Shown: piece after piece, positions 1 through 64,000 of the stretch
How positions within the stretch are numbered: the first letter of the stretch is position 1
How the letters are laid out: each line of letters opens with the position of its first letter
DNA from: Phycisphaerae bacterium
GTDB taxonomy: Bacteria; Planctomycetota; Phycisphaerae; Phycisphaerales; UBA1924
Length of the DNA stretch: 64,000 nucleotides
Assembly (NCBI GenBank): GCA_030429705.1
Contig: JAUIES010000001.1
Location: forward strand, 682,001 to 746,000
Reading direction: 5' to 3'
Position numbers and translations under genes: made by a program
The notes under the pieces: model-generated
The model's database searches: none
Told to the model about the DNA's origin: nothing
Seen by the model: the letters and a program-made list of their open reading frames with translations, nothing else

Positions 1-75
1 ACGATAGACACAGGTCAGGGCTGCTTGATATGCTTCGGGCCTGACGAACCGAGGGTTTCGTAGAGAAGGGGAACA

Positions 76-2352
76 ATGATGGACTTTCGTACTGGGCTCA
101 TGGCCTCGGTTTTGGTCACGACAGCGGGCGCGGCGATGGCCGACGAAGATTACCGCAAACTTCTTGATCTTCAGCCACCGGTTCTCGGACCGATCTGGCA
201 CGAAGGTGATGTGTTCGCTCGCAACACCGGATTCCCCGCGAGCGGCGTTTCGCTGCTGTCGTGGGTCCCAATCAACAACTTCGGCGGTAATCACTCATCC
301 GCCAATGATTGCTGGGGTTATGTGTCGCCGAGTGGGCGCGAATATGCGATCCTGGGTCTCGAACGAGGATTCGGGTTTGTCGAGGTGACCGACCCGGCGA
401 ACCCGGTCGTTATTGAAACGATTTCCGGACCGACGAGCCTTTGGCATGATGTCAAGGTGATCGGGTCGTACGCCTATGGCGTGTCGGAAGGTGGGTCCGG
501 CATTCAGGTCATGGATATGTCTGATATTGACAACGGCAATGTCACGCATGTGCGTAATTGGCAGTCGAGCGGGCACTCATCAACCCACAATATTGTTGCG
601 AACCCTGACGCCGGCACGCTGTATCTCGTCGGTGCGAATATCGGGAATGGCGGATTGATCAATTTGGATCTTTCCGATCCGACGCGCCCAACAGTCGACA
701 ACGGCTGGACGGACATGTATATCCATGATGCGTGCGTCGTGTCTTACACCGAAGGGCCGTATGCCGGACGCGATATTGCGTTCTGTTGTTCGGGATTCAG
801 CGGCGGGTTTAGTTCAACTGGATTGCGAATTGTTGATGTCACCGACAAGAACAACATGTTCACCATCGCGACCTTCTTCTATACCACGCCTTCGTATAGC
901 CACCAAGTCTGGGTTTCCGATGATTTGCAGTATGCCTATCTCAATGACGAACTTGATGAGCAGGACGGCCTCGTCTCGGTGACCACGACGCGTGTCATCG
1001 ATATTTCGGACCTGAGCAATCCGTTCCAGGCTGGTACTTTTACCAGCGGCTCATCATCGATCGACCACAACCTGTACTTCAAAGACGGGTATATTTACGA
1101 GTCAAACTACACCAGCGGCCTGCGGGTGTTTGATGCGGCCGACCCGGTGAATCCGACACAGATCGCGTACTTTGACACGGTGCCAACGAATGACAACGCA
1201 GTGTTTCAAGGCACCTGGAGCGTGTACCCATACTTCCCGTCAGGCACCGTGATTCTCAGCGACATGTCGCAGGGGCTATTCGTGGTTCGTGTTGATGCGA
1301 TCAACAACGATCGTATTGATGTGCAGATTGCGGGTTCGGCACCTTCAACAGTCGATCCAGCGGGGGGGACTGAGATTCGAGTCAATGTAACGCCGTACGG
1401 TGACGCGAGTGTCGTTGACGGTTCGGTCATGTTGTTCATGGATGATGGCAACGGCGGCAACTTCGAAGTCACCGGCATTGAGGAATCTCCGGGCCAGTTC
1501 CTGTTCAACACGCCTCCAATCGCGTGCGGCTCAACCGTGTCGTATTACATCAGCGCCGATTCAGACCTTGGCGAGACATTTGTGTCTCCGGTCGGTGCGC
1601 CGAGCTCGACCTACACCGCTGCGGTCGCCAGCAGTGAAGCCATCGCGTTTGACGACAACTTTGAATCGAACATGGGGTGGACGACCTCGTCCAATGCAAG
1701 TGATGGGCAATGGGGACGCGGCGTACCGGCCGGAAATGCCGACCGTGGCGATCCGGGTGCCGACTTTGATGGCTCGGGCCGATGCTATCTCACGGACAAT
1801 GTCGCAGGGAACTCCGATGTTGATGACGGGACAGTGACGCTGACTTCTCCGATGATGGATGCCCGTGGCACCGAGTCATATATCAACTATGCACGGTGGT
1901 ATTCAAATACCGCAGGCAATGCGCCACAGGCCGATGTGTTCATCGTTGAAGTGTCGAACAATGGCGGGTCATCATGGACCAATCTAGAGACCGTGGGACC
2001 AAGTGGCACAGAGGTCTTTGGCGGCTGGGTTGACAAGAGTTTCCGTATCAACGATGTCTTTGCCACGCCGACTGATCAATTCCGCATTCGATTCATGGCT
2101 TCGGATCTCGGTGACGGGTCTGTTGTCGAAGCCGCGGTTGATGCCGTTTCGATCGTGTCGTACACCTGCGAAGATCCGCCATCCTGCGCAGCTGACTGGA
2201 ACAACGACGGCTCGGTCAACTTCTTCGATGTGCAGGCGTTCCTCGGGGCGTTCTCGAGCGGCGACATGGCAACAGACCTGACGGGTGAAGGCACACTCGA
2301 TTTCTTCGATGTGCAGGCATTCCTGGGGCTGTTTGCAGCAGGTTGTCCTTGA
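76..2352 (+). CDS. Secreted choice-of-anchor B-like (LVIVD repeat) protein with dockerin-like C-terminus
   Basis: Predicted exported surface or extracellular protein of 758 residues; the ligand is unknown. Residues 1-22 look like a signal peptide ending AAMA before DE. Residues ~60-420 carry LVIVD-type beta-propeller repeats, for example 'RVFDAADPVNPTQIAYFD', as in choice-of-anchor B family proteins. Residues ~540-700 look like a beta-rich jelly-roll module. The last ~54 residues start and end with Cys and hold two dockerin-like repeats, each with an FFDVQAFLG core after an acidic loop. The start follows an AAGGGG Shine-Dalgarno; ATG codons at 76 and 79 are both possible. A strong hairpin follows the gene. 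Fold assignment is confident, function is not. Confidence 0.8.
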   Translation: MMDFRTGLMASVLVTTAGAAMADEDYRKLLDLQPPVLGPIWHEGDVFARNTGFPASGVSLLSWVPINNFGGNHSSANDCWGYVSPSGREYAILGLERGFGFVEVTDPANPVVIETISGPTSLWHDVKVIGSYAYGVSEGGSGIQVMDMSDIDNGNVTHVRNWQSSGHSSTHNIVANPDAGTLYLVGANIGNGGLINLDLSDPTRPTVDNGWTDMYIHDACVVSYTEGPYAGRDIAFCCSGFSGGFSSTGLRIVDVTDKNNMFTIATFFYTTPSYSHQVWVSDDLQYAYLNDELDEQDGLVSVTTTRVIDISDLSNPFQAGTFTSGSSSIDHNLYFKDGYIYESNYTSGLRVFDAADPVNPTQIAYFDTVPTNDNAVFQGTWSVYPYFPSGTVILSDMSQGLFVVRVDAINNDRIDVQIAGSAPSTVDPAGGTEIRVNVTPYGDASVVDGSVMLFMDDGNGGNFEVTGIEESPGQFLFNTPPIACGSTVSYYISADSDLGETFVSPVGAPSSTYTAAVASSEAIAFDDNFESNMGWTTSSNASDGQWGRGVPAGNADRGDPGADFDGSGRCYLTDNVAGNSDVDDGTVTLTSPMMDARGTESYINYARWYSNTAGNAPQADVFIVEVSNNGGSSWTNLETVGPSGTEVFGGWVDKSFRINDVFATPTDQFRIRFMASDLGDGSVVEAAVDAVSIVSYTCEDPPSCAADWNNDGSVNFFDVQAFLGAFSSGDMATDLTGEGTLDFFDVQAFLGLFAAGCP

Positions 2353-2426
2353 TGACGGATGAACAGATATATTGAGGTTTTTGCCTCATCGCAAATGAAT
2401 GCCTGAGTTGATCAGGCGATCTTCAT

Positions 2427-2485
2427 AGTGGCTTCAAGTTTCGATGCCTTCGGGCCTCGTGCTTGAAGCCACTGGCGTTTTGTCA
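2427..2485 (+). terminator. Strong hairpin, probable transcription terminator
   Basis: AGTGGCTTCAAG at 2427-2438 pairs perfectly with CTTGAAGCCACT at 2462-2473 (12 bp). The loop contains a nested GCC-TTCG-GGC mini-hairpin, and a short GTTTTG tract follows. It lies 75 bases after the upstream gene, so it is read as its terminator. The T tract is weak, so another structural role is possible. Confidence 0.55.
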
Positions 2486-2746
2486 TAAGTCATTTTCGAA
2501 CAGTTGATTGTTATTGCTGTTGTCACACCTGTTCTGCACGATCGCTGATAGTCGGGAGCAAGGCCAAGGTCGTTCATGGCTTCAAACGCCATCGCATTGT
2601 GCACGGAGCATGCGTCGCTGTTCAGTTCGGCAAGTTCTGCAGATCCACAAAGCGGATAAATTGATGTGGAATACCTCTCTGCCATTGGTCGATGGCAAGA
2701 AGCGTGAATATACTGGAATTCTGATTTATGGATAATCTTGTCTGTT
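2486..2746. other. Intergenic stretch upstream of the octaheme/NrfD operon
   Basis: No coding region is convincing here: the short frames on both strands have no recognisable domain and poor codon patterns. It should contain the promoter of the downstream respiratory operon. An AT-rich stretch around 2705-2745 is compatible with that, but no clear -35/-10 pair was identified. Confidence 0.4.
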
Positions 2747-3487
2747 ATGTCTGTTCAACCGCTTCATTCGTCGTCGAACGCTTCCGATCCACACGGATCG
2801 GGTGGTTCTTTGAGCGGATATCTGATCGGCTTGTGGTTTCTCGTGCTGGCGGCGATTCTCTGGTTCGGCTCACTCGATCTTGAGACGCCCGCGGCTCCGA
2901 CGCCCGCGTTTGATCGAGCGGCCCTCGATTTCGGCCCGCGCCGGACGATGATGCTGGACCCACCGACAACGAATATCGCCGGGTTTGATCAGCAGTGCAG
3001 CGCATGCCACAACTTGTTCAAGTCCAACTGGGATGGTTCGAGGCCGCTGTCGCAGCACACAGCAATCGACTTGCGGCACGGGCTGAACGACAGGTGTTCG
3101 AATTGTCATTCTGACGACAATCGCGACAAGTTGGCGACCTATGACGGCCGGGAGTTGCCCTTTGCTGATGTTGTTACGCTATGTGCATCGTGTCATGGTC
3201 CGATCGTGCGTGACTGGAACCGCGGAACACATGGCAAGACACTCGGTTCATGGCAACGGACTTCGCCGGACTTCCAGCGTCTGGCGTGCACTTCGTGCCA
3301 CGATCCACACCACCCCGCGTATGAACCGATGAAGCCACTGCCTGGTCCGCACACGCTTCGGATGACTGAGCCGTCGTCTGACCACGGTTTGCACGATGAG
3401 CCGAGCAACAACCCGCTTCGTCGAAACTGGAGTATCCCGGCCGACCACAACGACGACCACTCTGAGAACGGGGGGGACGAAGGATGA
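2747..3487 (+). CDS. Membrane-anchored tetraheme cytochrome c
   Basis: Electron-transfer subunit of 246 residues. One N-terminal membrane segment (~25-41, LIGLWFLVLAAILWFG) places the rest in the periplasm. Four CXXCH heme sites follow: CSACH (~84), CSNCH (~117), CASCH (~146) and CTSCH (~181). The His-rich, acidic tail has no known domain. An upstream TTG at 2738 is in frame, but the ATG at 2747 is preferred. Its stop overlaps the next start (ATGA), so it is coupled to a ferredoxin and an NrfD protein. The set resembles the cytochrome/FeS/NrfD core of Qrc- and Act-type quinone-linked complexes. It most likely passes electrons between that membrane module and the octaheme cytochrome encoded downstream. 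Confidence 0.85.
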   Translation: MSVQPLHSSSNASDPHGSGGSLSGYLIGLWFLVLAAILWFGSLDLETPAAPTPAFDRAALDFGPRRTMMLDPPTTNIAGFDQQCSACHNLFKSNWDGSRPLSQHTAIDLRHGLNDRCSNCHSDDNRDKLATYDGRELPFADVVTLCASCHGPIVRDWNRGTHGKTLGSWQRTSPDFQRLACTSCHDPHHPAYEPMKPLPGPHTLRMTEPSSDHGLHDEPSNNPLRRNWSIPADHNDDHSENGGDEG

Positions 3488-4551
3488 AACTTCCCGTCAT
3501 CGATCAACAGCCGACCTCCACTTGTCATTCGTCATCAGGCGGACGAAACCCGTATGGCGGCCTGTCCCGACCGGGCATGACGCGCCGCAGTTTTTTGCGG
3601 CGTGGTGCTGCAACCACCGGCGGATTGGCTGCACTCGCAGCGTCACTGAGCCCCCTGCGCGATCTTGACAGCGACGATGCGCCGTCGGTTCAGAAGTTTC
3701 TACAAAAGCACTACAAGGAAATGGACGGAGCCGACATGGAGGCGGCTCTCGAACGCATTCGCAATGAAGTCGAGCATCGTTACGAGGTGCGCCCGAACAT
3801 TCGAGACATCAAGCCGATGGATGGTGTCGAGTTTGTGTATGCGTTGAACCTGAGTCGGTGCATTGGTTGCCGCCGGTGTGTGCACGCCTGTGTCGAGGAG
3901 AACAACCAAAGCCGCGACCCCGAGATCCAGTACATTCGTGTGCTTGAGATGCCTCGTGGTTCGATGGATATCGAGGACGGCAACCACCACTACGATCATG
4001 AGACGGTGCCGGACGAGTCTCATTTCTACATGCCGATTCAGTGCCATCAGTGTGCGAATCCCCCGTGCGTCAAGGTGTGCCCTGTCGAAGCCACCTGGCA
4101 AGAACCGGACGGGATTACCGTTGTTGACTACGACTGGTGCATTGGTTGTCGGTACTGTGAAGCCGCGTGCCCGTACTGGGCTCGACGGTTCAACTTCTCC
4201 AAACCAACACTTCCCAAGGCCGATTTGAATCCGGACATGTCGTATCTGTCGAATCGCCCGCGTCAAAAGGGCGTGATGGAAAAGTGTCATTTCTGCCTGC
4301 ATCGGACGCGCGAAGGGCGTATGCCCGCGTGTCTCGAAGTGTGCCCGACGGGCGCTCGCAAGTTTGGCAATGTGCTGGACCCACAAAGCGAAGTGTCGCA
4401 GATTTTGCGCACGAAGCGTGTGTTCGTGCTCAAGGCTGAAGTCGGGACTTTGCCGAGGTTCTTCTATTACTTCGACGAGCGCGACCCGTTTGCCCAATTG
4501 ACGATCGAGAGCGTTGACGCAAAGACTGTATCTGCAGGGAGCGCACCATGA
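3484..4551 (+). CDS. Tat-exported 4x[4Fe-4S] ferredoxin subunit (NrfC/PsrB/HybA type)
   Basis: Periplasmic iron-sulfur subunit of 355 residues. A twin-arginine signal (TRRSFLRR, residues 33-40, then a hydrophobic Ala/Leu stretch) predicts folded export. Four cysteine groups bind four [4Fe-4S] clusters: C126/129/132/136, C187/190/195/199, C219/222/225/229 and C268/271/283/287. The third spacing in the second and fourth groups is the one usual for NrfC/PsrB/DmsB proteins. It overlaps both neighbours by ATGA, giving the order tetraheme cytochrome, ferredoxin, NrfD. By analogy with NrfC-NrfD and PsrB-PsrC it wires the quinone site of the NrfD protein to the multiheme cytochromes. Confidence 0.92.
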   Translation: MKLPVIDQQPTSTCHSSSGGRNPYGGLSRPGMTRRSFLRRGAATTGGLAALAASLSPLRDLDSDDAPSVQKFLQKHYKEMDGADMEAALERIRNEVEHRYEVRPNIRDIKPMDGVEFVYALNLSRCIGCRRCVHACVEENNQSRDPEIQYIRVLEMPRGSMDIEDGNHHYDHETVPDESHFYMPIQCHQCANPPCVKVCPVEATWQEPDGITVVDYDWCIGCRYCEAACPYWARRFNFSKPTLPKADLNPDMSYLSNRPRQKGVMEKCHFCLHRTREGRMPACLEVCPTGARKFGNVLDPQSEVSQILRTKRVFVLKAEVGTLPRFFYYFDERDPFAQLTIESVDAKTVSAGSAP

Positions 4552-5816
4552 GGGAATACCTGCGATTCCTGTCGCGCTGCTTTCGCCTGAGTTTCCACGG
4601 CAATTGGCAGTACTACGCGTGGATGCTCGCGTTGACCATCGTCGCACTGGTCGGCTTGAACGCGTACGCCAAACAGATTGTCGCAGGGCTTGCGACGACC
4701 GGCATGACCGATCAGGTTTCATGGGGTTTGTATATCGCCAACTTCACTTACCTGGTTGGTGTGGCTGCTGCTGCGGTGATGCTCGTCATCCCCGTCTACA
4801 TTTACAAGAACCGGGACCTTAGCAACCTCGTTATTCTTGGTGAACTGCTCGCGGTTGCAGCGATCATCATGAGCTTGCTGTTCGTGATGGTTGACCTCGG
4901 TCGCCCGGACCGATTCCATCACCTCTTGCTTCGGTTCAACTTCCCGCAATCGATTCTGACCTGGGATGTCATCGTGCTCAATGTGTATCTGCTGCTCAAC
5001 CTGCATATTTGCGGGTATCTGATTTACTGCAAATATTGCAAGCGCGAGCCGAGCAGGAAATTCTATATACCGTTCGTGTTCATCGCGATTGTGTGGGCGA
5101 TCAGCATTCATACCGTAACGGCGTTTCTGTATTCCGGACTTGGCGGCCGCCCGTTCTGGAACTCTGCGGTGATCGCACCGCGGTTCATCGCGTCTGCGTT
5201 CGCTGCCGGTCCGGCGATCATCATCCTGACGCTGCAGGTGATCCAAAGAGCGACGCGGCATCCGGTTCGACCTGCCGCATTGCAGTTACTTCGCCGCATT
5301 GTCACCGTGGCGTTGAGTATCAATATGTTCCTGCTTGGTTCAGAATTGTTCACCGCGTTTTACACCGGCGGTACGCACGCAGTCTCGGCGAAGTACTTGT
5401 TCTTTGGACTGCATGGATACCACGCATTGGTGCCGTGGATCTGGACGGCGGTCGCACTCAATATGCTTGCGCTAATTGTGCTGTACACGCCGCTGGCCCT
5501 GAAAATGCGATACCTCAACCTTGCGTGCGTCGCGATGGTCATTGGTATCTGGATTGAAAAGGGGATGGGTCTTGTGGTCCCTGCCTTTGTTCCATCGCCG
5601 ATCGGCGAGATTGTCGAGTATTTCCCCACGCTCAACGAGATTCTGGTGTGCCTCGGCATCTGGGCGTTTGGGCTGTTGTTGTACACGATCTTTGTGCGTA
5701 TCACGATCCCTGTGTTGCAGGGACGACTTTTGATTGATGTTGTTTTTCATACCGTTCAACACCAAGTCGCAGCGGAATCGCCTGCGGCACAACCTGTAGT
5801 GGAGGTCGCCTCATGA
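4548..5816 (+). CDS. NrfD/PsrC-family quinone-interacting membrane protein
   Basis: Integral membrane subunit of 422 residues with about eight to ten hydrophobic helices from residue ~22 to ~400, and no cofactor motif. NrfD/PsrC proteins bind menaquinol or menaquinone and hand electrons to, or take them from, a partner FeS protein. Features such as 'MVDLGRPDRFHHLLLRFNFP' in the third to fourth helix region match this family. It is locked between the ferredoxin and the octaheme cytochrome by ATGA overlaps at both ends, so equal translation is expected. The length agrees with the long NrfD subtype found in alternative-complex-III-like and Qrc-like systems. Confidence 0.9.
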   Translation: MREYLRFLSRCFRLSFHGNWQYYAWMLALTIVALVGLNAYAKQIVAGLATTGMTDQVSWGLYIANFTYLVGVAAAAVMLVIPVYIYKNRDLSNLVILGELLAVAAIIMSLLFVMVDLGRPDRFHHLLLRFNFPQSILTWDVIVLNVYLLLNLHICGYLIYCKYCKREPSRKFYIPFVFIAIVWAISIHTVTAFLYSGLGGRPFWNSAVIAPRFIASAFAAGPAIIILTLQVIQRATRHPVRPAALQLLRRIVTVALSINMFLLGSELFTAFYTGGTHAVSAKYLFFGLHGYHALVPWIWTAVALNMLALIVLYTPLALKMRYLNLACVAMVIGIWIEKGMGLVVPAFVPSPIGEIVEYFPTLNEILVCLGIWAFGLLLYTIFVRITIPVLQGRLLIDVVFHTVQHQVAAESPAAQPVVEVAS

Positions 5817-7270
5817 AACGACAAATGTGGTGGAACAGATTCTGTGCTTCAGGTGCACTGGCTGCGTTGAGTTGCGGCGCACTTGGACAGGCCTTTGGTC
5901 CGGCGGAACTGAGCACGCAGACCAAGGAATGTCTGGAGTGTCACCAGAAGATTGATCACGGGTTGTATCAGCAATGGGGTGAAAGCAAGCACTATGGCGC
6001 GAATGTTGGTTGTTATGAGTGCCACACCGCGAACGAAGGCGACCCCGACGGATGGATGCACGAGGGCTATCGCATCTCCGTTCTGGTGACGCCCAAAGAC
6101 TGCGGTCGGTGCCACACCAAGGAAGCAGCCGAGTTCACCGCGTCACACCACGCCAAAGCCGGACGCATCCTTGGCTCACTCGACAATGTGCTCGCTGAAG
6201 TCGTCGAAGGCAATCGAGGGATGGTGACACCTGGATTCCCGGATGGTGTCGCGGCTTCGGCTGTGAACGGGTGCTGGCAATGCCATGGTTCCGAGGTCAA
6301 AGTCCTCGCGAATGGGCGTCTTGACCCGGCGACTTACCCAAACAGTGGCATCGGCCGAATCAACCCGGACGGATCCGAAGGCACCTGTAACGCGTGCCAC
6401 CTGCGGCACGAGTTTGATGTCGCCCAGGTGAGGCACCCCGACACTTGCGGCAAGTGTCACCTCGGTCCTGACCATCCTCAAAAAGAAGTCTACGAAGAGT
6501 CAAAGCACGGCATCGCGTTCTTCGCCAATGAAGACGAGATGAACATGGATTCATCCAAGTGGATTGTCGGGCAGGACTACTGGGCTGCCCCCACCTGTGC
6601 GACCTGCCATATGTCCGCGACGGAATCGATGCCCGTGACCCACGATGTCGGGATGCGCATTTCTTGGAACAATCGTCCGGCTATTTCTGTGCGTCCGGAA
6701 GTATCGGATGCGAAGATGGGGTTGCCGGGCGCGAATGTGCCTTGGCAGGTACGCCGCGCCAACATGCAGAATGTGTGTACCGCGTGTCACGAGACGCAGT
6801 GGGTTGAAAATTTCTATGTGCAGTACGATGCGTTGATCGAACTGTACCGCGTGAAGTTCGGCGAACCCGGCTTGGCGCTCTACAAGCTTGCCAAGCCGCT
6901 GATGAAGCCTGTGGCGTTTGGGAACAAGATCGACTTCATCTGGTTCGAGATCTGGCACCACGAAGGGCGTCGTGCCCGGCACGGTGCAGCGATGATGGCA
7001 CCGGACTACACCCACTGGCACGGCACCTATGAAGTCGCCAAGAAGTTCTACGCTGAATACATCCCTGAACTCGAAGAGCTCGCTGAAAAGCATCTGCACA
7101 GCGATGACGCAGACAAGCGCGATGCTGCTGAAGCGCTGCAGCACAAGCTCGAAGAGGTGCTCAACAGCGAGAACCACCGTTGGTTCGAAGGCAAGATGGA
7201 CCCAGCCGAAGCTGCTCGTCGCAAGGCTGCCAAGGAAGCCTTTGAACAGCGCTACAACAAGGACGACTGA
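5813..7270 (+). CDS. Octaheme cytochrome c, hydroxylamine oxidoreductase-like
   Basis: Likely catalytic subunit, 485 residues, with an N-terminal signal peptide (~1-25). Eight CXXCH sites are visible: residues 40, 67, 97, 154, 192, 212, 262 and 322. There is no CXXCK site, which argues against NrfA and octaheme tetrathionate reductase. A heme-free, helical C-terminal third (~330-485, with a His-rich 'PDYTHWHGTYE' segment) is the HAO-family layout. It is shorter than nitrifier HAO and closer in size to the reductive epsilonproteobacterial HAO group. Whether the Tyr that cross-links the P460 heme is present needs an alignment. That residue separates hydroxylamine oxidation from nitrite or hydroxylamine reduction. 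Coupling to an NrfD/FeS module hints at the reductive direction (inference). Confidence 0.85.
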   Translation: MKRQMWWNRFCASGALAALSCGALGQAFGPAELSTQTKECLECHQKIDHGLYQQWGESKHYGANVGCYECHTANEGDPDGWMHEGYRISVLVTPKDCGRCHTKEAAEFTASHHAKAGRILGSLDNVLAEVVEGNRGMVTPGFPDGVAASAVNGCWQCHGSEVKVLANGRLDPATYPNSGIGRINPDGSEGTCNACHLRHEFDVAQVRHPDTCGKCHLGPDHPQKEVYEESKHGIAFFANEDEMNMDSSKWIVGQDYWAAPTCATCHMSATESMPVTHDVGMRISWNNRPAISVRPEVSDAKMGLPGANVPWQVRRANMQNVCTACHETQWVENFYVQYDALIELYRVKFGEPGLALYKLAKPLMKPVAFGNKIDFIWFEIWHHEGRRARHGAAMMAPDYTHWHGTYEVAKKFYAEYIPELEELAEKHLHSDDADKRDAAEALQHKLEEVLNSENHRWFEGKMDPAEAARRKAAKEAFEQRYNKDD

Positions 7271-7348
7271 TACCCCCACCTCTTCCCGGTGAAAACTGAG
7301 AAGAGGTTTTGTTCGATTCGTTCATTCTTTTACGATCTGATCATAACC

Positions 7349-7813
7349 ATGCCAAACCGACCGAGTGAAGATGATGGCCGCATCGCGCTGCGTGAGCATG
7401 TCGCCGAGAAAGCGATGGAAGCTCGCGTGAAGCATGGTTTGTGTGTGGATACTGAGGAGATTCTGAAGTTACTCAATGATCGCACGATCGTTCGCTACCC
7501 GGTGGGCATTCGTTTTGACGAAGAGCCTCTTGAACCAGGCGAGTTTGCCTGGCCGATGCCGCTTGGCGATTCGCCGAGCAATGGTTTTTGCCTATTTGTT
7601 CACCCGTATTTCGAGGATCGGCCCGATGCGTGGCCGCTCATCATCGCGTACCACATTCCGTCGATCAACTACGGCGAGATCGTGTCACACGATGAAGCCG
7701 AGTTGTACGGTGCCACGCTGCTGGGACTTGAATCCGAAGACTACTACCAAAGCCTTTGCGAACTCGCGGATGCGTGTGTCTCGCCGACATCAACAAACGG
7801 AGTGTCATCATGA
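7349..7813 (+). CDS. Conserved-looking small cytoplasmic protein in the octaheme operon
   Basis: A 154-residue acidic, soluble protein with no signal peptide, membrane segment, Cys motif or domain that I recognise. Its position between the octaheme cytochrome and the ResB maturation gene, with its stop overlapping the ResB start by ATGA, ties it to the operon. A role in assembly or maturation is possible but unsupported. An upstream in-frame ATG (7289) would add 20 residues. The start used here (MPNRPSEDD) gives a cleaner protein, though no strong Shine-Dalgarno precedes either. Confidence 0.6.
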   Translation: MPNRPSEDDGRIALREHVAEKAMEARVKHGLCVDTEEILKLLNDRTIVRYPVGIRFDEEPLEPGEFAWPMPLGDSPSNGFCLFVHPYFEDRPDAWPLIIAYHIPSINYGEIVSHDEAELYGATLLGLESEDYYQSLCELADACVSPTSTNGVSS

Positions 7814-9717
7814 AACCCGTACATGATTGGCATCACACGCGATTGGGTCGCACCATTCTGTTTCTCGGCGGGATTCGTCTCGCTGTCCCCGTGTTGATTC
7901 TGGTCGCTGCCGCGTTGAGTTGGGGCACATGGCTCGAATCGACGCGTTCGGCACAGGAGGCCGGGCGACTGGTCTATGGCTCAGGGTGGTTCCTCGCGTT
8001 GATGATTCTCGTGTGCTCGAGCCTGACAATTTCAGTGATCACAAGATGGCCTTGGCAGCGCAAACATGTTGGATTCATTGTCGTACACGCGAGTTTGATT
8101 CTGATCATTGTGTCAGGATTCATCTCGTTCTTCACGCGCGTCGAGGGAACGATCACGCTGGCGACGGGCGAACGGGCAGACCACCTGCAGATGCAAACGC
8201 GGCACCTCGAACTTCTCGAACATGATGCCGGACAGTTTGAATCGATCGAATCTGCTGACATAACCGGCTCAGACACGATCCTGATTGGTGGTGCTCAGTT
8301 CACGATTACTGATCGTTGGCCCAACACAACGGAAGAACTCACAGTCAAGAACGATGGTGCGAATCCGCTGCACGCAGTTGAACTCGTCCCTGGGACGGGC
8401 GACCCGGTGTGGATCGGACAAACCAAGCCCGGCGACCCCAGTGAAGACCTCGGCGGCGTCTTCGTTCGCGTGTTGCCTGCTGGCGAATCTTGGCAACCAC
8501 CCGTTCAAGCACGCTCGCTGTTGCTTCGTTCACGAGACGGCGCAACGATCGCGGTGCCGGGCGTTGGTGAGTCGCTTGCAGAGACATCGTGGCGTGTTGA
8601 GTCCATCGAACAGTTTGAACACGCTGTGGTCGACGAGCATGGTCTTTCTGAGCGCGAGGGGGGATCGGCAAACCCGGCTGCCCGAGTCACGCTCGTGCAC
8701 GAAGACGGCTCGCGCGAGATACTCGTTGCTTTTGGGCGATTTCGTGATAGCGTTCACAAGCAACTGACCAACGGCGAAACCCACTCGCCGTATGTCCTTG
8801 CCTATGAGGGCGATGCTGGTGAATGGCCTCTCATTGCATTCGAGCGTGCTGGCAGCACGCCAACGATCACGATTGCCAGTGGTGACGGCGAGACTGAACG
8901 ATTTACGCACGACGGAGACTGGCCTTGGCAGGTCGAATCTGCACTCGTCGGGCCTTTTGAAGTACTGCACGATTATACGAACGCTCGCGGCACGACCGAA
9001 CTCGTTCGTGCCCCAGCGGAAGACAACACGGTGCCCGCGATTGTCGCCGAATATGACACACATGGTCATTCGCACCGCGTCATCTTCCCGTGGGGGCAGC
9101 GCATTCCGGTGCAGGTCGATGATGAAGTCCTGATGATTCGCTATGGACCCAAGGTGCGCGCGCTGCCCTTTGCGATTGAACTCACAGAGTTTCGCAAGTT
9201 GGATTACCCAGGCTCTGACATGGCTATGGCGTATGAGTCTGATGTCATCTTTGAAACACCGGAGATGTCACCCACCGCGATGACGGTGTGGATGAACAAC
9301 CCGCTGAAATACAAGGGCTGGAAGGTCTATCAATCGGGCTTTGTCGGGAACACAATTTCAGTCTTCCAGGTCGCGCGCGACCCGGGTGTCGTCCCGATGT
9401 ACATCGGGTGTATCGGTTTGTGTGTCGGTATCGCGATCACCTTCTACAGCCGCTCGTTGAGTCGTGGACATCCTGGCATTCCAACGCCATTCACGGCACG
9501 CGTTTCTGACAGGGGCCAATATCATGTTGAAGCATCCGATCATCAAAGTGATTCTGTGCATCTTGCTGAGTCCAACGGCTTTGGCAACGGCGCAGTCCGA
9601 ACAGGCGCTGCAGGCTTTGTCGAGTGTTCCGATTCAGGATCAAGGGCGGGTGATGCCGCTCGAAACATTCGCGAATCAGATCGCGACGAGGCTGACAGGC
9701 CGCACGAAGTGGTCTGA
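7810..9717 (+). CDS. resB: ResB-like cytochrome c biogenesis protein
   Basis: System II cytochrome c maturation protein. With CcsA it carries heme across the membrane and ligates it to CXXCH apoproteins. N-terminal helices at ~10-35, ~55-75 and ~85-110 are followed by a large periplasmic domain and a last helix near residue 535-555 (MYIGCIGLCVGIAITFYSRS). The start at 7810 overlaps the preceding stop by ATGA. The C-terminal ~65 residues, after the last helix, overlap the start of ccsA by 194 bases in another frame and have the look of out-of-frame translation. The natural end may be near 9509, with a frameshift in the sequence or gene. The operon's 14 heme sites explain why a maturation pair is encoded here. 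Confidence 0.85.
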   Translation: MKPVHDWHHTRLGRTILFLGGIRLAVPVLILVAAALSWGTWLESTRSAQEAGRLVYGSGWFLALMILVCSSLTISVITRWPWQRKHVGFIVVHASLILIIVSGFISFFTRVEGTITLATGERADHLQMQTRHLELLEHDAGQFESIESADITGSDTILIGGAQFTITDRWPNTTEELTVKNDGANPLHAVELVPGTGDPVWIGQTKPGDPSEDLGGVFVRVLPAGESWQPPVQARSLLLRSRDGATIAVPGVGESLAETSWRVESIEQFEHAVVDEHGLSEREGGSANPAARVTLVHEDGSREILVAFGRFRDSVHKQLTNGETHSPYVLAYEGDAGEWPLIAFERAGSTPTITIASGDGETERFTHDGDWPWQVESALVGPFEVLHDYTNARGTTELVRAPAEDNTVPAIVAEYDTHGHSHRVIFPWGQRIPVQVDDEVLMIRYGPKVRALPFAIELTEFRKLDYPGSDMAMAYESDVIFETPEMSPTAMTVWMNNPLKYKGWKVYQSGFVGNTISVFQVARDPGVVPMYIGCIGLCVGIAITFYSRSLSRGHPGIPTPFTARVSDRGQYHVEASDHQSDSVHLAESNGFGNGAVRTGAAGFVECSDSGSRAGDAARNIRESDRDEADRPHEVV

Positions 9718-11236
9718 AGAGAAGGGCCCTGCCGGATTCGCCGGTCGGCCTGCGATTGCCCTGCTCGGCGATCTGATGTTCGACCCGGACTCGTTCTGGG
9801 ATGTCGAACTCATTCGCATCGAACGCAAACCGCTGAAGCGGCTTGTTGGTCTCGACGAAGAACGGCGGTTCTTCTCGCCGACCGAGATCATGGCGTGCAG
9901 TCCGTTGCATGATCTTGCGGACGACTTCCGCGTTCGCCGAAGCATGGTTGATGCCAGTCTGAGACCAAGTCCGGATGAGCGGGCTGCGCTCGAAGCCGAG
10001 CGAGCGTTCGGCATTTTTGCATCGTTCGTCAACAAGACGCCCATGCCTCTGTATCCAATGGGCGAAGGTGAGACCTTTGATCGCATCGCACTCTCTGACA
10101 GTGGCAATCCGGCGAGCGATGCCGAGACTGCATTGCATGAACTGGGCGCCGCCTGGCGTCATGGTGCCGATTGCACGAGCGAGTCACAAGCGTTCGCTGC
10201 CTCGATCGAGCAGTTACCGACCTACACCGCACCGATGCAGCGGCGTGTTTCGCTCGAGAAGTTCTATAACACCCATCGACCATGGATGTGGGCTGCTGTT
10301 GCAAGTGGGCTCGCCCTTCTGGCATTTGGCGCAAAGTGGCTGACGAACTTACGCGTGCTTTCGGTCCTCATTGCTGTTTTTATTGCGTGGGCAGTTGCTG
10401 AGCAAGTTGTTGGACTGGGGCTGCGCATCGCCATTCTCGGTCGCCCGCCAGTCTCGAATACCTACGAAGCGTTGCTCTGGATGGGTCTGGTTTCAATCAT
10501 CATCGGCGGTGTCGCCCAGTTGATCAATCGACGCAGTTGGTACCTCGCTGGCGCGATGGCTGCGTGTTTGATCTCGATTCTGTTCGCCATGCTTGTGCCG
10601 CTGCAAGACCAGACGAACAGTTTGCCAGCGGTCCTTCGAAGCAACTACTGGTTGATTATTCATGTGCTCACCATCACCGCGTCATACGGCGCTTTGCTGC
10701 TGGCGGCTGTGATCGGTCATGCGTATCTGATTCGCAATGTCCTACTCGCGCGCCCTGATCACGAGCCGTCGTCACGCCTTGTCGTCCAGGTCTATCGCGT
10801 CATGCAACTTGGGCTCATCTTGCTCACCGCGGGCACCATTCTTGGTGGCGTGTGGGCTGCAGATTCGTGGGGCCGATTCTGGGGGTGGGATCCAAAGGAA
10901 ACCTGGTCACTCATCAGCATCATCGTTTACTTCGCGTTGATCCACGCTCGTTATGTCGGGTGGCTGCGTGATTTCGGGCTTGCGGTCGCATCGATCATCG
11001 GCTTCATGGCGATCGTGTGGACATTCTATGGCGTCAACTATGTGCTCGCTTCCGGGTTGCACTCATATGGCTTTGGAACCGGCGGCGAATTCTGGGTTGC
11101 GATGTGGGCGATCGCAGAAGTCGTGTTTATTGGCGTGTGCCTTCTTCGACGCGCCCCAACGAAACCGACAGGTCCTGACAACAACACCCGTTCTCGGGAT
11201 CAATCGACCAGAGCGATACCGGCCAGTTCATCATGA
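9524..11236 (+). CDS. ccsA: CcsA-type cytochrome c biogenesis protein
   Basis: Heme-handling partner of ResB, 570 residues. The N-terminus (LKHPIIKVILCILLSPTALA) looks like a signal or anchor, followed by a ~240-residue periplasmic region. A multi-helix CcsA/CcmF core then contains the Trp-rich heme-handling motif WGRFWGWDPKETW (~residues 450-462). Conserved His residues flank it. The start at 9524 is preferred over 9464 because it opens directly with the hydrophobic leader. Its stop overlaps the next gene by ATGA. The long N-terminal periplasmic domain is typical of planctomycete and Bacteroidetes-like fused CcsA proteins (inference). Confidence 0.88.
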   Translation: MLKHPIIKVILCILLSPTALATAQSEQALQALSSVPIQDQGRVMPLETFANQIATRLTGRTKWSEEKGPAGFAGRPAIALLGDLMFDPDSFWDVELIRIERKPLKRLVGLDEERRFFSPTEIMACSPLHDLADDFRVRRSMVDASLRPSPDERAALEAERAFGIFASFVNKTPMPLYPMGEGETFDRIALSDSGNPASDAETALHELGAAWRHGADCTSESQAFAASIEQLPTYTAPMQRRVSLEKFYNTHRPWMWAAVASGLALLAFGAKWLTNLRVLSVLIAVFIAWAVAEQVVGLGLRIAILGRPPVSNTYEALLWMGLVSIIIGGVAQLINRRSWYLAGAMAACLISILFAMLVPLQDQTNSLPAVLRSNYWLIIHVLTITASYGALLLAAVIGHAYLIRNVLLARPDHEPSSRLVVQVYRVMQLGLILLTAGTILGGVWAADSWGRFWGWDPKETWSLISIIVYFALIHARYVGWLRDFGLAVASIIGFMAIVWTFYGVNYVLASGLHSYGFGTGGEFWVAMWAIAEVVFIGVCLLRRAPTKPTGPDNNTRSRDQSTRAIPASSS

Positions 11237-11709
11237 CACCCGATCGGACGATTTTTCGAGTCCCAGCACGCACGGTCTGTGTGATCTCTGTTCTGGCATT
11301 TCCATTTGGTTGCGCGGAACAATCGTCGAATCCCACAGCGACGACACCTCCTGATGACCCAGCGCCTCAAGCAGTGCCACGCCAGCATGAATCGGAGGCA
11401 CCCCCCGAAGCCATGACCGGGCACGAGTTGTTTATTGCTCGATGCGCTCCCTGCCATGGCTACGACGGTCGTGGCGATGGGCCGATTGCAGAGTTTCTCC
11501 CTGCGAGGCCTCGTGGTCTGGTCAGCGATGAATGGCAGTTCGTCGAACACACTGACGCGGTTTCGGAACGAGAAGGCATCGCAAACATCATTCGACTTGG
11601 CATCATCGAGTCTCACATGCCAGCGTTTCAAGACCAACTCAGCGAAACGGAAATCAATGCGATCGTGACCCATGTCCTCACCATCCGTGAGAACGATCGC
11701 TCACCCTAA
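11233..11709 (+). CDS. Monoheme cytochrome c lipoprotein
   Basis: Small electron carrier of 158 residues. A lipobox-like leader (LAFPFGC) predicts a lipoprotein tethered to a membrane. A Pro/Ala linker follows, then one heme site CAPCH near residue 74 and a downstream Met (SHMPAF) suited to be the sixth ligand, as in class I cytochromes c. It is joined to ccsA by an ATGA overlap and precedes the porin gene by ~20 bases. It may carry electrons between this complex and other periplasmic partners. Confidence 0.85.
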   Translation: MTPDRTIFRVPARTVCVISVLAFPFGCAEQSSNPTATTPPDDPAPQAVPRQHESEAPPEAMTGHELFIARCAPCHGYDGRGDGPIAEFLPARPRGLVSDEWQFVEHTDAVSEREGIANIIRLGIIESHMPAFQDQLSETEINAIVTHVLTIRENDRSP

Positions 11710-11730
11710 TCACCGTTCATGGAGATTCTC

Positions 11731-13098
11731 ATGACGCAACACACCCTCTCTCGACCGTTGATTGCTGCTTGCCTGATATCGTGCATATCAGGTTTTGCAT
11801 TCGCGCAAGACACGACACAACAAGCGGCGAACGAGGCGTCAAACGGTTCGACGCAAGCGGAGTCGCCGGTTCTTGAGAATCCGAAGTTGGATTTTGGGTA
11901 TATCTCCGACCCAAGCATACCTCCCAAGGATATTTTTGAGGCGTTGTTCAGCGGCAAGATTCACCTCAACAACCGATTCCGCGTTGAGCTCGCAGACACG
12001 ACCGGCCTAGATTCTTCGACAGCATTGACCAACCGCCTCCGACTCGGTTACGAAACGAAGCCGTTTCATGGGTTCAGTCTGTTCATCGAGATGGAAAATG
12101 TCGCGACGCTTGATGACAACAACTACTTCGTTCCGGCGACGGGCGACGGCACGCCGACACGCACCGTTGTGGCTGACCCCCCCGGCACCGAGGTAAACCA
12201 GGCATATGCTCGCTACAAAACAACTTCACTCGGCGAATCGGATGTCTCGCTTGATTTCAAAGCCGGGCGGCAACGCATCAAACTTGACGATGACCGGTTT
12301 GTCGGGAATGTCGGTTGGCGGCAGTTTGAACAGACTTACGATGCTGTCAGCGTGTCGACCAACCTTGGGGTTGACAAACTCACTGTTCAATACGCCTATG
12401 TCTGGCATGTGCAACGCATCTTTGGCCCGGACGGACCAAACTGGGACTCGGACAGCCACTTCGTGCGCATCTCGTATGCATTCATGCCAGAGTTGACGGT
12501 GACCCCGTTTGTGTACCTGCTTGATTTTGATTCAAACTCGCCGGCGAACTCAGTCAACAACATTGGTGTGCGTTTCACCGGCACCATCGACCGAGACACA
12601 GACGACGCTGAAGACCTGTTCTTCAACTATGAGTTGACTTATGCCCATCAGTCTGACGCTGGCATGAATCCGACGAGTTACGAAGCCGACTTTTTCGCTG
12701 TCCAGGGCAAGGTGACGAAAAAGGGTCTCGGTGCACTCATTGCTGGGTACCAGTTCATGGGGAGTGACAATGGCATGGCAGCGTTCAGATTCCCGCTTGG
12801 CACAAACCACAAGTTTCAGGGATTTGCTGATCAGTTCCTGACCACACCGGCCACCGGGCTGCAGGACTTGTATGTCACAGCGGTGGTTGAACTCCCGCAT
12901 GGCATCACACCCGCGATCACCTTCCACCAATTCTGGTCAGACCAAGGTAACACAGACCTCGGTTTTGAAACAGACCTGGTTGCAAGCAAGAAGATGAACG
13001 ACAACTGGTCGGTCCTCGTCAAGGCCGCCTACTTCGACGGACACAATGGCGGTCCGGACACAACCAAGTTCTGGCTTGAAACAACGCTGCACTTCTAA
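11731..13098 (+). CDS. Outer-membrane porin (alginate-export/AlgE-like beta barrel)
   Basis: A 455-residue exported protein. The signal peptide (~1-23, ending GFAFAQ) is followed by a low-complexity Thr/Ser/Glu linker. The rest is amphipathic, with alternating aromatic residues and a final aromatic residue (TTLHF), as in outer-membrane barrels. 'FKAGRQRIKLDDDRFVGNVG' resembles the strand-turn pattern of alginate-export family porins. The start at 11731 is preceded by GGAG at good spacing, better than the ATG at 11719. As the last gene of the octaheme operon it could admit the substrate of that system, such as nitrite or hydroxylamine. That is inference from position only. Confidence 0.8.
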   Translation: MTQHTLSRPLIAACLISCISGFAFAQDTTQQAANEASNGSTQAESPVLENPKLDFGYISDPSIPPKDIFEALFSGKIHLNNRFRVELADTTGLDSSTALTNRLRLGYETKPFHGFSLFIEMENVATLDDNNYFVPATGDGTPTRTVVADPPGTEVNQAYARYKTTSLGESDVSLDFKAGRQRIKLDDDRFVGNVGWRQFEQTYDAVSVSTNLGVDKLTVQYAYVWHVQRIFGPDGPNWDSDSHFVRISYAFMPELTVTPFVYLLDFDSNSPANSVNNIGVRFTGTIDRDTDDAEDLFFNYELTYAHQSDAGMNPTSYEADFFAVQGKVTKKGLGALIAGYQFMGSDNGMAAFRFPLGTNHKFQGFADQFLTTPATGLQDLYVTAVVELPHGITPAITFHQFWSDQGNTDLGFETDLVASKKMNDNWSVLVKAAYFDGHNGGPDTTKFWLETTLHF

Positions 13099-13148
13099 AG
13101 TGCACGCGATCGACTGATTCTCGGTCGGTCTTCAACTGTCATCATGGC

Positions 13149-13190
13149 ACGGGCAGTTCCTACCGCAGGGACTGCCCGTTTCCCTTTGGG
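13149..13190 (+). terminator. Rho-independent terminator of the octaheme/NrfD operon
   Basis: ACGGGCAGT (13149-13157) pairs with ACTGCCCGT (13171-13179), extended by CC/GG across a one-base bulge, and is followed by TTTCCCTTT. It lies 50 bases after the porin stop. Confidence 0.75.
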
Positions 13191-13267
13191 TCACCCTCGA
13201 TTTGATTCGCGACTTGTGAATCTGGTCTGTGACGGCGATCGAAATCGCCATTACAAGGAGAATCACG

Positions 13268-14287
13268 ATGTTGAAAACACATGCGCTCTGCATTGCTGCA
13301 CTCGCGCTCACAGGCTCGTTGTCGACCATGGCCTTGGCACAAGAAGCCAGACGCGTTGGCGGCGATCTTTTCGCGACTTCGACACAAGATAACGGCGTGT
13401 ATCGCAGCGGCAGCGCCATCGTCCGCGAAAGTCTGCCCGAGGGCTACCCCGCGCCGACTCCACCAGGCGCGATTGAGATCAAGTCGTATCCGTCGGTTCG
13501 CCGAGCCGAAGTCTCGGGGTCTGGAAATCCTCAGCGTGGTTCGGGCATGGCGTTCTTCTCGCTGTTCTCCCACATTCAGGAACGCGATATTGCAATGACA
13601 TCTCCAGTCGAGACCGACCTCCGAGCGTGGTCGTCGGTCGATGGGTCTGCGGATGGATGGACGATGTCATTTCTCTATCGGAACGCTGAGCTCGGCCCGC
13701 TTGGTGATGATGGTCGTATCACTGTGCGCGATACGGAGCCGGTGACAGTCGTTTCGATCGGGCTGCAGGGTGCGTATGGCGAACAGACATTCCGCCGAGG
13801 CTTGGCAGTGTTGAACGCGTGGCTTGAGGCACAGGATGAGTGGACTCCGGATGGTGATCCAAGGTCGTTGTCCTACAACGGCCCTTCCATTCCGGATGCC
13901 CGCAAATGGGCGGAGATACAAATCCCGGTTCGTCCGGTCGCTGCCGGATCATCCAAGCCGATCGTCAGAGATGGTGCTGCGCAGGATGCCGAGCGGGTTG
14001 CTCGAACCAATGAAAACGCTGCAGAGATCATTCAAATAGCCATCACTCGCGGTGTTCCTCTGTTCAACAACGGCCATCCGGAAGCGTGTGCTGCGATTTA
14101 TGAAGTCGCTGCCCGGTGTGTCCTGGCGATCAATCCCATGCGTTTGACAACTCACGGTCGCCAATCGCTGAACGATGCGCTGGACACGGTCAGTACGAGC
14201 CAGAATGCGTCTGAAGTCGCGTGGGCGCTGCGCTCAGCTCTCGACGAGGTGTTCAACTTACTCAGCCAGACCGCGCAGCACCCATGA
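13268..14287 (+). CDS. SOUL-family heme-binding protein, exported
   Basis: A 339-residue protein with a signal peptide (~1-25, ending TMALAQE). Residues ~45-220 match the SOUL/heme-binding-protein fold, with 'IEIKSYPSVRRAEV' at the start and 'DIAMTSPVETDL' in the middle. SOUL proteins bind heme or related hydrophobic ligands. The last ~110 residues form an extra helical region I do not recognise, so the protein is longer than usual for the family. AAGGAG seven bases upstream fixes the start. It lies between a multiheme cytochrome operon and a catalase, so a role in periplasmic heme handling or heme stress is plausible (inference). Confidence 0.8.
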   Translation: MLKTHALCIAALALTGSLSTMALAQEARRVGGDLFATSTQDNGVYRSGSAIVRESLPEGYPAPTPPGAIEIKSYPSVRRAEVSGSGNPQRGSGMAFFSLFSHIQERDIAMTSPVETDLRAWSSVDGSADGWTMSFLYRNAELGPLGDDGRITVRDTEPVTVVSIGLQGAYGEQTFRRGLAVLNAWLEAQDEWTPDGDPRSLSYNGPSIPDARKWAEIQIPVRPVAAGSSKPIVRDGAAQDAERVARTNENAAEIIQIAITRGVPLFNNGHPEACAAIYEVAARCVLAINPMRLTTHGRQSLNDALDTVSTSQNASEVAWALRSALDEVFNLLSQTAQHP

Positions 14288-14367
14288 TCTACGACCGAAT
14301 ACCTGAACCACAGTTTGACCAAAAACTTGCTGATTTCTGCATATTTTCTGAGGCGAGCGTCCTAGAT

Positions 14368-14382
14368 TTAGAATGATTCTAA
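14368..14382. promoter_or_regulatory. PerR-like operator upstream of the catalase
   Basis: TTAGAATGATTCTAA is a perfect 7-1-7 inverted repeat. It differs from the Bacillus PerR box (TTATAATNATTATAA) by one symmetric change in each half. It ends 32 bases before the catalase start, where a repressor would block transcription or initiation. No perR gene lies in the window. Confidence 0.65.
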
Positions 14383-14414
14383 TCTTTGAGCCGCATTCCA
14401 ACGAGGAGACCAGC

Positions 14415-15908
14415 ATGACCAACGAGCACACAGACGCTTCTGAGCAGTGCCCGATTCTCACAACAGCAGATGGCGCACCTATCGGCCGCCAGCACGCCCT
14501 GACCGCGGGACCGCGCGGTCCGCTCCTGATGCAAGATGTTCAATTGCTCGAACAGATGCAGCATTTCAATCGCGAACGCATCCCTGAACGCGTTGTCCAT
14601 GCCAAAGGGTCTGGCGCGTATGGCACCTTCACCGTCACACACGATATCTCGCAGTACACCAAGGCAGCCTTGTTTTCGGAGCCAGGGAAACAGACCGCGT
14701 TGTTCCTGCGATTCTCAACCGTGGCGGGTGAACGCGGCGCTGCCGATGCTGAACGCGATGTGCGAGGCTTTGCGATCAAGTTCTACACGGAAGAGGGCAA
14801 CTGGGACATGGTGGGCAACAACACCCCGGTGTTCTTTGTGCGCGACCCGTACAAGTTTGCAAACTTCATTCATACGCAAAAGCGTCACGCCAAAGCCAAC
14901 ACGCGGTGCAATGACATGCAGTGGGACTTCTGGAGCCAGTGCCCCGAGTCATTGCATCAGGTCACGATTCTCTTTTCTGATCGCGGCTTGCCCGCTTCCT
15001 ACCGACATCTGAATGGCTATGGCAGTCATACCTATTCGCTGATCAACGCTTCGGGTGAACGCGTGTGGTGCAAGTTCCATTTCAAAACCAATCAAGGCGT
15101 CAAGAACTGGATGGATGACAAGGCTGCAGAAGTCGTCGGCCAAGATCGCGAGAGCCACCAGCGTGACCTTTATGAGGCAATCGAACGCGGTGAGTATCCG
15201 AGTTGGACGCTGAAGATCCAAGTCATGACACAGAAGCAGGCGGATGCGTTCGAATGGAATCCGTTTGATTTGACGAAGGTGTGGCCTCATGCAGAGTTCC
15301 CGCCGATCGAAGTCGGGCAGATGGAGTTGAACAAGAATCCTGAAAACTACCACGCCGAGGTTGAGCAGGCTGCGTTTAAACCTTCGGCACTTGTGCCGGG
15401 TATTGGTTCAAGCCCCGACAAGATGCTGCAGGCGCGATTGATGTCGTACGCTGACACGCACTTGCATCGGCTTGGCGTGAACCATCATCAGATTCCGGTG
15501 AACAAGCCACGCTGCCCGGTGATGAACTATATGCGTGATGGGCAGGGCGCAACGGGTGAGTTTTACGCAACCAAGACCAACTACTGGCCGAATACGAATG
15601 ACGGGACACCCATGCCAAGTGAACGGTTTTCCGACCCCGCTTGGGACCTGGGACAAGCGGTGGCCGATCGGTTTGATTCGACGCAGGACCACGATGATTT
15701 CACACAAGCGGGCAACCTGTATCGCATGTTTGATGAGGGTGAGCGCGATCGCCTGACAACGCGGATTGCTGGTGCTCTCGGTGATGCTCGGCAAGAGATT
15801 CAAATGCGCCAGATCTGCCACTTCTTCCGCGCGGATGCAGACTATGGCCGACGAGTTGCTGAGAAACTCAACATTGATATCGAGTCCATGGCCGCTCACG
15901 CTCAATAG
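14415..15908 (+). CDS. katA: Monofunctional heme catalase
   Basis: Converts hydrogen peroxide to water and oxygen. The 497-residue length fits small-subunit catalases. The N-terminal signature region (LTAGPRGPLLMQDVQ, then HFNRERIPERVVHAKG) contains the distal catalytic His in VVHAKG. The distal Asn lies in the DMVGNNTPVFFVRD segment, and the proximal heme-ligand Tyr in RLMSYADTHLHRLG. GAGGAG precedes the start at 14415. An in-frame extension to 14373 would run through the PerR-like box and is rejected. Peroxide control by a PerR/Fur-family repressor is likely. A perfect hairpin terminator follows. Confidence 0.95.
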   Translation: MTNEHTDASEQCPILTTADGAPIGRQHALTAGPRGPLLMQDVQLLEQMQHFNRERIPERVVHAKGSGAYGTFTVTHDISQYTKAALFSEPGKQTALFLRFSTVAGERGAADAERDVRGFAIKFYTEEGNWDMVGNNTPVFFVRDPYKFANFIHTQKRHAKANTRCNDMQWDFWSQCPESLHQVTILFSDRGLPASYRHLNGYGSHTYSLINASGERVWCKFHFKTNQGVKNWMDDKAAEVVGQDRESHQRDLYEAIERGEYPSWTLKIQVMTQKQADAFEWNPFDLTKVWPHAEFPPIEVGQMELNKNPENYHAEVEQAAFKPSALVPGIGSSPDKMLQARLMSYADTHLHRLGVNHHQIPVNKPRCPVMNYMRDGQGATGEFYATKTNYWPNTNDGTPMPSERFSDPAWDLGQAVADRFDSTQDHDDFTQAGNLYRMFDEGERDRLTTRIAGALGDARQEIQMRQICHFFRADADYGRRVAEKLNIDIESMAAHAQ

Positions 15909-15942
15909 CGGATTTCTGAATATGCGGCGTGTTGTTTGTCGT

Positions 15943-15983
15943 ACACGATGCCACTCCGGGGTGGCATCGTGTTTTTCATTTTG
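15943..15983. terminator. Strong intrinsic terminator between convergent genes
   Basis: ACACGATGCCAC (15943-15954) pairs perfectly with GTGGCATCGTGT (15961-15972) across a six-base loop and is followed by TTTTCATTTT. It ends catalase transcription and lies 19 bases before the end of the convergent isomerase gene. Confidence 0.85.
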
Positions 15984-16001
15984 TGAAGTTTGGCAGGCGA
16001 A

Positions 16002-16865
16002 TCAATCATTGAGCAATGACGGATTGGTGCCGAGGTTACTGAATCGATCGATGATGAGCGCCAGGTATTGATCTGGATCCATCGCCCAATAGGACTCACT
16101 GAAGACTTCGACCTCGAACATGCCATCGAACCCGGCTGCTTCCGTTGAGCGCATGAAGTTGGCGATGTCGATACAGCCGTCGCCCATGAGGCCGCGATCA
16201 TTGAGTGGGTCACTCAGTGTGGTTTTCCAATCACAAATATGAACGCCGAAGATTCGACCTGCTTGCCCTGCCCGCATGATCTGCGTTGCAAGACCCGGTT
16301 CCCACCAAAGGTGATACACATCGAGCGCCACGCCGACCTGTGGGTGTGCGATCTGGGCGCAGATGTCGTTTGCGTTTGCGAGCGTGTTGATGCACGACCG
16401 ATCGGATGCATACATCGGGTGCAGGGGCTCAATCGCTAGTCGCAGGTTGGCCTGTGCAGCATCGTCCGCAATCGCTACGACGGCATCGCACACCATGGAC
16501 CGTGCGTGTTCGAGTGGTACGCCCGGCGATGCACCGACGACGAGTACAATTTGCTCGGCACCGATTGCCTGTGCGTCTCGAATCGCAACGCGAGCATCAT
16601 CAATCGCAGCGGTTCGTTCGTCTGTGTCAGCAGATACGAAGAACCCAGCCCGAACGAGCGCTGGAACAACAAGCCCGGCATCAACGATGATGCGGCGGGC
16701 TTCGTCTGGGGACACGCCGCCTTGAGCAGGATCGATCAGTTCTCGCCATACACTGACCCCCCCGATACCTGCCTGCTGGTACTTTGCGCAGCACGAGCGC
16801 AGGTCCCAATTGCGAGTCGTTCGGGTGTGAATTGCCAACTTGTTCATCGGCCACGCCGCCGTCAT
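16002..16865 (-). CDS. Sugar phosphate isomerase/epimerase-like TIM-barrel protein
   Basis: A 287-residue member of the AP-endonuclease-2-like TIM-barrel family, probably isomerising or epimerising a sugar or inosose with a divalent metal. Family marks include the metal-ligand run 'RLAIEPLHPMYASDRS', 'VGVALDVYHLWWEPG' (Asp and His ligands), 'GVHICDWK' and a final Glu in 'FEVEVFS'. The start at 16865 overlaps the stop of the upstream Gfo/Idh gene by ATGA, so the two are translated as a pair. Substrate is not predictable from sequence; the neighbours suggest sugar or sugar-acid breakdown. Confidence 0.85.
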   Translation of the reverse strand: MTAAWPMNKLAIHTRTTRNWDLRSCCAKYQQAGIGGVSVWRELIDPAQGGVSPDEARRIIVDAGLVVPALVRAGFFVSADTDERTAAIDDARVAIRDAQAIGAEQIVLVVGASPGVPLEHARSMVCDAVVAIADDAAQANLRLAIEPLHPMYASDRSCINTLANANDICAQIAHPQVGVALDVYHLWWEPGLATQIMRAGQAGRIFGVHICDWKTTLSDPLNDRGLMGDGCIDIANFMRSTEAAGFDGMFEVEVFSESYWAMDPDQYLALIIDRFSNLGTNPSLLND

Positions 16866-18040
16866 TGTGGAACCTCGACCCATTCGCATCGGCTCGAGGC
16901 GACCAGCGCCGCTTCTGCCAGTTCGACACCTCGGGCACCTTCGCGCAGTGTCCAGGGGAACGGCTCACCGAGTGCGATGTGGCGAAGGAACAACTCCCAC
17001 TGCACTTTAAATGCGTTGTCGTATGCGATTCCATCTTCGACCTTGTCCCAGTTGGCGAAGAAGTCGATGGGCTGGGTGATATCAGGATTCCAAACGGGAC
17101 GAGGCGTATCAGCGAGCGACTGTGTCCAGCATTCGCGCAGACCCGCCACCGCCGAGCCGTGTGTGCCGTCAATCTGAATCGTGAGCAGATCGTCACGACG
17201 AACGCGCGTACACCAACTGGAGTTGAACTGCGCCATGACTCGATCGCCGAGCAGGAACATGGCATACGCCGAATCGTCGGCATCGGCGTCATAGGGGTTT
17301 CCAGATTCATCAAAGCGCCGTGGAAGATCTGTGTTCACCCACGCAGCCAGTTTGGTGATGGGACCACATGCCGAGCCAAAAGTATGATCGAGCACATATC
17401 GCCAGTGGCAGAACATGTCAGCAGCGATCCCGCCTCCGTCTGCGGCTCGATAGTTCCAACTCGGACGCTGGGCCGGTTGGTCGGGCGATTCACCGGTGAA
17501 CACCCAGTACCCAAACTCACCTCGAATGGACAGAATCCGTCCGAAGAAGTTGGCATCGATCAACGCTTTGAGTTTGCGAATACCGGGGAGCCAGAGTTTA
17601 TCAAAGACCACGCCCGTCTTGATGTTGGCATCGTCTGCGACCCGCACGAGCCGCATCGCTTCCGCGGATGTCGTCGCGGTTGGCTTTTCGCAGTAGATAG
17701 GTTTTCCAATCGATGCAGCCAGTTCGATGGCACGAGCGCGGAATTGTGTTATTGATGCATCAAACAACATGTCGCACGACGGTGAACGGACAGCCTGTTC
17801 CAGGTCTGTTGTAATGGGTAGCGGTGTCCCGCCGAGGGCATCGCCCGCCTGCTTGGCAACAGCCATCAGTTTTTCTTCGTTGCGCCCGGCCAATACTGGC
17901 GCCGGAAGCAGCGTCAGTTCCGGGGATACGCGAACGCCGCCCTGCGCCATGATTGGAACGATGGATCGAAGGAGATGCTGGTTGGCCCCCATGCGCCCGG
18001 TGACGCCGTTCATGACAATGCCGATCGTTCTGGTTTCCAT
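16862..18040 (-). CDS. Gfo/Idh/MocA-family NAD(P)-dependent oxidoreductase
   Basis: A 392-residue cytoplasmic dehydrogenase. The N-terminal Rossmann fold carries a slightly unusual dinucleotide motif (GVTGRMGANQH). 'YCEKPTATTSAEA' around residues 120-135 contains the E-K-P signature with the catalytic Lys. The C-terminal alpha/beta domain binds substrate. The start at 18040 follows GAAGGAG; longer frames are rejected. It forms an operon with the isomerase and diverges from the DapA-family gene across 69 bases, which must hold both promoters. It is likely to oxidise a sugar or keto-sugar in the same pathway. Confidence 0.88.
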   Translation of the reverse strand: METRTIGIVMNGVTGRMGANQHLLRSIVPIMAQGGVRVSPELTLLPAPVLAGRNEEKLMAVAKQAGDALGGTPLPITTDLEQAVRSPSCDMLFDASITQFRARAIELAASIGKPIYCEKPTATTSAEAMRLVRVADDANIKTGVVFDKLWLPGIRKLKALIDANFFGRILSIRGEFGYWVFTGESPDQPAQRPSWNYRAADGGGIAADMFCHWRYVLDHTFGSACGPITKLAAWVNTDLPRRFDESGNPYDADADDSAYAMFLLGDRVMAQFNSSWCTRVRRDDLLTIQIDGTHGSAVAGLRECWTQSLADTPRPVWNPDITQPIDFFANWDKVEDGIAYDNAFKVQWELFLRHIALGEPFPWTLREGARGVELAEAALVASSRCEWVEVPQ

Positions 18041-18109
18041 CGTGTCTCCTTCGTGATGCAGTTTAGAACACATCGTGCTACGCTGCATCGTGTCCTGATG
18101 GAGTTTGAC

Positions 18110-19087
18110 ATGACCGATCCTGACAAACAATCGCCTGACCGACTCGCTGCACGCCTCGCACCCGGGCGGACGATCGATGCGTGCTCGGCTGTGCTCTTGC
18201 CCTTCGATTCGACCGGTGCGATTGACTGGGCATCATTCAACCAACATCTTGCTCGGACAGCAGACGCTGGCATCACACCGGCGATCAATATGGACACCGG
18301 GTTCGGACCACAACTGACACCTGAACAACGGCGTGAAGTGATCAGTCAGACTGCAGATGTCATGAAAGGCAGACGGTTTATCGCGGGGGCTGGCGCATTC
18401 GATAGCAGCACTGATCCATTGCAGCAGTACCGCGTGGCGATTGCTGAGATCAACGACGCCAATGGCGTACCGATCGTGTTTCAATCGGCGTGGCTCTCGG
18501 CACAGACTGGAGCAGATCTCGAGCAATCGTATCGGGACATCACCGCAGGATGCCAAGAGGCGATTGCGTTTGAACTCGGATCCATGTTCGCTCCCTTCGG
18601 GCGCATCTACACACTCGTCGAATACCAACGGCTTCTCGATATTCCTGCTATTGTCGGAGCGAAACACTCATCGCTCAGCCGACTCGCAGAACTGGATCGG
18701 CTCAATCTGCGTGACCAGCATCGGCCACAGTTCAAGGTGTATACGGGCAACGACCTCGCGATCGACATGGTTCTCTATGGCAGCGACTACCTGCTCGGGC
18801 TCTCGACCTTTGACCCCGAAGCATTTGCACTGCGCGACCACTGGTGGGCGACGAAAGACGCGCGGTTCTATGAACTCAATGACGCACTGCAGGCGCTCGG
18901 CGCGGTCGCGTTTCGAGACCCGGTGCCGGCGTACAAGCACTCGGCTGCGGTGTACCTCGCGCTGACAGGGCAGATGCCATCAACCATCGATGTTCATCCC
19001 GCGTGCCCGCGTCGGCCGGCGTGGGAGGGTGAGTTGCTGCGTCCGTTGGCGCACAAAATCGATCAAGCCAAACGGCAGACAGGCTGA
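18110..19087 (+). CDS. Dihydrodipicolinate synthase/NAL-family aldolase or dehydratase
   Basis: A 325-residue class I aldolase-fold protein. The Schiff-base Lys is in 'IPAIVGAKHSSLSRLAEL' (~residue 185). Family members cleave or dehydrate 2-keto-3-deoxy sugar acids, N-acetylneuraminate and similar compounds. The start at 18110 has GGAG six bases upstream; the ATG at 18098 is less likely. It is divergent from the Gfo/Idh-isomerase pair and next to an enolase-superfamily dehydratase. Dehydratase plus keto-acid aldolase is a common pairing in sugar-acid catabolism, so that is the favoured reading. Confidence 0.82.
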   Translation: MTDPDKQSPDRLAARLAPGRTIDACSAVLLPFDSTGAIDWASFNQHLARTADAGITPAINMDTGFGPQLTPEQRREVISQTADVMKGRRFIAGAGAFDSSTDPLQQYRVAIAEINDANGVPIVFQSAWLSAQTGADLEQSYRDITAGCQEAIAFELGSMFAPFGRIYTLVEYQRLLDIPAIVGAKHSSLSRLAELDRLNLRDQHRPQFKVYTGNDLAIDMVLYGSDYLLGLSTFDPEAFALRDHWWATKDARFYELNDALQALGAVAFRDPVPAYKHSAAVYLALTGQMPSTIDVHPACPRRPAWEGELLRPLAHKIDQAKRQTG

Positions 19088-19111
19088 GGCAACCATTCCC
19101 ACGCATGTAAA

Positions 19112-20491
19112 CTATCCCGGCTCGGCTTCATCGGTTCCTGCAATCGCTTCACGAACCTGATCTACAAAGCTCGGTCCTTTGGTTTTGACCACGGTTCCCA
19201 GTCCAACCACGAGCACAACCGTCGCGATCATCATGCCGATCACCCAGGCTGCACCGAACGCCCCTTCTGGTCGATGGGCACCCAGATATCGTTTGCTTCG
19301 TTGGAGAATGATGAACCCGACATAGGCGAGGGGTAACAGCAATCCACAGACAATGTTGGTCGGAACAGCGACCCACATGGCGATGTCCTGCCAATAGATC
19401 GCACCCAATACACCGATCGCTGGCAAGAGCGTCCCGACCTTGTGCAAGACCGTACCGCGTTTCCAACCGAACATTGTTTCGCATGCGAAGCCTGAACACA
19501 ACATCTGCATCGTGATCGAACTCATACCCATCGCGATGATGCCGAGGCCGAAGATCCACACGCCCGCGACAGGTCCGAGTCGATCTGGAGCAGCCAACAT
19601 CAGCGCGAGACGATCGGGCGAAATAGTCTTTCCTGTAAAGAGATCTGGCTCACCAAAATGCAGCGTGCTTGCAGACGCGATCAGAATGAGACTCGCTGCG
19701 ATGGCGTACGGCACAAACATGCCAAACACAAGATCGAGGTGCGCCAGTTTGCGGTCAGCGCCTGACCAACTTCGCCTGCGAAGGGAGTATGGGTAGACGA
19801 ACAGCATATTGACCCCGACCGCCGCTGCGAGACCTGACACGATGACAACGGTCGCACTGATCGTTCCCCCCTCTGGTGTCACGACATCATCCGGGATCGA
19901 CGGAATGAGACCAGCAAACAGCTTGGCGGGCTCGGGAATCCCCGTTTTTACAACAACCCAGAGGAAGCACAGAACAATCAACCAGACCACAGTCTTCAGT
20001 GCATTCTCGTATACCCGAACAAGTTTTGGAGACCGATCGTACATGAGCCCGACTGTCACACAGATCGCGAGCGCAATCGCGCCCATCAGTTTGCGAGATG
20101 CGTCCTCCCAACCGAGATTCTCAGCAAGCAGAACCATCATCGAAGCGGCGAGTGCGTATTGGGCAAACTGCCAGATGATTGAAGACAGAATCGCGGCGAT
20201 ACCCCAGCCATAGGCGAAGAACGAACCGGCATAGCGTTTCATGGCTTCAAACGGGTCAAGGTCATTGCTGAGCGTCTGGTGCGCTACAGCCGAGAGAACG
20301 ATAATGCCGAGAATCATGCTGACCGGAGCGACCCAGATCAGTTGATACCCGAATGCTGCCCCCCCAAAAATGGCTGCGAACGCCGTACCGCCCCCGAGCG
20401 TCATGGCGCTCTGCATGTATCCTGGGCCCATCTGCCGGAAGTAGCCGAACACGCCGAGTTTGTTTGCCCCTGCATCTTCGTGTTCAGTCAT
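19112..20491 (-). CDS. Nramp-fold transporter lacking the metal-binding motif
   Basis: A 459-residue membrane protein with about 11 helices and an Nramp/LeuT-like layout. The first helix (MGPGYMQSAMTLGGGTAF) aligns without gaps to the MntH first helix as I recall it, but the metal-coordinating DPGN is replaced by GGGT. The sixth-helix MPH-type motif is also absent (GVNMLFVYPYSL). It therefore probably does not move Mn2+ or Fe2+ by the usual mechanism. Its start overlaps the stop of the enolase-superfamily gene by ATGA, so uptake of that enzyme's organic substrate is an attractive inference. A divergent cation transporter remains possible. Confidence 0.8.
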   Translation of the reverse strand: MTEHEDAGANKLGVFGYFRQMGPGYMQSAMTLGGGTAFAAIFGGAAFGYQLIWVAPVSMILGIIVLSAVAHQTLSNDLDPFEAMKRYAGSFFAYGWGIAAILSSIIWQFAQYALAASMMVLLAENLGWEDASRKLMGAIALAICVTVGLMYDRSPKLVRVYENALKTVVWLIVLCFLWVVVKTGIPEPAKLFAGLIPSIPDDVVTPEGGTISATVVIVSGLAAAVGVNMLFVYPYSLRRRSWSGADRKLAHLDLVFGMFVPYAIAASLILIASASTLHFGEPDLFTGKTISPDRLALMLAAPDRLGPVAGVWIFGLGIIAMGMSSITMQMLCSGFACETMFGWKRGTVLHKVGTLLPAIGVLGAIYWQDIAMWVAVPTNIVCGLLLPLAYVGFIILQRSKRYLGAHRPEGAFGAAWVIGMMIATVVLVVGLGTVVKTKGPSFVDQVREAIAGTDEAEPG

Positions 20492-21954
20492 GCGTGATCT
20501 CCTGCGTCTGCGATGGCGGCTAGAAGGGCGTCGGGTGACCAAGTTGCTCGAGGTACCCACTCCGAAAGGTTCGGGATTCCAGCATACCCATAACCGGCGG
20601 CTTGGTGCAGCGATCCAATCGAAATGTGCCCTGCGTTGATCGACAGTTGCCCGCCGAGCGGGCTCGGGGCTGCCTGATAGAGATCGCTGTGTTCGCGGAG
20701 GAGCGCGTCGCGATCGTCTTCGTGAAGATGTGTCAGCCCGGCAAAGTAGTGATGTCCGTTGCGCTCAATATGGCTCAGCCCGAGCATCGAACTCGTCACC
20801 AGATCCTGATGAAGCGCAAAAATCGGGATATTGGTCAGGTCCTCCGCCGATTGAAACAAGCGGCCGTCTGAATCATGGCAACGCATGGCACTGGCGATCG
20901 CACGGAACACGCCTTTGCAGTTCTTGACGCTGACACCTCGGTAACCAATGCCCACTGCTTGCGTGAACATGTCGCGGTCCATATCCGCTTCATCGATGAT
21001 GACCGGCCGACTGAGCGAATCTAATCCCCTCACCGCGTCTGCATGCAGCGTCCGCCCGCGCGCGATCGGTTGTTCGATATAGGCAATTCGATCGAACAGC
21101 CACGCTCCTTGTTCTGAATCACTCAGTTTGGCGAGGAGTTCATCGAGTTGCGTCATCGAATCAAACTGCTCATTGCCATCGAGCGTGCACAAGACTTCGC
21201 CATCACACATCGACGAGAGCGTGCTGGCAATTCGGCTCAGTCGTTCCAGGTCCTGGGTGATCTGTCCGCTCACTTTTAACTTGAAATGCGATAGGCCGTA
21301 GGTTTGAATCGCGCCTTCGAGCGTTGTCGGCAACCCATCATCTGGCGCATCGCCGGAGCGTTGTTCCTGCTCGATAGCATCGACCAACCCCACCGTGTGC
21401 CGCACCTGCATCGTTTCGATCGGTTGACTTCGAACGGCCGACGACAGACTTGTCTTGAGGCCTAACCGGGCTCCATCAAATCCGGTGAACCCGTCACGAA
21501 GGACTGTGTGCAGCGGCTGACGAGTCATGCGACAGAGCGCATCGAGCATGGCTCGCTCGACGATCGACACACTCTGGCTGAGCAGCAGCCGTGTCGTCCG
21601 CTCGCCCTGGTGGTTGATCACGAGGTCAGTGTCCAGAGCGTCCCAATGCTGAAATGCGGTCATCAGTTTCTTCGAGGCAATCACGCGATCACATGCGTGG
21701 CCGATGCCGGTCAGCAATCGTTGCCAGTCAGTTTGAATGTTCTGATCGGAGACTTTTTCGAACCACTTGGGAACGAGCAGATCGGATGCGTATCCGGCCA
21801 CACGCTCGCCCGTCGCTGTTTCGATCTCGACGCGCAACACACAGAGGGGCGCGCCGCGCATGGTGACCACACCGAATCGAAACGGCAATCTGGTCATGCA
21901 ATCGCGCAGCCTCGCTTCGGCTTTGACAACTCGAAAGAGCACACCGTCCGACAT
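20488..21954 (-). CDS. Enolase-superfamily (mandelate racemase/muconate lactonizing-like) enzyme
   Basis: A 488-residue enzyme. The KxK motif of the barrel is in 'SHFKLKVSG' (~residue 250), with metal-ligand acids in 'CTLDGNEQ', 'IEQPI' and 'IIDEAD', in the order usual for MLE/MR-type members. These enzymes abstract an alpha proton from a carboxylate to dehydrate, racemise or cycloisomerise it. It is about 100 residues longer than typical members, mostly in the N-terminal capping region and at the C-terminus. AGGAGGA precedes the start at 21954. Translational coupling to the Nramp-like transporter suggests an acid-sugar or related carboxylate substrate. The exact reaction is unknown. Confidence 0.82.
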   Translation of the reverse strand: MSDGVLFRVVKAEARLRDCMTRLPFRFGVVTMRGAPLCVLRVEIETATGERVAGYASDLLVPKWFEKVSDQNIQTDWQRLLTGIGHACDRVIASKKLMTAFQHWDALDTDLVINHQGERTTRLLLSQSVSIVERAMLDALCRMTRQPLHTVLRDGFTGFDGARLGLKTSLSSAVRSQPIETMQVRHTVGLVDAIEQEQRSGDAPDDGLPTTLEGAIQTYGLSHFKLKVSGQITQDLERLSRIASTLSSMCDGEVLCTLDGNEQFDSMTQLDELLAKLSDSEQGAWLFDRIAYIEQPIARGRTLHADAVRGLDSLSRPVIIDEADMDRDMFTQAVGIGYRGVSVKNCKGVFRAIASAMRCHDSDGRLFQSAEDLTNIPIFALHQDLVTSSMLGLSHIERNGHHYFAGLTHLHEDDRDALLREHSDLYQAAPSPLGGQLSINAGHISIGSLHQAAGYGYAGIPNLSEWVPRATWSPDALLAAIADAGDHA

Positions 21955-22124
21955 CTCATCCTCCTCCTTCAATTCCGAGCGCTTCGCTTGTGGCACCATA
22001 CCTAATTGATGACGACCGTGAATCAGACTGCTCAACCTGTTTGACCCGGCGGCAGGCTTTCAACACAGGGAACGATTCGTTATACTCGATCCTGCTCGGG
22101 TTGTACTCGGCGGAAGGAATATGC

Positions 22125-23273
22125 ATGGCCGATCTAAGCGTTCAGGTTGACGGACTCAGGCTGCCCAATCCGTTCGTGATCGGCTCCGGACCTCCGGGCA
22201 CCAACGCGAATGTCATCGGCAAGGCGTTCGACGAAGGCTGGGGAGCGGTCATCTGCAAAACCGTGAGCCTGGACGCCTCAAAGGTTGTCAATGTTGCTCC
22301 GCGGTACGCACGCATGCGAGCCAACCAGACCAAAGAAGTCATCGGCTGGCAGAACATCGAGCTCATTTCGGATCGCGCATTTGATGTGTGGGAGGATGAG
22401 TTCAAACAGATCAAAGACAAATACCCGGACCGTGTCCTGATCGCCTCGATCATGGAAGAGTACAACAAGGACGCATGGGTCGAGATCGTCGAGCGCTGCC
22501 AGGCGTGCGGCGTTGATGGGTTTGAACTCAACTTTTCCTGTCCGCATGGCATGCCTGAACGCAAAATGGGCGCTGCGATGGGACAGGATGTCGAATTGCT
22601 CGAAGAGGTATGTCAGTGGGTCAGCGGTGCCGCAACCATCCCGGTCTGGGCAAAGATGACACCCAACATCACCCACATCGTCGACCCTGCCCGCGCTGCT
22701 TTACAGGGGGGGTGTCAAGGGATCGCAGCGATCAACACGATCCTCAGTGTCATGGGCATCGATCTGGAGACATTGCGACCTGAACCGACGGTTGAAGGAT
22801 ACTCGGTGCCCGGTGGGTATTCGTGCAAAGCCGTCCGACCGATAGCGCTGCGGATGGTCATGGAACTGGCAACGATGATGTATGGTTCCGATGCGGAGCC
22901 TGGTGAATTTCCAGATCGTTCACTCTCAGCCATTGGTGGCGTTGAATCCGGTGAACACGCTGCGCAGTTCATTTTGCTGGGCGCCTCCACGGTCCAGGTC
23001 TGCACCGGCGTGATGATCCATGGGTACAAGATGATCAGCCGCATGTGTGACGAGTTGAGTGCGTTCATGGACAAGCACGAGTTTACAACCATCGAAGACT
23101 TCCGCGGGCATTCGTTGCAATACTTCACGACGCACGCCGACCTCGTCAATCGACAGCTGGAAGCAAAGGCCGCTCAAAAGGCCGCCCGCGATGGCATGGT
23201 TACCAAAGACACCGCTTGGGAAGGTGACAAATTCGTTGAACAGTCCAACAAACTCGTTTCGAACGACGACTGA
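22125..23273 (+). CDS. preA: Dihydropyrimidine dehydrogenase, PreA-like flavoprotein
   Basis: Reduces uracil or thymine to the 5,6-dihydro base, the first step of reductive pyrimidine breakdown. The 382-residue FMN TIM barrel resembles dihydroorotate dehydrogenase: 'LPNPFVIGSGPPG' at the start, 'ELNFSCPHGMPERKMG' in the substrate loop region and 'IGGVESGEHAAQFILLGAS' at the phosphate-binding end. E. coli PreA ends in a two-cluster ferredoxin domain. Here the last 40 residues are charged and contain no CxxCxxC. No PreT gene lies nearby, so the electron donor is open. GGAAGGAA precedes the start. It is transcribed away from the rest of the pathway, which follows on the opposite strand. Confidence 0.87.
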   Translation: MADLSVQVDGLRLPNPFVIGSGPPGTNANVIGKAFDEGWGAVICKTVSLDASKVVNVAPRYARMRANQTKEVIGWQNIELISDRAFDVWEDEFKQIKDKYPDRVLIASIMEEYNKDAWVEIVERCQACGVDGFELNFSCPHGMPERKMGAAMGQDVELLEEVCQWVSGAATIPVWAKMTPNITHIVDPARAALQGGCQGIAAINTILSVMGIDLETLRPEPTVEGYSVPGGYSCKAVRPIALRMVMELATMMYGSDAEPGEFPDRSLSAIGGVESGEHAAQFILLGASTVQVCTGVMIHGYKMISRMCDELSAFMDKHEFTTIEDFRGHSLQYFTTHADLVNRQLEAKAAQKAARDGMVTKDTAWEGDKFVEQSNKLVSNDD

Positions 23274-23294
23274 GCGTTGTGACAACCGCGTTCT

Positions 23295-24689
23295 CTAAAA
23301 ATGTGTGGGCTTGCGTTTGAGCAACTGCCCTCGTCCAATAGTCCCGACAAACGCGCCGTCGCGTGCTTGCACTTGTCCGCGCACCGTGACAATCTCGGAT
23401 CGACCGGTCACCTCCCAGCCTTCGTAGCCGTTGTAATCTACTTTTGAGTGGCTGGTGGCGACACCGAGTGTGTGCGATCGATTCGGGTCATAAACGACGA
23501 GGTCGGCATCGGCACCAACACTGATCGAGCCCTTCCTCGGGTACAACCCAAACAACTGGGCGGGCTTGGTGCTACAGGCATTGACCATCGTGTGCAGATC
23601 AATCTTTCCCGACAGCACGCCAAAGGTGTGTACTAGATCGATGCGCTCCTGAATGGAGGGGATACCGTTCGGGATTTTTGTGAATGCATCACGCCCCATG
23701 TCTTTTTGACCTGCGAAGTCGAACGGTGCGTGGTCGGTCCCGATGGTTGAGACAAGCCCCGCACGCAGGCCGTTCCAGAGTGCGTCCTGATTGCTCTTCT
23801 CGCGCAGCGGCGGCGACATGACATACTTGGCACCCTCGAACCCGTCGCGTTCCGGATAGGTCTTGTCGAGGACGAGATGCGGCGCAACCGCTTCGACCCA
23901 GACATGCACACCGCGAAGTTGTGCTTCAATCGCTGCTCGCAGCGCGGCTTCGCATGAGGTGTGGACAACATAGATGTGTGCGCCGGTGAGTTCGGCGAAT
24001 GTCGCGAGATGTTGCACCCCGCTCGCTTCGACCGTCGTCGGTCGCGACGGTTCGTGCCACTCCGGCCCGGTTTTGCCCGCGTCGAGCAAGAGGTTCTGCA
24101 TGGCATCGATTGCATCCGCGTTCTCGCAGTGTGCGGTGACGATGACACCCTCCGCCTTGGCAAGTTGCAAGAGTCGAAACAGATCTGTGTCACTGAGATC
24201 AAGCGCACCCTTGTAGGCAAGAAACACTTTGAACGATGCAACCCCTTTTTCGCGGACCAACTGCACCAGTTGCTGCTGGGCGAGTTCGTCAAACCGAACC
24301 ACCGCCAGATGAAACGCGTAGTCGACAGCCGCCAGTGGGACTGCCTTGTTGTTCCATTCTTCAAACGCTGCTCTTGGCTCATCGTCAGGGCCGGGGCAGA
24401 TCATTTCGATCAGTGTGGTTGTGCCCCCCGCCAGTGCGGCTTTGGATGCCGACTCGTAGTCGTCTTTCGCGTTCGTCCCCATGAATGGCAGATGAATGTG
24501 CACATGCGGATCAATGAACCCGGGGAACAGGTACTTCCCGGTCGCATCGATCACCTCAGTCTCATCGGCGATTGACCCCGGGTCGATCTCTGGTTCGATG
24601 CGTGTGATCTGCTCGTTTTCGCAGTACACATCGGCGACATAATCGTCCGATGCTGTGATGATTCGGCCGCCCTTGAAAAGCAACGCCAT
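23295..24689 (-). CDS. hydA: Dihydropyrimidinase
   Basis: Opens dihydrouracil or dihydrothymine to the N-carbamoyl beta-amino acid. A 464-residue amidohydrolase, full length for the family. Metal ligands are visible: H62 and H64 in 'DPHVHIHLP', a carboxylated Lys near 160 in 'FKVFLAYKG', H187 in 'TAHCEN', H243 in 'VVHTSCEAA' and Asp in 'GTDHAPFDF'. It is the last gene of a minus-strand operon, 13 bases after the aminotransferase gene, and converges on preA. Hydantoinase activity on other cyclic amides is possible, but the neighbours fix the pathway. Confidence 0.93.
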   Translation of the reverse strand: MALLFKGGRIITASDDYVADVYCENEQITRIEPEIDPGSIADETEVIDATGKYLFPGFIDPHVHIHLPFMGTNAKDDYESASKAALAGGTTTLIEMICPGPDDEPRAAFEEWNNKAVPLAAVDYAFHLAVVRFDELAQQQLVQLVREKGVASFKVFLAYKGALDLSDTDLFRLLQLAKAEGVIVTAHCENADAIDAMQNLLLDAGKTGPEWHEPSRPTTVEASGVQHLATFAELTGAHIYVVHTSCEAALRAAIEAQLRGVHVWVEAVAPHLVLDKTYPERDGFEGAKYVMSPPLREKSNQDALWNGLRAGLVSTIGTDHAPFDFAGQKDMGRDAFTKIPNGIPSIQERIDLVHTFGVLSGKIDLHTMVNACSTKPAQLFGLYPRKGSISVGADADLVVYDPNRSHTLGVATSHSKVDYNGYEGWEVTGRSEIVTVRGQVQARDGAFVGTIGRGQLLKRKPTHF

Positions 24690-24702
24690 TGTTCTGCTCC
24701 TG

Positions 24703-26073
24703 CTATTGTGTCGAGGCTTCGGTCAGCGCGATGTCCAAGACGCGAATCAGAAACTCGACATCCTCACGCGAAATGCACATGGGCGGCTTGATACGCAGCA
24801 CATTGCCATGGATCCCGCCCTTACCGATTAACAGACCGAGTTCTTTGGCGCGTTCAAAGACATCCGCACACATTTTCTTAGCCGGTTCCTTCGTCGTTCG
24901 ATTGGTGACGAGTTCTACTCCCAACATGAGCCCCATCCCTCGCACATCACCGATCGCCTCGTGCTGAGTCTTCAGTTCGATCAGACCTTGCTTGAGATAG
25001 CCGCCGATTTCGAGTGCACGCTTTTGTATGTTTTCATTCAGAATCACATCGAGTGTCGCTTCGCACTGGGCCATCGTCACGGGGTTACCGCCGAAGGTAT
25101 TGAAATGGAGTCGTTGCGACAAAGCCTGTGCAATTTCAGGCCGAGTGACCACAGCACCACAGGGTGCGCCATTCCCCATGCCTTTGGCCATCGTCACCAT
25201 GTCAGGAACAACGCCATGGTTCTCGAACCCCCAGAAGTGATTCCCCGTCCGACCAAAACCGGTTTGCACCTCATCGGATATGCACAGCCCCCCCGCTGCC
25301 CGCACGGACGCATAGACACGCGACAGGTAACCGGGCGGCAACTCAACCGTACCACCCACTCCTTGAATCGGCTCGGCAATGAATGCGGCGATTGCGCCCG
25401 GTGTCGAGTATCGAATCACCTCGTCCACATCTTCAGCATACTTTTCGCCGGCATCCGGGTCGTCATGCCCGAACGGCCCACGATACAAATCTGGACACTT
25501 GGCGTGATGAATGCCAAACCCGTGTGGAACTGGCATCTTCCATGTGTTCTGCGCCGTGAGCCCCATGGCGGTCGGCGACATGCCGTGGTACGCGTTGCGA
25601 AGCGCAATGACATCGAAGTTGCCAGTGTGCGCTCGAGCCATGAGCAACGCGAGGTCGTTTGACTCTGAGCCCGAGTTTGTAAAGTAGCAAACCGACAGGC
25701 CCGACCCCTTGGGAAAGGTGCTCGCGAGTTTCTTGGCATAGGTTGCAATGTTTGGATGCAGATAGATCGTGGTGGTGTGTTGGAACCGTTCGTTCTGCTC
25801 TCGCACAGCGTCGATCACCTTGGGATGGCAGTGCCCGACCGAAACCGTCACGATGCCGGCGAACCCGTCAAGATAGCGTTTGCCCGTTTCATCGAACAGA
25901 TACTGCATCGATCCTTCGACGATCATGACCGGATCACGATAATACAAGAGAATCGCAGGAGACAAGAACTCCTGACGCATCGCGAGCACTTCGTTTCTCG
26001 ATGGCCCTTTGTAGGGCGCGGGCGTGTGTGCACATGCAGGAAGGGTCGGCAGTGTTGATTGTTCTGTCTTCAT
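24703..26073 (-). CDS. Class III PLP aminotransferase (AGXT2-like, beta-alanine/beta-aminoisobutyrate)
   Basis: A 456-residue transaminase. The PLP Lys is in 'DMVTMAKGMGNGAP', the Asp that contacts the pyridine nitrogen is in 'LCISDEVQTGFGRTG', and the phosphate-binding region is 'TNSGSESNDLALLMARA'. Overall resemblance is to AGXT2-type enzymes, which move the amino group of beta-alanine or 3-aminoisobutyrate to pyruvate or glyoxylate. That is the next step after beta-ureidopropionase here. The start at 26073 overlaps the permease stop by ATGA. The products would be malonate or methylmalonate semialdehyde. Confidence 0.88.
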   Translation of the reverse strand: MKTEQSTLPTLPACAHTPAPYKGPSRNEVLAMRQEFLSPAILLYYRDPVMIVEGSMQYLFDETGKRYLDGFAGIVTVSVGHCHPKVIDAVREQNERFQHTTTIYLHPNIATYAKKLASTFPKGSGLSVCYFTNSGSESNDLALLMARAHTGNFDVIALRNAYHGMSPTAMGLTAQNTWKMPVPHGFGIHHAKCPDLYRGPFGHDDPDAGEKYAEDVDEVIRYSTPGAIAAFIAEPIQGVGGTVELPPGYLSRVYASVRAAGGLCISDEVQTGFGRTGNHFWGFENHGVVPDMVTMAKGMGNGAPCGAVVTRPEIAQALSQRLHFNTFGGNPVTMAQCEATLDVILNENIQKRALEIGGYLKQGLIELKTQHEAIGDVRGMGLMLGVELVTNRTTKEPAKKMCADVFERAKELGLLIGKGGIHGNVLRIKPPMCISREDVEFLIRVLDIALTEASTQ

Positions 26074-27560
26074 GCTGGGTCCGTTTCTTGCTCGTTTAAT
26101 GTTTGACGCGGCGGCCACACGGTCATGAACACCCAATACAAACTCGCTGCGACAGCAACGCCCACGAACCAGGCGTAGCCGTAGATTGAGTCAAACCAGG
26201 GGTTGAAGAGTTGTCGCTGTGACGCAGCATTCAAGAACCCGGGCAGGTTGGGCAAGACTGCGAGTCCGAGCGCGACCATGGCTCGCCAGTTCACGCCGGC
26301 GAACGAGCCGTGGCGTTCGTACATCGCGCCGACATCGATCCGCGTTTTGCGAATGATGAAATAGTCACAGAGCAATATGCCGACGATCGGACCGAGGAGC
26401 GCGCTGTACCCAATCAACCAGGTGAAGATGTAAGCGCCCATATCGTTGACCAGTCGCCATGGCATCATGATCACGCCGAGCCCGCAGGTGATCAATCCGC
26501 CTGTACGAAAACTGATTCGGCGCGGCGAGACATTTGAAAAACCGTTGGCCGGGCTGACCACATTGGCCGCAAGATTGGTCGAGAGCGTCGCGATCAAGAG
26601 CGCCACCATCGACACGACAACTACGACAGGAGAACCCATGCGCTCGACGAGTTCGACAGGATTCCAGATCGCTTCTCCAAAGAGCACCACCGTCGCTCCG
26701 GTCACGATGATGCCGATGAAACAGAACAAAGTCATCGTTGGCGGCAGCCCGATGACCTGACCGACCACCTGACTCTTCTGCGACTTTGCGTACCGCGTGA
26801 AATCAGGGATGTTCAGGCTCAATGTCGCCCAGAATCCGACCATCGCGGTGAGTTGCGGAATGAAGATCTTCCAGAACCCTGAGCCTTCCGGATAGTTTGT
26901 TGCCGAAGTGAACAATGCACCGGGATTGTCAACGCTGATCATGGCCCAGATCAACAACGCGACGCCGGACGCAATCAGGAACGGCGCAGCGTATACCTCA
27001 AGCACCTTGATAGACTCGACACCGCGCACGACGATGCCAACATGGAGCGCCCAGAACGCAAGGAAGCAGAGAAACTGAATGATGGTAATCCCGAGGATGG
27101 GCACCGGGTTGGTATCGAGCAATGGATCAAAGAGACCGAGCACGCCCAAGATCGAATACAGCGCCGCCCCCCCGATCCAACATTGGATACCGAACCAGCC
27201 GCATGCCACGAGTGATCGAGCGATCGATGGAACATGAGCGCCATGCACGCCGAAACTCGCACGGGCCAGGACAGGAAACGGCACGCCCAGTTTCGTCCCC
27301 GCGTGGCCGTTGAGCACCATCGGGATGAGGACAATGCAGTTACCGATCATGACGGTCAGTGTCGCCTGCCACCAGTTCATACCCTGTTCGACCATGCCCG
27401 CTGCGAGCATATAGGTCGGGATACAGACCGCCATACCAATCCAGAGCGCAGCGATATTCCAGGCGGACCAGGTTCGTGCCGATGCAGCGACCGGGGCAAG
27501 GTCTTCATTGGACAGCGTGTGTTGCGCGTCGACAGGTGTATCAGAAGTCGAAGAGGTCAT
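26070..27560 (-). CDS. NCS1-family nucleobase permease
   Basis: A 496-residue inner-membrane transporter with about 12 helices. The first helix region (WSAWNIAALWIGMAVCIPTY) is the typical NCS1 signature; members move cytosine, uracil, allantoin, hydantoins and similar compounds with H+ or Na+. Its position inside the pyrimidine degradation operon points to uracil, thymine or dihydropyrimidine uptake. It overlaps the aminotransferase start by ATGA and the end of the ureidopropionase gene by 20 bases. The chosen ATG at 27560 gives a short cytoplasmic N-terminus. Confidence 0.9.
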   Translation of the reverse strand: MTSSTSDTPVDAQHTLSNEDLAPVAASARTWSAWNIAALWIGMAVCIPTYMLAAGMVEQGMNWWQATLTVMIGNCIVLIPMVLNGHAGTKLGVPFPVLARASFGVHGAHVPSIARSLVACGWFGIQCWIGGAALYSILGVLGLFDPLLDTNPVPILGITIIQFLCFLAFWALHVGIVVRGVESIKVLEVYAAPFLIASGVALLIWAMISVDNPGALFTSATNYPEGSGFWKIFIPQLTAMVGFWATLSLNIPDFTRYAKSQKSQVVGQVIGLPPTMTLFCFIGIIVTGATVVLFGEAIWNPVELVERMGSPVVVVVSMVALLIATLSTNLAANVVSPANGFSNVSPRRISFRTGGLITCGLGVIMMPWRLVNDMGAYIFTWLIGYSALLGPIVGILLCDYFIIRKTRIDVGAMYERHGSFAGVNWRAMVALGLAVLPNLPGFLNAASQRQLFNPWFDSIYGYAWFVGVAVAASLYWVFMTVWPPRQTLNEQETDPA

Positions 27561-28410
27561 CGTAACTCTCAGGCCTCCGATCGCGGTAGAACTGCCACAC
27601 ATCGCGGACCTCGCGAATTAAATCAAGATCCAGATCGGCAATGACGACTTCGTCGTCTGTGCGTGAGGCTTCAGCAACGATCTGCCCGCGCGGGTTACAG
27701 AAATACGATTGGCCATAGAACTCACCGATGTTCCACGGCGCTTCGGTCCCCACCCGGTTGATCGCACCGACAAAATACTGATTGGCGACCGCGTGTGCAG
27801 GCTGTTCAAGCTTCCACAGGTACTCGCTCAGACCGGCAACGGTGGCAGACGGATTGAACACAATCTCAGCGCCGTTGAGACCGAGAGCGCGAGCCCCCTC
27901 CGGGAAGTGCCGGTCGTAACAGATATAGACACCGATCTTGCCATATCTCGTTTCGAAGACCGGGTAACCCCCATTGCCGGGTTTAAAGTAAAACTTCTCC
28001 CAGAAGCCGGGGTGGCAGTGCGGAATGTGGTGTTTCCGGTATTTGCCGAGGTACTGCCCTTGTTCATCGATCACCGCAGCCGTGTTGTAATACACGCCCG
28101 TCATGTCAACTTCATAGATCGGCACAACCATGACCATCTTGTGTTGCGCAGCGAGATCCTGCATCAGGCGGATGGTCGGTCCATCAGGAATGGGCTCTGC
28201 CAGGTTGTACCATCGCGTGTCTTGCTCGGCGCAGAAGTAAGGGCCATAGAAAATTTCCTGCAGACAACATACATTGGCGCCTTCACTGGCTGCCTGCTTG
28301 ATGAGCGCCACATGTTTGTCGATCATGGCTGATTTGATGGCATCAAGATCGTCTGAGTTCGGTAGTGCGTTGGAAGCCTGAATGAGTGCGGCTCGAGTAA
28401 TTCTTGGCAT
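27541..28410 (-). CDS. Beta-ureidopropionase (nitrilase superfamily)
   Basis: Hydrolyses N-carbamoyl-beta-alanine or N-carbamoyl-beta-aminoisobutyrate to the beta-amino acid, CO2 and ammonia. The 289-residue protein has the Glu-Lys-Cys triad of the superfamily: E52 in 'CLQEIFYGPYFC', K126 in 'LGKYRKHHIPH' and C164 in 'VYICYDRHFPE'. The motif surroundings resemble N-carbamoyl-beta-alanine and N-carbamoylputrescine amidases. The operon context decides for beta-ureidopropionase. The chosen start leaves a 26-base gap after the upstream dehydrogenase gene. Confidence 0.9.
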   Translation of the reverse strand: MPRITRAALIQASNALPNSDDLDAIKSAMIDKHVALIKQAASEGANVCCLQEIFYGPYFCAEQDTRWYNLAEPIPDGPTIRLMQDLAAQHKMVMVVPIYEVDMTGVYYNTAAVIDEQGQYLGKYRKHHIPHCHPGFWEKFYFKPGNGGYPVFETRYGKIGVYICYDRHFPEGARALGLNGAEIVFNPSATVAGLSEYLWKLEQPAHAVANQYFVGAINRVGTEAPWNIGEFYGQSYFCNPRGQIVAEASRTDDEVVIADLDLDLIREVRDVWQFYRDRRPESYDDLFDF

Positions 28411-28436
28411 GGCGTACTTTCAAAGAATTGAAGTGT

Positions 28437-29933
28437 TCAAATCCATCGACGGACCGTAACGCGTGACTTGGTGAAGAACCGGACCCCGTCTTCGCCGTTG
28501 GTGTGAAGGTCGCCGAAGAACGACTTTTTCCAACCGGCGAACGGAAAGGCAGCCATCGGCGCGGGGACACCGACATTGATCCCGATCATGCCGGCCTGAA
28601 CGGTCGATTCAAACCTGTGAGCAGCGTGACCGGAATCAGTGAACAGGACGGACATATTGCCGTATTCGGAACCGTTGACAAACGACACCGCTTCATCGAG
28701 TGAGGCCGCTCGCATGATTGAAAGCACCGGACCGAAGATTTCTTCATCGACGATCGACATGCCGGGCGCGGTCTTGTCGAAAATGGTCGGACCAACGAAA
28801 CAACCGCCATCGGGCATCGCGTGAGTTCGCCCGTCAACCAGCAAATCAGCCCCGCTCGCAACACCAGATTCGATGTAGTTGAGGACGCGTTCCTGAGCAG
28901 GCTTGTCTTGCAGGGGTCCCATCTGCGTTGCCGATTCACACCCGGGCCCAACCTTCATGGATGTAGCGCGCTCAACAAGACCGGGCACAAGCCAGTCGGC
29001 CGAATCCCCCACCGCCACAACCACAGAACCGGCAAGACATCGCTGACCGGTATTTCCGAACGCTGACCCAAAAACACCATCGATCGCGGCTTCTCGATTG
29101 GCATCGGGCATGATGATCGAGTAGTTCTTCGCGCCGCACATGCACTGGACGCGTTTGTCGTGCGCACAGCCTGTTGTGTAAATTGCCTTTCCGGCGGCTG
29201 TCGATCCAACGAACGAAACCGCGCGGACCTCGTCGTGCTTGAGCAGATGATTCACGACCGCCGGGCCGCCATGGACCAGGTTGAGGACACCGTCGGGAAA
29301 CCCCGCTTTATACGCCAGTTCCATCGCGCGCACTGCCGATGCAGGGTCGCGCTCGGAAGGCTTGAGGACGAATGTGTTGCCGCAGGCGACCGCCATTGGC
29401 CACATCCAAAGCGGAACCATGAGTGGGAAATTGAAAGGTGTGATACCCACACACACCCCGAGAGGCAATCGATCAACCGAAGAATCGATGCCAACACCAC
29501 CCTCGTCGGTCGTACGACAAAAAGATGACGACACTGCGATCTGCGGCAATGTTCGGCCCATCATGAGAATCGGAGCGCCACAAGCGTGCTCGATGCAGTC
29601 GATCCCGCGGCGGACGGAACCGATCGCCTCTCCTGTCGTCTTGCCGTGCTCTTGAACAATGATCTCGGCGAGTTCATCGATGTGTGACTCGAGAATGGAC
29701 TTGTACTTGAACAGATGTTGAATGCGATCGCCCACTGGAGTTCGTGACCAGGCAGGAAACGCATCAGCGGCAGCCTTGACAGCCCGTTCTGCCGCATCGA
29801 CATCATCGATCGGTACCTCGAGCAGTACATCACCCGTTGCGGGGTTCGTGTTCGTACGGACCGCGCACGGCGGACTCTGATGTTTCTGTCGGCCGATAAG
29901 ATGTGGGACGGATGGAGGACGAACTGTACTCAT
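28437..29933 (-). CDS. mmsA: CoA-acylating (methyl)malonate-semialdehyde dehydrogenase
   Basis: Turns malonate semialdehyde into acetyl-CoA, or methylmalonate semialdehyde into propionyl-CoA, with NAD+ and release of CO2. The 498-residue aldehyde dehydrogenase has the catalytic Cys in 'FGNTGQRCLAGSVVVAVG', 'LPLGVCVGITPFNFPLMVPL' in the cofactor region, and 'FVGSTAAGKAIY'. It lacks the usual general-base Glu at the ELGGK-type position (CMCGAKNYSIIM instead), a trait of the CoA-dependent MMSDH group. It is the first gene of the pyrimidine operon and the last step of the pathway. Confidence 0.92.
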   Translation of the reverse strand: MSTVRPPSVPHLIGRQKHQSPPCAVRTNTNPATGDVLLEVPIDDVDAAERAVKAAADAFPAWSRTPVGDRIQHLFKYKSILESHIDELAEIIVQEHGKTTGEAIGSVRRGIDCIEHACGAPILMMGRTLPQIAVSSSFCRTTDEGGVGIDSSVDRLPLGVCVGITPFNFPLMVPLWMWPMAVACGNTFVLKPSERDPASAVRAMELAYKAGFPDGVLNLVHGGPAVVNHLLKHDEVRAVSFVGSTAAGKAIYTTGCAHDKRVQCMCGAKNYSIIMPDANREAAIDGVFGSAFGNTGQRCLAGSVVVAVGDSADWLVPGLVERATSMKVGPGCESATQMGPLQDKPAQERVLNYIESGVASGADLLVDGRTHAMPDGGCFVGPTIFDKTAPGMSIVDEEIFGPVLSIMRAASLDEAVSFVNGSEYGNMSVLFTDSGHAAHRFESTVQAGMIGINVGVPAPMAAFPFAGWKKSFFGDLHTNGEDGVRFFTKSRVTVRRWI

Positions 29934-30141
29934 TGATCAACCCCTGTCTGGGTAAATGGGCCTCACCCCGCCACGCTGTGGCTGCAAACGCCAGTGACCT
30001 CACAGTATCCCAGATCGGTTCGGACGACGCAAGTGTCGACCCGACCTGCTCGGCTCGGCCGCCTGTGATTTCGACCGCGTGATGTCGCCGATCGACAACT
30101 TTGGCATCGACAACAGCGGCTCAAACAAGTACGCTGCGAGC

Positions 30142-31611
30142 ATGACGCAACTGATTCACCGAGTCTTCCGGCTATTCACGCGCGTCAATCGCGCTCAGGC
30201 ATCGCCCGAGTTCGCATCGCTTCGACGCTCGACGAGATTCAGCATCGTCGTTTGGTTTGCCAGTATCTTCGTTGCTTTGGCGGCTGCGGACGACGAACCT
30301 CATTTTGTAGAAAGACCAGGGATAGTCGAGTTCTCCGGCCAGATGATCGTCAGGCCGATGCAACCTGCAGATCTTCGTGCTGCGGGTACCGATGCCGATG
30401 AGATTCGGTCCATTAGAGCGCGAGCCTCAACGCGCCTCGCACAAAAGACGATCGAATATGTCCGTCAAACCGACGAGTTCATCGTGGCTGTCCCGAACGG
30501 AGAGACAGAAAACTCCTTCGCAGCGAGGCTCATGGCAACTGGCGACTATCAGTACGCTGTCCCAAACTGGATCTGCCACCCGGTCAGCACCATTCCGAAT
30601 GACGGCGGCTATTGGCAACAATGGCACCATCAAAAAGTGCGCTCCGCTCTGGCGTGGGATTTCGAGACGGGTGATGCCGCCGTCATCATCGCGATCGTTG
30701 ACGGCGGCGTCGAAGTTGATCACATCGATCTTGCTGGTGCCTTGGTCCCCGGATACAACGCACAAGATCGATTGACCCAGCAGAATGGTGGCGATGTGAC
30801 CGATGTTGACGGGCATGGCACCTTCGTCGCCGGCCTCGCGGGAGCAATCGGAAACAACGGCACACATGTTGTCGGCATGGGGTGGGATTTTTCGATCATG
30901 CCCGTTCGCTATTACAACAATCCGGGCGGTGGGTTTCTTCACAACTTGCTCGATGGCGTTCGTTGGGCTGCCGACAACGGCGCACAGATTGTCAATGTCA
31001 GTCAAACCGGTATTGAGTTTGCGCCGGTCCAAACAACGGGCGCGTATGTCAGGGAACAAGGATCACTCCTGTTCTGGGCTGCTGGAAACGACGGACGCGA
31101 TCTATCGTGGTTCGATTGGAACGATGTCCTGATTGTCGGCGCTACCGACGAGGCTGATGAACGGCCGTCGTGGTCGGCCTATGGCGAAGCGCTCGACCTA
31201 TACGCACCCGGAAACAACATTCTCAGCACCGGAGTCCCCGGCGTTCTTGCAATCGGAAGCGGCACGAGTTCGGCGACTCCTATCGCCGCTGGCATTGCCG
31301 GTTTGGTGTGGAGCGCGTATCCAGACTTTTCGCCGGCGCAAGTTGAGCAGGCTGTACTTAGTGGGTGCGTTGACTTGGGTGCACCCGGTAATGACGCTGA
31401 GTGGGGGAACGGTCGCGTCGATGCGTGGTTGTCGGTCTCGGTGTGCCGTGTCGATCTCGCACTCCCGATCGGTCAGATTGATTTCTTCGACATTCAGGGC
31501 TTCCTCGCCCGATTCGCAGCGGAAGATCCCATCGCTGATTGGAATGAAGACACGATGTTCGATGTTTTCGATTTGATCGCGTTCCTCGCCGACTTTGATT
31601 TGTGTTACTGA
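30142..31611 (+). CDS. Exported subtilisin-like (S8) serine protease with degenerate dockerin-like tail
   Basis: A 489-residue secreted peptidase. The hydrophobic export segment is at ~33-50 (FSIVVWFASIFVALAAA). The catalytic triad is visible: Asp in 'AIVDGGVEVDH', His in 'DVDGHGTFVAGL', Ser in 'GSGTSSATPIAAGIAGL', with the oxyanion Asn in 'LFWAAGNDGRD'. The C-terminal ~55 residues carry the FFDIQGFLARF and VFDLIAFLADF repeats of a dockerin-like domain. The Ca-loop positions are less regular than in the other two copies, and the terminal Cys is followed by Tyr. The start is uncertain: GTG at 30079 and ATG at 30082 are in frame, and none has a clear Shine-Dalgarno. Confidence 0.85.
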   Translation: MTQLIHRVFRLFTRVNRAQASPEFASLRRSTRFSIVVWFASIFVALAAADDEPHFVERPGIVEFSGQMIVRPMQPADLRAAGTDADEIRSIRARASTRLAQKTIEYVRQTDEFIVAVPNGETENSFAARLMATGDYQYAVPNWICHPVSTIPNDGGYWQQWHHQKVRSALAWDFETGDAAVIIAIVDGGVEVDHIDLAGALVPGYNAQDRLTQQNGGDVTDVDGHGTFVAGLAGAIGNNGTHVVGMGWDFSIMPVRYYNNPGGGFLHNLLDGVRWAADNGAQIVNVSQTGIEFAPVQTTGAYVREQGSLLFWAAGNDGRDLSWFDWNDVLIVGATDEADERPSWSAYGEALDLYAPGNNILSTGVPGVLAIGSGTSSATPIAAGIAGLVWSAYPDFSPAQVEQAVLSGCVDLGAPGNDAEWGNGRVDAWLSVSVCRVDLALPIGQIDFFDIQGFLARFAAEDPIADWNEDTMFDVFDLIAFLADFDLCY

Positions 31612-31628
31612 TTTGTGATCAATCCGGC

Positions 31629-31657
31629 TTACTCAGCCTTACTCAGCCTAACGCAGC
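31629..31657. repeat. Short tandem repeat, unit TTACTCAGCC
   Basis: Two exact 10-base units are followed by a degenerate third (TAACGCAGC). It sits just after the subtilase gene in a 180-base gap before the tRNA-Gly gene; nothing else is seen in that gap. Confidence 0.5.
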
Positions 31658-31793
31658 GCTGCTCAAAATCGGTGTTGATGATCGCCGCGTTTCGGTCTCT
31701 GACAGTCGGTCGAAACTGTTCGCCAGTCCGCCATTCATGTCGGGCGGTCTATCAGCGGGACTCATGATGCTGCATGAAGCAGCGATCTTCAAA

Positions 31794-31865
31794 AGCGGGT
31801 GATCGGAGTCGAACCGACGACATTCAGCTTGGGAAGCTGACGTTCTACCACTGAACTACACCCGC
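31794..31865 (-). tRNA. tRNA-Gly (anticodon CCC)
   Basis: A 72-base cloverleaf on the minus strand. The acceptor stem GCGGGTG/CACCCGC has discriminator T, the D arm is GTTC-AGTGGTA-GAAC, the anticodon stem is TCAGC/GCTGA around loop TTCCCAA, and the T arm is GTCGG-TTCGACT-CCGAT with one G-T pair. The anticodon is CCC. The 3' CCA is not encoded. No split or intron is seen. Confidence 0.95.
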
Positions 31866-31939
31866 TGCATCGTTCAATCTCAAGCAGTCTCATTATAGCG
31901 ATCTCGTTTGCTGTCGGCGGTTGCGACGAACGCGATGTG

Positions 31940-32548
31940 TTAGCCACCCGATCGTCTCTTCGACTTCTCAAACATCATCAAGAATGCCATCGCGGGGTCA
32001 AGGAACTGGGCTTCGTTGAGTGTTTGCCAATGTTCCTGAATGTAGCTGTCGATGTATACCCGCATATGTTCGAGGGTAATGACCCTCACGCCTCGACCGG
32101 GGCTGCGTTCAAAGTACGAAGCAAAGACCATGACTCTCAATCGATGCCCATCTGGTGTCATTGCTGAGCCTTCTCTGAGCAACTCATCGACGACCGGCCC
32201 GACATCACACGACTGGCAGCCTCCGAACCTGGCGATCGCGGCTCGCATAACCGCCGGGTCGTGTGCCCCACGATTCAGCCTTGCTTCCCCCTGTTTGACC
32301 TCTGCAATGATCATGTCGACGCGTTCATTGGTTGTATCGAGTTCGCCGTCAACTTCGCCGATGATCGACCCGCCTTCGCCGCGTTTGACCAAGCGACCTG
32401 CACCGGGGAAACGAACGGCTAGCACATCGAGATCTGTCAGCGATCGCCCCCCGCTGTTGCCGACAGCCTCGACGACGGGGTATTCGGTGACCACGAAGTA
32501 CCCATTGAGTTGCAGATAGGTGCGCGTCAGCGCGACAGCTGTGTCCAT
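31940..32548 (-). CDS. Putative PD-(D/E)XK nuclease-like protein
   Basis: A 202-residue cytoplasmic protein with no named family I can fix. The pattern 'GGRSLTDLDVLAVRF' followed ~55 residues later by 'DMIIAEVKQGEARL' gives D...D-V-L...E-V-K, which resembles the active site of restriction-endonuclease-like folds. The ATG at 32548 shares one base with the glycerate kinase stop (TGATG), so it is the third gene of a tightly packed operon. A TTG three bases earlier is less likely. A DNA-processing role is plausible, but the fold needs a profile search. Confidence 0.55.
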   Translation of the reverse strand: MDTAVALTRTYLQLNGYFVVTEYPVVEAVGNSGGRSLTDLDVLAVRFPGAGRLVKRGEGGSIIGEVDGELDTTNERVDMIIAEVKQGEARLNRGAHDPAVMRAAIARFGGCQSCDVGPVVDELLREGSAMTPDGHRLRVMVFASYFERSPGRGVRVITLEHMRVYIDSYIQEHWQTLNEAQFLDPAMAFLMMFEKSKRRSGG

Positions 32549-33837
32549 CAAAGACTCCTCATTCGTACGCCGACCATGACATCGTTGACATTGGTGCCGG
32601 TTGCTCCGATGCGCAGGAGTCCTTCACACGCGTCGAGTGCGTGATAACTGTCATGTCGACACAGCGACTCTATGGGGTCAACATCCGTAGCACGCATCCG
32701 TTGTGCGGATCCGTGATCAACACAGCCGCCAGCAGCATCGGTCGGACCATCAACGCCGTCGGTAGCCAGTGACAACACAAGACTTCCTGAATGTTGATTG
32801 ATTTCTATGGATGCTGCAAGGGCGATCTCCTGGTTTCGCCCGCCTCGCCCGGATGATTGACCGAGCGTGACAGTTGCTTCGCCGCCCCAGACGACCGCCT
32901 GTCCGGGGTTTAACGCTCGTACGATTGTGCCGAGTTGTTGACCGAGGTCAAACGCTTCACCCTGCACGCGTGTGCGAACTTCGGTGAGTTTGTAACCCAT
33001 CGATTTGAGTTGAGCGGCGACGGCGTTGGTTGCATGTTCGTTGTTGGCAATCACAGTGTGCGACACGCTGGCGAACACCTGGTCGCCCGGTTTCGGAGTC
33101 TCAGAAATCTCGCCGGCGTGCCCGCATTCGAGCACGCGAGCGACTTCTGGGTGAACATCCCGCAGGCCGAATCGATCGAGCACGCCCAGTGCTTCTTTGA
33201 AAGTTGTCGGATCTGGCGCGAACGGACCGGATGAAACCACATCCAGTGGATCGCCGAGGACATCAGACAGTACAAAAACCTGTGTTTTCGACCCCCCCGG
33301 AATGCGTGCAGCCTGTCCACCCTTCAAGACCTCGCAATGCTTGCGGACGCAGTTGATCTCGTTGATCGTGGCTCCTGACCGAAGCAGGGTGTCAGTCAAC
33401 GACCGAAGATGCTCAAGCGTCAGCGGGTCGCGAGGCCAACAGATCTGGGCAGACCCGCCGCCTGATACCAACACAACCAGTTGCTCGTTCGCTTGAACAC
33501 GGCGTAGAAAATCGCTGAGCGCCTTCGCTGCGTGAACATTGCGCTTTGACGGCACAGGATGGTCAGCAACCATGACCTGTATGCGTTGATCGACAATCGA
33601 CGACGGGTCGGCTTCAGCAACACAGACAACCAGTCCGCGGACGAGTCGATCTGCAAGTTGCTGCGTAGCAAACTGAGCCATCGGTATTGATGCTTTTCCG
33701 AACGCTACCAACATGACATTGCGCATGTCGTCTGTGACGCCGGACCAGTGTTGCGCCAACGCACGAACAGGATCAGCAGCCCGCAATGCAGCGTCGATTA
33801 CAGCTTCCCTGATTTCGCTCATGCTGTTGTTGTTCAT
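32548..33837 (-). CDS. Glycerate 2-kinase (DUF4147/MOFRL type)
   Basis: Phosphorylates D-glycerate to 2-phosphoglycerate with ATP. The 429-residue length fits bacterial GckA/TtuD-type kinases. Family marks are 'VMLVAFGKASIPMAQFA' near the start, 'VVLVSGGGSAQICWPRD', 'VFVLSDVLGDPLDVVSSGPF' and the C-terminal MOFRL-domain segments 'GQSSGRGGRNQEIALAAS' and 'ATDGVDGPTDAAGG'. Note SAQICWPRD where many members have SALL or SSLL. The start overlaps the previous stop by one base (TAATG). It may funnel glycerate from glyoxylate or sugar-acid breakdown into glycolysis. Confidence 0.88.
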   Translation of the reverse strand: MNNNSMSEIREAVIDAALRAADPVRALAQHWSGVTDDMRNVMLVAFGKASIPMAQFATQQLADRLVRGLVVCVAEADPSSIVDQRIQVMVADHPVPSKRNVHAAKALSDFLRRVQANEQLVVLVSGGGSAQICWPRDPLTLEHLRSLTDTLLRSGATINEINCVRKHCEVLKGGQAARIPGGSKTQVFVLSDVLGDPLDVVSSGPFAPDPTTFKEALGVLDRFGLRDVHPEVARVLECGHAGEISETPKPGDQVFASVSHTVIANNEHATNAVAAQLKSMGYKLTEVRTRVQGEAFDLGQQLGTIVRALNPGQAVVWGGEATVTLGQSSGRGGRNQEIALAASIEINQHSGSLVLSLATDGVDGPTDAAGGCVDHGSAQRMRATDVDPIESLCRHDSYHALDACEGLLRIGATGTNVNDVMVGVRMRSL

Positions 33838-35018
33838 TACGGCTCGATGTACACCACAGGCACAAATACCTGTTCAATACCCTGGCCGCGCATGACATCA
33901 AGTCGGATGCGACCAGCCTGCTGAATGAGTGATCGAAGTTGAGCCTGATCCAGTTCACCAACGCGCTTGCCTTCGATTGCAAAAACCCGTTCGCCATCAC
34001 GCAACCCTGCCAGTGCGGCGGGCATCATTGGTTCGACACTGCGCACCTCCCAAAGATCGCCGTGCCGAACAAGACGAGCACCAATACCACGGACCGGCCC
34101 CTCGATTTCTGTAGAGGGTGCCATCTGCTCAAACGACGCACGCCCTGAACGCCGATCAATCGACACGCGAAAACCCGCGAGCGCGTGCCAACCGACGCGC
34201 GGGACACCTTGTGTATGTTCAACGATCGGTTGATCAAAAACGAAATCGCCGAGTTGAATCGCACCATCAAGTCGGACGCGCGCACGCGTGTTTGCACCAT
34301 CAGCAATCGCCACGACGCGGTCATCAAATCCGACGTCAGTGGTGCGCAGGCTCTGATTCGGCAACACCCACGAGCCTGCGCTCGCTGAATCGATCATGAT
34401 TGGTGTCGGCACGCCATCAATGAGAATCGGGACGATGGGCAGCCGACTGTCCTGCATCGGTAGACCGTCAGCCCGATCAATGCGGCCTCGCGTCACATAA
34501 ACCGCGCCGATCGCGTCATCAATGACAAGTGTGAAGTCGGCGAACAGCGAGCCACTCGCGATCCCGTCGATCCGTTCGCCGAGGGCCCTTTCAAGATGAC
34601 CGAGATCCATCACGAGCGCATCAACCCGCGAAGTTGTCAGCCCGCCGAACGCGAGAGGAGGCAACCGTGTCTCACCGAGTGCATCAATCGCCGCTCCTTC
34701 AGCATTGTGGATTGTCCCGTGTTGATCTAAAACATGCAGCCCGGCTTCTGCGGTCAGACGAGGTGAAACAACCGTCCGCGTGGACCCGGTGTCGAGAATG
34801 AACAAATACGGCCCTTTGCCCGCGATGGTCGCTTGTAACAAATAGGGCACCCCTGAACCGGTAATGGGCAGGGCAACCAGTTCATTTGGCTGCGCTGGAC
34901 CATGAGCGCCAGTGAGTTGTGAGGATGCACAACCGCCCACATTGAAGCCGAGGAGGCTCCAAAGTAACAGAACTGTCACGCGCCCTTGACACAAGCCGAT
35001 CATTCTGAGAAACTTCAT
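33837..35018 (-). CDS. Retropepsin-like aspartic protease-PDZ lipoprotein
   Basis: A 393-residue lipoprotein. The leader ends in a lipobox (FNVGGC, Cys ~28). One clear aspartic protease site is present, 'LFILDTGSTRTVVSPRL' (~residue 75). The equivalent site in the second half reads 'IMIDSASAGSWVL', so the second DTG is altered. A C-terminal PDZ domain follows (~315-390, with 'AALAGLRDGERVFAIEGKRV'). The protein resembles the planctomycete family of duplicated retropepsin-fold proteins with PDZ. Role and targets are unknown. The start after GAGGAT is preferred; a longer frame would cross into the divergent gene. Confidence 0.82.
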   Translation of the reverse strand: MKFLRMIGLCQGRVTVLLLWSLLGFNVGGCASSQLTGAHGPAQPNELVALPITGSGVPYLLQATIAGKGPYLFILDTGSTRTVVSPRLTAEAGLHVLDQHGTIHNAEGAAIDALGETRLPPLAFGGLTTSRVDALVMDLGHLERALGERIDGIASGSLFADFTLVIDDAIGAVYVTRGRIDRADGLPMQDSRLPIVPILIDGVPTPIMIDSASAGSWVLPNQSLRTTDVGFDDRVVAIADGANTRARVRLDGAIQLGDFVFDQPIVEHTQGVPRVGWHALAGFRVSIDRRSGRASFEQMAPSTEIEGPVRGIGARLVRHGDLWEVRSVEPMMPAALAGLRDGERVFAIEGKRVGELDQAQLRSLIQQAGRIRLDVMRGQGIEQVFVPVVYIEP

Positions 35019-35044
35019 CGTGGGATCCTCTTGCGAGGTTAGGC

Positions 35045-36202
35045 GTGGCACATACGGTCCGATCCATCCGGAAACTTTGCCGAATCTGTGGCGAAGACTG
35101 TTCCAAGATACCAAGAGTGACGGATCAGCACGGGCATTATTACTGCCAGGCGTGCGCTCGGGCCTACATCCAGCCCGAAGCGACGATCAAAGGCGAACCG
35201 ACCGAGGAACAATCGATTGATCAAGACGATCTCAAGCCGGAGATCATCGAAGCCATCCGAGCCGAGACTGGCGCGACCGACCTCGACGCTCCTATGCCGA
35301 TCGATCTTGACAAATCGATACCGGAACAAACACAGGCAGACGATGGTGCGACGGCCGATGTCACGCCCCCTCCAGTCACGCTTGCTGCATCCGCGTACGG
35401 CGACCATGACGAGATCAGCGACGACGACATTATTCCGCTCGCTCCGGAAGATCATGCGAGCGATGTGGAACTCAAGTGTTGCCCCGTGTGTTTCCATCGG
35501 TACCCGCCGGACACGCACACCTGTATCAACTGTGGTTTCAATGAAGAACGAGGGATTGCAAGTTCTCGGTTCGTCGAAAAATCGCGGGCGGCTGCCCCTG
35601 TCGCACCCATTCCACTTCGCACAACCAAGTCACCGCCAAAACTCACTTGTCCGCATTGCGACTACGACATGACCGGCGCTCCAAGCATGACCTGCCCCGA
35701 GTGTGGCAAAGCCATGCCGACGCGTTCGCAGCACTTGCGGGCCCAGATCGCCCACGACACTATCGTCGAAGCCTATCGCACGCCAGCGATTCAACTGGCG
35801 GCTGGAACGGCAATCCTCATGATTCTCGGCACCATCCTGATCGGGCCGATCGGGTTGATCGTCTATCCGGTCTCACTCATCGTGCAGGCGGGGGTGGGGC
35901 TGATCGTGTTCTACGCCTGCTGCCTGTTGTGGATCGGATTCGACGCACCGCTGAAACTCAATGCGCTGCGATTGCTGTCGATCTATGCTGTCACAGGAGC
36001 GACCGAAGCATTCTTCGGCCTGGTACCGATCCCATTCATCGGTTGGATCATCCCGTTGATCGTGTTCGTGGGTATGTTTACGAAACAGATGGAAGTCGAT
36101 AATATTGATGCGGTCGCGTATCTCGTGTTGACCTTTATCCTCTGGATCGCCATCGCAATGTTCGTGCTACAACCGGCCTTTGCCGCCCTTGGACTTGTAT
36201 AG
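35045..36202 (+). CDS. Zinc-ribbon membrane protein of unknown function
   Basis: A 385-residue protein with three Cys-pair zinc-ribbon-like segments: CRICGEDC...YYCQACAR (~12-37), CCPVCFHR...CINCGF (~144-163) and CPHCDYDM...CPECGK (~200-221). A long acidic linker separates the first two. Four hydrophobic helices lie at ~250-385. This build is common in planctomycetes but has no defined function; the ribbons are predicted to face the cytoplasm. It starts with GTG after a GAGG, only 26 bases from the divergent protease lipoprotein gene. Confidence 0.72.
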   Translation: MAHTVRSIRKLCRICGEDCSKIPRVTDQHGHYYCQACARAYIQPEATIKGEPTEEQSIDQDDLKPEIIEAIRAETGATDLDAPMPIDLDKSIPEQTQADDGATADVTPPPVTLAASAYGDHDEISDDDIIPLAPEDHASDVELKCCPVCFHRYPPDTHTCINCGFNEERGIASSRFVEKSRAAAPVAPIPLRTTKSPPKLTCPHCDYDMTGAPSMTCPECGKAMPTRSQHLRAQIAHDTIVEAYRTPAIQLAAGTAILMILGTILIGPIGLIVYPVSLIVQAGVGLIVFYACCLLWIGFDAPLKLNALRLLSIYAVTGATEAFFGLVPIPFIGWIIPLIVFVGMFTKQMEVDNIDAVAYLVLTFILWIAIAMFVLQPAFAALGLV

Positions 36203-36220
36203 CATGACAGGGAGTCGATC

Positions 36221-36601
36221 GTGACCACGACCCTCGCGGTTGATCGCTATATCGCCGATGCTCCCGCACCTATGCAGCCTGTTTTGACGGAAATGCGAAC
36301 ACTCATACATGAGCACTTGCCTGGCCTCACCGAACTGGTCTGCTCAAATGGCTTTGCCGTCTACACCAATAGCGCCAATGAATGGATCGCTGGCTTCGCG
36401 TGGCGTAAAAAGGGGCCGATGTTGTACATCATGGCAAAGGGCGTGCTGGACCGCTACGACGACCAACTCGGATCATTGCGATCCGGACGATCGTGCGTCG
36501 AGTGGAAGGCAAGTTCAACAATGACCATGGATGACCTGCGCAAATTGGCAGCAGACATGCTGCACGATGCTGCATCCGTCGCTGATGTGAACCCCGGGTG
36601 A
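36221..36601 (+). CDS. DUF1801-like small protein
   Basis: A 126-residue soluble protein. 'VDRYIADAPAPMQPVLTEMR' followed by 'CSNGFAVYTN' and 'KGPMLYIMAKGVLDRY' is the pattern of the DUF1801/YdhG-like fold, whose function is poorly defined. It starts with GTG after AGGGAG and lies 18 bases after the zinc-ribbon gene, so it may share its transcript. No catalytic residues are evident. Confidence 0.75.
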   Translation: MTTTLAVDRYIADAPAPMQPVLTEMRTLIHEHLPGLTELVCSNGFAVYTNSANEWIAGFAWRKKGPMLYIMAKGVLDRYDDQLGSLRSGRSCVEWKASSTMTMDDLRKLAADMLHDAASVADVNPG

Positions 36602-36650
36602 GTGCCTGACAGGCTGTGCAATAGTCGCACCCAGGCCATACCCTTGCCTC

Positions 36651-37247
36651 ATGCCACGATCAACATCACAGCCGCCTGTTCTCAAGTTTGCTCAACTTGC
36701 GCTCGCCATCATCGTCATCCTCGTTGCTGGCTATTTCGGGATCGACCTTGTTGGCACCGATGATGCCGTATCGCGGACGGATCGAGTTTCGATTGACGAC
36801 CCCAAAGAATCGCGCCAGCCGTCAACCACGCAACAACGCAACACGCCGCGCGCGTCGATTCGTTCTTCTGAGCAAGAGTCGCCCGCAACCACCACCTTTG
36901 GAGGCCTTCATGAACTATTCGAAGCAAGCCGACATGAACAATCTGATGTTCTCGTCGAGTTTTCGGCAACCGTGCATCGGTTGCTGGACGACGACGACGA
37001 GGGCAGTCGACATCAACGGTTTCTGATCCGCACCGATCACCGCAGCCAATCGCTCACCGTACTCGTCGCGCACAACATTGATCTCGCTGATCGCGTCCCG
37101 GTCAGTATCGGCGACGCTGTGATCATCCGCGGCGAATATGAATGGAATGACCGCGGCGGCGTGGTGCACTGGACCCACCACAATCCGGCGCGCAACCCAA
37201 GGCACCCTGGTGGGTGGATCGAACACAAGGGCATCATTTACGAGTAG
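36651..37247 (+). CDS. DUF3465-like anchored protein
   Basis: A 198-residue protein with one N-terminal membrane segment (~11-31), a Ser/Thr/Pro-rich spacer (~40-85) and a compact C-terminal domain. That domain ends 'HTHHNPARNPRHPGGWIEH'-like and KGIIYE, matching DUF3465, an OB-fold-like domain of unknown function. It probably faces the periplasm. It is the last of three plus-strand genes and converges on a phosphodiesterase-fold lipoprotein gene after 17 bases. Confidence 0.75.
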   Translation: MPRSTSQPPVLKFAQLALAIIVILVAGYFGIDLVGTDDAVSRTDRVSIDDPKESRQPSTTQQRNTPRASIRSSEQESPATTTFGGLHELFEASRHEQSDVLVEFSATVHRLLDDDDEGSRHQRFLIRTDHRSQSLTVLVAHNIDLADRVPVSIGDAVIIRGEYEWNDRGGVVHWTHHNPARNPRHPGGWIEHKGIIYE

Positions 37248-37264
37248 ATGCCTGCTTGAGTGCT

Positions 37265-38077
37265 CTACGGCAACTGCTCCAGAATCGCCAAAACGGGCCG
37301 ATGATCTGATGCTATCGACTCATCAAGAACGACCGCGGATGCCACAAATGCGCCCATCGGTCGAAACATGACGAAGTCGATCTCTCGCTCTGGTGAGCCG
37401 GACGGAAAGGTAAATCGAGCGTGTGCGGGCTTCTGAGCGTTCGTAAATGCTGAAGATAGAAACTGCATCGTGCGCGAGCCCGGCTGATCGTTGAAGTCGC
37501 CCGCCAAGATCACACGCGACGCACCATCGAGAGCCTTGTTTAGAGCGACAGCTTGCGCATATCGCTCGCTGTCATCTTGCAACCAATCGAAGTGAAGCGA
37601 CACAAACTGAACACGACCGAATTCTGGAACCGTCACCGTGACAGCCAGCGCCGAGCGTGGCTCGCGCTGACCAGGCGGGAGCACGATTGGTTGTGCTTCG
37701 TCGATTGGGTAGACAGAAAGAACGCCCAAGCCATACTGCCCGCCTTGAAAGTCCATAAATGGTGCAAATGCTCCGTGCATGCCGGTCAGCCGTGCGAGCG
37801 TGTCGAGTTGATCGATGCCGCCGGTGCGCGTGGTTCGTATATCAACTTCCTGAAGCGCGACCAGATCAGCACCTGAGTCTCGAATGAGCTTCGCGATTCG
37901 TTCGAGGTCGAGGGTGCCATCGACACCTGCGCCATGATGAATGTTGTAGGTGAGTACGCGAAGCGGCTCAGACAGGTTACCGTCGTTGTTGGCGTCGTCC
38001 GTCGCTGGGGCTGCACACCCGACGAGCCCGAACAGCAACACGACGATCAAGAACATCGATCCCAGGTACTTTTGCAT
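37265..38077 (-). CDS. Endonuclease/exonuclease/phosphatase-family lipoprotein
   Basis: A 270-residue lipoprotein with lipobox LFGLVGC (Cys ~21). The EEP fold is shown by 'VLTYNIHHGAG' (Asn), 'LVALQEVDIRT' (catalytic Glu), 'VILAGDFNDQPGS' (Asp and Asn) and 'ASDHRPVLAIL' (Asp-His at the C-terminus). These enzymes cut phosphodiester bonds with Mg2+, in nucleic acids, phospholipids or inositol phosphates; the substrate here is unknown. The start at 38077 gives the lipoprotein leader; the longer frame adds a non-leader extension. Confidence 0.88.
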   Translation of the reverse strand: MQKYLGSMFLIVVLLFGLVGCAAPATDDANNDGNLSEPLRVLTYNIHHGAGVDGTLDLERIAKLIRDSGADLVALQEVDIRTTRTGGIDQLDTLARLTGMHGAFAPFMDFQGGQYGLGVLSVYPIDEAQPIVLPPGQREPRSALAVTVTVPEFGRVQFVSLHFDWLQDDSERYAQAVALNKALDGASRVILAGDFNDQPGSRTMQFLSSAFTNAQKPAHARFTFPSGSPEREIDFVMFRPMGAFVASAVVLDESIASDHRPVLAILEQLP

Positions 38078-38121
38078 GTGTCCATTGTAACGACTGGAGG
38101 CGGCTCGGAACGCGAACTGAC

Positions 38122-39543
38122 TCAACACTCAGCGGTGCGTACTGAGATATTCACAGCCAGCCCGCCGAGTGAAGTTTCCTTGTACCGATCATTCATCTGC
38201 TGGGCGGTTTCCCACATGGTGGCGACGACCTCGTCGAACGACACGCGAGCGTGTGCAGGCTCCCCGTTCATCGCGATGACCGCTGCACCAATGGCCTTGA
38301 GCGCCCCCATCGCGTTTCGTTCGATGCAGGGGACTTGAACGAGCCCCCCCACGGGGTCACAGGTCATACCCAGGTGATGCTCCATGGCGATTTCTGCTGC
38401 CATCAACACACGCCCGGGCGAGCCGCCCATGAGTTCGGTCAGCGCCCCGGCAGCCATGGCGGACGACACACCGATCTCAGCCTGACACCCCCCCATCGCG
38501 GCTGAAATGGTTGCATTTTGCTTGAAGAGCGCCCCGATCTGCCCGGACACAAGAATGAAGCGCATGATCTCGTCCCGCGTGATCGGGTGGTCGCCGAAGG
38601 CCGCACGGTACATCAGGACCGCCGGAATCACACCTGCTGCGCCATTGGTCGGAGCCGTCACAACGCGGCCCATGCCCGCGTTTTCTTCGTTGACGGCGAG
38701 TGCAAAGCAACTGAGCATGCGGAGTTTTGTTTCAAAATCGAGCGGTTTCTCGCGCAGAGTTGAAACCAGGGTGTCCGCTGACTGGCTCAGGTACTCTGGC
38801 ACCAACTCACCGACCAGTTGTGGTGCACGCCGACGGACATGCAACCCTCCCGGCAGGATGCCGTTCGTCCGGCACCCTCGCCGCACGCTCTCGCGCATGG
38901 CGTGCCAGATGGCGATCGCCTGCTCTTCAATCTGGGTCTCCGTCCACCATGCCATTTCGTTTTCATAGACAACACGCGAGATCGGGAGGCCGATTTCCGA
39001 GCAGTGCTGCAGCAGATCTGCTCCAAACCGAACAGGTCTGCTCGGCAAGGGCCGCTCACCCAGCGTGTCGTCAAGTTCATCGGGCGACGCGACGAACCCG
39101 CCCCCGACACTGAAATAGGTTTTCGTGATTTCTCGACCATCGTCCAACATTGCAAAACACCGGATCGCATTCGCGTGCCCCGGATGCCTTTCGTTGACGA
39201 ATGTCATATCTCGGTCTGGTTCAAAATGGACTGCATGTCCGCAAAACAGCGCTTGATGCGACTCTGCGAGCGCAGCCAACTTGAGTTCAATTTGATCAAC
39301 CTCGACTGTTTCGGGTTGCTCGCCCAGCATCGCCAAGCAAATCGCTTTGTCGGTGGCGTGTCCGCGTCCGGTCAGCGCGAGTGAGCCGAGCAACTCAAAC
39401 CGAACAGATTGAACGCCGATCGAAGGCGCGTCGCGCATAACGCATCGCTCGAATCGCTGGACGATGCGCCAAGGCCCGAGCGTGTGCGATGACGACGGAC
39501 CCACGCCGATCTTGAACATGTCGAACACACTGATGGTCGGCAT
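38122..39543 (-). CDS. sdaA: L-serine ammonia-lyase, single chain
   Basis: Converts L-serine to pyruvate and ammonia with an oxygen-sensitive [4Fe-4S] cluster. The 473-residue protein has the single-chain bacterial layout: beta domain opening with 'SVFDMFKIGVGPSSSHTLGP' and the alpha domain with 'GCQAEIGVSSAMAAGAL' and 'TCDPVGGLVQVPCIERNAM', which include cluster Cys residues. The ATG at 39543 is used; the in-frame TTG at 39561 adds six residues. It lies 63 bases after the MsrB-MsrA gene on the same strand. Confidence 0.95.
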   Translation of the reverse strand: MPTISVFDMFKIGVGPSSSHTLGPWRIVQRFERCVMRDAPSIGVQSVRFELLGSLALTGRGHATDKAICLAMLGEQPETVEVDQIELKLAALAESHQALFCGHAVHFEPDRDMTFVNERHPGHANAIRCFAMLDDGREITKTYFSVGGGFVASPDELDDTLGERPLPSRPVRFGADLLQHCSEIGLPISRVVYENEMAWWTETQIEEQAIAIWHAMRESVRRGCRTNGILPGGLHVRRRAPQLVGELVPEYLSQSADTLVSTLREKPLDFETKLRMLSCFALAVNEENAGMGRVVTAPTNGAAGVIPAVLMYRAAFGDHPITRDEIMRFILVSGQIGALFKQNATISAAMGGCQAEIGVSSAMAAGALTELMGGSPGRVLMAAEIAMEHHLGMTCDPVGGLVQVPCIERNAMGALKAIGAAVIAMNGEPAHARVSFDEVVATMWETAQQMNDRYKETSLGGLAVNISVRTAEC

Positions 39544-39606
39544 GAGCGGATCGTACGCCAACAGCGATGAATCAAAGTCGACGGTTCGGCAGAAAGATCG
39601 CTCAGA

Positions 39607-40794
39607 CTATGGGGCTACCGATGCCGGCTGCAGTTCCTGCTTGGACCATGGATTGGTCACATGGCACGCCCGACCGGTCGTGGCGATGTAGTCCTGGTGA
39701 TAGTCTTCAGCCGGCCAGAACACTTTGGCTTGCTCAACCTGCGTCACAATTGGGCGCTTGTACGCACCGGCGTCCCTGAGCATGCTGATCACTTCTTCAG
39801 CCTGCATGCGCTGCGCGTCGTTCACCACCCAGATACCCGATCGGTACTGATCACCGATGTCAGGCCCTTGCCGATTCAACTGGGTCGGGTCATGCATGGC
39901 AAAAAACGCTTCGACCAATCGCTTGTACGAGATCCGCGTCGGATCAAAAACCACTTTCACGGTCTCAGCATGACCAGTATCGGAATAGCAGATGTCCTTG
40001 TAGGTTGGTTTTTCCGTCCGACCCTGCATGTATCCGCTTGACGCATTGATCACGCCCGGCCCCATCTGGAAATAGTGTTCCACCCCCCAGAAACAGCCCG
40101 CTGCAAAGTAAGCGGTTTCTGTCTTGATGGGTCGGCTTGCTTCGGGAAGTTCCTTGCCCTTTTCATGGAACACGAGTGATGCCGAGTTCAGGCAGTGCCG
40201 CTCGCCGGTTGGTTTCGGGCCGTCGTCAAAAACATGCCCGAGGTGTGCGTTGCAACGGGCGCATTCGATTTCGGTACGAATCATGCCATGGCTGTTGTCA
40301 ACGATGCGTTGAACATGCTGTTCGTCGAAGGCGCGGTAATAACTCGGCCAACCCGTGCCACTGGTGAACTTGTGCTCACTCGAGAACAAAGGCAAACCGC
40401 ACACCACACATGCGTACAGCCCGTCTTTTTTGTTGTCGAGGAGTGTGCCACAGAAGGGGGCTTCCGTCCCGGCTTTTTGGGTAATGCGATAAGTTTCTTC
40501 GTCGAGTTTGCTGGCGAGTTCTGCAATCTTCTCGGCTGAATATGGCGTGATGTCGTATGCCGATCGTGAAATCAACTTCACAGTCGTGTCCTTCCGTGCG
40601 TGCTTGATATTGGGTTTCTGTGGCTGCGTGGGGTCGAGTTGCTCGGCTGCAGGCGGGTCATATTCCATCGCAACGCGGGGCACGATCAAACTTGGGTCAC
40701 CGGGTTCCGGTCCTGTCAGAAAGAACAGACCGACGGATGCCGTCACGCCGATCACAGCCGCGGATATCAAATGTGCCAATTTCATACCTGCCAT
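39607..40794 (-). CDS. msrAB: Anchored methionine sulfoxide reductase, MsrB-MsrA fusion
   Basis: Repairs both stereoisomers of methionine sulfoxide in proteins. The 395-residue protein has an N-terminal membrane anchor or signal (~5-28), so the enzyme is probably periplasmic. The MsrB domain comes first (~70-210), with structural zinc Cys in CVVCG and CARCN and the catalytic Cys in 'GERHCLNSASL'. The MsrA domain follows (~220-380), with catalytic Cys in 'AAGCFWGVEHYF'. B-A order is the less common fusion order. AGGAGG precedes the start. A periplasmic thiol reductant system would be needed and is not encoded nearby. Confidence 0.93.
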   Translation of the reverse strand: MAGMKLAHLISAAVIGVTASVGLFFLTGPEPGDPSLIVPRVAMEYDPPAAEQLDPTQPQKPNIKHARKDTTVKLISRSAYDITPYSAEKIAELASKLDEETYRITQKAGTEAPFCGTLLDNKKDGLYACVVCGLPLFSSEHKFTSGTGWPSYYRAFDEQHVQRIVDNSHGMIRTEIECARCNAHLGHVFDDGPKPTGERHCLNSASLVFHEKGKELPEASRPIKTETAYFAAGCFWGVEHYFQMGPGVINASSGYMQGRTEKPTYKDICYSDTGHAETVKVVFDPTRISYKRLVEAFFAMHDPTQLNRQGPDIGDQYRSGIWVVNDAQRMQAEEVISMLRDAGAYKRPIVTQVEQAKVFWPAEDYHQDYIATTGRACHVTNPWSKQELQPASVAP

Positions 40795-40963
40795 GGTACA
40801 CGACCTCCTGCCGATGACTTCGATGCAATTCGATGTTCAAGATGCAAACACCACATATCATCGACAATATTCCGGCAATTGACGCAGCCCGCTCAAACTC
40901 ATGAGCCTTACGATCCCCAAACCTGGAGCATTCCTCTTCAAAAGATCAGAAAGGGTACCCGCC

Positions 40964-41329
40964 ATGAGTCACGACTTCGCATGCGTCCACCGCTGGAACG
41001 ATCTGCCTGTTGATCATCCGATGGATCGAATCGAACGCCGCCGCGTCATTGGGGACAAAACGATGTTGTCTCATGTCGTGCTCCAAGAGGGGTTTGCACT
41101 GGGTGAACACGCTCACAAGAACGAGCAATTCGCAATCGTCCTCAGCGGATGCGTCGAATTCACGATCAGTGACGCACGCGGCACGCGAACAGAAATCGTG
41201 CGTGGCGGCGAGGTGCTTCATCTGCCCTCAAATGTTCCACATGCTGCCCTTGCGATCGAAACATCAACGGTGATTGATGTGTTCACACCCCCGAGCGAAC
41301 TGACCGGCATTGATCACAGTTCTTCATGA
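40964..41329 (+). CDS. Small cupin-domain protein
   Basis: A 121-residue single cupin barrel. Motif 1 is 'EGFALGEHAHKNEQFAIVLSG' trimmed here to GEHAHKNEQ (His, His and Glu metal ligands); motif 2 is 'LHLPSNVPHAAL', with the last His. Such small cupins act as metal-dependent enzymes or ligand sensors; the substrate is unknown. The start MSHDFAC follows AAAGGGTA; a longer frame from 40901 is less likely. It stands alone, divergent from the Msr gene. Confidence 0.8.
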   Translation: MSHDFACVHRWNDLPVDHPMDRIERRRVIGDKTMLSHVVLQEGFALGEHAHKNEQFAIVLSGCVEFTISDARGTRTEIVRGGEVLHLPSNVPHAALAIETSTVIDVFTPPSELTGIDHSSS

Positions 41330-41562
41330 GCCGGACGCGCTGTGGTGTGATCATCAATCGTATTGATGGATGTGTATATCCGATACGCACGAAATCCTGG
41401 AAGTTGGTTCTTGCTGGTCTTCCGCCAACATCGCAACACTCTGCTCACATCAATGCGCAAGCGGCGGATGCACACCTCGTCATCCGCCGACCTGCTCTCT
41501 TCGATTGTCGTATCTCTCTCGAAACTCGGAAACAAACCCCTGTCAATGCGTCGGAGATGTGC

Positions 41563-42837
41563 TCACGGGCAACCGGCACTGAACACATTGAGAAATGCGG
41601 TGACATCCGCGAAAGTGAACAGGCCATCCCCGGTGAAATCAGCGATCGATTGCTGCCCGACGAACGCATTCAGGAATGCACTCACATCGAAAAAGTCCAG
41701 TCGTCCGTCGCGCGTCAGGTCGGCGGGGCATGACTGCAATCGAACAATCTCAGCAGCGCGCCACGCGGCGAGTTGCGCCCACGGGCCATTGAGAATCATG
41801 TCCTCGTAGTCGACCCCTTGCGATTCAAAGTACTCGCGTTCACCGGGATACTCGTACCCAACGAGCCAGTCCGCCGGTTTGCGTAAAGTTGATGGGATCC
41901 CGTCCGCATCATCGTGCAGATACATCTCATCTGCCATTCCCTCCGGACGCGGCTTGTCAGGAGCATTGATAAACGAAGCAATGTCAATGGCGTCCTGATC
42001 GCTCAGCGTCATCGGTTCATCCAGTGGCATGTGTTTCTGTACATACGCGCCAAGCACGGGTGTTCGATAGAACGCGGCACCCTTCGAGTATCCATCTCTG
42101 ATTCCCCACAGTGCGGGGATTCGTGGCCGACCCTCACCAACGCGATACTCCCCCTGACCAGGTGCGTCCTCACTGTGACAATCCGCGCACCGATTGTTGT
42201 AGAGTTGAGCGCCACGCAAGGGGTCCGCACGCATGGTCGAAACGCCCGCGATCGAAGGCAACGAGGGACCGGCTTCCGGCGGCAGTAGAGTCCAGTCCGC
42301 ACGCATCGCTGGATCACGCAAACCATCCTTCACCCAGTGAATGTACTCCACCAGGGCAATCATCACCGGATCATCCTTCGTCGGTGCTCGCTCAGCGTTC
42401 ATGCAGTTTCGGAAGCAGTCAATGATCGAGTCTTCGAGGTCGCGGTGATAACCCAGCGGTCGAAAATATGGCCCTAATCCGGTGTCCGGATTCGGCGTAT
42501 ATTTGCTCGGTGACTGGTAAACGGGCGATCCGAACGGGACCTGCCCCCCGCTGAAGTGACAACTCGAACACGAAGTCACCGTCGTCACATAGGGCTCCCC
42601 GGTATCGGGATAGGTTGTATTCCCATCCGGACCGAGGGTCGAGCTCGTTAAATGCATGTATTCGTATCCCAGATGAACCTCTGGAGGAGCATCGTCGATG
42701 CTCCGGCATTCGTACCAACCACTGATCGCGTCACAATCCGGCTCAACCATGTGGTGGCCATCAAAATCGAGATCGTCCGCAACAGCGACAAGTGTTCCGG
42801 CTCCAAGTACAACAACGATCCACGGCTTCATCTTCAT
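41563..42837 (-). CDS. TsdA-like diheme cytochrome c with dockerin-like C-terminus
   Basis: A 424-residue exported cytochrome (signal peptide ~1-21). The first heme site is CSSCH in 'VTTVTSCSSCHFSGGQVP', the second CADCH in 'LYNNRCADCHSEDAPGQG'. Between them 'DLEDSIIDCFRNCMNAERAP' and 'MIALVEYIHWVKDG' match the thiosulfate dehydrogenase (TsdA)/SoxA-like diheme pattern. TsdA interconverts thiosulfate and tetrathionate. The last ~54 residues form the same Cys-to-Cys dockerin-like module (FFDVSAFLNAF, FADVTAFLNVF) seen in the first gene of the window. GAAGGAG precedes the start. Substrate assignment is tentative: TsdA-type proteins have diverse redox roles. Confidence 0.78.
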   Translation of the reverse strand: MKMKPWIVVVLGAGTLVAVADDLDFDGHHMVEPDCDAISGWYECRSIDDAPPEVHLGYEYMHLTSSTLGPDGNTTYPDTGEPYVTTVTSCSSCHFSGGQVPFGSPVYQSPSKYTPNPDTGLGPYFRPLGYHRDLEDSIIDCFRNCMNAERAPTKDDPVMIALVEYIHWVKDGLRDPAMRADWTLLPPEAGPSLPSIAGVSTMRADPLRGAQLYNNRCADCHSEDAPGQGEYRVGEGRPRIPALWGIRDGYSKGAAFYRTPVLGAYVQKHMPLDEPMTLSDQDAIDIASFINAPDKPRPEGMADEMYLHDDADGIPSTLRKPADWLVGYEYPGEREYFESQGVDYEDMILNGPWAQLAAWRAAEIVRLQSCPADLTRDGRLDFFDVSAFLNAFVGQQSIADFTGDGLFTFADVTAFLNVFSAGCP

Positions 42838-43263
42838 GGCAAACTCCTTCAGCGACTTGTGCACGGTCGCGCAAAAGTCAGAGTGCAAGATGTGTGCCAA
42901 TCAATTCAACGGCGATTGTCGCGTCTGGCGCTCCCGCAATCGCTTGTTCGTGCAAACCGAATGGTCAATACTGCTGCCAGTCGGCTTGCTGTGGCCAACA
43001 TGTTCGTTAAACAGACTTGGGTTCAAACGATCTAACACACGCTCGAACAGCGACCCATCGTTGAGGCAAAAACCAGCCACGAAAAGAGAACGATCTCGAG
43101 CGGTCAAACGACAATTCGGAAATCACCATGCAGTCCGATTTGGTACCTCGACTGTTCCGCCGAAACTTGCAAAGTTCACGAGGTGTGAATCCAATCATCC
43201 CCAGCTCTCGAACTCGTGTTTGAAGGGGCATGAGCCACCATGAAAAACACAAGGAGACTGATT
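42838..43263. other. Intergenic region between divergent genes
   Basis: It separates the diheme cytochrome gene from the DUF378 gene and should carry both promoters. Open frames here run antisense into the cytochrome gene and have no domain. AAGGAG at 43251-43256 is the ribosome binding site for the downstream gene. No repeat or structured RNA was recognised. Confidence 0.5.
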
Positions 43264-43470
43264 ATGAAAGCACTGACACTGATTGCGGCCGTTCTCGTAA
43301 TTGTCGGCGGTCTGAACTGGGGCCTGTGGGCCGTAGCAAAGTTTGACCTTGTCGCTACTCTCTTCGGGGAGTATTCCGTTTTGGCTCGACTGGTTTACGC
43401 TCTTGTTGGGGTGTCTGCAGTCGTGCTCGTGACCAGGCTTCCGGCTTTGGCCAGGCAACCCACACCCTGA
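43264..43470 (+). CDS. DUF378-family small membrane protein
   Basis: A 68-residue two-helix membrane protein. 'LIAAVLVIVGGLNWGLWAVA' (helix 1) followed by a Phe-Asp-rich loop and 'LARLVYALVGVSAVVLV' (helix 2) is the DUF378 pattern. The NWGL motif is the family hallmark. Function is unknown; homologues are often single genes under stress control. AAGGAG seven bases upstream fixes the start, so the upstream in-frame ATG at 43240 is not used. Confidence 0.88.
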   Translation: MKALTLIAAVLVIVGGLNWGLWAVAKFDLVATLFGEYSVLARLVYALVGVSAVVLVTRLPALARQPTP

Positions 43471-43577
43471 TTCCAGAACATCTTCATTTTGATTCGATTG
43501 GCAGATTTGACGGCACGGCTGGAGTGACCCGGTCCGTGTCTTCTGCCGTGCGCTTCGATCGCACACTCATATGATAA

Positions 43578-43664
43578 CGGACAGGGGGGGATTCGAACCC
43601 CCGGTACAGTTGCCCGTACACATCATTTCCAATGATGCACCTTCAGCCGCTCGGTCACCTGTCC
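43578..43664 (-). tRNA. tRNA-Ser (anticodon GGA)
   Basis: An 87-base class II tRNA on the minus strand. Acceptor stem GGACAGG/CCTGTCC with discriminator G, anticodon stem CATCA/TGATG around loop TTGGAAA, a long variable arm (GTACGG-to-CTGTAC region) and T loop TTCGAAT in a GGGGG/CCCCC stem. The long variable arm confirms Ser type and the anticodon reads GGA. The 3' CCA is not encoded. Confidence 0.95.
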
Positions 43665-43760
43665 AATTCTGGCTCACACTCTAGGCATTCAGTTTGCCGC
43701 CTGTTTCATGCGAGATCAGTCGGACGCGCTCACCATGCCAGTATGGCGATTCGACCTGTT

Positions 43761-44516
43761 TCATAGATCGTTGTCGATCCCATGTTCCCGTTCTGCCAGT
43801 TCCAGTCCTGGCAACGCCGGCTGTGCTTTGCGATCGATCGCTCGCGCCCAGACCCAGTCAAGGATTCGAACACCAGCGGATCGTTGAATCACCCAGCACG
43901 AACTCACCAAGCCGACTGCTGCTCCGAAGAACACATCGGACGGATAATGAGCACCAAAAACGACGCGGCTCACGCCGACAAGGACCGCCAACCCAACCAC
44001 CAATGGCGCCAACCGAGGGATCATGGCCGAGACAAAGACCGCCATCATGACCGCGAACGCAGTGTGACTGGATGGCATGGACCACAAGTCTGACGAGATT
44101 GGCGCCCAGAACTCCCAGGCGTGTCGAATACCGGCCTCGTTGTTGACCGGATACGCTCCGAACGGACCGAGCAAGACACTCGGGTCGTCAAACTTCGGTC
44201 TCGGTCGACCGATGGTCATCTTGGCAGCAAATGCGATGCCCCAGGTGAGTCCGGCCGCCGCCGCGAGGTCCAGCAGCCGCCTCGCCCGCCACGGCTGAAC
44301 AAGTGCAAATCCAATCGCAAAGACGACGAGCCAGCCGGCCTGTCCAAACTGTTGCCAGGCTTCGAGTTCGCGGCGGACATCACCTCCGAGATGTTGCCCT
44401 GCTGAGACAATCCAATGACTGACCGTTCGATCAAAGGGATAGGCAATGAGACCCAGAACCACCAGCCCGATCGCCAATCGCCATGGCACCCGGTTATAGT
44501 CGCTGCGTTCAACCAC
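43761..44516 (-). CDS. PAP2-family membrane phosphatase
   Basis: A 251-residue inner-membrane protein with about five to six helices. The three acid-phosphatase motifs are present: 'KMTIGRPRPKF' (KX6RP-like), 'MPSSHTA' (PSGH-type, with catalytic His) and 'SRVVFGAHYPSDV' (SRX5HX3D). Likely substrates are lipid phosphates such as undecaprenyl diphosphate or phosphatidate. It starts with GTG and is divergent from the GT39-like gene over 31 bases, so the two may share a promoter region and a link to lipid-carrier metabolism. Confidence 0.92.
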   Translation of the reverse strand: MVERSDYNRVPWRLAIGLVVLGLIAYPFDRTVSHWIVSAGQHLGGDVRRELEAWQQFGQAGWLVVFAIGFALVQPWRARRLLDLAAAAGLTWGIAFAAKMTIGRPRPKFDDPSVLLGPFGAYPVNNEAGIRHAWEFWAPISSDLWSMPSSHTAFAVMMAVFVSAMIPRLAPLVVGLAVLVGVSRVVFGAHYPSDVFFGAAVGLVSSCWVIQRSAGVRILDWVWARAIDRKAQPALPGLELAEREHGIDNDL

Positions 44517-44547
44517 TTCGTTCCTCGCCGTTCAATGAACCCATATC

Positions 44548-46314
44548 GTGACGACCGACCCTGCCCAACTTCACCGATTGCTCGACCGCATCTCTCGCGG
44601 GTGGAAGGGGGCGTGTGTTCTGATCGCGTTGTGTGCAGCAGTGTATCTTCCCGGATTGGCTGCGATCCCGCCCGTTGATCGGGATGAATCTCGATTTGCA
44701 CAGGCGAGTCGGCAGATGTTTGAATCAGTCGCTTTACCTGCAGATGAAAAAAGCCCGGATTTGCATGACGGCGGGCTTGCCGTCCCCAAAATGGCCGATC
44801 GACCCAGATTGAACAAACCGCCCTTGATCTACTGGCTTCAGGTCACATCCGCCGCTGCCTTCACCAGAGGCGACCCTCAGCACGATGCGCTATGGATGTA
44901 CCGGTTGCCATCGGTGCTCGCAGCACTCGGAACGGTGCTCATCACCTGGCGGTTCGGCTCTCGACTGTTCGACCCTTCGACGGGCCTGCTTGCCGGGACG
45001 CTCATCGCGATTTGCCCCATGGTTGTCTGGGATGCCCATCAAGCACGCGCTGATCAGGTCTTGCTTGTATGCACCACGAGCGCCATGTTCGCGCTGTGGT
45101 CTATTCACCATCATGATCGGCATGCATGGCACCGCACGCTCTGGCTTTGGATCAGCGTCGGGCTGGGCGTTTTGACCAAAGGCCCGATCACCCCTGTTGT
45201 GCTCGTGCTCACCGCAATCGGGCTGTCGTGGATCGGACGCGAGTGGCGATGGATCAAACGAACCAACCCGCTCGTTGGTGTGGCAATTGTTGTCTTGAGT
45301 CTGACACCATGGGTGATGCTGGTCAGCCGCCATAGCGGGTTCAGCGTGTTTATCAACACCATCGTCGATGAAACGCTGGGTCGGTCTGCGAGTGCCAAGG
45401 AAGGGCACTGGGGCCCGCCGGGCTATCACACGGTGCTCCTGGCTGTTCTGTTCTGGCCCGGTTCAATGCTCACACTCGCAGCGTTCGTCCGAACATGCCG
45501 CCTCGCGGTGCAGCTGCCTCCGGCAGAGCAATCTGGTTTGGTGAGCCGATTGCGAACATTCCCTCGTCGGTTCCGCGAGCGTGTATTGGGTCGTCGAGCC
45601 GAGTTGTTCATCATCGCCTGGATTGTCCCGTCGTGGATCTTGTTTGAACTGGTCGCAACGAAACTGCCCCACTACACGCTACCGATGTATCCCGCAATCG
45701 CAATGGTGTCTGCCAAGGCTGTTCTGGATGCGGCACGAGCACACATCGATACACAGACCGCTGAACGACTCGGCGCTGGGCTGGGCATTTGGCTTGCGAT
45801 TGGCATTTCGATCTGCGTGGTCGCACCGATCGGCCTGGCACTCCTTGGCGGGGGGGCTGTGGCGGTCGTGGTTTCCGCCATCCTCGCAGCCGCGTGTGGA
45901 TACCTGCTGTTCAAAGCCCGCACAGAGGCGCTTGAAGGACTGCTCTTGCGAGCCCAACTTCGAGCGTGTGTCGCAGCGGTGCTTTTTGCGGCTACCACAC
46001 TCGGGTTTGTCCTGCCGCGCGCTCAGACGGTCTGGCCCTGGACGCGCGCGGTGGCTGCCATGCCGACTGATCGTCCAATTGCGGTCGCGGGACAATATGA
46101 AGAGAGCGTCATCTTCCTGACACGGGCTCGGATCGAACGCATCTCGCGCGATGAAGGGCAACGCTGGTTACGACGACATCCGACGGGTGTCCTGCTGCTT
46201 CAACGGTCGGACAGCACTGGTGAATTGGCGTTTTCACGCATCGATACCTTCGCCGGCTACAACTACGCAGGTGGTCGTTTTGTCACGCTCGACCTCGTGG
46301 AGCGAGAAAGATGA
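44548..46314 (+). CDS. ArnT-like glycosyltransferase, family 39
   Basis: A 588-residue integral membrane protein with about 11-12 helices. The first periplasmic loop has 'IPPVDRDESRFAQASRQM', where the acidic pair matches the conserved DE of the GT39/PMT-ArnT fold. Enzymes of this group move a sugar from a polyprenyl-phosphate donor onto lipid or protein on the outer face of the membrane. GTG start. Its stop overlaps truB by ATGA, although the functions are unrelated. The donor and acceptor are not predictable. Confidence 0.88.
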   Translation: MTTDPAQLHRLLDRISRGWKGACVLIALCAAVYLPGLAAIPPVDRDESRFAQASRQMFESVALPADEKSPDLHDGGLAVPKMADRPRLNKPPLIYWLQVTSAAAFTRGDPQHDALWMYRLPSVLAALGTVLITWRFGSRLFDPSTGLLAGTLIAICPMVVWDAHQARADQVLLVCTTSAMFALWSIHHHDRHAWHRTLWLWISVGLGVLTKGPITPVVLVLTAIGLSWIGREWRWIKRTNPLVGVAIVVLSLTPWVMLVSRHSGFSVFINTIVDETLGRSASAKEGHWGPPGYHTVLLAVLFWPGSMLTLAAFVRTCRLAVQLPPAEQSGLVSRLRTFPRRFRERVLGRRAELFIIAWIVPSWILFELVATKLPHYTLPMYPAIAMVSAKAVLDAARAHIDTQTAERLGAGLGIWLAIGISICVVAPIGLALLGGGAVAVVVSAILAAACGYLLFKARTEALEGLLLRAQLRACVAAVLFAATTLGFVLPRAQTVWPWTRAVAAMPTDRPIAVAGQYEESVIFLTRARIERISRDEGQRWLRRHPTGVLLLQRSDSTGELAFSRIDTFAGYNYAGGRFVTLDLVERER

Positions 46315-47078
46315 CAACGCAAAACGCGCACCAGGACCAGCCAGCGCCCGCAGGCATGCTCTTGATCGATAAGCCGTTCGGCATGACCTCGATGGGGGTG
46401 TGCACCAGAATTCGCGGGAAACTCCGGGCTGGAGGCGCCGCAAAACGCATCAAGGTTGGGCACGGGGGCACGCTCGACCCACTCGCGACCGGACTGCTCG
46501 TCATTCTCATCGGGAAGGCCACCAAACGGTGCGAGCAGGTCATGGCTGATACGAAAGAGTACACGACCACGATCAATCTTGCAGTCCGAAACGACACATA
46601 CGATCTTGAATCGGAGCCAATTCCAGTTTCAGTTGATCGTTCGCCGAGCCGTGATGATATTGACAGGGCATTGCGCGCGTTCGTCGGCCTCATTCAGCAG
46701 ACCCCCCCTGCTCACTCCGCCATGAAAGTCGGAGGCCACCGCGCCTACACCCTTGCCCGCCGAGGTGAAGTTCCGCCGCTCGAACCGCGCACCGTTCGTA
46801 TCGACACGCTCACCGTCACCAACTACGAATGGCCCGACCTCGAACTCGCGATCACCTGCGGCAAAGGCACCTACATTCGCTCACTTGCACGCGATATCGG
46901 CATCGCACTCAACACAGGCGGTGTGCTGACCGCTCTTCGACGAACACGCACCGGCACTTTTCATGTCGATGATGCAGTCAGTTTGGAAGACCTGCCTGAT
47001 ACCCTTGATCCACACGCCTTAACCCTCCCAGCCGGGTTCACCGATGTTCAGGCTCAATCTGAAACAGATTCGCCCTGA
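46311..47078 (+). CDS. truB: tRNA pseudouridine(55) synthase
   Basis: Makes pseudouridine at position 55 in the T loop of tRNAs. The 255-residue protein opens with 'GMLLIDKPFGMTSMGVCTRI'. The catalytic Asp is in 'KVGHGGTLDPLATGLLVI', and the conserved Tyr and Arg are in 'TKEYTTTINL' and 'CGKGTYIRSLARDIG'. The start overlaps the GT39 stop by ATGA. Its 3' end overlaps the convergent lipoprotein gene by 25 bases. In many bacteria truB sits by rbfA and rpsO; that context is absent here. Confidence 0.95.
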   Translation: MTTQNAHQDQPAPAGMLLIDKPFGMTSMGVCTRIRGKLRAGGAAKRIKVGHGGTLDPLATGLLVILIGKATKRCEQVMADTKEYTTTINLAVRNDTYDLESEPIPVSVDRSPSRDDIDRALRAFVGLIQQTPPAHSAMKVGGHRAYTLARRGEVPPLEPRTVRIDTLTVTNYEWPDLELAITCGKGTYIRSLARDIGIALNTGGVLTALRRTRTGTFHVDDAVSLEDLPDTLDPHALTLPAGFTDVQAQSETDSP

Positions 47079-47758
47079 ATCTTGATGTGAGCAAATGCGC
47101 CGGTGTCATCGAATGAACCGAATCCGAATCGACCTGAAGGGAAGGTCGTGTCGTTGGCTTCGAGCACGGGTTGGTCGGAGTCGTCAAAATACACTCGAAT
47201 GTTGGCGCCCTTGCGAACGATCCTGATCTGGTGCGGATCGACAGGCCGACCCCAACCCACGCCCGTGCTGCGAGCGGATGTCACCGGCCTTCGGTCGGCA
47301 CCATCGACGATCATGATGTGGTGCGCATTGGCATCGCCCTTACTCGCGAGATGCGCGTAGTAATAGTGCGACGGATCCTGGTACCCAAACACAAAACACA
47401 GGTCACGATGCGCGTACTCGCGACCTGTCTGATAGGCGGTACACACCATCTCAAAGTCGCTGAAAATCGGCTCGCGCAAGATTGCCAGAGCAAGCGGCGA
47501 CCGGTACGGCGGGTCATACTTGGCCGTGCCAGAAAGCTCAAGCGCTCCACCAAACGCAGGACTTGATGTGTATCGAAAGACGGATGGATCCGTCAAATCG
47601 AAACGCAGAACATCGCTCGGGTTGTCAAACGCGATGTGGACCTGCTGCCGCGACAGAGCCGTGATCTCGATTGTTCCTGGCGTGACGACATGATGACAAC
47701 CCATCAGGACAGCCAGCAGGCACGCGTTGAGCATGATGGCACTGCGGGTCATGATCAC
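47054..47758 (-). CDS. Lipoprotein with LamG/DUF1080-like beta-sandwich
   Basis: A 234-residue lipoprotein (lipobox AVLMGC). The body looks like a concanavalin-type beta-sandwich of the kind found in DUF1080 and LamG proteins: 'FSDFEMVCTAYQTGREYAHR' and 'GKDANAHH'-type loops, ending 'PSGRFGFGSFDDTGAFAHIK'. A carbohydrate-binding or glycan-processing role is plausible. The GTG start overlaps the stop of the Gfo/Idh gene by four bases (an internal ATG at 47752 is also possible), placing it in the glycan locus. Confidence 0.7.
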   Translation of the reverse strand: MIMTRSAIMLNACLLAVLMGCHHVVTPGTIEITALSRQQVHIAFDNPSDVLRFDLTDPSVFRYTSSPAFGGALELSGTAKYDPPYRSPLALAILREPIFSDFEMVCTAYQTGREYAHRDLCFVFGYQDPSHYYYAHLASKGDANAHHIMIVDGADRRPVTSARSTGVGWGRPVDPHQIRIVRKGANIRVYFDDSDQPVLEANDTTFPSGRFGFGSFDDTGAFAHIKIQGESVSD

Positions 47759-49206
47759 ACTTGCTCAGGCACGACAAACGGTTCACGATACTGGTCTCGC
47801 ATCAAGCCATTTGCTGTCGCTGCATGATGACCGGATACAAACCATTTGCGTTCATCATCCAGTTCCATCCAGCCCGAGCAGGCGATGCCTCGTGATTCGA
47901 TATCCATGCCGTAACCGGCCATGTGCGCCCGGATGGACTCGAGGGATGCCACGCCACCTTGTGTATCCGCGAGCAAGTCGCGCACTTCTGCGTACGCCAT
48001 ACGAGGTGACACATATGCAGCGATATTCCCGTAGTGGCACATGTCGGTGCTGATCCGACCTTCGTCAATCTCGGTGATCAAACTCGAACGATCTCTGCTT
48101 TGGATGGCATCAAAGAAATTCTTCATATGCCCGCCACCCGAATCGCCCTTGAAGTCTTCGACCTTCTCGCCCGCTGGGTCATAGAACGCCCCCCCGCCGC
48201 GAGAACCGATGAACACGCCCTGGTCGTAATAGAGGCAGCTGCCCATCTCGCGGCCGTTGCGTTTCCATGCGCCCTTCGCGCCCGGGGTTTCTGGCAAACT
48301 GCGGGTCTCGGCCACCATGCGGATATGGCCATAGTCAAACACGAGCAGACACACATTCGGCGTGTCGCTGTCGTCATTCCACACGAGCCGCTCGCCGATA
48401 TGCATGACGCGCTTCGGCGCACCGAGTCCGGCCATCCAGCGTGATTCATCGATGATGTGAACACCATTGTTCGCCAGTTCGCCGTTGCCGAACGGCGACT
48501 GCCAGTGCCAGTCATAATGCAGGTTCTTCCGCATTAACGGCCCGTGTTCCCGCGGCCCACAGAACAAGTTGTAATCCACTTCGCTCGGGATGGCTGTCGG
48601 ACCGGTCACCCTGCCAATCGGATCACGACGACGGAACCATGCGGTGTGGACATGATTCAATTTGCCGAGGTGCCCATCAGCCTGCCAATCCATGAATCGG
48701 CGTAAACCGGTGTCCGATCGATTCTGCAATCCGGATTGCACGATGCGTTCATACTTGCGGGCGGCGGCCACCATCTGCCGCCCTTCAAACGGCGAGTGCG
48801 ACACAGGTTTTTCGCAGTACACATCCATCCCGGCTTGACACGCCCAGATCGTGGCAAGTGCATGCCAGTGATTTGGGGTCGCCACAAGAACCGCATCGAT
48901 GTCCTGACGATCAAAGATGCGACGCATGTCCTGTTCGAGCACCGCTTCTGAACCCGTCCTTTCGACAAGTTTTTTCTGCTGTTGAGCGAGCACGCGTTCA
49001 TCGACATCGCACAGTGCAGCGATCTCGACATTGGGCACTTTGCGAGCCCAATCCCACAGGTGACCGCCGCGGCTTCGAATGCCGACCGCCGCCACGCGAA
49101 TCTTGTCATTCGACCCAAGCACCCTCGACCACGCAGGAGCCGCCATCGCGGTCGCGGCAACGCCCGCTGAAGCCTGCAAAAATCGGCGTCGTGTCAACTC
49201 ATTCAT
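47755..49206 (-). CDS. Tat-exported Gfo/Idh/MocA-family oxidoreductase
   Basis: A 483-residue dehydrogenase-fold protein with a twin-arginine signal (TRRRFLQASAG, residues 4-14), so it is predicted to act in the periplasm with its cofactor bound before export. The Rossmann motif is in 'VAAVGIRSRGGHLWDW' and the E-K-P signature in 'DVYCEKPVSHSPFEGRQM'. Members of this exported group are abundant in planctomycetes, and several act as NAD-dependent glycoside hydrolases or sugar oxidoreductases. It is followed by the lipoprotein gene (GTGA overlap) and preceded by the BNR/DUF6807 gene. Confidence 0.87.
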   Translation of the reverse strand: MNELTRRRFLQASAGVAATAMAAPAWSRVLGSNDKIRVAAVGIRSRGGHLWDWARKVPNVEIAALCDVDERVLAQQQKKLVERTGSEAVLEQDMRRIFDRQDIDAVLVATPNHWHALATIWACQAGMDVYCEKPVSHSPFEGRQMVAAARKYERIVQSGLQNRSDTGLRRFMDWQADGHLGKLNHVHTAWFRRRDPIGRVTGPTAIPSEVDYNLFCGPREHGPLMRKNLHYDWHWQSPFGNGELANNGVHIIDESRWMAGLGAPKRVMHIGERLVWNDDSDTPNVCLLVFDYGHIRMVAETRSLPETPGAKGAWKRNGREMGSCLYYDQGVFIGSRGGGAFYDPAGEKVEDFKGDSGGGHMKNFFDAIQSRDRSSLITEIDEGRISTDMCHYGNIAAYVSPRMAYAEVRDLLADTQGGVASLESIRAHMAGYGMDIESRGIACSGWMELDDERKWFVSGHHAATANGLMRDQYREPFVVPEQV

Positions 49207-49224
49207 GGCCTGCACTCCTTCTGA

Positions 49225-51468
49225 TCAATCAACGGGCTCTTGGGACCACGCATCGTACAGCATTTTGACGCGCGCTTCATCCGTCGATCCTCGGTGAAAC
49301 ACGAACCGATGAAGAAACCGTAAGGTCTCGCCAGGTGCGAGTTCCATCGCCCCACGCTCGGGCTCGCCGCCCTCAAAAGCCGATGTACCGAACGGATTCG
49401 CAGCGATCAACCCGTACGCACGCGCTTGCCACCATGTCGGATGCCGCGGATTCGATGGATGATCAAAAATGGCAACACCGACGCGTTGGCCTTCGATCTC
49501 GCCCCAGTAATCGACCCACGCCGCTCGCTTGCCCCACACCGATTGACCCGTGACACCCTCGCTGTTTCGAGCGTTGCCCGTCACACCCGTAACACCGGCC
49601 CGTTCGTCCGGCTCGAGCCGAAGCGACGGGTGCGTGCGCATCGCAAAGGTCCCTTCCTTGGTATCACCAAACCGGAGCGGCTCGCCGGCATCCGCTGCAA
49701 ACACACTTTGAATGGTGATCGATCGAGTCTGCTCGGCTGCAGCGAATCCGACTTCCAATGCATAGGTGCCGATCGTGGTGCCTTCAGCGGTGATCATCTG
49801 GTAGTCGGCTCTTATCCCCCCCTCATCAGGATGAACTTCGCCAACAACTTCGAAGCGTGCGGGACCGTGCCAGAAATCATGGCCATTAATATCACCATGC
49901 GCAAACCACATCGATGTGTGGTGCGGGCGATCGTGCGACTCGCCTGATCTGTCTTCCTGTGGATAGGCGCGCGTCATGGGCACGCCGCCAGGCCCTATCA
50001 CTGGATACAGGTATGGTCGATCGGTCGTTCCGAACACAAAACTCGTCATCAGTTCATGATCGACTTCGATACGCACGCGATCCGCGCCGTACGACAACGC
50101 AGCATCGTCGGTCTGCTGCACGATATAACCCACGACATCAAAGTCGTAGTCCTGATAGGTCTTCATGGTGCCGCTGAGCCACAGGACCGCACGCACATCG
50201 CCGTCGGCTTGCGTCACGATGGGTCGTACCTGATCAACAGACGAGTTGCTCGTCACAGCCTGCCACACCCACTTGTCTTGGTCAGTCCGATGCCCGCGGA
50301 ATATTTCACGGTGGCGCTGCCCGTCTGTCGCACTAACCAAAGGCTCGCCCGTTGTCGGATGTGCGTCGGTCGAGATGAACACAACACCCGGCGCAATAGG
50401 ATCGATCGCGGCCAGACCGGTGTAATCGTCCTCGCCCGCATACAGCCTTGTTCCCGCGTACGCAATCTCTTCATCATGCCACGCTGCGCCGTCAAACCAC
50501 GCGAAGCGGAATCGATGGTCCATCCCGCCCGACGCACGGGGCTTGCCCGCACCATCGACCTGCACCGTGTACACCACGCGTGGCAATCCTGCATCATCGA
50601 GTTCGACATCGCAAGGCCACGCGACCGCGTCGGCCGATCCTGTAAAGACACTCGTCAACTGCTCATGCGTCGGTGCCTCTTTGCCCAGCGTGCCGATGCG
50701 TTCACCGGCTCCGTTCCACACGCCGCCGTCACGAACGAATCCGTAGTACAGGCTGTTGTCAAAGTCGCGTGGGTGCTGATCGGTACAAAAGAAATGAACC
50801 GTGTCTCGTCCATTGCCAGCGTACCGCACATACGGCCGACCAGGGCCGGCAAGTAACTGCCCCACCTGTCGCCAAGTGGCGCCGTTGTCATCGGACACAA
50901 GAGCGTTCGGGTCCCACCCTTCGCCGCGATAGAAATCGTAGAGTCGCCCCTGCCCGCCGTTCTCTGCAGCCAGCCGATACACATTGGCATAGGTCACACC
51001 GTGACCCGATGCCACACCCGGCTCGACGACCTGCTCAAGACCATTCAATGAACCATCCGCGTGGACGCGCCGCATCCGGATTTTTGCGTCATTGCCGTGC
51101 TTCGCGTACACCGCGAGCAGACCGCCATCGGCTATCGGGATCAGGGCGGGTGCGTTGTGGTCGTCGCGCTGCAACTGATCATGCAGTTCAATCACCGTCG
51201 TCGCACCCGTTGCAATGTCGTATCGCGTCAACTCGATATCGCCGCGGCGCGAGGCATCATCGATACCGGCTGCAACCGATCCAAACCACAGCACGCCATC
51301 CTTGATGATCGCGCGTTCATCCTGAAACCAGCACCATCCGCCATCGTCGTTAAACACGATCGGTTCAGGAAACGCCATGGCATCGTGCTTGACAGGAGGC
51401 TCTGCGACCTGCAGCCCGAACGCTCCGATAACGATCATCACTTCCAGCACAACTCGCTCCCTTCGCAT
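49225..51468 (-). CDS. BNR-repeat/DUF6807 (PmoA-like) fusion protein
   Basis: A 747-residue, probably exported two-domain protein. Residues ~30-430 form a BNR_4-type beta-propeller ('FNDDGGWCWFQDERAIIKDG' and Asp-box-like loops), as in polysaccharide lyase and sialidase-like families. Residues ~450-747 match DUF6807/PmoA: 'RPYLYPVIGPGGVPMTRAYP' followed by 'DRPHHTSMWFAHGDING' and 'FDHPSNPRHPTWWQARAYG'. The fusion suggests a protein that binds and processes a polysaccharide. The start is uncertain: a GTG at 51450 after GGGAG would give a shorter leader. It is divergent from the sulfatase gene. Confidence 0.82.
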   Translation of the reverse strand: MRRERVVLEVMIVIGAFGLQVAEPPVKHDAMAFPEPIVFNDDGGWCWFQDERAIIKDGVLWFGSVAAGIDDASRRGDIELTRYDIATGATTVIELHDQLQRDDHNAPALIPIADGGLLAVYAKHGNDAKIRMRRVHADGSLNGLEQVVEPGVASGHGVTYANVYRLAAENGGQGRLYDFYRGEGWDPNALVSDDNGATWRQVGQLLAGPGRPYVRYAGNGRDTVHFFCTDQHPRDFDNSLYYGFVRDGGVWNGAGERIGTLGKEAPTHEQLTSVFTGSADAVAWPCDVELDDAGLPRVVYTVQVDGAGKPRASGGMDHRFRFAWFDGAAWHDEEIAYAGTRLYAGEDDYTGLAAIDPIAPGVVFISTDAHPTTGEPLVSATDGQRHREIFRGHRTDQDKWVWQAVTSNSSVDQVRPIVTQADGDVRAVLWLSGTMKTYQDYDFDVVGYIVQQTDDAALSYGADRVRIEVDHELMTSFVFGTTDRPYLYPVIGPGGVPMTRAYPQEDRSGESHDRPHHTSMWFAHGDINGHDFWHGPARFEVVGEVHPDEGGIRADYQMITAEGTTIGTYALEVGFAAAEQTRSITIQSVFAADAGEPLRFGDTKEGTFAMRTHPSLRLEPDERAGVTGVTGNARNSEGVTGQSVWGKRAAWVDYWGEIEGQRVGVAIFDHPSNPRHPTWWQARAYGLIAANPFGTSAFEGGEPERGAMELAPGETLRFLHRFVFHRGSTDEARVKMLYDAWSQEPVD

Positions 51469-51576
51469 CGGGCCGACACACCCACTGCGCTGCCTGCAGC
51501 GTCATCACCCGGACGGCTCCATCGATTTGCTATGCTACACGCAACTGTTCGAGACCACACGATGGGAGTCCACCTC

Positions 51577-53019
51577 ATGCCCACTTGCGCCCGGCGATTC
51601 TTCTTCACGCTCGTTCTTTCAGTGTCTGCGCTCTGCATTCGAGCGCACGCTGCCGAACCGACCAATGTCGTCATCATCTTCATTGACGACCAAGGTTACA
51701 ACGATGTCGGCTGCTTCGGAGCCGAAGGCTTCACAACCCCGAACATCGATCGCATCGCCGCTGAAGGCATGAAGTTTACCAGTTTCTATGTCTCGCAGGC
51801 GGTGTGCAGCGCGAGCCGGGCGTCACTCCTGACCGGGTGCTACGCCAATCGCGTCGGCATCCTCGGTGCCCTGTTCCCGTCGTCAAAGAACGCCCTGAGT
51901 CACGACGAAACCACCATCGCCGAGGTCCTCAAAGCCAAGGGCTACGCAACCGGCATCTTCGGCAAGTGGCATCTTGGGCACAAGCCGCCGTTCCTGCCGC
52001 TGCAGCACGGGTTCGATGAATACCTCGGCCTGCCCTACTCAAACGACATGTGGCCGGTCGACTATGACGGCAAACAGCACGACCCCGAACACTGGAAAGC
52101 CAAGCGTTACCCCCCCTTACCGCTCATTGATGGCGACCAAACCGTTGAAACCATCGACACGCTCGAAGATCAGGACACGCTGACCACCCGATTCACCGAG
52201 CGAGCGGTCGCGTTTATTGACAAGAACAAGGACGAGCCGTTCTTCCTCTACCTCCCTCACACCATGGGTCATGTCCCGCTCGGGGTCTCTGAGAAGTTTC
52301 GTGGTTCCTCCGAGCAGGGGATGTACGGCGATGTCATGCAGGAGATCGACTGGTCGGTCGGGCAGGTGCTCGAAGCCCTCGACCGCAACAACCTCGCAGA
52401 CAACACACTCGTCGTGTACACCTCCGACAATGGTCCGTGGATGAACTATGGCAATCACGCCGGGTCGGCCTTCCCGCTCCGCGAAGGCAAGGGCACGATG
52501 TGGGACGGCGGCTGCCGCGTGCCGTGCGTCATGCGGCTGCCCGGCACCATCCCCGCCGGCTCCGTCACCAACAACATGGCGTCCACCATCGACCTGCTCC
52601 CGACCATCGTCGAAATTACCGGGGCCGACGCCCCCCCGCTACCGATCGACGGCGTGAGTCTCCTGCCGCTCTTGCGCGGCGACGAGAACGCGAACCCGCG
52701 CGACGAGTTCTGGTTCTACTACGGGCGGCAACTGCAGGCCGTCCGCAAGGGCAAGTGGAAACTGCACCTGCCGCACGAGTATCGGTCATATGAAGGCGTG
52801 CGTCCGGGCAACGACGGCCACCCCGGTCCATACGAAAAGGGCCGCATCGGCTACGCCCTCTTTGACATGGAAAACGACCCCAAGGAACTACGCGACCTCG
52901 CGGACCAGCACCCGGATGTCGTCGAACGCCTCAAAGCGATCGCAGAGACCGCCCGCGACGAACTCGGCGATGCCGGTGTCAATGGCTCCGGCCAACGCGA
53001 AGCGGCGAAGGTGGATTGA
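51577..53019 (+). CDS. Secreted Cys-type sulfatase (arylsulfatase family)
   Basis: Removes sulfate esters, probably from a sulfated polysaccharide. The 480-residue protein has a signal peptide (~1-24). The formylglycine site is 'VCSASRASLLTGCY' (C-x-A-S-R, ~residue 78), with metal ligands in 'IFIDDQGYNDVG' and 'YTSDNGPWMNYG', and catalytic His/Lys residues in 'GKWHLGH'. The Cys must be converted to formylglycine by a maturase, which is not in the window. GGGAG precedes the start at 51577. Codon usage is more C-ending than in the first half of the window. Confidence 0.93.
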   Translation: MPTCARRFFFTLVLSVSALCIRAHAAEPTNVVIIFIDDQGYNDVGCFGAEGFTTPNIDRIAAEGMKFTSFYVSQAVCSASRASLLTGCYANRVGILGALFPSSKNALSHDETTIAEVLKAKGYATGIFGKWHLGHKPPFLPLQHGFDEYLGLPYSNDMWPVDYDGKQHDPEHWKAKRYPPLPLIDGDQTVETIDTLEDQDTLTTRFTERAVAFIDKNKDEPFFLYLPHTMGHVPLGVSEKFRGSSEQGMYGDVMQEIDWSVGQVLEALDRNNLADNTLVVYTSDNGPWMNYGNHAGSAFPLREGKGTMWDGGCRVPCVMRLPGTIPAGSVTNNMASTIDLLPTIVEITGADAPPLPIDGVSLLPLLRGDENANPRDEFWFYYGRQLQAVRKGKWKLHLPHEYRSYEGVRPGNDGHPGPYEKGRIGYALFDMENDPKELRDLADQHPDVVERLKAIAETARDELGDAGVNGSGQREAAKVD

Positions 53020-53032
53020 TGCTAAGTACCCC

Positions 53033-53122
53033 GGTGCCACGACCGGCGGTCTTTCGCCCGTCGTGTCTTCCGCTGGACCAACAACGAAGCAGCACGCGCC
53101 GAGGACGGCGGGTGGTGGCACC
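53033..53122. repeat. Imperfect long hairpin after the sulfatase gene
   Basis: A 19-base arm (53033-53051) pairs with 53104-53122 at 16 of 19 positions; the three mismatches are G opposite G. The tips carry the GTGCCAC/GTGGCAC sequence also found at the ends of the perfect hairpins at 53.8 and 56.9 kb. It may be a decayed member of that family or a terminator-like structure for the sulfatase transcript. Confidence 0.45.
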
Positions 53123-53285
53123 ATGTTGAAACAAGTTGTCCCGTATCGAGCCGTGTGTTGTCCGCAGTCGAATACATCGGCGCCACACAGCGAACAAAAT
53201 AACATCAGGAGGCGAAACGCATGCGCCTCCTGATGCCATCATGGCCCCTTCCAACGAGGAAGGGTCGTACTGATTGGAGCCGCGC

Positions 53286-53702
53286 TTACGCGGCGATCTT
53301 CACCGAGTCCGTGCTGGTCACGCTCTGGGCGGAGACGGTCATGCCGCCCGCTCCGAACTGCACGGTGAACTGGGCGGGGTTGCCGCGTGCGGTCGAGCGG
53401 GTCGCGGTGATCTGGTAGGTCACCGAGGCCGAGCCCGCCGGGATCGTTTCATCGACAAGGACTTTTTCGCCGGGGTTGCCGACGAACGAGAATGACCCGC
53501 CATCGATCTACCGCGTGACCTCATAGATCGTGCCGCTGGCCCCCGCCGGGTTCTGGCACTTCCATTTGAGTTCGACGGCTCCGTTCTGGAGGAGGGCCGT
53601 GCGGAAGTCAAAGGGGGTTCCCGGAGGGGGGACCGCGCCGGGCACGGCGGGCGGCGGGATCTGCGCAAAGGAATACACCTCGGGGTCGTCGGCGGGTGGC
53701 AT
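53286..53702 (-). pseudogene. Broken fragment of a fibronectin-III-like domain protein
   Basis: The minus strand reads as one continuous beta-domain sequence interrupted by a single TAG at 53508-53510. Before it is 'LLQNGAVELKWKCQNPAG' then GTIYEVTR. After it come 'IDGGSFSFVGNPGEKVLVDE' and 'GSASVTYQITATRSTARGN', ending DSVKIAA and TAA. Intact planctomycete relatives, as I recall them, continue through this point with Arg-Arg and have ~100 or more extra N-terminal residues. Here no convincing N-terminus is found upstream, and the homology fades close to the hairpin element at 53.81 kb. It is therefore called a 3' remnant, though a short expressed form cannot be excluded. Confidence 0.6.
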
Positions 53703-53812
53703 GGTCTTGGCTCTGCAAGGCCATGATCGAGGCCCAATGCCGCTCCATCATGGCCATGATTGAGCGGCGGGTGGCCGGGGACATCATTCAGGCGGGGTGG
53801 CATCGAAGCCCG

Positions 53813-53944
53813 CTGACTTCCAATGGCTCACGATCATGTGCCACTGATGTCGTCTTCGTCATCGGTGCTTCCCCTCGACCACGCTCGATCAGCCATGCCA
53901 ACCAAGAACAAAGACACCGATGACGAAGACGACATCAGTGGCAC
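53813..53944. repeat. Hairpin element, copy 1 (perfect 30-bp arms)
   Basis: An 18-base lead (CTGACTTCCAATGGCTCA, 53813-53830) is followed by arm 53838-53867, beginning GTGCCACTGATGTCGTCTTC. The arm pairs perfectly with 53915-53944 across a 47-base loop. Lead, arms and parts of the loop (TTCCCCTCGACCACG, then CCAAGAAC) recur in copy 2. No transposase or flanking target duplication was seen. It lies next to the broken fibronectin-III-like gene. Confidence 0.85.
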
Positions 53945-53994
53945 GGGAGTACGAAGATACGGCGCCTCATGGAGTTTCTGCGCAATCCCGCCAA

Positions 53995-54411
53995 TCAATA
54001 CTCCGTCAGCCAGTACCGGGCGACGATCGCTGGCACGGCTGCGGTGCCGAGGTGGTACGCAAGCGTCAACCAGGTGAGGTCTGCCGTGGTCGCCCTCGGC
54101 AAAGGTGGGGGCGTGTTGAGGATGTCTGGGTTCCAGACCACAGCCAACACGGTCCCGCCGACAACCGCCGCCGTCGCAAGGATCGCGCAGCCCCACGATA
54201 TCCACGCGCTCCCAAAGTTCCGTGTGGCAACAGCGTGCAAGAGCCAGAACACGCCGATCGTCAGCAGGCCGCGCGGAATCCAGGCCTCGATCACATAGAA
54301 GTTCCACGACCCGAGCACGCCGATGAGCGCCGCCAGAACACCCGCGACCACAGCGGCCGTCGTCAGTGGCCGAATGAGAGCGACAAATGAGAGATGGCTG
54401 GGGTTCTCCAT
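53995..54411 (-). CDS. Small four-helix membrane protein, unknown function
   Basis: A 138-residue protein with four predicted membrane helices (~12-32, ~42-60, ~70-90, ~110-130). I recognise no family. 'VLGSWNFYVIEAWIPRGLLT' and a C-terminal 'AYHLGTAAVPAIVARYWLTE' are its most distinctive segments. The ATG at 54411 lacks a clear Shine-Dalgarno; the TTG at 54441 is an alternative. It stands alone between hairpin element copy 1 and the PEP-CTERM-like gene. Regular codon use supports a real gene. Confidence 0.6.
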   Translation of the reverse strand: MENPSHLSFVALIRPLTTAAVVAGVLAALIGVLGSWNFYVIEAWIPRGLLTIGVFWLLHAVATRNFGSAWISWGCAILATAAVVGGTVLAVVWNPDILNTPPPLPRATTADLTWLTLAYHLGTAAVPAIVARYWLTEY

Positions 54412-54470
54412 CAAGGAGATGGTACGGCGTCTCCGCGCCAATCACTGTCACCGACGACCGTGATTCTCAA

Positions 54471-55154
54471 CTAGGACCGCGTCCGCCGACGAACACCGAG
54501 CCCCGCAAGACTGAGCACCGCGAGCGTGCCGGGAACTGGGACCATGTTGACATGGATCGAGATATTCTGCTTGTCGATGTACGCTTGGTCATCGGCATCT
54601 GCGGAAGTGAACAGTCGATTGTCCAGCGTGAGGACGATCGAGGTCGTCGCGGCAAAGTTGATCGTCAGGCTGTCTTGCCAATCGCCAGCGGAATCGCCAT
54701 TCCAGTTCTGCCCGAAGGTGTCGCTATACAGATCGCCGCCCGACTCGACGAACGCGATCGTCTGGACCGACGAAATCGCTGTGACACCACTATTGGCGAA
54801 CGAGCCCGACTCCGCGATGGTGATGGACTCAATGAACTGTCCGGGATCGGCCGTCACCGTGAATGTCAGTCGCCCGTCCAGGAAATCGACCCCGCCATTG
54901 AATGATAACGATTGAAACCCGGTCCCTGGAAAGATCAGCCCGTCGCCCGCCGAGTCGACACCGGGGAAACCAAAGAGCCCGGTATTGTCGGTGTTGGACT
55001 CGGTGACATTTGTAAAGAACATGTTGTCGGTGACGAAATCGCCATAGTTGATGTCCCCGGCGTGGGCCACGCTCGCTATGGCGAGGGCGCCCGCTGCGAC
55101 AAACAGGCTGAGGCCGTGCGTGCGCGGATTGGTTGTCTGGTTGGCAGTCTTCAT
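54471..55154 (-). CDS. PEP-CTERM-like exported protein
   Basis: A 227-residue secreted protein. The signal peptide (~15-33, ending SVAHAG) leads into a beta-rich, Asp/Gly/Thr-rich body without catalytic motifs. The C-terminus has a sorting signal of PEP-CTERM layout: 'VPVPGTLAVLSLAGLGV' followed by RRRTRS, with PGT in place of PEP. Proteins of this type are cut and anchored by an exosortase; none is encoded in the window. GAGGAGAC precedes the start. Likely a surface or matrix protein. Confidence 0.82.
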   Translation of the reverse strand: MKTANQTTNPRTHGLSLFVAAGALAIASVAHAGDINYGDFVTDNMFFTNVTESNTDNTGLFGFPGVDSAGDGLIFPGTGFQSLSFNGGVDFLDGRLTFTVTADPGQFIESITIAESGSFANSGVTAISSVQTIAFVESGGDLYSDTFGQNWNGDSAGDWQDSLTINFAATTSIVLTLDNRLFTSADADDQAYIDKQNISIHVNMVPVPGTLAVLSLAGLGVRRRTRS

Positions 55155-55537
55155 GGATTCGTCTCCTCTTCTTTGCGTGTCGTTGTCTCGTTCGATCTCT
55201 CTCGACGATCCGTCGTTCGAATCGGGCTGCCAATATACCCGCTGAATCCAGATCATGCTACTCATTTCTGCTCATTATCATGTCACAAGTCGGCAGATTG
55301 GGTGGAGAGTTGCTATCGGTATCTCACGCTGGGTTCTATCTTGCCCAAACCACCATCTGACAAAGCAGGTGGAGTGCGTTCGCGTTTTGAACTTGGCGAG
55401 GGTGGCACCGAAGTCCGCCTTCGGGCCTCGGTGCTTTGGATCGATCAACTCCTCGCAGAACCAAGCCGCGAGCGTCCATCCGTCATCCATCCGGCCATCA
55501 CCTCCATACCCTCCGCTTCCACCGGAGGATTTCATCC
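55155..55537. other. Intergenic region between divergent genes
   Basis: No gene is supported here: the open frames are extensions or shadows. It should hold the promoters of the PEP-CTERM-like gene and the OYE gene. CCGGAGG near 55521-55527 is the ribosome binding site of the latter. No repeat of the hairpin family was found in it. Confidence 0.45.
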
Positions 55538-56623
55538 ATGCCCAGTCTCTTTGACCCCATCCGCCTTGGCGAACTCGACCTGCCCAACCGCATCGTCATG
55601 GCCCCGCTTACCCGCTGCCGCGCCATCGACCATCGCATCCCCAATTCCCTCATGGCCGAGTATTACGCCCAGCGCGCCACCGCCGGGCTCATCCTCTCAG
55701 AAGCCACCGCCGTCGATCCGATGGGTGTCGGCTACCCGAACACACCCGGCATCTGGTCCGATGAACAAATCGAAGGCTGGAAGACCATCACCGCCGCCGT
55801 CCACGAACGCGGCGGCCGCATCCTGCTCCAACTCTGGCATGTCGGCCGTATCTCGGACCCGGTCTACCTCGATGGCCGAACCCCGGTTGCCCCCAGCGCC
55901 ATCGCCCCCCCCGGCCATGTCAGTCTCATCCGCCCCAAGCAACCCTTCGTCACGCCCCGGGCCCTCGACAGAGCCGAGATCCCCGCCGTCATCGACGCCT
56001 ACCGCCAAGGCGCGATCAACGCCCAGCGCGCCGGCTTCGACGGCGTCGAGATCCACGGCGCCAACGGCTACCTCCTCGACCAGTTCCTTCAAGACATCTC
56101 GAACCACCGCGCCGACGACTACGGCGGCCCCATCGAAAACCGGGCCCGCCTCATGCTCGAGGTCGCCGACGCCTGCATTGACATCTGGGGCGCAGGCCGC
56201 GTCGGCATGCACCTCGCCCCCCGCGGCGACAGCCACGGCATGGGCGACACCGACCTCGCCGCCACCTTTACCCATGTCGCCCGCGAACTCGGCCAGCGCC
56301 ACCTCGCCTTCATCTGCGCCCGCGAACATCTCGGCGACAACGCGCTCGGCCCAACCCTCAAGCAGGCCTTCGGTGGCCCCTATATCGCCAATGAGGGCTT
56401 CACCCAGGACACCGCCCAGGCCGCCGTCGCCAACGGTTCAGCCGATGCCGTCGCCTTCGGCAAACTCTTCATCGCCAACCCCGATCTCCCCCACCGCTTC
56501 GAGCGCCGCGCCCCGCTCAACGACCCGAGGCCCGAACTCTTCTACGGCGACGGCCCCGAGGGCTACACCGACTACCCATTCCTCAATGCCGAAGCGGACA
56601 CCGAGCCCGACCCCAAGTCCTGA
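55538..56623 (+). CDS. Old Yellow Enzyme family alkene reductase
   Basis: An FMN- and NAD(P)H-dependent ene-reductase of 361 residues, resembling NemA/OYE proteins. It opens 'LFDPIRLGELDLPNRIVMAP' with LTRCRA next. The active-site and FMN region includes 'EIHGANGYLLDQFLQDISNH' (His-x-x-Asn pair), followed by RADDYGGPIENRARL, and 'GSADAVAFGKLFIANPDLP' at the phosphate end. Likely substrates are activated alkenes or nitro compounds; the physiological role is often electrophile detoxification. GGAGG precedes the start. Third positions are almost all C or G, unlike the first half of the window. Confidence 0.92.
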   Translation: MPSLFDPIRLGELDLPNRIVMAPLTRCRAIDHRIPNSLMAEYYAQRATAGLILSEATAVDPMGVGYPNTPGIWSDEQIEGWKTITAAVHERGGRILLQLWHVGRISDPVYLDGRTPVAPSAIAPPGHVSLIRPKQPFVTPRALDRAEIPAVIDAYRQGAINAQRAGFDGVEIHGANGYLLDQFLQDISNHRADDYGGPIENRARLMLEVADACIDIWGAGRVGMHLAPRGDSHGMGDTDLAATFTHVARELGQRHLAFICAREHLGDNALGPTLKQAFGGPYIANEGFTQDTAQAAVANGSADAVAFGKLFIANPDLPHRFERRAPLNDPRPELFYGDGPEGYTDYPFLNAEADTEPDPKS

Positions 56624-56823
56624 CGCGGAGACGGCCATGAGGGCCGCCGACTTCGGCCAGCGCGTGCCCTCCACGAGCCGGGCGGCGCCAGCCCTCGGTC
56701 CTCGGTATCCCTTAACCCATGTGCTTCTGCAACCCTTGTCCTTGTACTGCCCCGCCGAGCGGCACGACCCCTCACCCGCCTTGAGCGAGCCCCGACTGTG
56801 AGGGAGGCGGTCCGCGTCAAACC

Positions 56824-56861
56824 AAAGACACCGAAGTCGAAGACGACTTGCGGTGGCACGG
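56824..56861. repeat. Half copy of the hairpin element (right side only)
   Basis: The stretch resembles the loop end plus right arm of copies 1 and 2: AAAGACACCGAAGTCGAAGA, then CGACTTGCGGTGGCACG. It has several substitutions. No matching left arm was found immediately upstream; only CGACTTCGG about 180 bases earlier complements part of it. Confidence 0.6.
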
Positions 56862-56897
56862 GTTTTCGGCGAGATCGGAGCATCGGTGCCACCCTGC

Positions 56898-57080
56898 CTG
56901 ACTTCCAATGGCTCAAAACCTGTGCCACTGATGTCGTCTTCGACATCGTTGCTTCCCCTCGACCACGATCCTTTGGTTGCTGTACCCAGATCCCCGCCTC
57001 ACCGTTCGACCACGATCGATCACACGATGGTCAACCAAGAACGAAGACACCGATGTCGAAGACGACATCAGTGGCACAGG
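56898..57080. repeat. Hairpin element, copy 2 (perfect 30-bp arms, longer loop)
   Basis: It has the same 18-base lead as copy 1 (CTGACTTCCAATGGCTCA, 56898-56915). Arm 56919-56948 pairs perfectly with 57051-57080. The 102-base loop is longer than in copy 1 and contains TCGACCACGATC twice (56959-56970 and 57006-57017). One stem pair is reversed relative to copy 1: T53859-A53923 there, A56943-T57056 here. Pairing is kept in both. Confidence 0.85.
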
Positions 57081-57148
57081 GACGGCCTCTTCATGACCAT
57101 GGCGGCGCGTGGCCGGGACCATCGTTCTGCAATGTGTGCCATGGCCAG

Positions 57149-57220
57149 CGCGTCTTCGAGTCGGCCATGCCGTCGGTCCGAGAGACCCCCGCACGCAACC
57201 ACGCACGACTCGAAGACGCG
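57149..57220. repeat. Related 15-bp hairpin
   Basis: CGCGTCTTCGAGTCG (57149-57163) pairs perfectly with 57206-57220 across a 42-base loop. The GTCTTCGA/TCGAAGAC core is shared with copy 2, and GTGCCA sequences flank it. It starts 69 bases after copy 2 ends and may be a diverged relative. Confidence 0.6.
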
Positions 57221-57340
57221 TTGTGCGTGCCACACTGGTCTGTTCGGTGGTCAAGCCAAGGCAAATCAATGCCATCGCTCCGCGACCGCCGCCATGCTTC
57301 GCGTCTGAGCGTTCGCTCGCCTCCGGCGGCTGCCAGACTC

Positions 57341-57392
57341 GCCTCGGAGAGGCGATCTACCCAGGATCCGCCTCGGAGAGGCAGGCTACCCA
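57341..57392. repeat. Two direct repeats, each with a small palindrome
   Basis: Two 23-base units (57341-57363 and 57370-57392), starting 29 bases apart, agree at 20 of 23 positions. Each opens with the palindrome GCCTCGGAGAGGC and ends CTACCCA. Confidence 0.7.
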
Positions 57393-57507
57393 AGGCCCCT
57401 GATCCCCGATGGCTGTTGGCTGGTCCCTGACCCCTCATGACTCATCCCCATCCCCTCTTCCCAATGCCCAATCCCTCATCCCCAATCCCTCCCCCTATCC
57501 TTCCCGC

Positions 57508-59109
57508 ATGGACTACACCTACCGCTATCCGTCGCAGCGTGCACCCGTCTTTGCCCGCAACATCGTCGCGACCAGCCACCCGCTGGCCGCACAGGCCGGG
57601 CTCGCCATGCTCGCCAAGGGCGGCAACGCCGTCGATGCCGCCGTCGCGACCGCCATGGCGCTCACCGTCCTCGAACCGACCAGCAACGGCATCGGGGCCG
57701 ACAACTTCGCACTCGTCTGGACCGGGGGAGGTCTGCACGGGCTCAACGCCAGCGGCCGGGCACCCGCCGGCCTCGAACGAGCCCGCTACGACGGCATGGA
57801 ACGCATCCCCTACTACGGCTTCGACGGCGTCACCACCCCCGGAGCCGTCTCCGGCTGGGTCGCGCTCAACAAAGAGTTCGGCTCACTGCCCATGACCACC
57901 CTCGCCGAACCCGCCATCCACTACGCCCGCGAAGGTGCCGTCGTACCCCCCCACATCGCCTACTACTGGGGTCGAGCCGCACGGGCCTACCCCCGCGATC
58001 TCTGTGGCGACTGGTTCAACACCTTCACGACCGATGGCCTCGCCCCGCAGACCGGCGATCTGGTCACACTGCCCGACCACGCCGACACACTCGAAGCCAT
58101 CGCTGAGACCAATGGCAACGCCTTCTACCACGGTGAACTCGCTGAGCGCATCGAGCACGCTGCCATCGCCGGCGGCGGCGACCTGCGCGCGACTGACCTG
58201 GCTGCACATCAAGCCGAATGGGTCCGCCCGATCAGCCTCGACTACCACGGCTGGCGGCTGCACGAGATCCCGCCCAACGGCCAGGGGCTCGTGGGGCTCA
58301 TCGCACTCGGCATCCTCAAGCACTTCGACATGAAAGCGCTCGACCCCGACAGCATCGAGAGTCTGCATTTGTCGATCGAGGCGATGAAACTCGCCTTTGC
58401 CGATGGCCACCGCTATATCGCCGACCCCGACCATATGGATGTTGCGGTCGATAGCCTGCTCGACGACACCTACCTCGCCAGCCGGGCCAAGATGATCGAT
58501 CGGTCCAAGGCCACCGACTTCAACCACGGCACACCGAAGCAGGGCGGCACCGTGCTGCTCACCGCTGCCGATGCCGAAGGCACCATGATCAGTCTGATCC
58601 AGAGTAACTACACCGGGTTCGGCTCGGGCATGGTTGTGCCCGGCACCGGCATCGCACTGCAGAACCGCGGCTGCTGCTTCACGCTCGAAAAGGGTCACCC
58701 CAACGAGGTCGCCCCCGGCAAGCGCCCCTATCACACCATCATTCCGGGATTCGTCACCCGCACGGGCTCAGGGGGGGATGATGTGCCGGTCATGGCGTTC
58801 GGTGTCATGGGTGGATTCATGCAGCCCCAAGGGCATGCACAAGTTCTGATGCGGATGGCCGATCACGACATGAACCCACAGACCGCCCTCGACGCGCCGC
58901 GCTGGCAAGTCATGAAAGGCATGGAGGTGACGATCGAACCAGGGTTCGGCGAGAAAACCATCGACGGCCTGCGCGCTCTTGGTCACGAGATCACCGTGGA
59001 CGACATGTTCAGCGCCAGTTTCGGCCGCGGACAGACCATTTATCGGCTCGACGACGGATATTGCGCTGGCTCAGACCCACGCTGCGATGGCCAGGCGGTC
59101 GGTTTCTGA
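57508..59109 (+). CDS. Gamma-glutamyltransferase-family protein
   Basis: A 533-residue Ntn-hydrolase proenzyme. The N-terminal part has the 'LAKGGNAVDAAVATAMALTV' signature and 'GIGADNFALVWTGGG' where typical enzymes have a GGGxF motif. The autocleavage and nucleophile Thr is probably that in 'PKQGGTVLLTAADAEGTMIS' (~residue 350). Family members cleave gamma-glutamyl bonds of glutathione or related amides, or act as cephalosporin-type acylases. No signal peptide is evident at the chosen start; the longer frame adds a low-complexity Pro/Ser stretch and is rejected. Codon use is strongly C/G-ending, like the OYE gene. Confidence 0.88.
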   Translation: MDYTYRYPSQRAPVFARNIVATSHPLAAQAGLAMLAKGGNAVDAAVATAMALTVLEPTSNGIGADNFALVWTGGGLHGLNASGRAPAGLERARYDGMERIPYYGFDGVTTPGAVSGWVALNKEFGSLPMTTLAEPAIHYAREGAVVPPHIAYYWGRAARAYPRDLCGDWFNTFTTDGLAPQTGDLVTLPDHADTLEAIAETNGNAFYHGELAERIEHAAIAGGGDLRATDLAAHQAEWVRPISLDYHGWRLHEIPPNGQGLVGLIALGILKHFDMKALDPDSIESLHLSIEAMKLAFADGHRYIADPDHMDVAVDSLLDDTYLASRAKMIDRSKATDFNHGTPKQGGTVLLTAADAEGTMISLIQSNYTGFGSGMVVPGTGIALQNRGCCFTLEKGHPNEVAPGKRPYHTIIPGFVTRTGSGGDDVPVMAFGVMGGFMQPQGHAQVLMRMADHDMNPQTALDAPRWQVMKGMEVTIEPGFGEKTIDGLRALGHEITVDDMFSASFGRGQTIYRLDDGYCAGSDPRCDGQAVGF

Positions 59110-59146
59110 ACCGTCCGGGCCACAGTGCAACAGCTTTATTCGAGAT

Positions 59147-59177
59147 AAAAGCCGACTCCCGAGGGATCGGCTTTTTT
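59147..59177 (+). terminator. Rho-independent terminator
   Basis: AAAAGCCGA (59147-59155) pairs with TCGGCTTTT (59167-59175) across an 11-base loop and runs into a six-T tract. It lies 37 bases after the gamma-glutamyltransferase-like gene. The A-rich left side means it may also stop csrA transcription from the other strand. Confidence 0.9.
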
Positions 59178-59222
59178 ATACAACACATTGTTGATGACTG
59201 GTGGATTCGCCCTGTAACTGTC

Positions 59223-59459
59223 TCAGTGAGCAGTCGCGGTAGCGGGCTTGATCTCACCGATCACATCGCTGAGGCTCTCGCCCGCTTCGATGATGATCTG
59301 GTCGGCGATCTCACGACGATGGATCTCTACATCGCGTGGAAACTCAAACGCAATTCGTACGCGTTCACCTTTCACAGAGGCAATTCGCACGATTCCGATC
59401 GGATTCTTCGGGTCTCCAATGACCACTTCTTCGCCTTCGCGCCGGGTAATTACGAGCAT
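59223..59459 (-). CDS. csrA: Carbon storage regulator CsrA
   Basis: A post-transcriptional regulator that binds GGA motifs in 5' leaders of mRNAs. The 78-residue protein begins 'MLVITRREGEEVVIGD' and contains the conserved second half 'GIVRIASVKGERVRIAFEFP' followed by RDVEIHRREI, including the RNA-contacting Arg. It is slightly longer than the ~61-residue E. coli protein, with an acidic tail. GGGAGG precedes the start. It lies 154 bases downstream of the NifU-like gene on the same strand. No FliW gene is nearby. Confidence 0.93.
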   Translation of the reverse strand: MLVITRREGEEVVIGDPKNPIGIVRIASVKGERVRIAFEFPRDVEIHRREIADQIIIEAGESLSDVIGEIKPATATAH

Positions 59460-59613
59460 CATGCCTCCCCAACTGATCCGGGCCGTCCCACACGGCTCTC
59501 CCACTGAGACTTCAGTATACCGATCCCCCGTCACAGTGCGAGTCGAATCTCAGATTCCTATTGGAACTGTTTCATCAATCCGACAATTTGGGCGATCTAC
59601 CGTTGGACGCGAA

Positions 59614-59880
59614 CTACTCAACAGCCTCGACACCCGTCACCTCGGGCACATGCAGCCTCACATTGCGCTCGATACCCATCTGCAGCGTCATTTCAGACGA
59701 AGGACACCCAACGCACGCCCCCAGAAACCGGATCTGCACTACACCCGCATCTGTGATACCGACCAACTCAAGGTCGCCGCCATCGGCCTGCACTGCCGGA
59801 CGGATCAACTCGATGACGCGGGCGACGCGTTCGCGCAGGCTTTCGCTCTCGGCTGTCGGGTTGGGTCGTTGATCATCCAT
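59614..59880 (-). CDS. NifU C-terminal-domain (Nfu-type) Fe-S scaffold protein
   Basis: An 88-residue Fe-S cluster carrier. 'RVARVIELIRPAVQADGGDL' and 'FLGACVGCPSSEMTLQMGIE' are the standard features, the CxxC (CVGC) holding a [4Fe-4S] cluster shared by two subunits. The length matches stand-alone Nfu proteins. It is divergent from the lipoprotein gene over 57 bases and upstream of csrA. Clients could include the ferredoxin and serine dehydratase encoded earlier in the window, but that is general inference. Confidence 0.93.
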   Translation of the reverse strand: MDDQRPNPTAESESLRERVARVIELIRPAVQADGGDLELVGITDAGVVQIRFLGACVGCPSSEMTLQMGIERNVRLHVPEVTGVEAVE

Positions 59881-59937
59881 CGGTCTGATTCATCATATGA
59901 CCCCCATCGGGCTGACGGCACCCTACGCTTGGTGACG

Positions 59938-61446
59938 ATGATGAAACATCCAATCTCGAAGACGATTCTCCTTCTCGCCGTCATCGCATGTGCATCGTGT
60001 TCGTCACCTCGATACACACCAAGCGGCAATGCGTTGCTCGATCTGCGCAATCCGGAACTGCGGGTACCAGTACGCGTCGAGTCTGCTGAAAACGCCTGGA
60101 ACGAGATGTTGGACGGCAACCGCGACCGCGCCGCAGTTCGACGCGCTTTCAAAGACCTCGCCTGGTCGCCCGCAACACCCATCGATGTGCGCATGGCGTG
60201 TGTCGGTCTGCTCCTTGATGACCCGAACACGGAAGACCTGCTTGATGCCCGACAGATGGCAAGGCTGATGCTTCCGACGGAACGATCACGCTCGGTGGTC
60301 GCCGTGATCGCGTCGCGTGCAGGCTCACGCGGGTGGGAGGAAATGGCTTCGCCCCTGGTGCGGTCATACGCGCGATCGGTCGCGACAGTCGAAGATGACG
60401 ATCGGGCGGAACACATCGCGCTCGAACAACTGCACCCAGATCGCACGGTGGCCGAAACAGTCTTCGAGGTCTTTCTCGAGCCGGGCTACGACGAAACACC
60501 GGCGGAACTGCGTCTCAACGAGCGCACAAGAGCGGATGTCTGGGATCTTCTCGGCCGCCTGGATGAGACCGGCGCGCTCCGCCGCGATCTGATCGCGCGG
60601 GCCGAAGCAACAACAACTTCCGAATCTGCACTGGCATCGGTTCGCGCGCTCAAACGCGGACTCGATGAACTGAGCATTGTGCCGCGCACCGGCGATGAGT
60701 TACGCTGGCTCGAACGACTGGCTTCTCTTCCGGAAAACGCCGAGTGGTGGGTCCAGTCCGCTGCCGCGGTTGCGATGCTTCCGCAATCCGAACGCACGAC
60801 TCTCGAACTTCGTCACATCGAAGCCATCCGTTGGGCAGCTACCCATCGCCCGAACTGGATCGCAGCCACCAAGCAATCGCTGATCAATGAGCTCGATCAA
60901 AGGCTCTCGCCTCGCAATCACCATAAACGGACGGCAGAAAAAACCATCCACCGGCAACCGCGCCGCGAAAGTCTCGCCGAATGGGCGGGCAACATGTCAT
61001 TTGCAGACGCACTCGCGATGCTGGTCATTGATGAAGCGGTTCACCAACCACAGATTCATGAACGACTTGTGCAGCAAATCGATATCGACCGGCGTGACCG
61101 CACGACAGAATATGGCGGCGTGATCGAGTCGGTGGAAGGCGATCAGTTTCGCATTGTCCTGTTTCGCCCCAGAGCTCGCGACCGAACAAGCGACACCACT
61201 TTCGCTGCGAGCGACGACATGGTGCGCTACAGCGATCGATCGCTCGTGCACTATCACCAGCATGTCCAGTCGAGTAACAACGCGGCGTATGCCGGGCCGA
61301 GTGACGCGGATCTGACTTACGCTGCCCGATCCGGGCGCACCTGCCTTGTGTTTACCAATGTGGATGCGAACACGCTCAATGTCGATGCGTACCAGCCCAA
61401 TGGTGTCACGCTCGACCTCGGCACGGTCACCATCCCATCACCCTGA
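59938..61446 (+). CDS. Large lipoprotein of unknown function
   Basis: A 502-residue lipoprotein. The leader 'KTILLLAVIACASCSSPRYT' gives a lipobox (CASC) at Cys ~20. The body is alpha-helical and charged, with HEAT-like stretches at ~60-300, then a His/Arg-rich linker and a small beta domain near the end (~400-500, including 'EYGGVIESVEGDQFRIVLF'). I recognise no family. It is probably anchored at the inner or outer membrane. The M48 protease gene starts two bases after its stop, so the pair is co-transcribed and may act together in envelope maintenance (inference). Confidence 0.75.
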   Translation: MMKHPISKTILLLAVIACASCSSPRYTPSGNALLDLRNPELRVPVRVESAENAWNEMLDGNRDRAAVRRAFKDLAWSPATPIDVRMACVGLLLDDPNTEDLLDARQMARLMLPTERSRSVVAVIASRAGSRGWEEMASPLVRSYARSVATVEDDDRAEHIALEQLHPDRTVAETVFEVFLEPGYDETPAELRLNERTRADVWDLLGRLDETGALRRDLIARAEATTTSESALASVRALKRGLDELSIVPRTGDELRWLERLASLPENAEWWVQSAAAVAMLPQSERTTLELRHIEAIRWAATHRPNWIAATKQSLINELDQRLSPRNHHKRTAEKTIHRQPRRESLAEWAGNMSFADALAMLVIDEAVHQPQIHERLVQQIDIDRRDRTTEYGGVIESVEGDQFRIVLFRPRARDRTSDTTFAASDDMVRYSDRSLVHYHQHVQSSNNAAYAGPSDADLTYAARSGRTCLVFTNVDANTLNVDAYQPNGVTLDLGTVTIPSP

Positions 61447-61448
61447 AC

Positions 61449-62897
61449 ATGCACGCTCTTCTCCTCGCCGCGTTTGCAGTCCTCTATATCGGCGAGGAAC
61501 TTGACGCGCCGCTGATTCCCGACCTGCCGCTCAGTGCGGTCTCGTTTGTCATCGGTGCGATCGTTGTCGTTGTCGGGGGGGTGTGGCTGCTCAGCGCGTT
61601 CCAGGGCCGCGGCTTGAGTCGAGACGGCAAGATGAACCGTATTCGCCGGGTCGAACGATGGGCGGCGACCGCCCGATGGGCGCTCCTCGCGGTCCACGCG
61701 GCCGCCGTGATCCTGTTCGGGTTGCTCACCGAAGTGCGAGACCAACTCGGCAATTTGATTGCGATCGACGAGACGATCTCGCTGCTGCCGCTGGTCTTTG
61801 GTTTGATGGTGGTTGAGTTTGCGATCTATCCCATCGAACGCCGCCTGCGGAACGCGATGATGATGCGCAGCCTCGACGAGGGGCTCCCGGTGCATCCGTT
61901 TCCGAACCGATTGCGTTTCGTGTGGCTCTGGACGCGGCATCACATCCTGTTCATTCTGATCCCGCTCTCGATCTTGCTTGCCTGGTCAGAACTCGCGCCG
62001 CTGCTCGTGCCGGAAAGTGGACTCTCGCCGACTGCTCGGGAAGGGTGGTTCGCCAGCATTCAAATTCTCGGTGTCGCGGCGGTTTTTGCCCTGATCCCCC
62101 CGCTGCTCGTACGCATCTGGGACACCGTGCCCCTTCCCCCTGGGCGCTTGCGTACTCGGCTTGACGACATGTGCACCACCCACCGCGTGCGCATCCGCAA
62201 CTTCCTCGTCTGGCGCACGGGCGGGGTGATGCTCAACGGGGCAGCGATCGGGCTTGTCCACCCGCTGCGCTATGTCGTCCTTTCGGATGCCCTCCTGACA
62301 AGCCTGACTGAACGCGAAGTCGAAGCGGTGGCTGCCCACGAGATCGGGCACATCCGCTGCAAGCACACGCTGTGGCTGGCGGTCTCGATCCTCGCTGCCA
62401 TCATGATCCTCGGCACACTCGCAGGCGTGACCATCAACACCTATCAACTGCACGCAACTGTGCCGCTCACGCCGCCCGCCGAACAAATCGCAGTCGGCGT
62501 TGCGCTCGCGTTCACACTGATCGGGACGCTGATGGTTCTCGGGATGGTCTCACGCCGTTTCGAGCGTCAGGCCGACGCGTTTGCACTGCGCCATCTCTCC
62601 GGTGAACAGGACAAGGCGCACCCGGTTGAAACAACGGCTGAAGCCGCCCATGCGATGGCGGGCGCTCTGCAGCGCGTCGCCGATGCACACGCGATTGATG
62701 TCCGCCGCAAGACCTTCCGGCACGGCTCGATCTATGGCCGACAACGAGCCCTGCTCACAGCAGTCGGTCAACAAACCGACACCCTCGTCGCTGATCGCGT
62801 CGCAAAGCGAACGAGGTGGGTGACGATTGGCATGTTGGTAATCGGGGTCGGGCTTGCGGTCTTGGAAGTAATTCTGAATGGATCACTCACAGCCTAG
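61449..62897 (+). CDS. M48-family membrane zinc metalloprotease
   Basis: A 482-residue membrane protease. Hydrophobic helices occur at ~5-20, ~30-55, ~75-100, ~150-190 and ~205-225. The zinc site is HEIGH in 'VEAVAAHEIGHIRCKH' (~residue 295-310), with a downstream Glu in 'RRFERQADAFALRHL' as third ligand, the HtpX/Ste24 layout. Further helices lie between these motifs. Such enzymes degrade misfolded membrane proteins or process prenylated or lipid-linked substrates. It is tightly coupled to the preceding lipoprotein gene. Confidence 0.92.
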   Translation: MHALLLAAFAVLYIGEELDAPLIPDLPLSAVSFVIGAIVVVVGGVWLLSAFQGRGLSRDGKMNRIRRVERWAATARWALLAVHAAAVILFGLLTEVRDQLGNLIAIDETISLLPLVFGLMVVEFAIYPIERRLRNAMMMRSLDEGLPVHPFPNRLRFVWLWTRHHILFILIPLSILLAWSELAPLLVPESGLSPTAREGWFASIQILGVAAVFALIPPLLVRIWDTVPLPPGRLRTRLDDMCTTHRVRIRNFLVWRTGGVMLNGAAIGLVHPLRYVVLSDALLTSLTEREVEAVAAHEIGHIRCKHTLWLAVSILAAIMILGTLAGVTINTYQLHATVPLTPPAEQIAVGVALAFTLIGTLMVLGMVSRRFERQADAFALRHLSGEQDKAHPVETTAEAAHAMAGALQRVADAHAIDVRRKTFRHGSIYGRQRALLTAVGQQTDTLVADRVAKRTRWVTIGMLVIGVGLAVLEVILNGSLTA

Positions 62898-63013
62898 ATC
62901 GAATCGACTGCATGTCTCCACAGGATCTATGCCAGACATTCGGGCAACATCGGTATCCGTTCGCACAGAGCCCAAATCGCCGACAGGGATTCCGAGCGAG
63001 GCTCCAGACAAAA

Positions 63014-63042
63014 TGAAAAACCCCGGACTTGCGCCCAGGGTT
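63014..63042 (-). terminator. Intrinsic terminator of ndk
   Basis: On the minus strand AACCCTGG (63042-63035) pairs with CCGGGGTT (63026-63019), with one T-G pair, around an 8-base loop, and ends in a run of five T (63020-63016). It lies 36 bases after the ndk stop. Confidence 0.75.
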
Positions 63043-63077
63043 CAATGACTCCTAACTCAGTACAAGCGTTGCCGCCC

Positions 63078-63548
63078 TCATTCCGGCTCGCCGCCCGACC
63101 AGTCGTACACCCATGATCCGATCGCGCGCTCGTAGTCTTGCAGTTCGCCGTTGGCGAAGAACAGTTCGAGTTCGCGGGTGGCGGCTTCGGGTGAGTCTGA
63201 TCCGTGGATCAGGTTGAACGAGTTGGACACACCAAAGTCGCCACGGATGGTGCCAGGTTCGGCGTTACTGCCAAAAGTCGCGCCCATCATCTTGCGGCTG
63301 ATGGCGATCGCGTTGTTCCCTTTAAGCGCCATCACGACGACCGGGCTTGAGGTCATGAACCCAACGAGGCTGGCGTAAAACGGGCGCTCTTTGTGGGCTT
63401 CGTAGTGCTTGGCTGCGAGTTCCTGCGAGATGGTCATCAGTTTCATACCGACGACTTGCAGACCTTTGTCTTCAAATCGGCTGATGATTCGGCCACAGAA
63501 TCCGCGCTGGACTGCGTCGGGCTTGAGAATGATGAGTGTGGTTTCCAT
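63078..63548 (-). CDS. ndk: Nucleoside diphosphate kinase
   Basis: Balances nucleoside triphosphates by moving the gamma-phosphate through a phospho-His. The 156-residue protein opens 'METTLIILKPDAVQRGFCGR'. The active-site His is in 'FNLIHGSDSPEAATRELELF', and 'RGDFGV' precedes it as usual. It is slightly longer than the ~143-residue E. coli enzyme because of a C-terminal extension (YDWSGGEPE). The long upstream frame extension is rejected because the family start is clear. Confidence 0.97.
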   Translation of the reverse strand: METTLIILKPDAVQRGFCGRIISRFEDKGLQVVGMKLMTISQELAAKHYEAHKERPFYASLVGFMTSSPVVVMALKGNNAIAISRKMMGATFGSNAEPGTIRGDFGVSNSFNLIHGSDSPEAATRELELFFANGELQDYERAIGSWVYDWSGGEPE

Positions 63549-63819
63549 GTGCAGTCTCCGTGATGCAGTTTGAGGTGTTCGAAAATTGGTTGAAAGCATA
63601 GGAGGCGCGCGATCTCGCGTCTGACCAGCGGAACCAATTATCGGACGATTCACAATCAACTGTGCACACAGTGCATCCGAATAAGTCTCGGCTGCGGACA
63701 GAGTTGTGTCCAAAACCCCCTTCGACCCGGTATTCTCAACTCGGGTCTTGCCCGTTCGGGCGTATGGCGGTATGAGTAGAACCAACCGGGCGATACTGCC
63801 CTGATCTTGGAGAGTCAAT

Positions 63820-64000
63820 ATGCGACAGGTTTATGGATGTGCACTTGCAAGTCTTCTCGCGGCCTCAGCCTCGGCCCAGGTGGCGGCTCCGCAACCCACC
63901 GATAATCGGTCCAATCCGATCCCGGTCGAAATCGACTCGTTCGAAGTGCTCAGCGTCAGCACGCTCGGCCAGATCATTCATGAACCCGACTTCCGTGGCT
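63820..64000 (+). CDS. Start of a secreted protein, cut by the window end
   Basis: The frame stays open to the end of the window, giving 60 residues. A signal peptide is clear (RQVYGCALASLLAASASAQV, cleavage after ASA). The mature start is rich in Pro, Asn and Ser. TTGGAGAG precedes the ATG by nine bases. The part seen is too short to assign a family. Divergent from ndk across 271 bases. Confidence 0.8.
   Translation, partial: MRQVYGCALASLLAASASAQVAAPQPTDNRSNPIPVEIDSFEVLSVSTLGQIIHEPDFRG

Follow-up and report, generated by a model that had tools for sequence, protein, structure and literature searches.

An NrfD-linked HAO-type octaheme cytochrome as a candidate quinol:nitrite reductase in Phycisphaerae and other bacteria

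Introduction

An octaheme cytochrome c of the HAO superfamily whose gene directly follows those of an NrfD quinone module raises a simple question: which compound does it act upon, and in which direction do the electrons flow? Here the question concerns a cluster of nine genes in a window of 64,000 nucleotides, which is the whole stretch of DNA analysed (positions 682001-746000 of a 3.49 Mb Phycisphaerae bacterium assembly that is 96% complete; all coordinates below are counted within the window). A preliminary description of the cluster had offered two answers, a nitrogen-oxide reductase or a hydroxylamine oxidase, and knew of no described system with this exact gene order. For the first four genes this last point does not hold. 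Indeed, in 2017 a four-gene locus encoding a HaoA-like protein, NrfD, a 4Fe-4S ferredoxin and a membrane cytochrome was described within the Nap cluster of two ammonifying thermophiles that lack NrfA (PMC5276818). Thermosulfurimonas dismutans forms ammonium from nitrate without NrfA, and the authors left the function of its locus between nitrite and sulfur compounds (PMC5276818); likened by description only, its genes TDIS_0606-0609 are the probable equivalent of the four-gene core discussed here.

Gene content of the cluster

All nine plus-strand genes that the preliminary description had placed at 2747-13098 were recovered as open reading frames with the coordinates and identities given in Table 1, together with exactly five ATGA overlaps, as it had counted, at 3484, 4548, 5813, 7810 and 11233. 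The ferredoxin carries the Tat-type motif TRRSFLRRG, and the NrfD subunit matches its Pfam family with an E value of 9.6e-45 and has DsrP as its best model (420 bits; cut-off 350). An NrfD subunit together with a four-cluster FeS subunit makes up an NrfD-type quinone-interacting complex, and the tetraheme cytochrome, the gene for which is co-conserved with those for NrfD and the octaheme, is predicted to act as the electron relay between the FeS subunit and the octaheme. DsrMKJOP was also considered and rejected, as the cluster contains neither DsrM nor DsrK and the FeS subunit, for which DsrO is the best model, scores 175 bits, below the DsrO cut-off of 200.

Table 1. Genes of the cluster, with coordinates in the window.
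Predicted product	Position	Strand	Features
Membrane-anchored periplasmic tetraheme cytochrome c	2747-3487	+	four CxxCH; one N-terminal TM helix
Tat-exported ferredoxin, DsrO/QrcC/NrfC-like	3484-4551	+	16 cluster Cys, for four [4Fe-4S] clusters
NrfD/DsrP-type integral membrane quinol dehydrogenase subunit	4548-5816	+	PF03916; 10 hydrophobic segments
HAO-superfamily octaheme cytochrome c, 485 aa	5813-7270	+	eight CxxCH; Trp402; Asp220/His221
Conserved companion protein, 154 aa	7349-7813	+	length as in homologues; in 37 of the 80 listed loci
ResB, system II cytochrome c maturation, accessory	7810-9717	+	outside conserved core
CcsA, system II haem lyase, accessory	9524-11236	+	second copy elsewhere in host genome
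Monoheme cytochrome c, accessory	11233-11709	+	
Alginate_exp-family outer-membrane porin, accessory	11719-13098	+	recurrent neighbour

The octaheme and its active site

When the octaheme was compared with the PDB, the closest structure was 4qo5, both with the single sequence (E 5.5e-55, followed by Nitrosomonas HAO, 1fgj, at 2.3e-17) and with a profile of 26 homologues (E 4e-82, against 3.7e-38 for 1fgj), and its Pfam match was PF13447 (E 7.7e-24). With eight CxxCH haems and this homology to HAO structures, the protein is a member of the HAO superfamily, and it lies outside the oxidative HAO/HDH branch. The HAO fold assigned in the preliminary description is borne out, the best matches being HAO-type octahemes and not members of another multihaem family. 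We take 4qo5 to be the Ignicoccus hospitalis octaheme IhOCC of Parey et al. 2016, an enzyme that reportedly reduces both nitrite and hydroxylamine. It is the closest solved relative, sharing the HAO fold and the lack of the cross-linking tyrosine, but it is archaeal and has a valine in place of the histidine of the Asp-His pair.

AlphaFold modelled the octaheme with low confidence (pLDDT 60). Residues were mapped with a Scalindua HAO as a bridge, using an ungapped offset from an anchor residue. The tyrosine in the ‘GGWTY’ motif of NeHAO computes to chain position 467, and we take Tyr467 to be the known P460 cross-linking residue. At the equivalent position, which the preliminary description had singled out for alignment, there is a tyrosine in KsHAO and HDH, a tryptophan in HAOr (6h5l), a phenylalanine in 4qo5 and, in the window octaheme, Trp402, which is invariant in two alignments of its homologues (34/34 and 26/26 sequences). 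Asp267/His268 of NeHAO correspond to Asp220/His221, which are likewise invariant, and hence the catalytic pair of HAO/HDH is retained. In a phylogenetic tree, the octaheme orthologues form one clade (support 99/99) apart from the anammox HAO/HDH/HAOr clade, and the octaheme group and the anammox HAO/HDH group lie on opposite sides of a branch with 100/99 support. An oxidative, P460-type HAO/HDH was rejected on the basis of Trp402 and of this separate tree group.

Three other haem enzymes were considered and rejected. MccA, a sulfite reductase of a different octaheme family that contains a copper site, is recognised by a long-spaced haem motif that is absent here: all cysteines of the mature octaheme sit in exactly eight CxxCH motifs, the only two others lying close to the N-terminus, within the signal region. 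The pentaheme NrfA (PF02335) is represented neither among the Pfam matches of the cluster nor in the host genome, and the octaheme has no CxxCK active-site haem, the pattern of the octaheme nitrite reductase ONR (PMC10716430). The P460 cross-linking tyrosine separates oxidative from reductive HAOs in a 2025 study (PMC12758564). The invariant tryptophan at its position favours reduction over hydroxylamine oxidation. The octaheme is predicted to be the catalytic nitrite reductase and possibly a hydroxylamine reductase too.

Nitrogen and respiratory genes of the host

Searches of the host genome found no NapA, NarG, NirK or Hcp and no molybdenum nitrate reductase, NuoG being the only molybdopterin-domain protein found. 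NOR was not found either; the two PF00115 members of the genome are, judged from sequence, the caa3 subunit CoxA and a fused cbb3 CcoNO. The host appears to be an aerobe able to use external nitrite, which, with no nitrate reductase in the cell, must be imported from a supply that is assumed here. Because the genome holds neither NOR nor Hcp, nitric oxide and free hydroxylamine are disfavoured as end products, and ammonium would be the likeliest and most economical one.

Distribution and conservation of the cassette

Of 298 genomes of the class, 29, the host among them, carry an orthologue of the octaheme (group 1; 65-73% identity). A second set, overlapping with the first, comprises at least 80 octaheme loci (60-85% identity) in named records, mostly MAGs, which by the names in those records span Planctomycetota, Verrucomicrobiota, Lentisphaerota, Omnitrophota, Latescibacterota, Hydrogenedentota, Myxococcota, Bdellovibrionota, Acidobacteriota, Cloacimonadota, Calditrichota and Pseudomonadota. 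The tetraheme-FeS-NrfD-octaheme block is complete in 54 of the 80 listed loci, and its recurrence in other genomes indicates that the cluster is not a chance arrangement. NrfD is present in 44 of the 50 listed loci flanked by 4 kb or more on either side, across about nine phyla, and lies upstream of the octaheme on the same strand in 54 of the 61 listed loci that carry it. The preliminary description had the octaheme wired to a quinone-type NrfD module, and this holds for most well-flanked homologues; a consistent occurrence of homologues without the module was not seen in the gene neighbourhoods. Pairwise distances between octahemes correlate with those between the NrfD, FeS and tetraheme proteins (rho 0.58, 0.44 and 0.52, respectively; best of 500 permutations 0.26), which is consistent with joint inheritance, with a contribution from shared species history.

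The core is a conserved but not obligatory cassette. Fifteen octaheme genomes, chosen because no NrfD was seen beside the octaheme or because the contig was short, were searched for NrfD, and in 12 of them none of the same type was found anywhere, the other three having one elsewhere (44-50% identity); NrfD is therefore not the sole possible electron donor. Octahemes of the class that are less closely related go with different quinol oxidants. In a second group of about 46% identity (L052, L054, L058), a cytochrome b6-like subunit, the octaheme, NapA and a tetraheme NapB-like protein share one operon. Scalindua sp. SCAELEC01 (L134/L158) has a group-1 octaheme with tetraheme, FeS and NrfD genes in addition to its anammox HAO/HDH set. 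The octaheme clade also has gammaproteobacterial members (L131, L144, L151), which have no adjoining NrfD module; their loci have in common a TPR-type protein with a weak match to MamA, encoded close to the octaheme or to NapA.

Association with nitrate and nitrite reductases

A NapA-like gene lies within about 10 kb of the octaheme, or in the same locus, in 20 of the 80 listed group-1 loci. Sixteen of these are clearly NapA, several passing NCBIfam cut-offs; the remaining four (L076, L079, L091, L106), which stay under the NapA cut-offs, are possibly other molybdoenzymes. NapA and its tetraheme are sometimes found between the octaheme and companion genes (L084/L038, L039, L108, L122), and NapA is rare in the class (16 of 298 genomes). 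NarG, present in 11 of the 298 genomes, is accompanied by a group-1 octaheme in eight (1.1 expected; p 4.1e-7), and NrfA, present in 54, is absent from all 29 genomes with a group-1 octaheme (p 0.004) and from all 65 that carry a HAO-like octaheme of any kind (11.8 expected; p 6.2e-7), all three p values ignoring shared ancestry and MAG gaps. Within the 298 genomes, NrfA and HAO-like octahemes are both present inside the same families and never in the same genome. The association with NapA and NarG and the exclusion of NrfA suggest that the octaheme is an alternative nitrite reductase in the role of NrfA. Together with Trp402, they favour the reductase over the oxidase of the two functions put forward in the preliminary description. 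Reverse-HURM with Hcp was considered and rejected, as Hcp is not enriched with the octaheme (8 of 29 genomes, 13.1 expected, p 0.05) and none was found in the host.

Proposed pathway and alternatives

In our view, the first four genes specify a quinol:nitrite reductase bound to the membrane, with ammonium as its most likely product, and put the probability of this reading at about 0.58. The electron path, its direction, the substrate and the product we infer as follows: NrfD, of the DsrP type, would oxidise quinol at the inner membrane and pass electrons to the four-cluster Tat ferredoxin, from which the anchored tetraheme cytochrome would carry them on to the periplasmic octaheme. There, haem 4, without a P460 tyrosine cross-link, would reduce imported nitrite, most likely with six electrons to ammonium, and hydroxylamine would be accepted as well. 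Against this reading stand the nearest model of the NrfD subunit, DsrP, which is a subunit from sulfur metabolism, the lack of a nitrate reductase in the host and the octaheme genomes in which no NrfD of this type was found. The wider proposal, that a dedicated HAO-type ammonifying nitrite reductase coupled to NrfD conserves energy, takes the place of NrfA and is carried as a cassette across about a dozen phyla, is tentative, and we place it somewhat short of even odds.

The alternative that survives best, though unlikely, is a reductase of the anammox HAOr type that converts nitrite and one electron to nitric oxide. HAOr likewise has a tryptophan in place of the tyrosine and forms NO from nitrite at a low rate (PMC12485887), and NO or ammonium was suggested as the product in a 2024 survey of Phycisphaerae (PMC11266412); however, the PF00115 proteins of the host are only oxidases, the octaheme is far in the tree from the clade that contains HAOr, and the complete exclusion of NrfA suggests that an ammonifying enzyme has been replaced. 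Slightly less probable again is a hydroxylamine (or NO) reductase that serves mainly to detoxify reactive nitrogen released by neighbouring cells and not to respire. This role would suit a host that lives aerobically with two oxidases and lacks nitrate reductase, and nitrite and hydroxylamine are both reduced by OTR, an unrelated octaheme of Shewanella (cited in PMC4911364), but the stable wiring to quinol through NrfD and the NapA operons of many genomes indicate respiration.

The remaining proposals are less probable still. Oxidation of hydroxylamine, with electrons fed to quinone via NrfD, would fit the HAO superfamily and the retained Asp/His pair, yet it is made improbable by the invariant tryptophan and by the nitrate reductases found in association, which form nitrite by reduction. 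Reduction of sulfite or another sulfur oxyanion would accord with the DsrP and DsrO models, with the composition of MccACD, which likewise combines an octaheme with an NrfD-like subunit and a four-cluster FeS protein (PMC8076601), and with the sulfur role considered for the T. dismutans locus (PMC5276818); we nonetheless think it very doubtful, given that none of the eight haem motifs is of the MccA type and that the neighbourhood signal is NapA. Least probable is an electron conduit to extracellular acceptors formed by octaheme and porin. Porin and multihaem genes do adjoin in the cluster, but the porin is of the Alginate_exp family and most core loci have no porin gene close by.

Relation to known systems and significance

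The proposed route resembles NrfABCD, in which electrons pass from quinol through NrfD, the four-cluster NrfC and a multihaem relay to the nitrite reductase; it differs in that the catalytic subunit is an HAO-type octaheme instead of the pentaheme NrfA, the tetraheme is membrane anchored and the NrfD subunit is nearest to DsrP. In the epsilon-Hao and reverse-HURM systems of Nautilia, Caldithrix and Deferribacter, an HAO homologue encoded next to Nap is proposed to be the nitrite reductase and NrfA is missing, and the Caldithrix homologue has no tyrosine at the cross-link position (PMC5317091, PMC6896113). Those systems use other quinol links, and reverse-HURM adds Hcp, whereas the cluster has an NrfD module and no Hcp was found in the host.

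Whilst a probable equivalent of the four-gene core has been known since 2017, its systematic distribution, the exclusion of NrfA and the tryptophan at the P460 position are new. The octaheme is also a new catalytic partner for the NrfD catalogue of a review that names no HAO-type partner (PMC8076601). In 2023, ammonifiers across a million genomes were surveyed solely through nrfA and onr, with HAO-type sequences serving as negative controls (PMC10716430); if the reading is true, a further route of nitrite ammonification goes uncounted in such surveys. Were the cassette to make ammonium, the nitrogen retained by planctomycetes, verrucomicrobia and a number of candidate phyla would be underestimated, and certain genomes in which a nitrite reductase is read as missing would be complete. 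HAO-like octahemes in Phycisphaerae were called Onr in the 2024 survey (PMC11266412), a label that is corrected if these are the same proteins, as the window octaheme does not have the ONR motif. Among the carriers of a HAO-like octaheme that survey names the cultured Poriferisphaera corsica.

Companion protein, accessory genes and surroundings

The companion gene more likely starts at ATG 7349 than at GTG 7289, the former giving a length that fits 28 homologous sequences, and wherever it occurs among the listed loci it is on the octaheme strand. Its product is confidently modelled by AlphaFold (pLDDT 93); the model has no PDB match at E<=0.001, a Pfam search at E 10 returned a chance match only, and no signal peptide or cofactor motif was seen in the sequence. 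The protein is probably an assembly or maturation factor, and in the proposed pathway it would help to assemble the complex.

The tail of ResB, CcsA and porin genes is outside the conserved core. Of the 80 loci listed, L072, L073 and, weakly, L086 are the only ones with ResB close to the octaheme; CcsA is found there in L072 and L136, with a ResB-CcsA fusion in L039. These genes, with that of the monoheme cytochrome, would have been added in the window lineage, serving haem attachment and the passage of solutes across the outer membrane. The preliminary description had pictured a self-contained system with its own maturation genes and porin, which is true of the closest relatives only and is not a general rule; porins of the same family are often neighbours (19 of the 80 listed loci), though not always. 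The reading frames of ResB and CcsA share about 190 nt (9524-9717), and a similar overlap is seen in L072; it may be genuine, or one annotated end may be wrong. Directly 3' of the cluster, on the same strand, are genes for a SOUL haem-binding protein and a catalase (13268-15905), and further downstream a set of minus-strand genes (23298-29933) resembles, judged by their translations, a pyrimidine-catabolism cluster with dihydropyrimidinase-like, ureidopropionase-like and aldehyde dehydrogenase members.

Follow-up and report, generated by a model that had tools for sequence, protein, structure and literature searches.

Genes at the locus

In the window, which is the whole stretch of 64,000 nucleotides analysed here, a gene for an Nramp-related carrier lies between a gene of the enolase superfamily and a convergent gene for a DUF993 protein, which is followed by genes for a Gfo/Idh-type dehydrogenase and a TIM-barrel isomerase (Table 1). 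The carrier frame runs on the minus strand from an ATG at 20491 to 19112, and the plus-strand frame over the same positions is broken by stops. As the reading frame is real and the carrier is conserved across many genomes, an annotation artefact could be ruled out. The stop of the enolase-superfamily gene overlaps the start of the carrier gene by ATGA at 20488-20491, just as an earlier note on this DNA had described.

Table 1. Positions of genes and carrier motifs at the locus, counted from the first letter of the window
Feature	Position	Strand	Basis
Xylose-isomerase-like TIM barrel (AP_endonuc_2)	16002..16889	-	PF01261 130.2 bits; also in L032, L033, L034
Gfo/Idh/MocA-type oxidoreductase	16862..18040	-	PF22725 67.4 bits; also in L032 and L034 cassettes
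DUF993/DHDPS-like aldolase-family gene, convergent with carrier	18110..19087 (ORF opens 17975)	+	PF06187 30.9 bits, PF00701 23.1 bits
Nramp-related carrier P0001, GGGT clade, 459 aa	19112..20491	-	PF01566 97.6 bits; model versus DraNramp
Codons 226-228, GVN, unwound middle of TM6, replaces MPH	19808..19816	-	alignment; model helix break 225-226
Codons 108-111 of TM3, Q111 replaces TM3 Glu (Dra E134)	20159..20170	-	alignment
Codons 33-36, GGGT, unwound middle of TM1, replaces DPGN	20384..20395	-	ungapped HMM alignment; model helix break 32-33
Enolase-superfamily gene, muconate-lactonizing-like, KxK	20488..21954	-	overlap, residues, model

The enolase gene of the window shares the KxK, the pattern of metal ligands and the fold with the muconate-lactonizing-like subgroup of the superfamily. 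Unlike recognised members it has no Pfam match and no NCBIfam match over the cut-off; MR_MLE_C was detected in both relatives that were scanned, narrowly above its cut-off in one and below it in the other. In 21 sequences the residues K226xK228, D260, E295, and D322/E323 are invariant and K345 is kept at 90% or more (residue 1 being the codon preceding the ATG). The structural model has a pLDDT of 88.7, and the 50 listed Foldseek matches are all enolase-superfamily entries, with E values down to 4e-15. The fold of the model together with the KxK, Asp-Glu-Asp/Glu, and Lys residues thus bears out the superfamily that the earlier note had given to this partner. Nothing relevant came up when the PDB was searched with the sequence of an enolase relative. 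Enzymes of the enolase superfamily remove a proton adjacent to a carboxylate and require a divalent metal (Mg2+).

An alignment of 37 DUF993 sequences keeps a lysine and a TGDD motif, which reads TGND in the window copy. Both resemble features of DHDPS-type aldolases, and by analogy the lysine is presumably the Schiff-base residue. A structure of an uncharacterised DUF993 relative exists (4dnh), and in the literature searched there was no mention of DUF993. For the TIM-barrel gene of the window the nearest models were 5-keto-L-gluconate epimerase, 3-dehydroshikimate dehydratase, and 2-oxo-tetronate isomerase, all of them well under the cut-off.

Family and fold of the carrier

The Nramp model PF01566 matches residues 40-407 of the carrier in Pfam with 97.6 bits (E 9.9e-28) at a cut-off of 29.8, and the genome of the carrier, which is 96% complete, holds no second match to PF01566 at E 0.001. 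The more specific MntH/Nramp models of NCBIfam stay under their cut-offs (46.4 versus 430, 39.4 versus 50, and 28.3 versus 272.5 bits). An AlphaFold2 model calculated from a 28-row alignment has a pLDDT of 83.1. Its closest fold matches are Nramp-family chains (Foldseek, VIA-align), with a Z score of 40.4 and an rmsd of 2.6 over 387 residues for DraNramp (6d91) and Z scores of 37.9 for both EleNRMT and the YcsG model 9a52_A, while other LeuT-fold carriers, which transport amino acids, choline, auxin, or chloride, match at 27.1 and below. The structural model which the earlier note had proposed thus matches the fold of DraNramp, and its unwound GGGT and GVN segments lie where the helices are interrupted (residues 32-33 and 225-226). 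We count the predicted Nramp-type LeuT fold among the things shown by computation.

The carrier is an Nramp-related, that is a noncanonical, PF01566 protein: it scores above the family cut-off, it is devoid of DPGN and MPH, and it falls outside the canonical clade. With the canonical Nramp/MntH proteins (SLC11; DraNramp, BfraNramp) it shares PF01566, a LeuT-type fold along almost its entire length, and an ungapped first helix. Unlike these it has no DPGN (DxxN), no MPH, and no A/CxxM, which is AxxG instead, its TM3 glutamate is replaced by glutamine, and it belongs to a separate clade. NRMTs, exemplified by EleNRMT, are likewise noncanonical PF01566 proteins with a similar fold, but their signature is given as DxxG-TxxA/T (PMC8806188) as compared to GxxT-AxxG in the carrier, and the two occupy separate clades.

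Residues at the metal-binding positions

When the carrier is aligned by profile to DraNramp and BfraNramp, no gap interrupts the first helix, and D56-P57-G58-N59 of DraNramp correspond to G33-G34-G35-T36 of the carrier. M230, P231, and H232 correspond to G226, V227, and N228, and the TM3 acids D131 and E134 to Q108 and Q111, so that the acidic residues of the TM3 proton pathway are absent (the DraNramp numbers are in part those of published papers). The gap-free first helix, the change of DPGN to GGGT, and the missing MPH of the sixth helix had all been stated in the earlier note and could be confirmed.

The same picture emerged from 59 sequences of the short type, a set which contains the query and three near-identical pairs (L026/L025, L038/L003, and L058/L008) and in which some rows, for example L029 and L031, have long reading frames. 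Their TM1 motif is GGGT in 37, GGGS in 16, GAGS in four, and GAGT and AGGT in one each, the AGGT row being L034 with its disrupted start. At the MPH position 33 have GAN, 14 GVN, ten GIN, and two VVN, which makes G[AVI]N in 57 of 59; neither DPGN nor MPH occurs in any of the 59. The 20 longer GGG relatives have GGGS (17), GGGT (two), or GAGS (one) in TM1 and GIN throughout. All 15 canonical sequences show DPGN and MPH, the group having been defined by its DPGN motif. The known metal ligands are absent throughout the GGG[T/S] clade.

When the near-identical copies were removed, 56 short-type sequences remained. All of these and all 20 long sequences have glutamine 111. Position 108 holds glutamine or histidine in most of the short set, and the Met230 position is glycine in all long sequences and in 96% of the short ones. 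Among the acids only E162 and D253 reach a conservation of at least 95% in the 56 sequences, and canonical and NRMT-like groups keep both. Acids at positions 6, 202, and 406 are kept at 80-82%, and positions 6 and 202 lie outside the model helices. The earlier note had named compensating metal ligands nearby as a finding that would speak against its reading; acidic ones were not found among the conserved positions of the 56 sequences, and we reject them as candidates as E162 and D253 are also kept in other Nramp groups. Methionine 229 in TM6, which is located beside asparagine 228, is invariant (88% in the NRMT-like group), and methionine 321 in TM8 is present in 100% of the short set and 90% of the long set, so that soft ligands near the site remain conceivable. 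Two further positions speak against dismissing metals outright: position 246 is histidine in 91% of the short set, with aspartate in the query, and of the basic pair of canonical TM9 the second residue is lysine or arginine in 95% of the short set, the first being histidine in the aligned query. As a partner for an anionic substrate, no conserved basic residue was found mid-helix in TM1, 3, 6, or 8 of the short-set alignment.

In the L034 locus the enolase gene (L034:4339-5794) and the isomerase gene (7076-7859) each read in two pieces and the carrier has no start of its first helix, which makes assembly frameshifts likely.

Phylogeny and distribution

A phylogeny against canonical and NRMT clades, as proposed in the earlier note, was calculated with FastTree from 152 PF01566 proteins, nearly all from one phylum, and rooted at the midpoint. 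Groups such as canonical or DAGG were defined by their TM1 motif, and the tree tests whether each is a clade; L149, L150, L160, L175, L107 (a second MntH copy), and L059 were left out and near-identical pairs kept in. The GGG types (78 tips, support 0.853), the canonical proteins (15 tips, 1.0), and the NRMT-like DAGG proteins (eight tips, 1.0) form separate clades, with the GPG types sitting around the canonical and DAGG clades. By tree position and by residue comparison an identity as canonical Nramp or as NRMT is rejected.

Due to its midpoint rooting this tree cannot tell which state is ancestral. A rooted published tree shows the Nramp-related proteins as paraphyletic and basal to the canonical Nramps (PMC12873925), which makes a loss of ligands less likely. 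Of the earlier claim that both metal sites are lost, the absence of the known ligands thus stands, while the direction implied by "lost" finds no support in a separate clade and a basal position in the published tree. "Lost" is probably wrong, and it is more likely that the metal ligands were never acquired. Lack of DPGN and MPH is itself a known hallmark of Nramp-related proteins (PMC12873925), and the same outgroup appears in PMC9606685 and PMC4072509. Like the carrier, the "G-motif" groups of Ray et al. 2026 (PMC12873925) are described as basal and devoid of both motifs, and the Nramp-related groups other than MntG and NRMT are referred to there as entirely uncharacterised.

Among 392 genomes of the phylum of the window 84 match the carrier, weak matches to other Nramp types counted in, and the named relatives are labelled Planctomycetota. 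A scan of further genome contigs gave 29 loci, of which 24 have planctomycete labels, two are labelled Deltaproteobacteria, and three "bacterium" only; at least two of the 29 share contigs with loci of the 392-genome search. The distribution is patchy, as none of the nine other listed genomes of the window's family matches the carrier. A plasmid search with the carrier retrieved one weak match, a Bacteroidota Nramp bearing DPGN and MPH.

Conserved gene cassettes

Neighbouring genes were compared in 48 loci, consisting of the window and 47 of the 49 loci L032-L080. L061 and L066 were dropped, their contigs being shared with L038 and L058, and L061-L080 represent 20 of 29 other genomes with a locus, hand-picked for spread. 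With neighbours defined by a distance within 6 kb, 90 bits, and an E value of 1e-20, an enolase-superfamily gene was found in 31 of the 48 loci, an OYE-type flavoprotein (PF00724 in both copies scanned) in 34, DUF993 in 37, and any of the three in 40. The better of the two OYE queries matches genes which are 52-100% identical in other loci. Some of the missing partners are explained by contig ends, while L062 and L065 have no partners despite full flanks. Three deep relatives (L078-L080), which are 33-36% identical, have none of the cassette genes.

The composition of the cassette varies. The window, L032, and L034 combine enolase, DUF993, Gfo/Idh, and isomerase genes without OYE, and L033 has DUF993 and isomerase only. 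In the own genome of the carrier no OYE match was obtained in a search run without a positive control. As OYE and the pair of Gfo/Idh and isomerase interchange among cassettes, these may not all encode a single pathway. A second cassette, consisting of a nucleotidyltransferase and/or a GHMP kinase plus Gfo/Idh, is carried by five of the 48 loci (L068, L069, L070, L073, and L076). Nucleotidyltransferase (four of five) and GHMP kinase (four of five) are located on one side of the carrier and Gfo/Idh (five of five) on the other, and in L069 nucleotidyltransferase and GHMP kinase are one fused protein. By eye the kinase resembles a glucuronokinase, but library matches do not bear this out, the best in NCBIfam being to heptose, mevalonate, and galactose kinases, each of them below the cut-off. 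Judged by tree topology, these five carriers make up a single clade inside that of the enolase cassette, a pattern to be expected of one carrier shared by two related pathways. The nucleotidyltransferase/GHMP kinase gene is divergent from the GGG carrier.

None of these partners, neither enolase, OYE, DUF993, GHMP kinase, nucleotidyltransferase, Gfo/Idh, nor isomerase, was detected at E 1e-6 in 18 control loci of other Nramp types (three canonical, three GPGT, four GPGS, two DAGG, three GAGD, two GxGE, and one GVSH). In the reverse direction, all 19 enolase matches of at least 550 bits in the 392 genomes, the window's own included, share a contig with a relative of P0001 at a distance of 39-3264 bases. 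This threshold was chosen after seeing a gap between 553 and 523 bits, and the systematic look at neighbours covered the matches above it; as some of the genomes also contributed to the 48 loci, the two counts are not independent. The carriers next to the 19 strong matches are 17 of the short type and two of the long type (G030 and G186, the latter typed without its TM1 motif).

Of the 20 long-type GGG loci, three (L082, L084, and L093) have enolase, OYE, or DUF993 neighbours, the enolase relative in L084 being under 550 bits; 17 have none, some of them lying at contig ends. In L083, L090, L096, L098, and L100 the other neighbours look unrelated, and many appear to be housekeeping genes (three proteins were scanned, the rest judged by eye). 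The cassette is therefore mainly a property of short-type carriers, in which it is conserved. The linkage spans carriers 42-72% identical to the query and persists with altered gene order and strand in L045 and L056.

Two loci contain an additional, distant Nramp-type gene with 26-28% identity directly after an enolase gene (L041:1-1751 and L043:27-1822), and the main block of OYE, carrier, and DUF993 lies about 4.7 kb further on. Enolase-superfamily genes also adjoin GPGS-type Nramp genes, which belong to a different Nramp-related lineage, in L181:832-3485 and L182:812-3688; these loci lie outside the 18 controls and were picked because an enolase match was close.

What is new here are the conserved enzyme cassettes around GGG[T/S] carriers, Nramp-related proteins without DPGN and MPH being already known. 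No description of the cassettes was found in the literature searched by the topics Nramp motifs, phylogeny, NRMT, YcsG/PxpT, and enolase rather than by the name of the clade.

Candidate substrates

On balance we lean towards a LeuT-fold, Nramp-related secondary carrier for the uptake of a small organic molecule which the neighbouring enzymes then consume; hydroxy- and sugar acids are the most likely candidates for this substrate. The molecule would enter through the carrier, import being the presumed direction, and would be processed by the enolase-superfamily enzyme and the aldolase-like DUF993 protein, with an OYE-type flavoprotein, or in the window the Gfo/Idh dehydrogenase and the TIM-barrel isomerase, as a possible third component. 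A carboxylate on the substrate is to be expected because enolase-superfamily chemistry acts beside a carboxylate. In carriers of the APC type, GxG motifs bind the carboxylate of amino acid substrates by backbone amides at the same glycine-rich break, and by analogy the unwound GGG[T/S] segment of TM1 might hold a carboxylate in this way. Glutamine 27, threonine 31, glutamine 111, asparagine 228, and tyrosine 233, picked by helix position, are candidate residues of the pocket. The set of enzymes may resemble that of the hydroxyproline-betaine pathway, which employs an enolase, an OYE-type demethylase, and a DHDPS-type deaminase. An organic-acid carrier had also been suggested in the earlier note; the gene context, with its cassettes and none in 18 controls, strongly supports this, while the substrate itself is one that we infer.

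The nearest experimental precedent for organic-acid carriage by the carrier is PxpT of C. glutamicum, an NRAMP-family protein which according to genetic evidence published in May 2026 is needed for growth on 5-oxoproline (PMC13274462). B. subtilis YcsG (MntG) is given as 50% identical to PxpT in the same paper, and it has two conflicting published assignments, 5-oxoproline use (PMC13274462) and manganese import, as it is reported to raise cellular manganese (PMC10448178). Like PxpT and YcsG the carrier is encoded beside enzymes of a presumed organic-acid metabolism, and the YcsG model is among its best fold matches; the likeness is one of fold and description. PxpT and YcsG sit in 5-oxoprolinase operons, and the carrier has other enzyme partners. 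PxpA (PF03746) gave no match in the 96% complete genome of the carrier, compared to matches in five of 14 control genomes, and 5-oxoproline use via PxpA is rejected for this genome.

As YcsG is reported to import manganese, a metal may be the cargo even where an organic-acid enzyme is encoded in the operon. A very divergent cation carrier, the other suggestion of the earlier note, is nonetheless less likely, and we consider it improbable that the carrier is a divergent one for divalent cations which provides Mg2+ or Mn2+ for the enolase encoded in the operon, a metal-dependent enzyme. Such a supply is conceivable because enolase-superfamily enzymes need a divalent metal, Mg2+; methionines 229 and 321 are conserved in the carrier, and the other characterised PF01566 proteins met in this analysis move metals, among them YcsG as a reported Mn importer (PMC10448178) and EleNRMT, which is described to bind Mg2+ with an altered site (PMC8806188). 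Against it, neither an acid nor a histidine replaces the ligands in the carrier, where GGG[T/S], a glycine at Met230, and a glutamine at the TM3 glutamate are found, whereas NRMTs retain the TM1 aspartate in their DxxG (PMC8806188). Metal supply also leaves the OYE, DUF993, and sugar-kinase partners unexplained.

Somewhat less improbable, yet still unlikely in our view, is a neutral or zwitterionic substrate such as a polyol, a sugar, an amino acid, or a betaine, which becomes an acid only inside the cell. Gfo/Idh dehydrogenases, TIM-barrel isomerases, and GHMP kinases, which occur in the cassettes, act on sugars and polyols in known pathways, the enolase could work on a later intermediate, and the site has no conserved mid-helix basic residue nearby. 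However, carrier and enolase genes stand close together, the start of the carrier gene being overlapped in the window and no more than 3.3 kb separating the two in 19 of 19 strong cases, which suggests an early step of the pathway. An acid is also what PxpT is linked to, the closest relative for which an organic substrate has been proposed. It appears very improbable that the neighbours have no functional tie to the carrier and came to be linked with it by chance, through common descent or horizontal transfer. Cassettes may have moved as blocks, given the patchy occurrence of the carrier gene (none of nine listed family genomes), and such neighbours are missing beside 17 of the 20 long-type relatives; but the linkage persists over 42-72% identity and through changes of order and strand, and two different cassettes, both of small-molecule enzymes, are involved.

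With a clade devoid of known metal ligands and two cassettes of small-molecule enzymes, the GGG[T/S] carriers offer a clean test case for the noncanonical Nramp fold, in which metal and organic cargo of Nramp-related groups could be told apart. Should an organic acid be moved, the annotation as divalent-metal transporter would be wrong for this clade, and the best-studied family of metal importers may originate in carbon uptake. It is possible, though we would sooner doubt it, that the Nramp fold began as an organic-acid carrier and still is one in many bacteria, with the GGG[T/S] clade holding a carboxylate at the TM1 break, the short GGG[T/S] proteins acting as sugar-acid importers of Planctomycetota, and the metal specificity of DPGN and MPH arising later in one branch.

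Further genes in the phylum and the window

The phylum also holds PF01566 types with GAGD, GxGE, GVSH, GTGS, GTGD, and GASD in TM1 (L139-L178), most of which keep glycine at places 1 and 3. In the window, the enolase gene is adjoined at 22122-29933 by a cluster which, judged by eye, is like a reductive pyrimidine pathway and comprises genes for a dihydropyrimidine dehydrogenase-like protein, a dihydropyrimidinase, an aminotransferase, an NCS1-type permease, a ureidopropionase-like protein, and a semialdehyde dehydrogenase.
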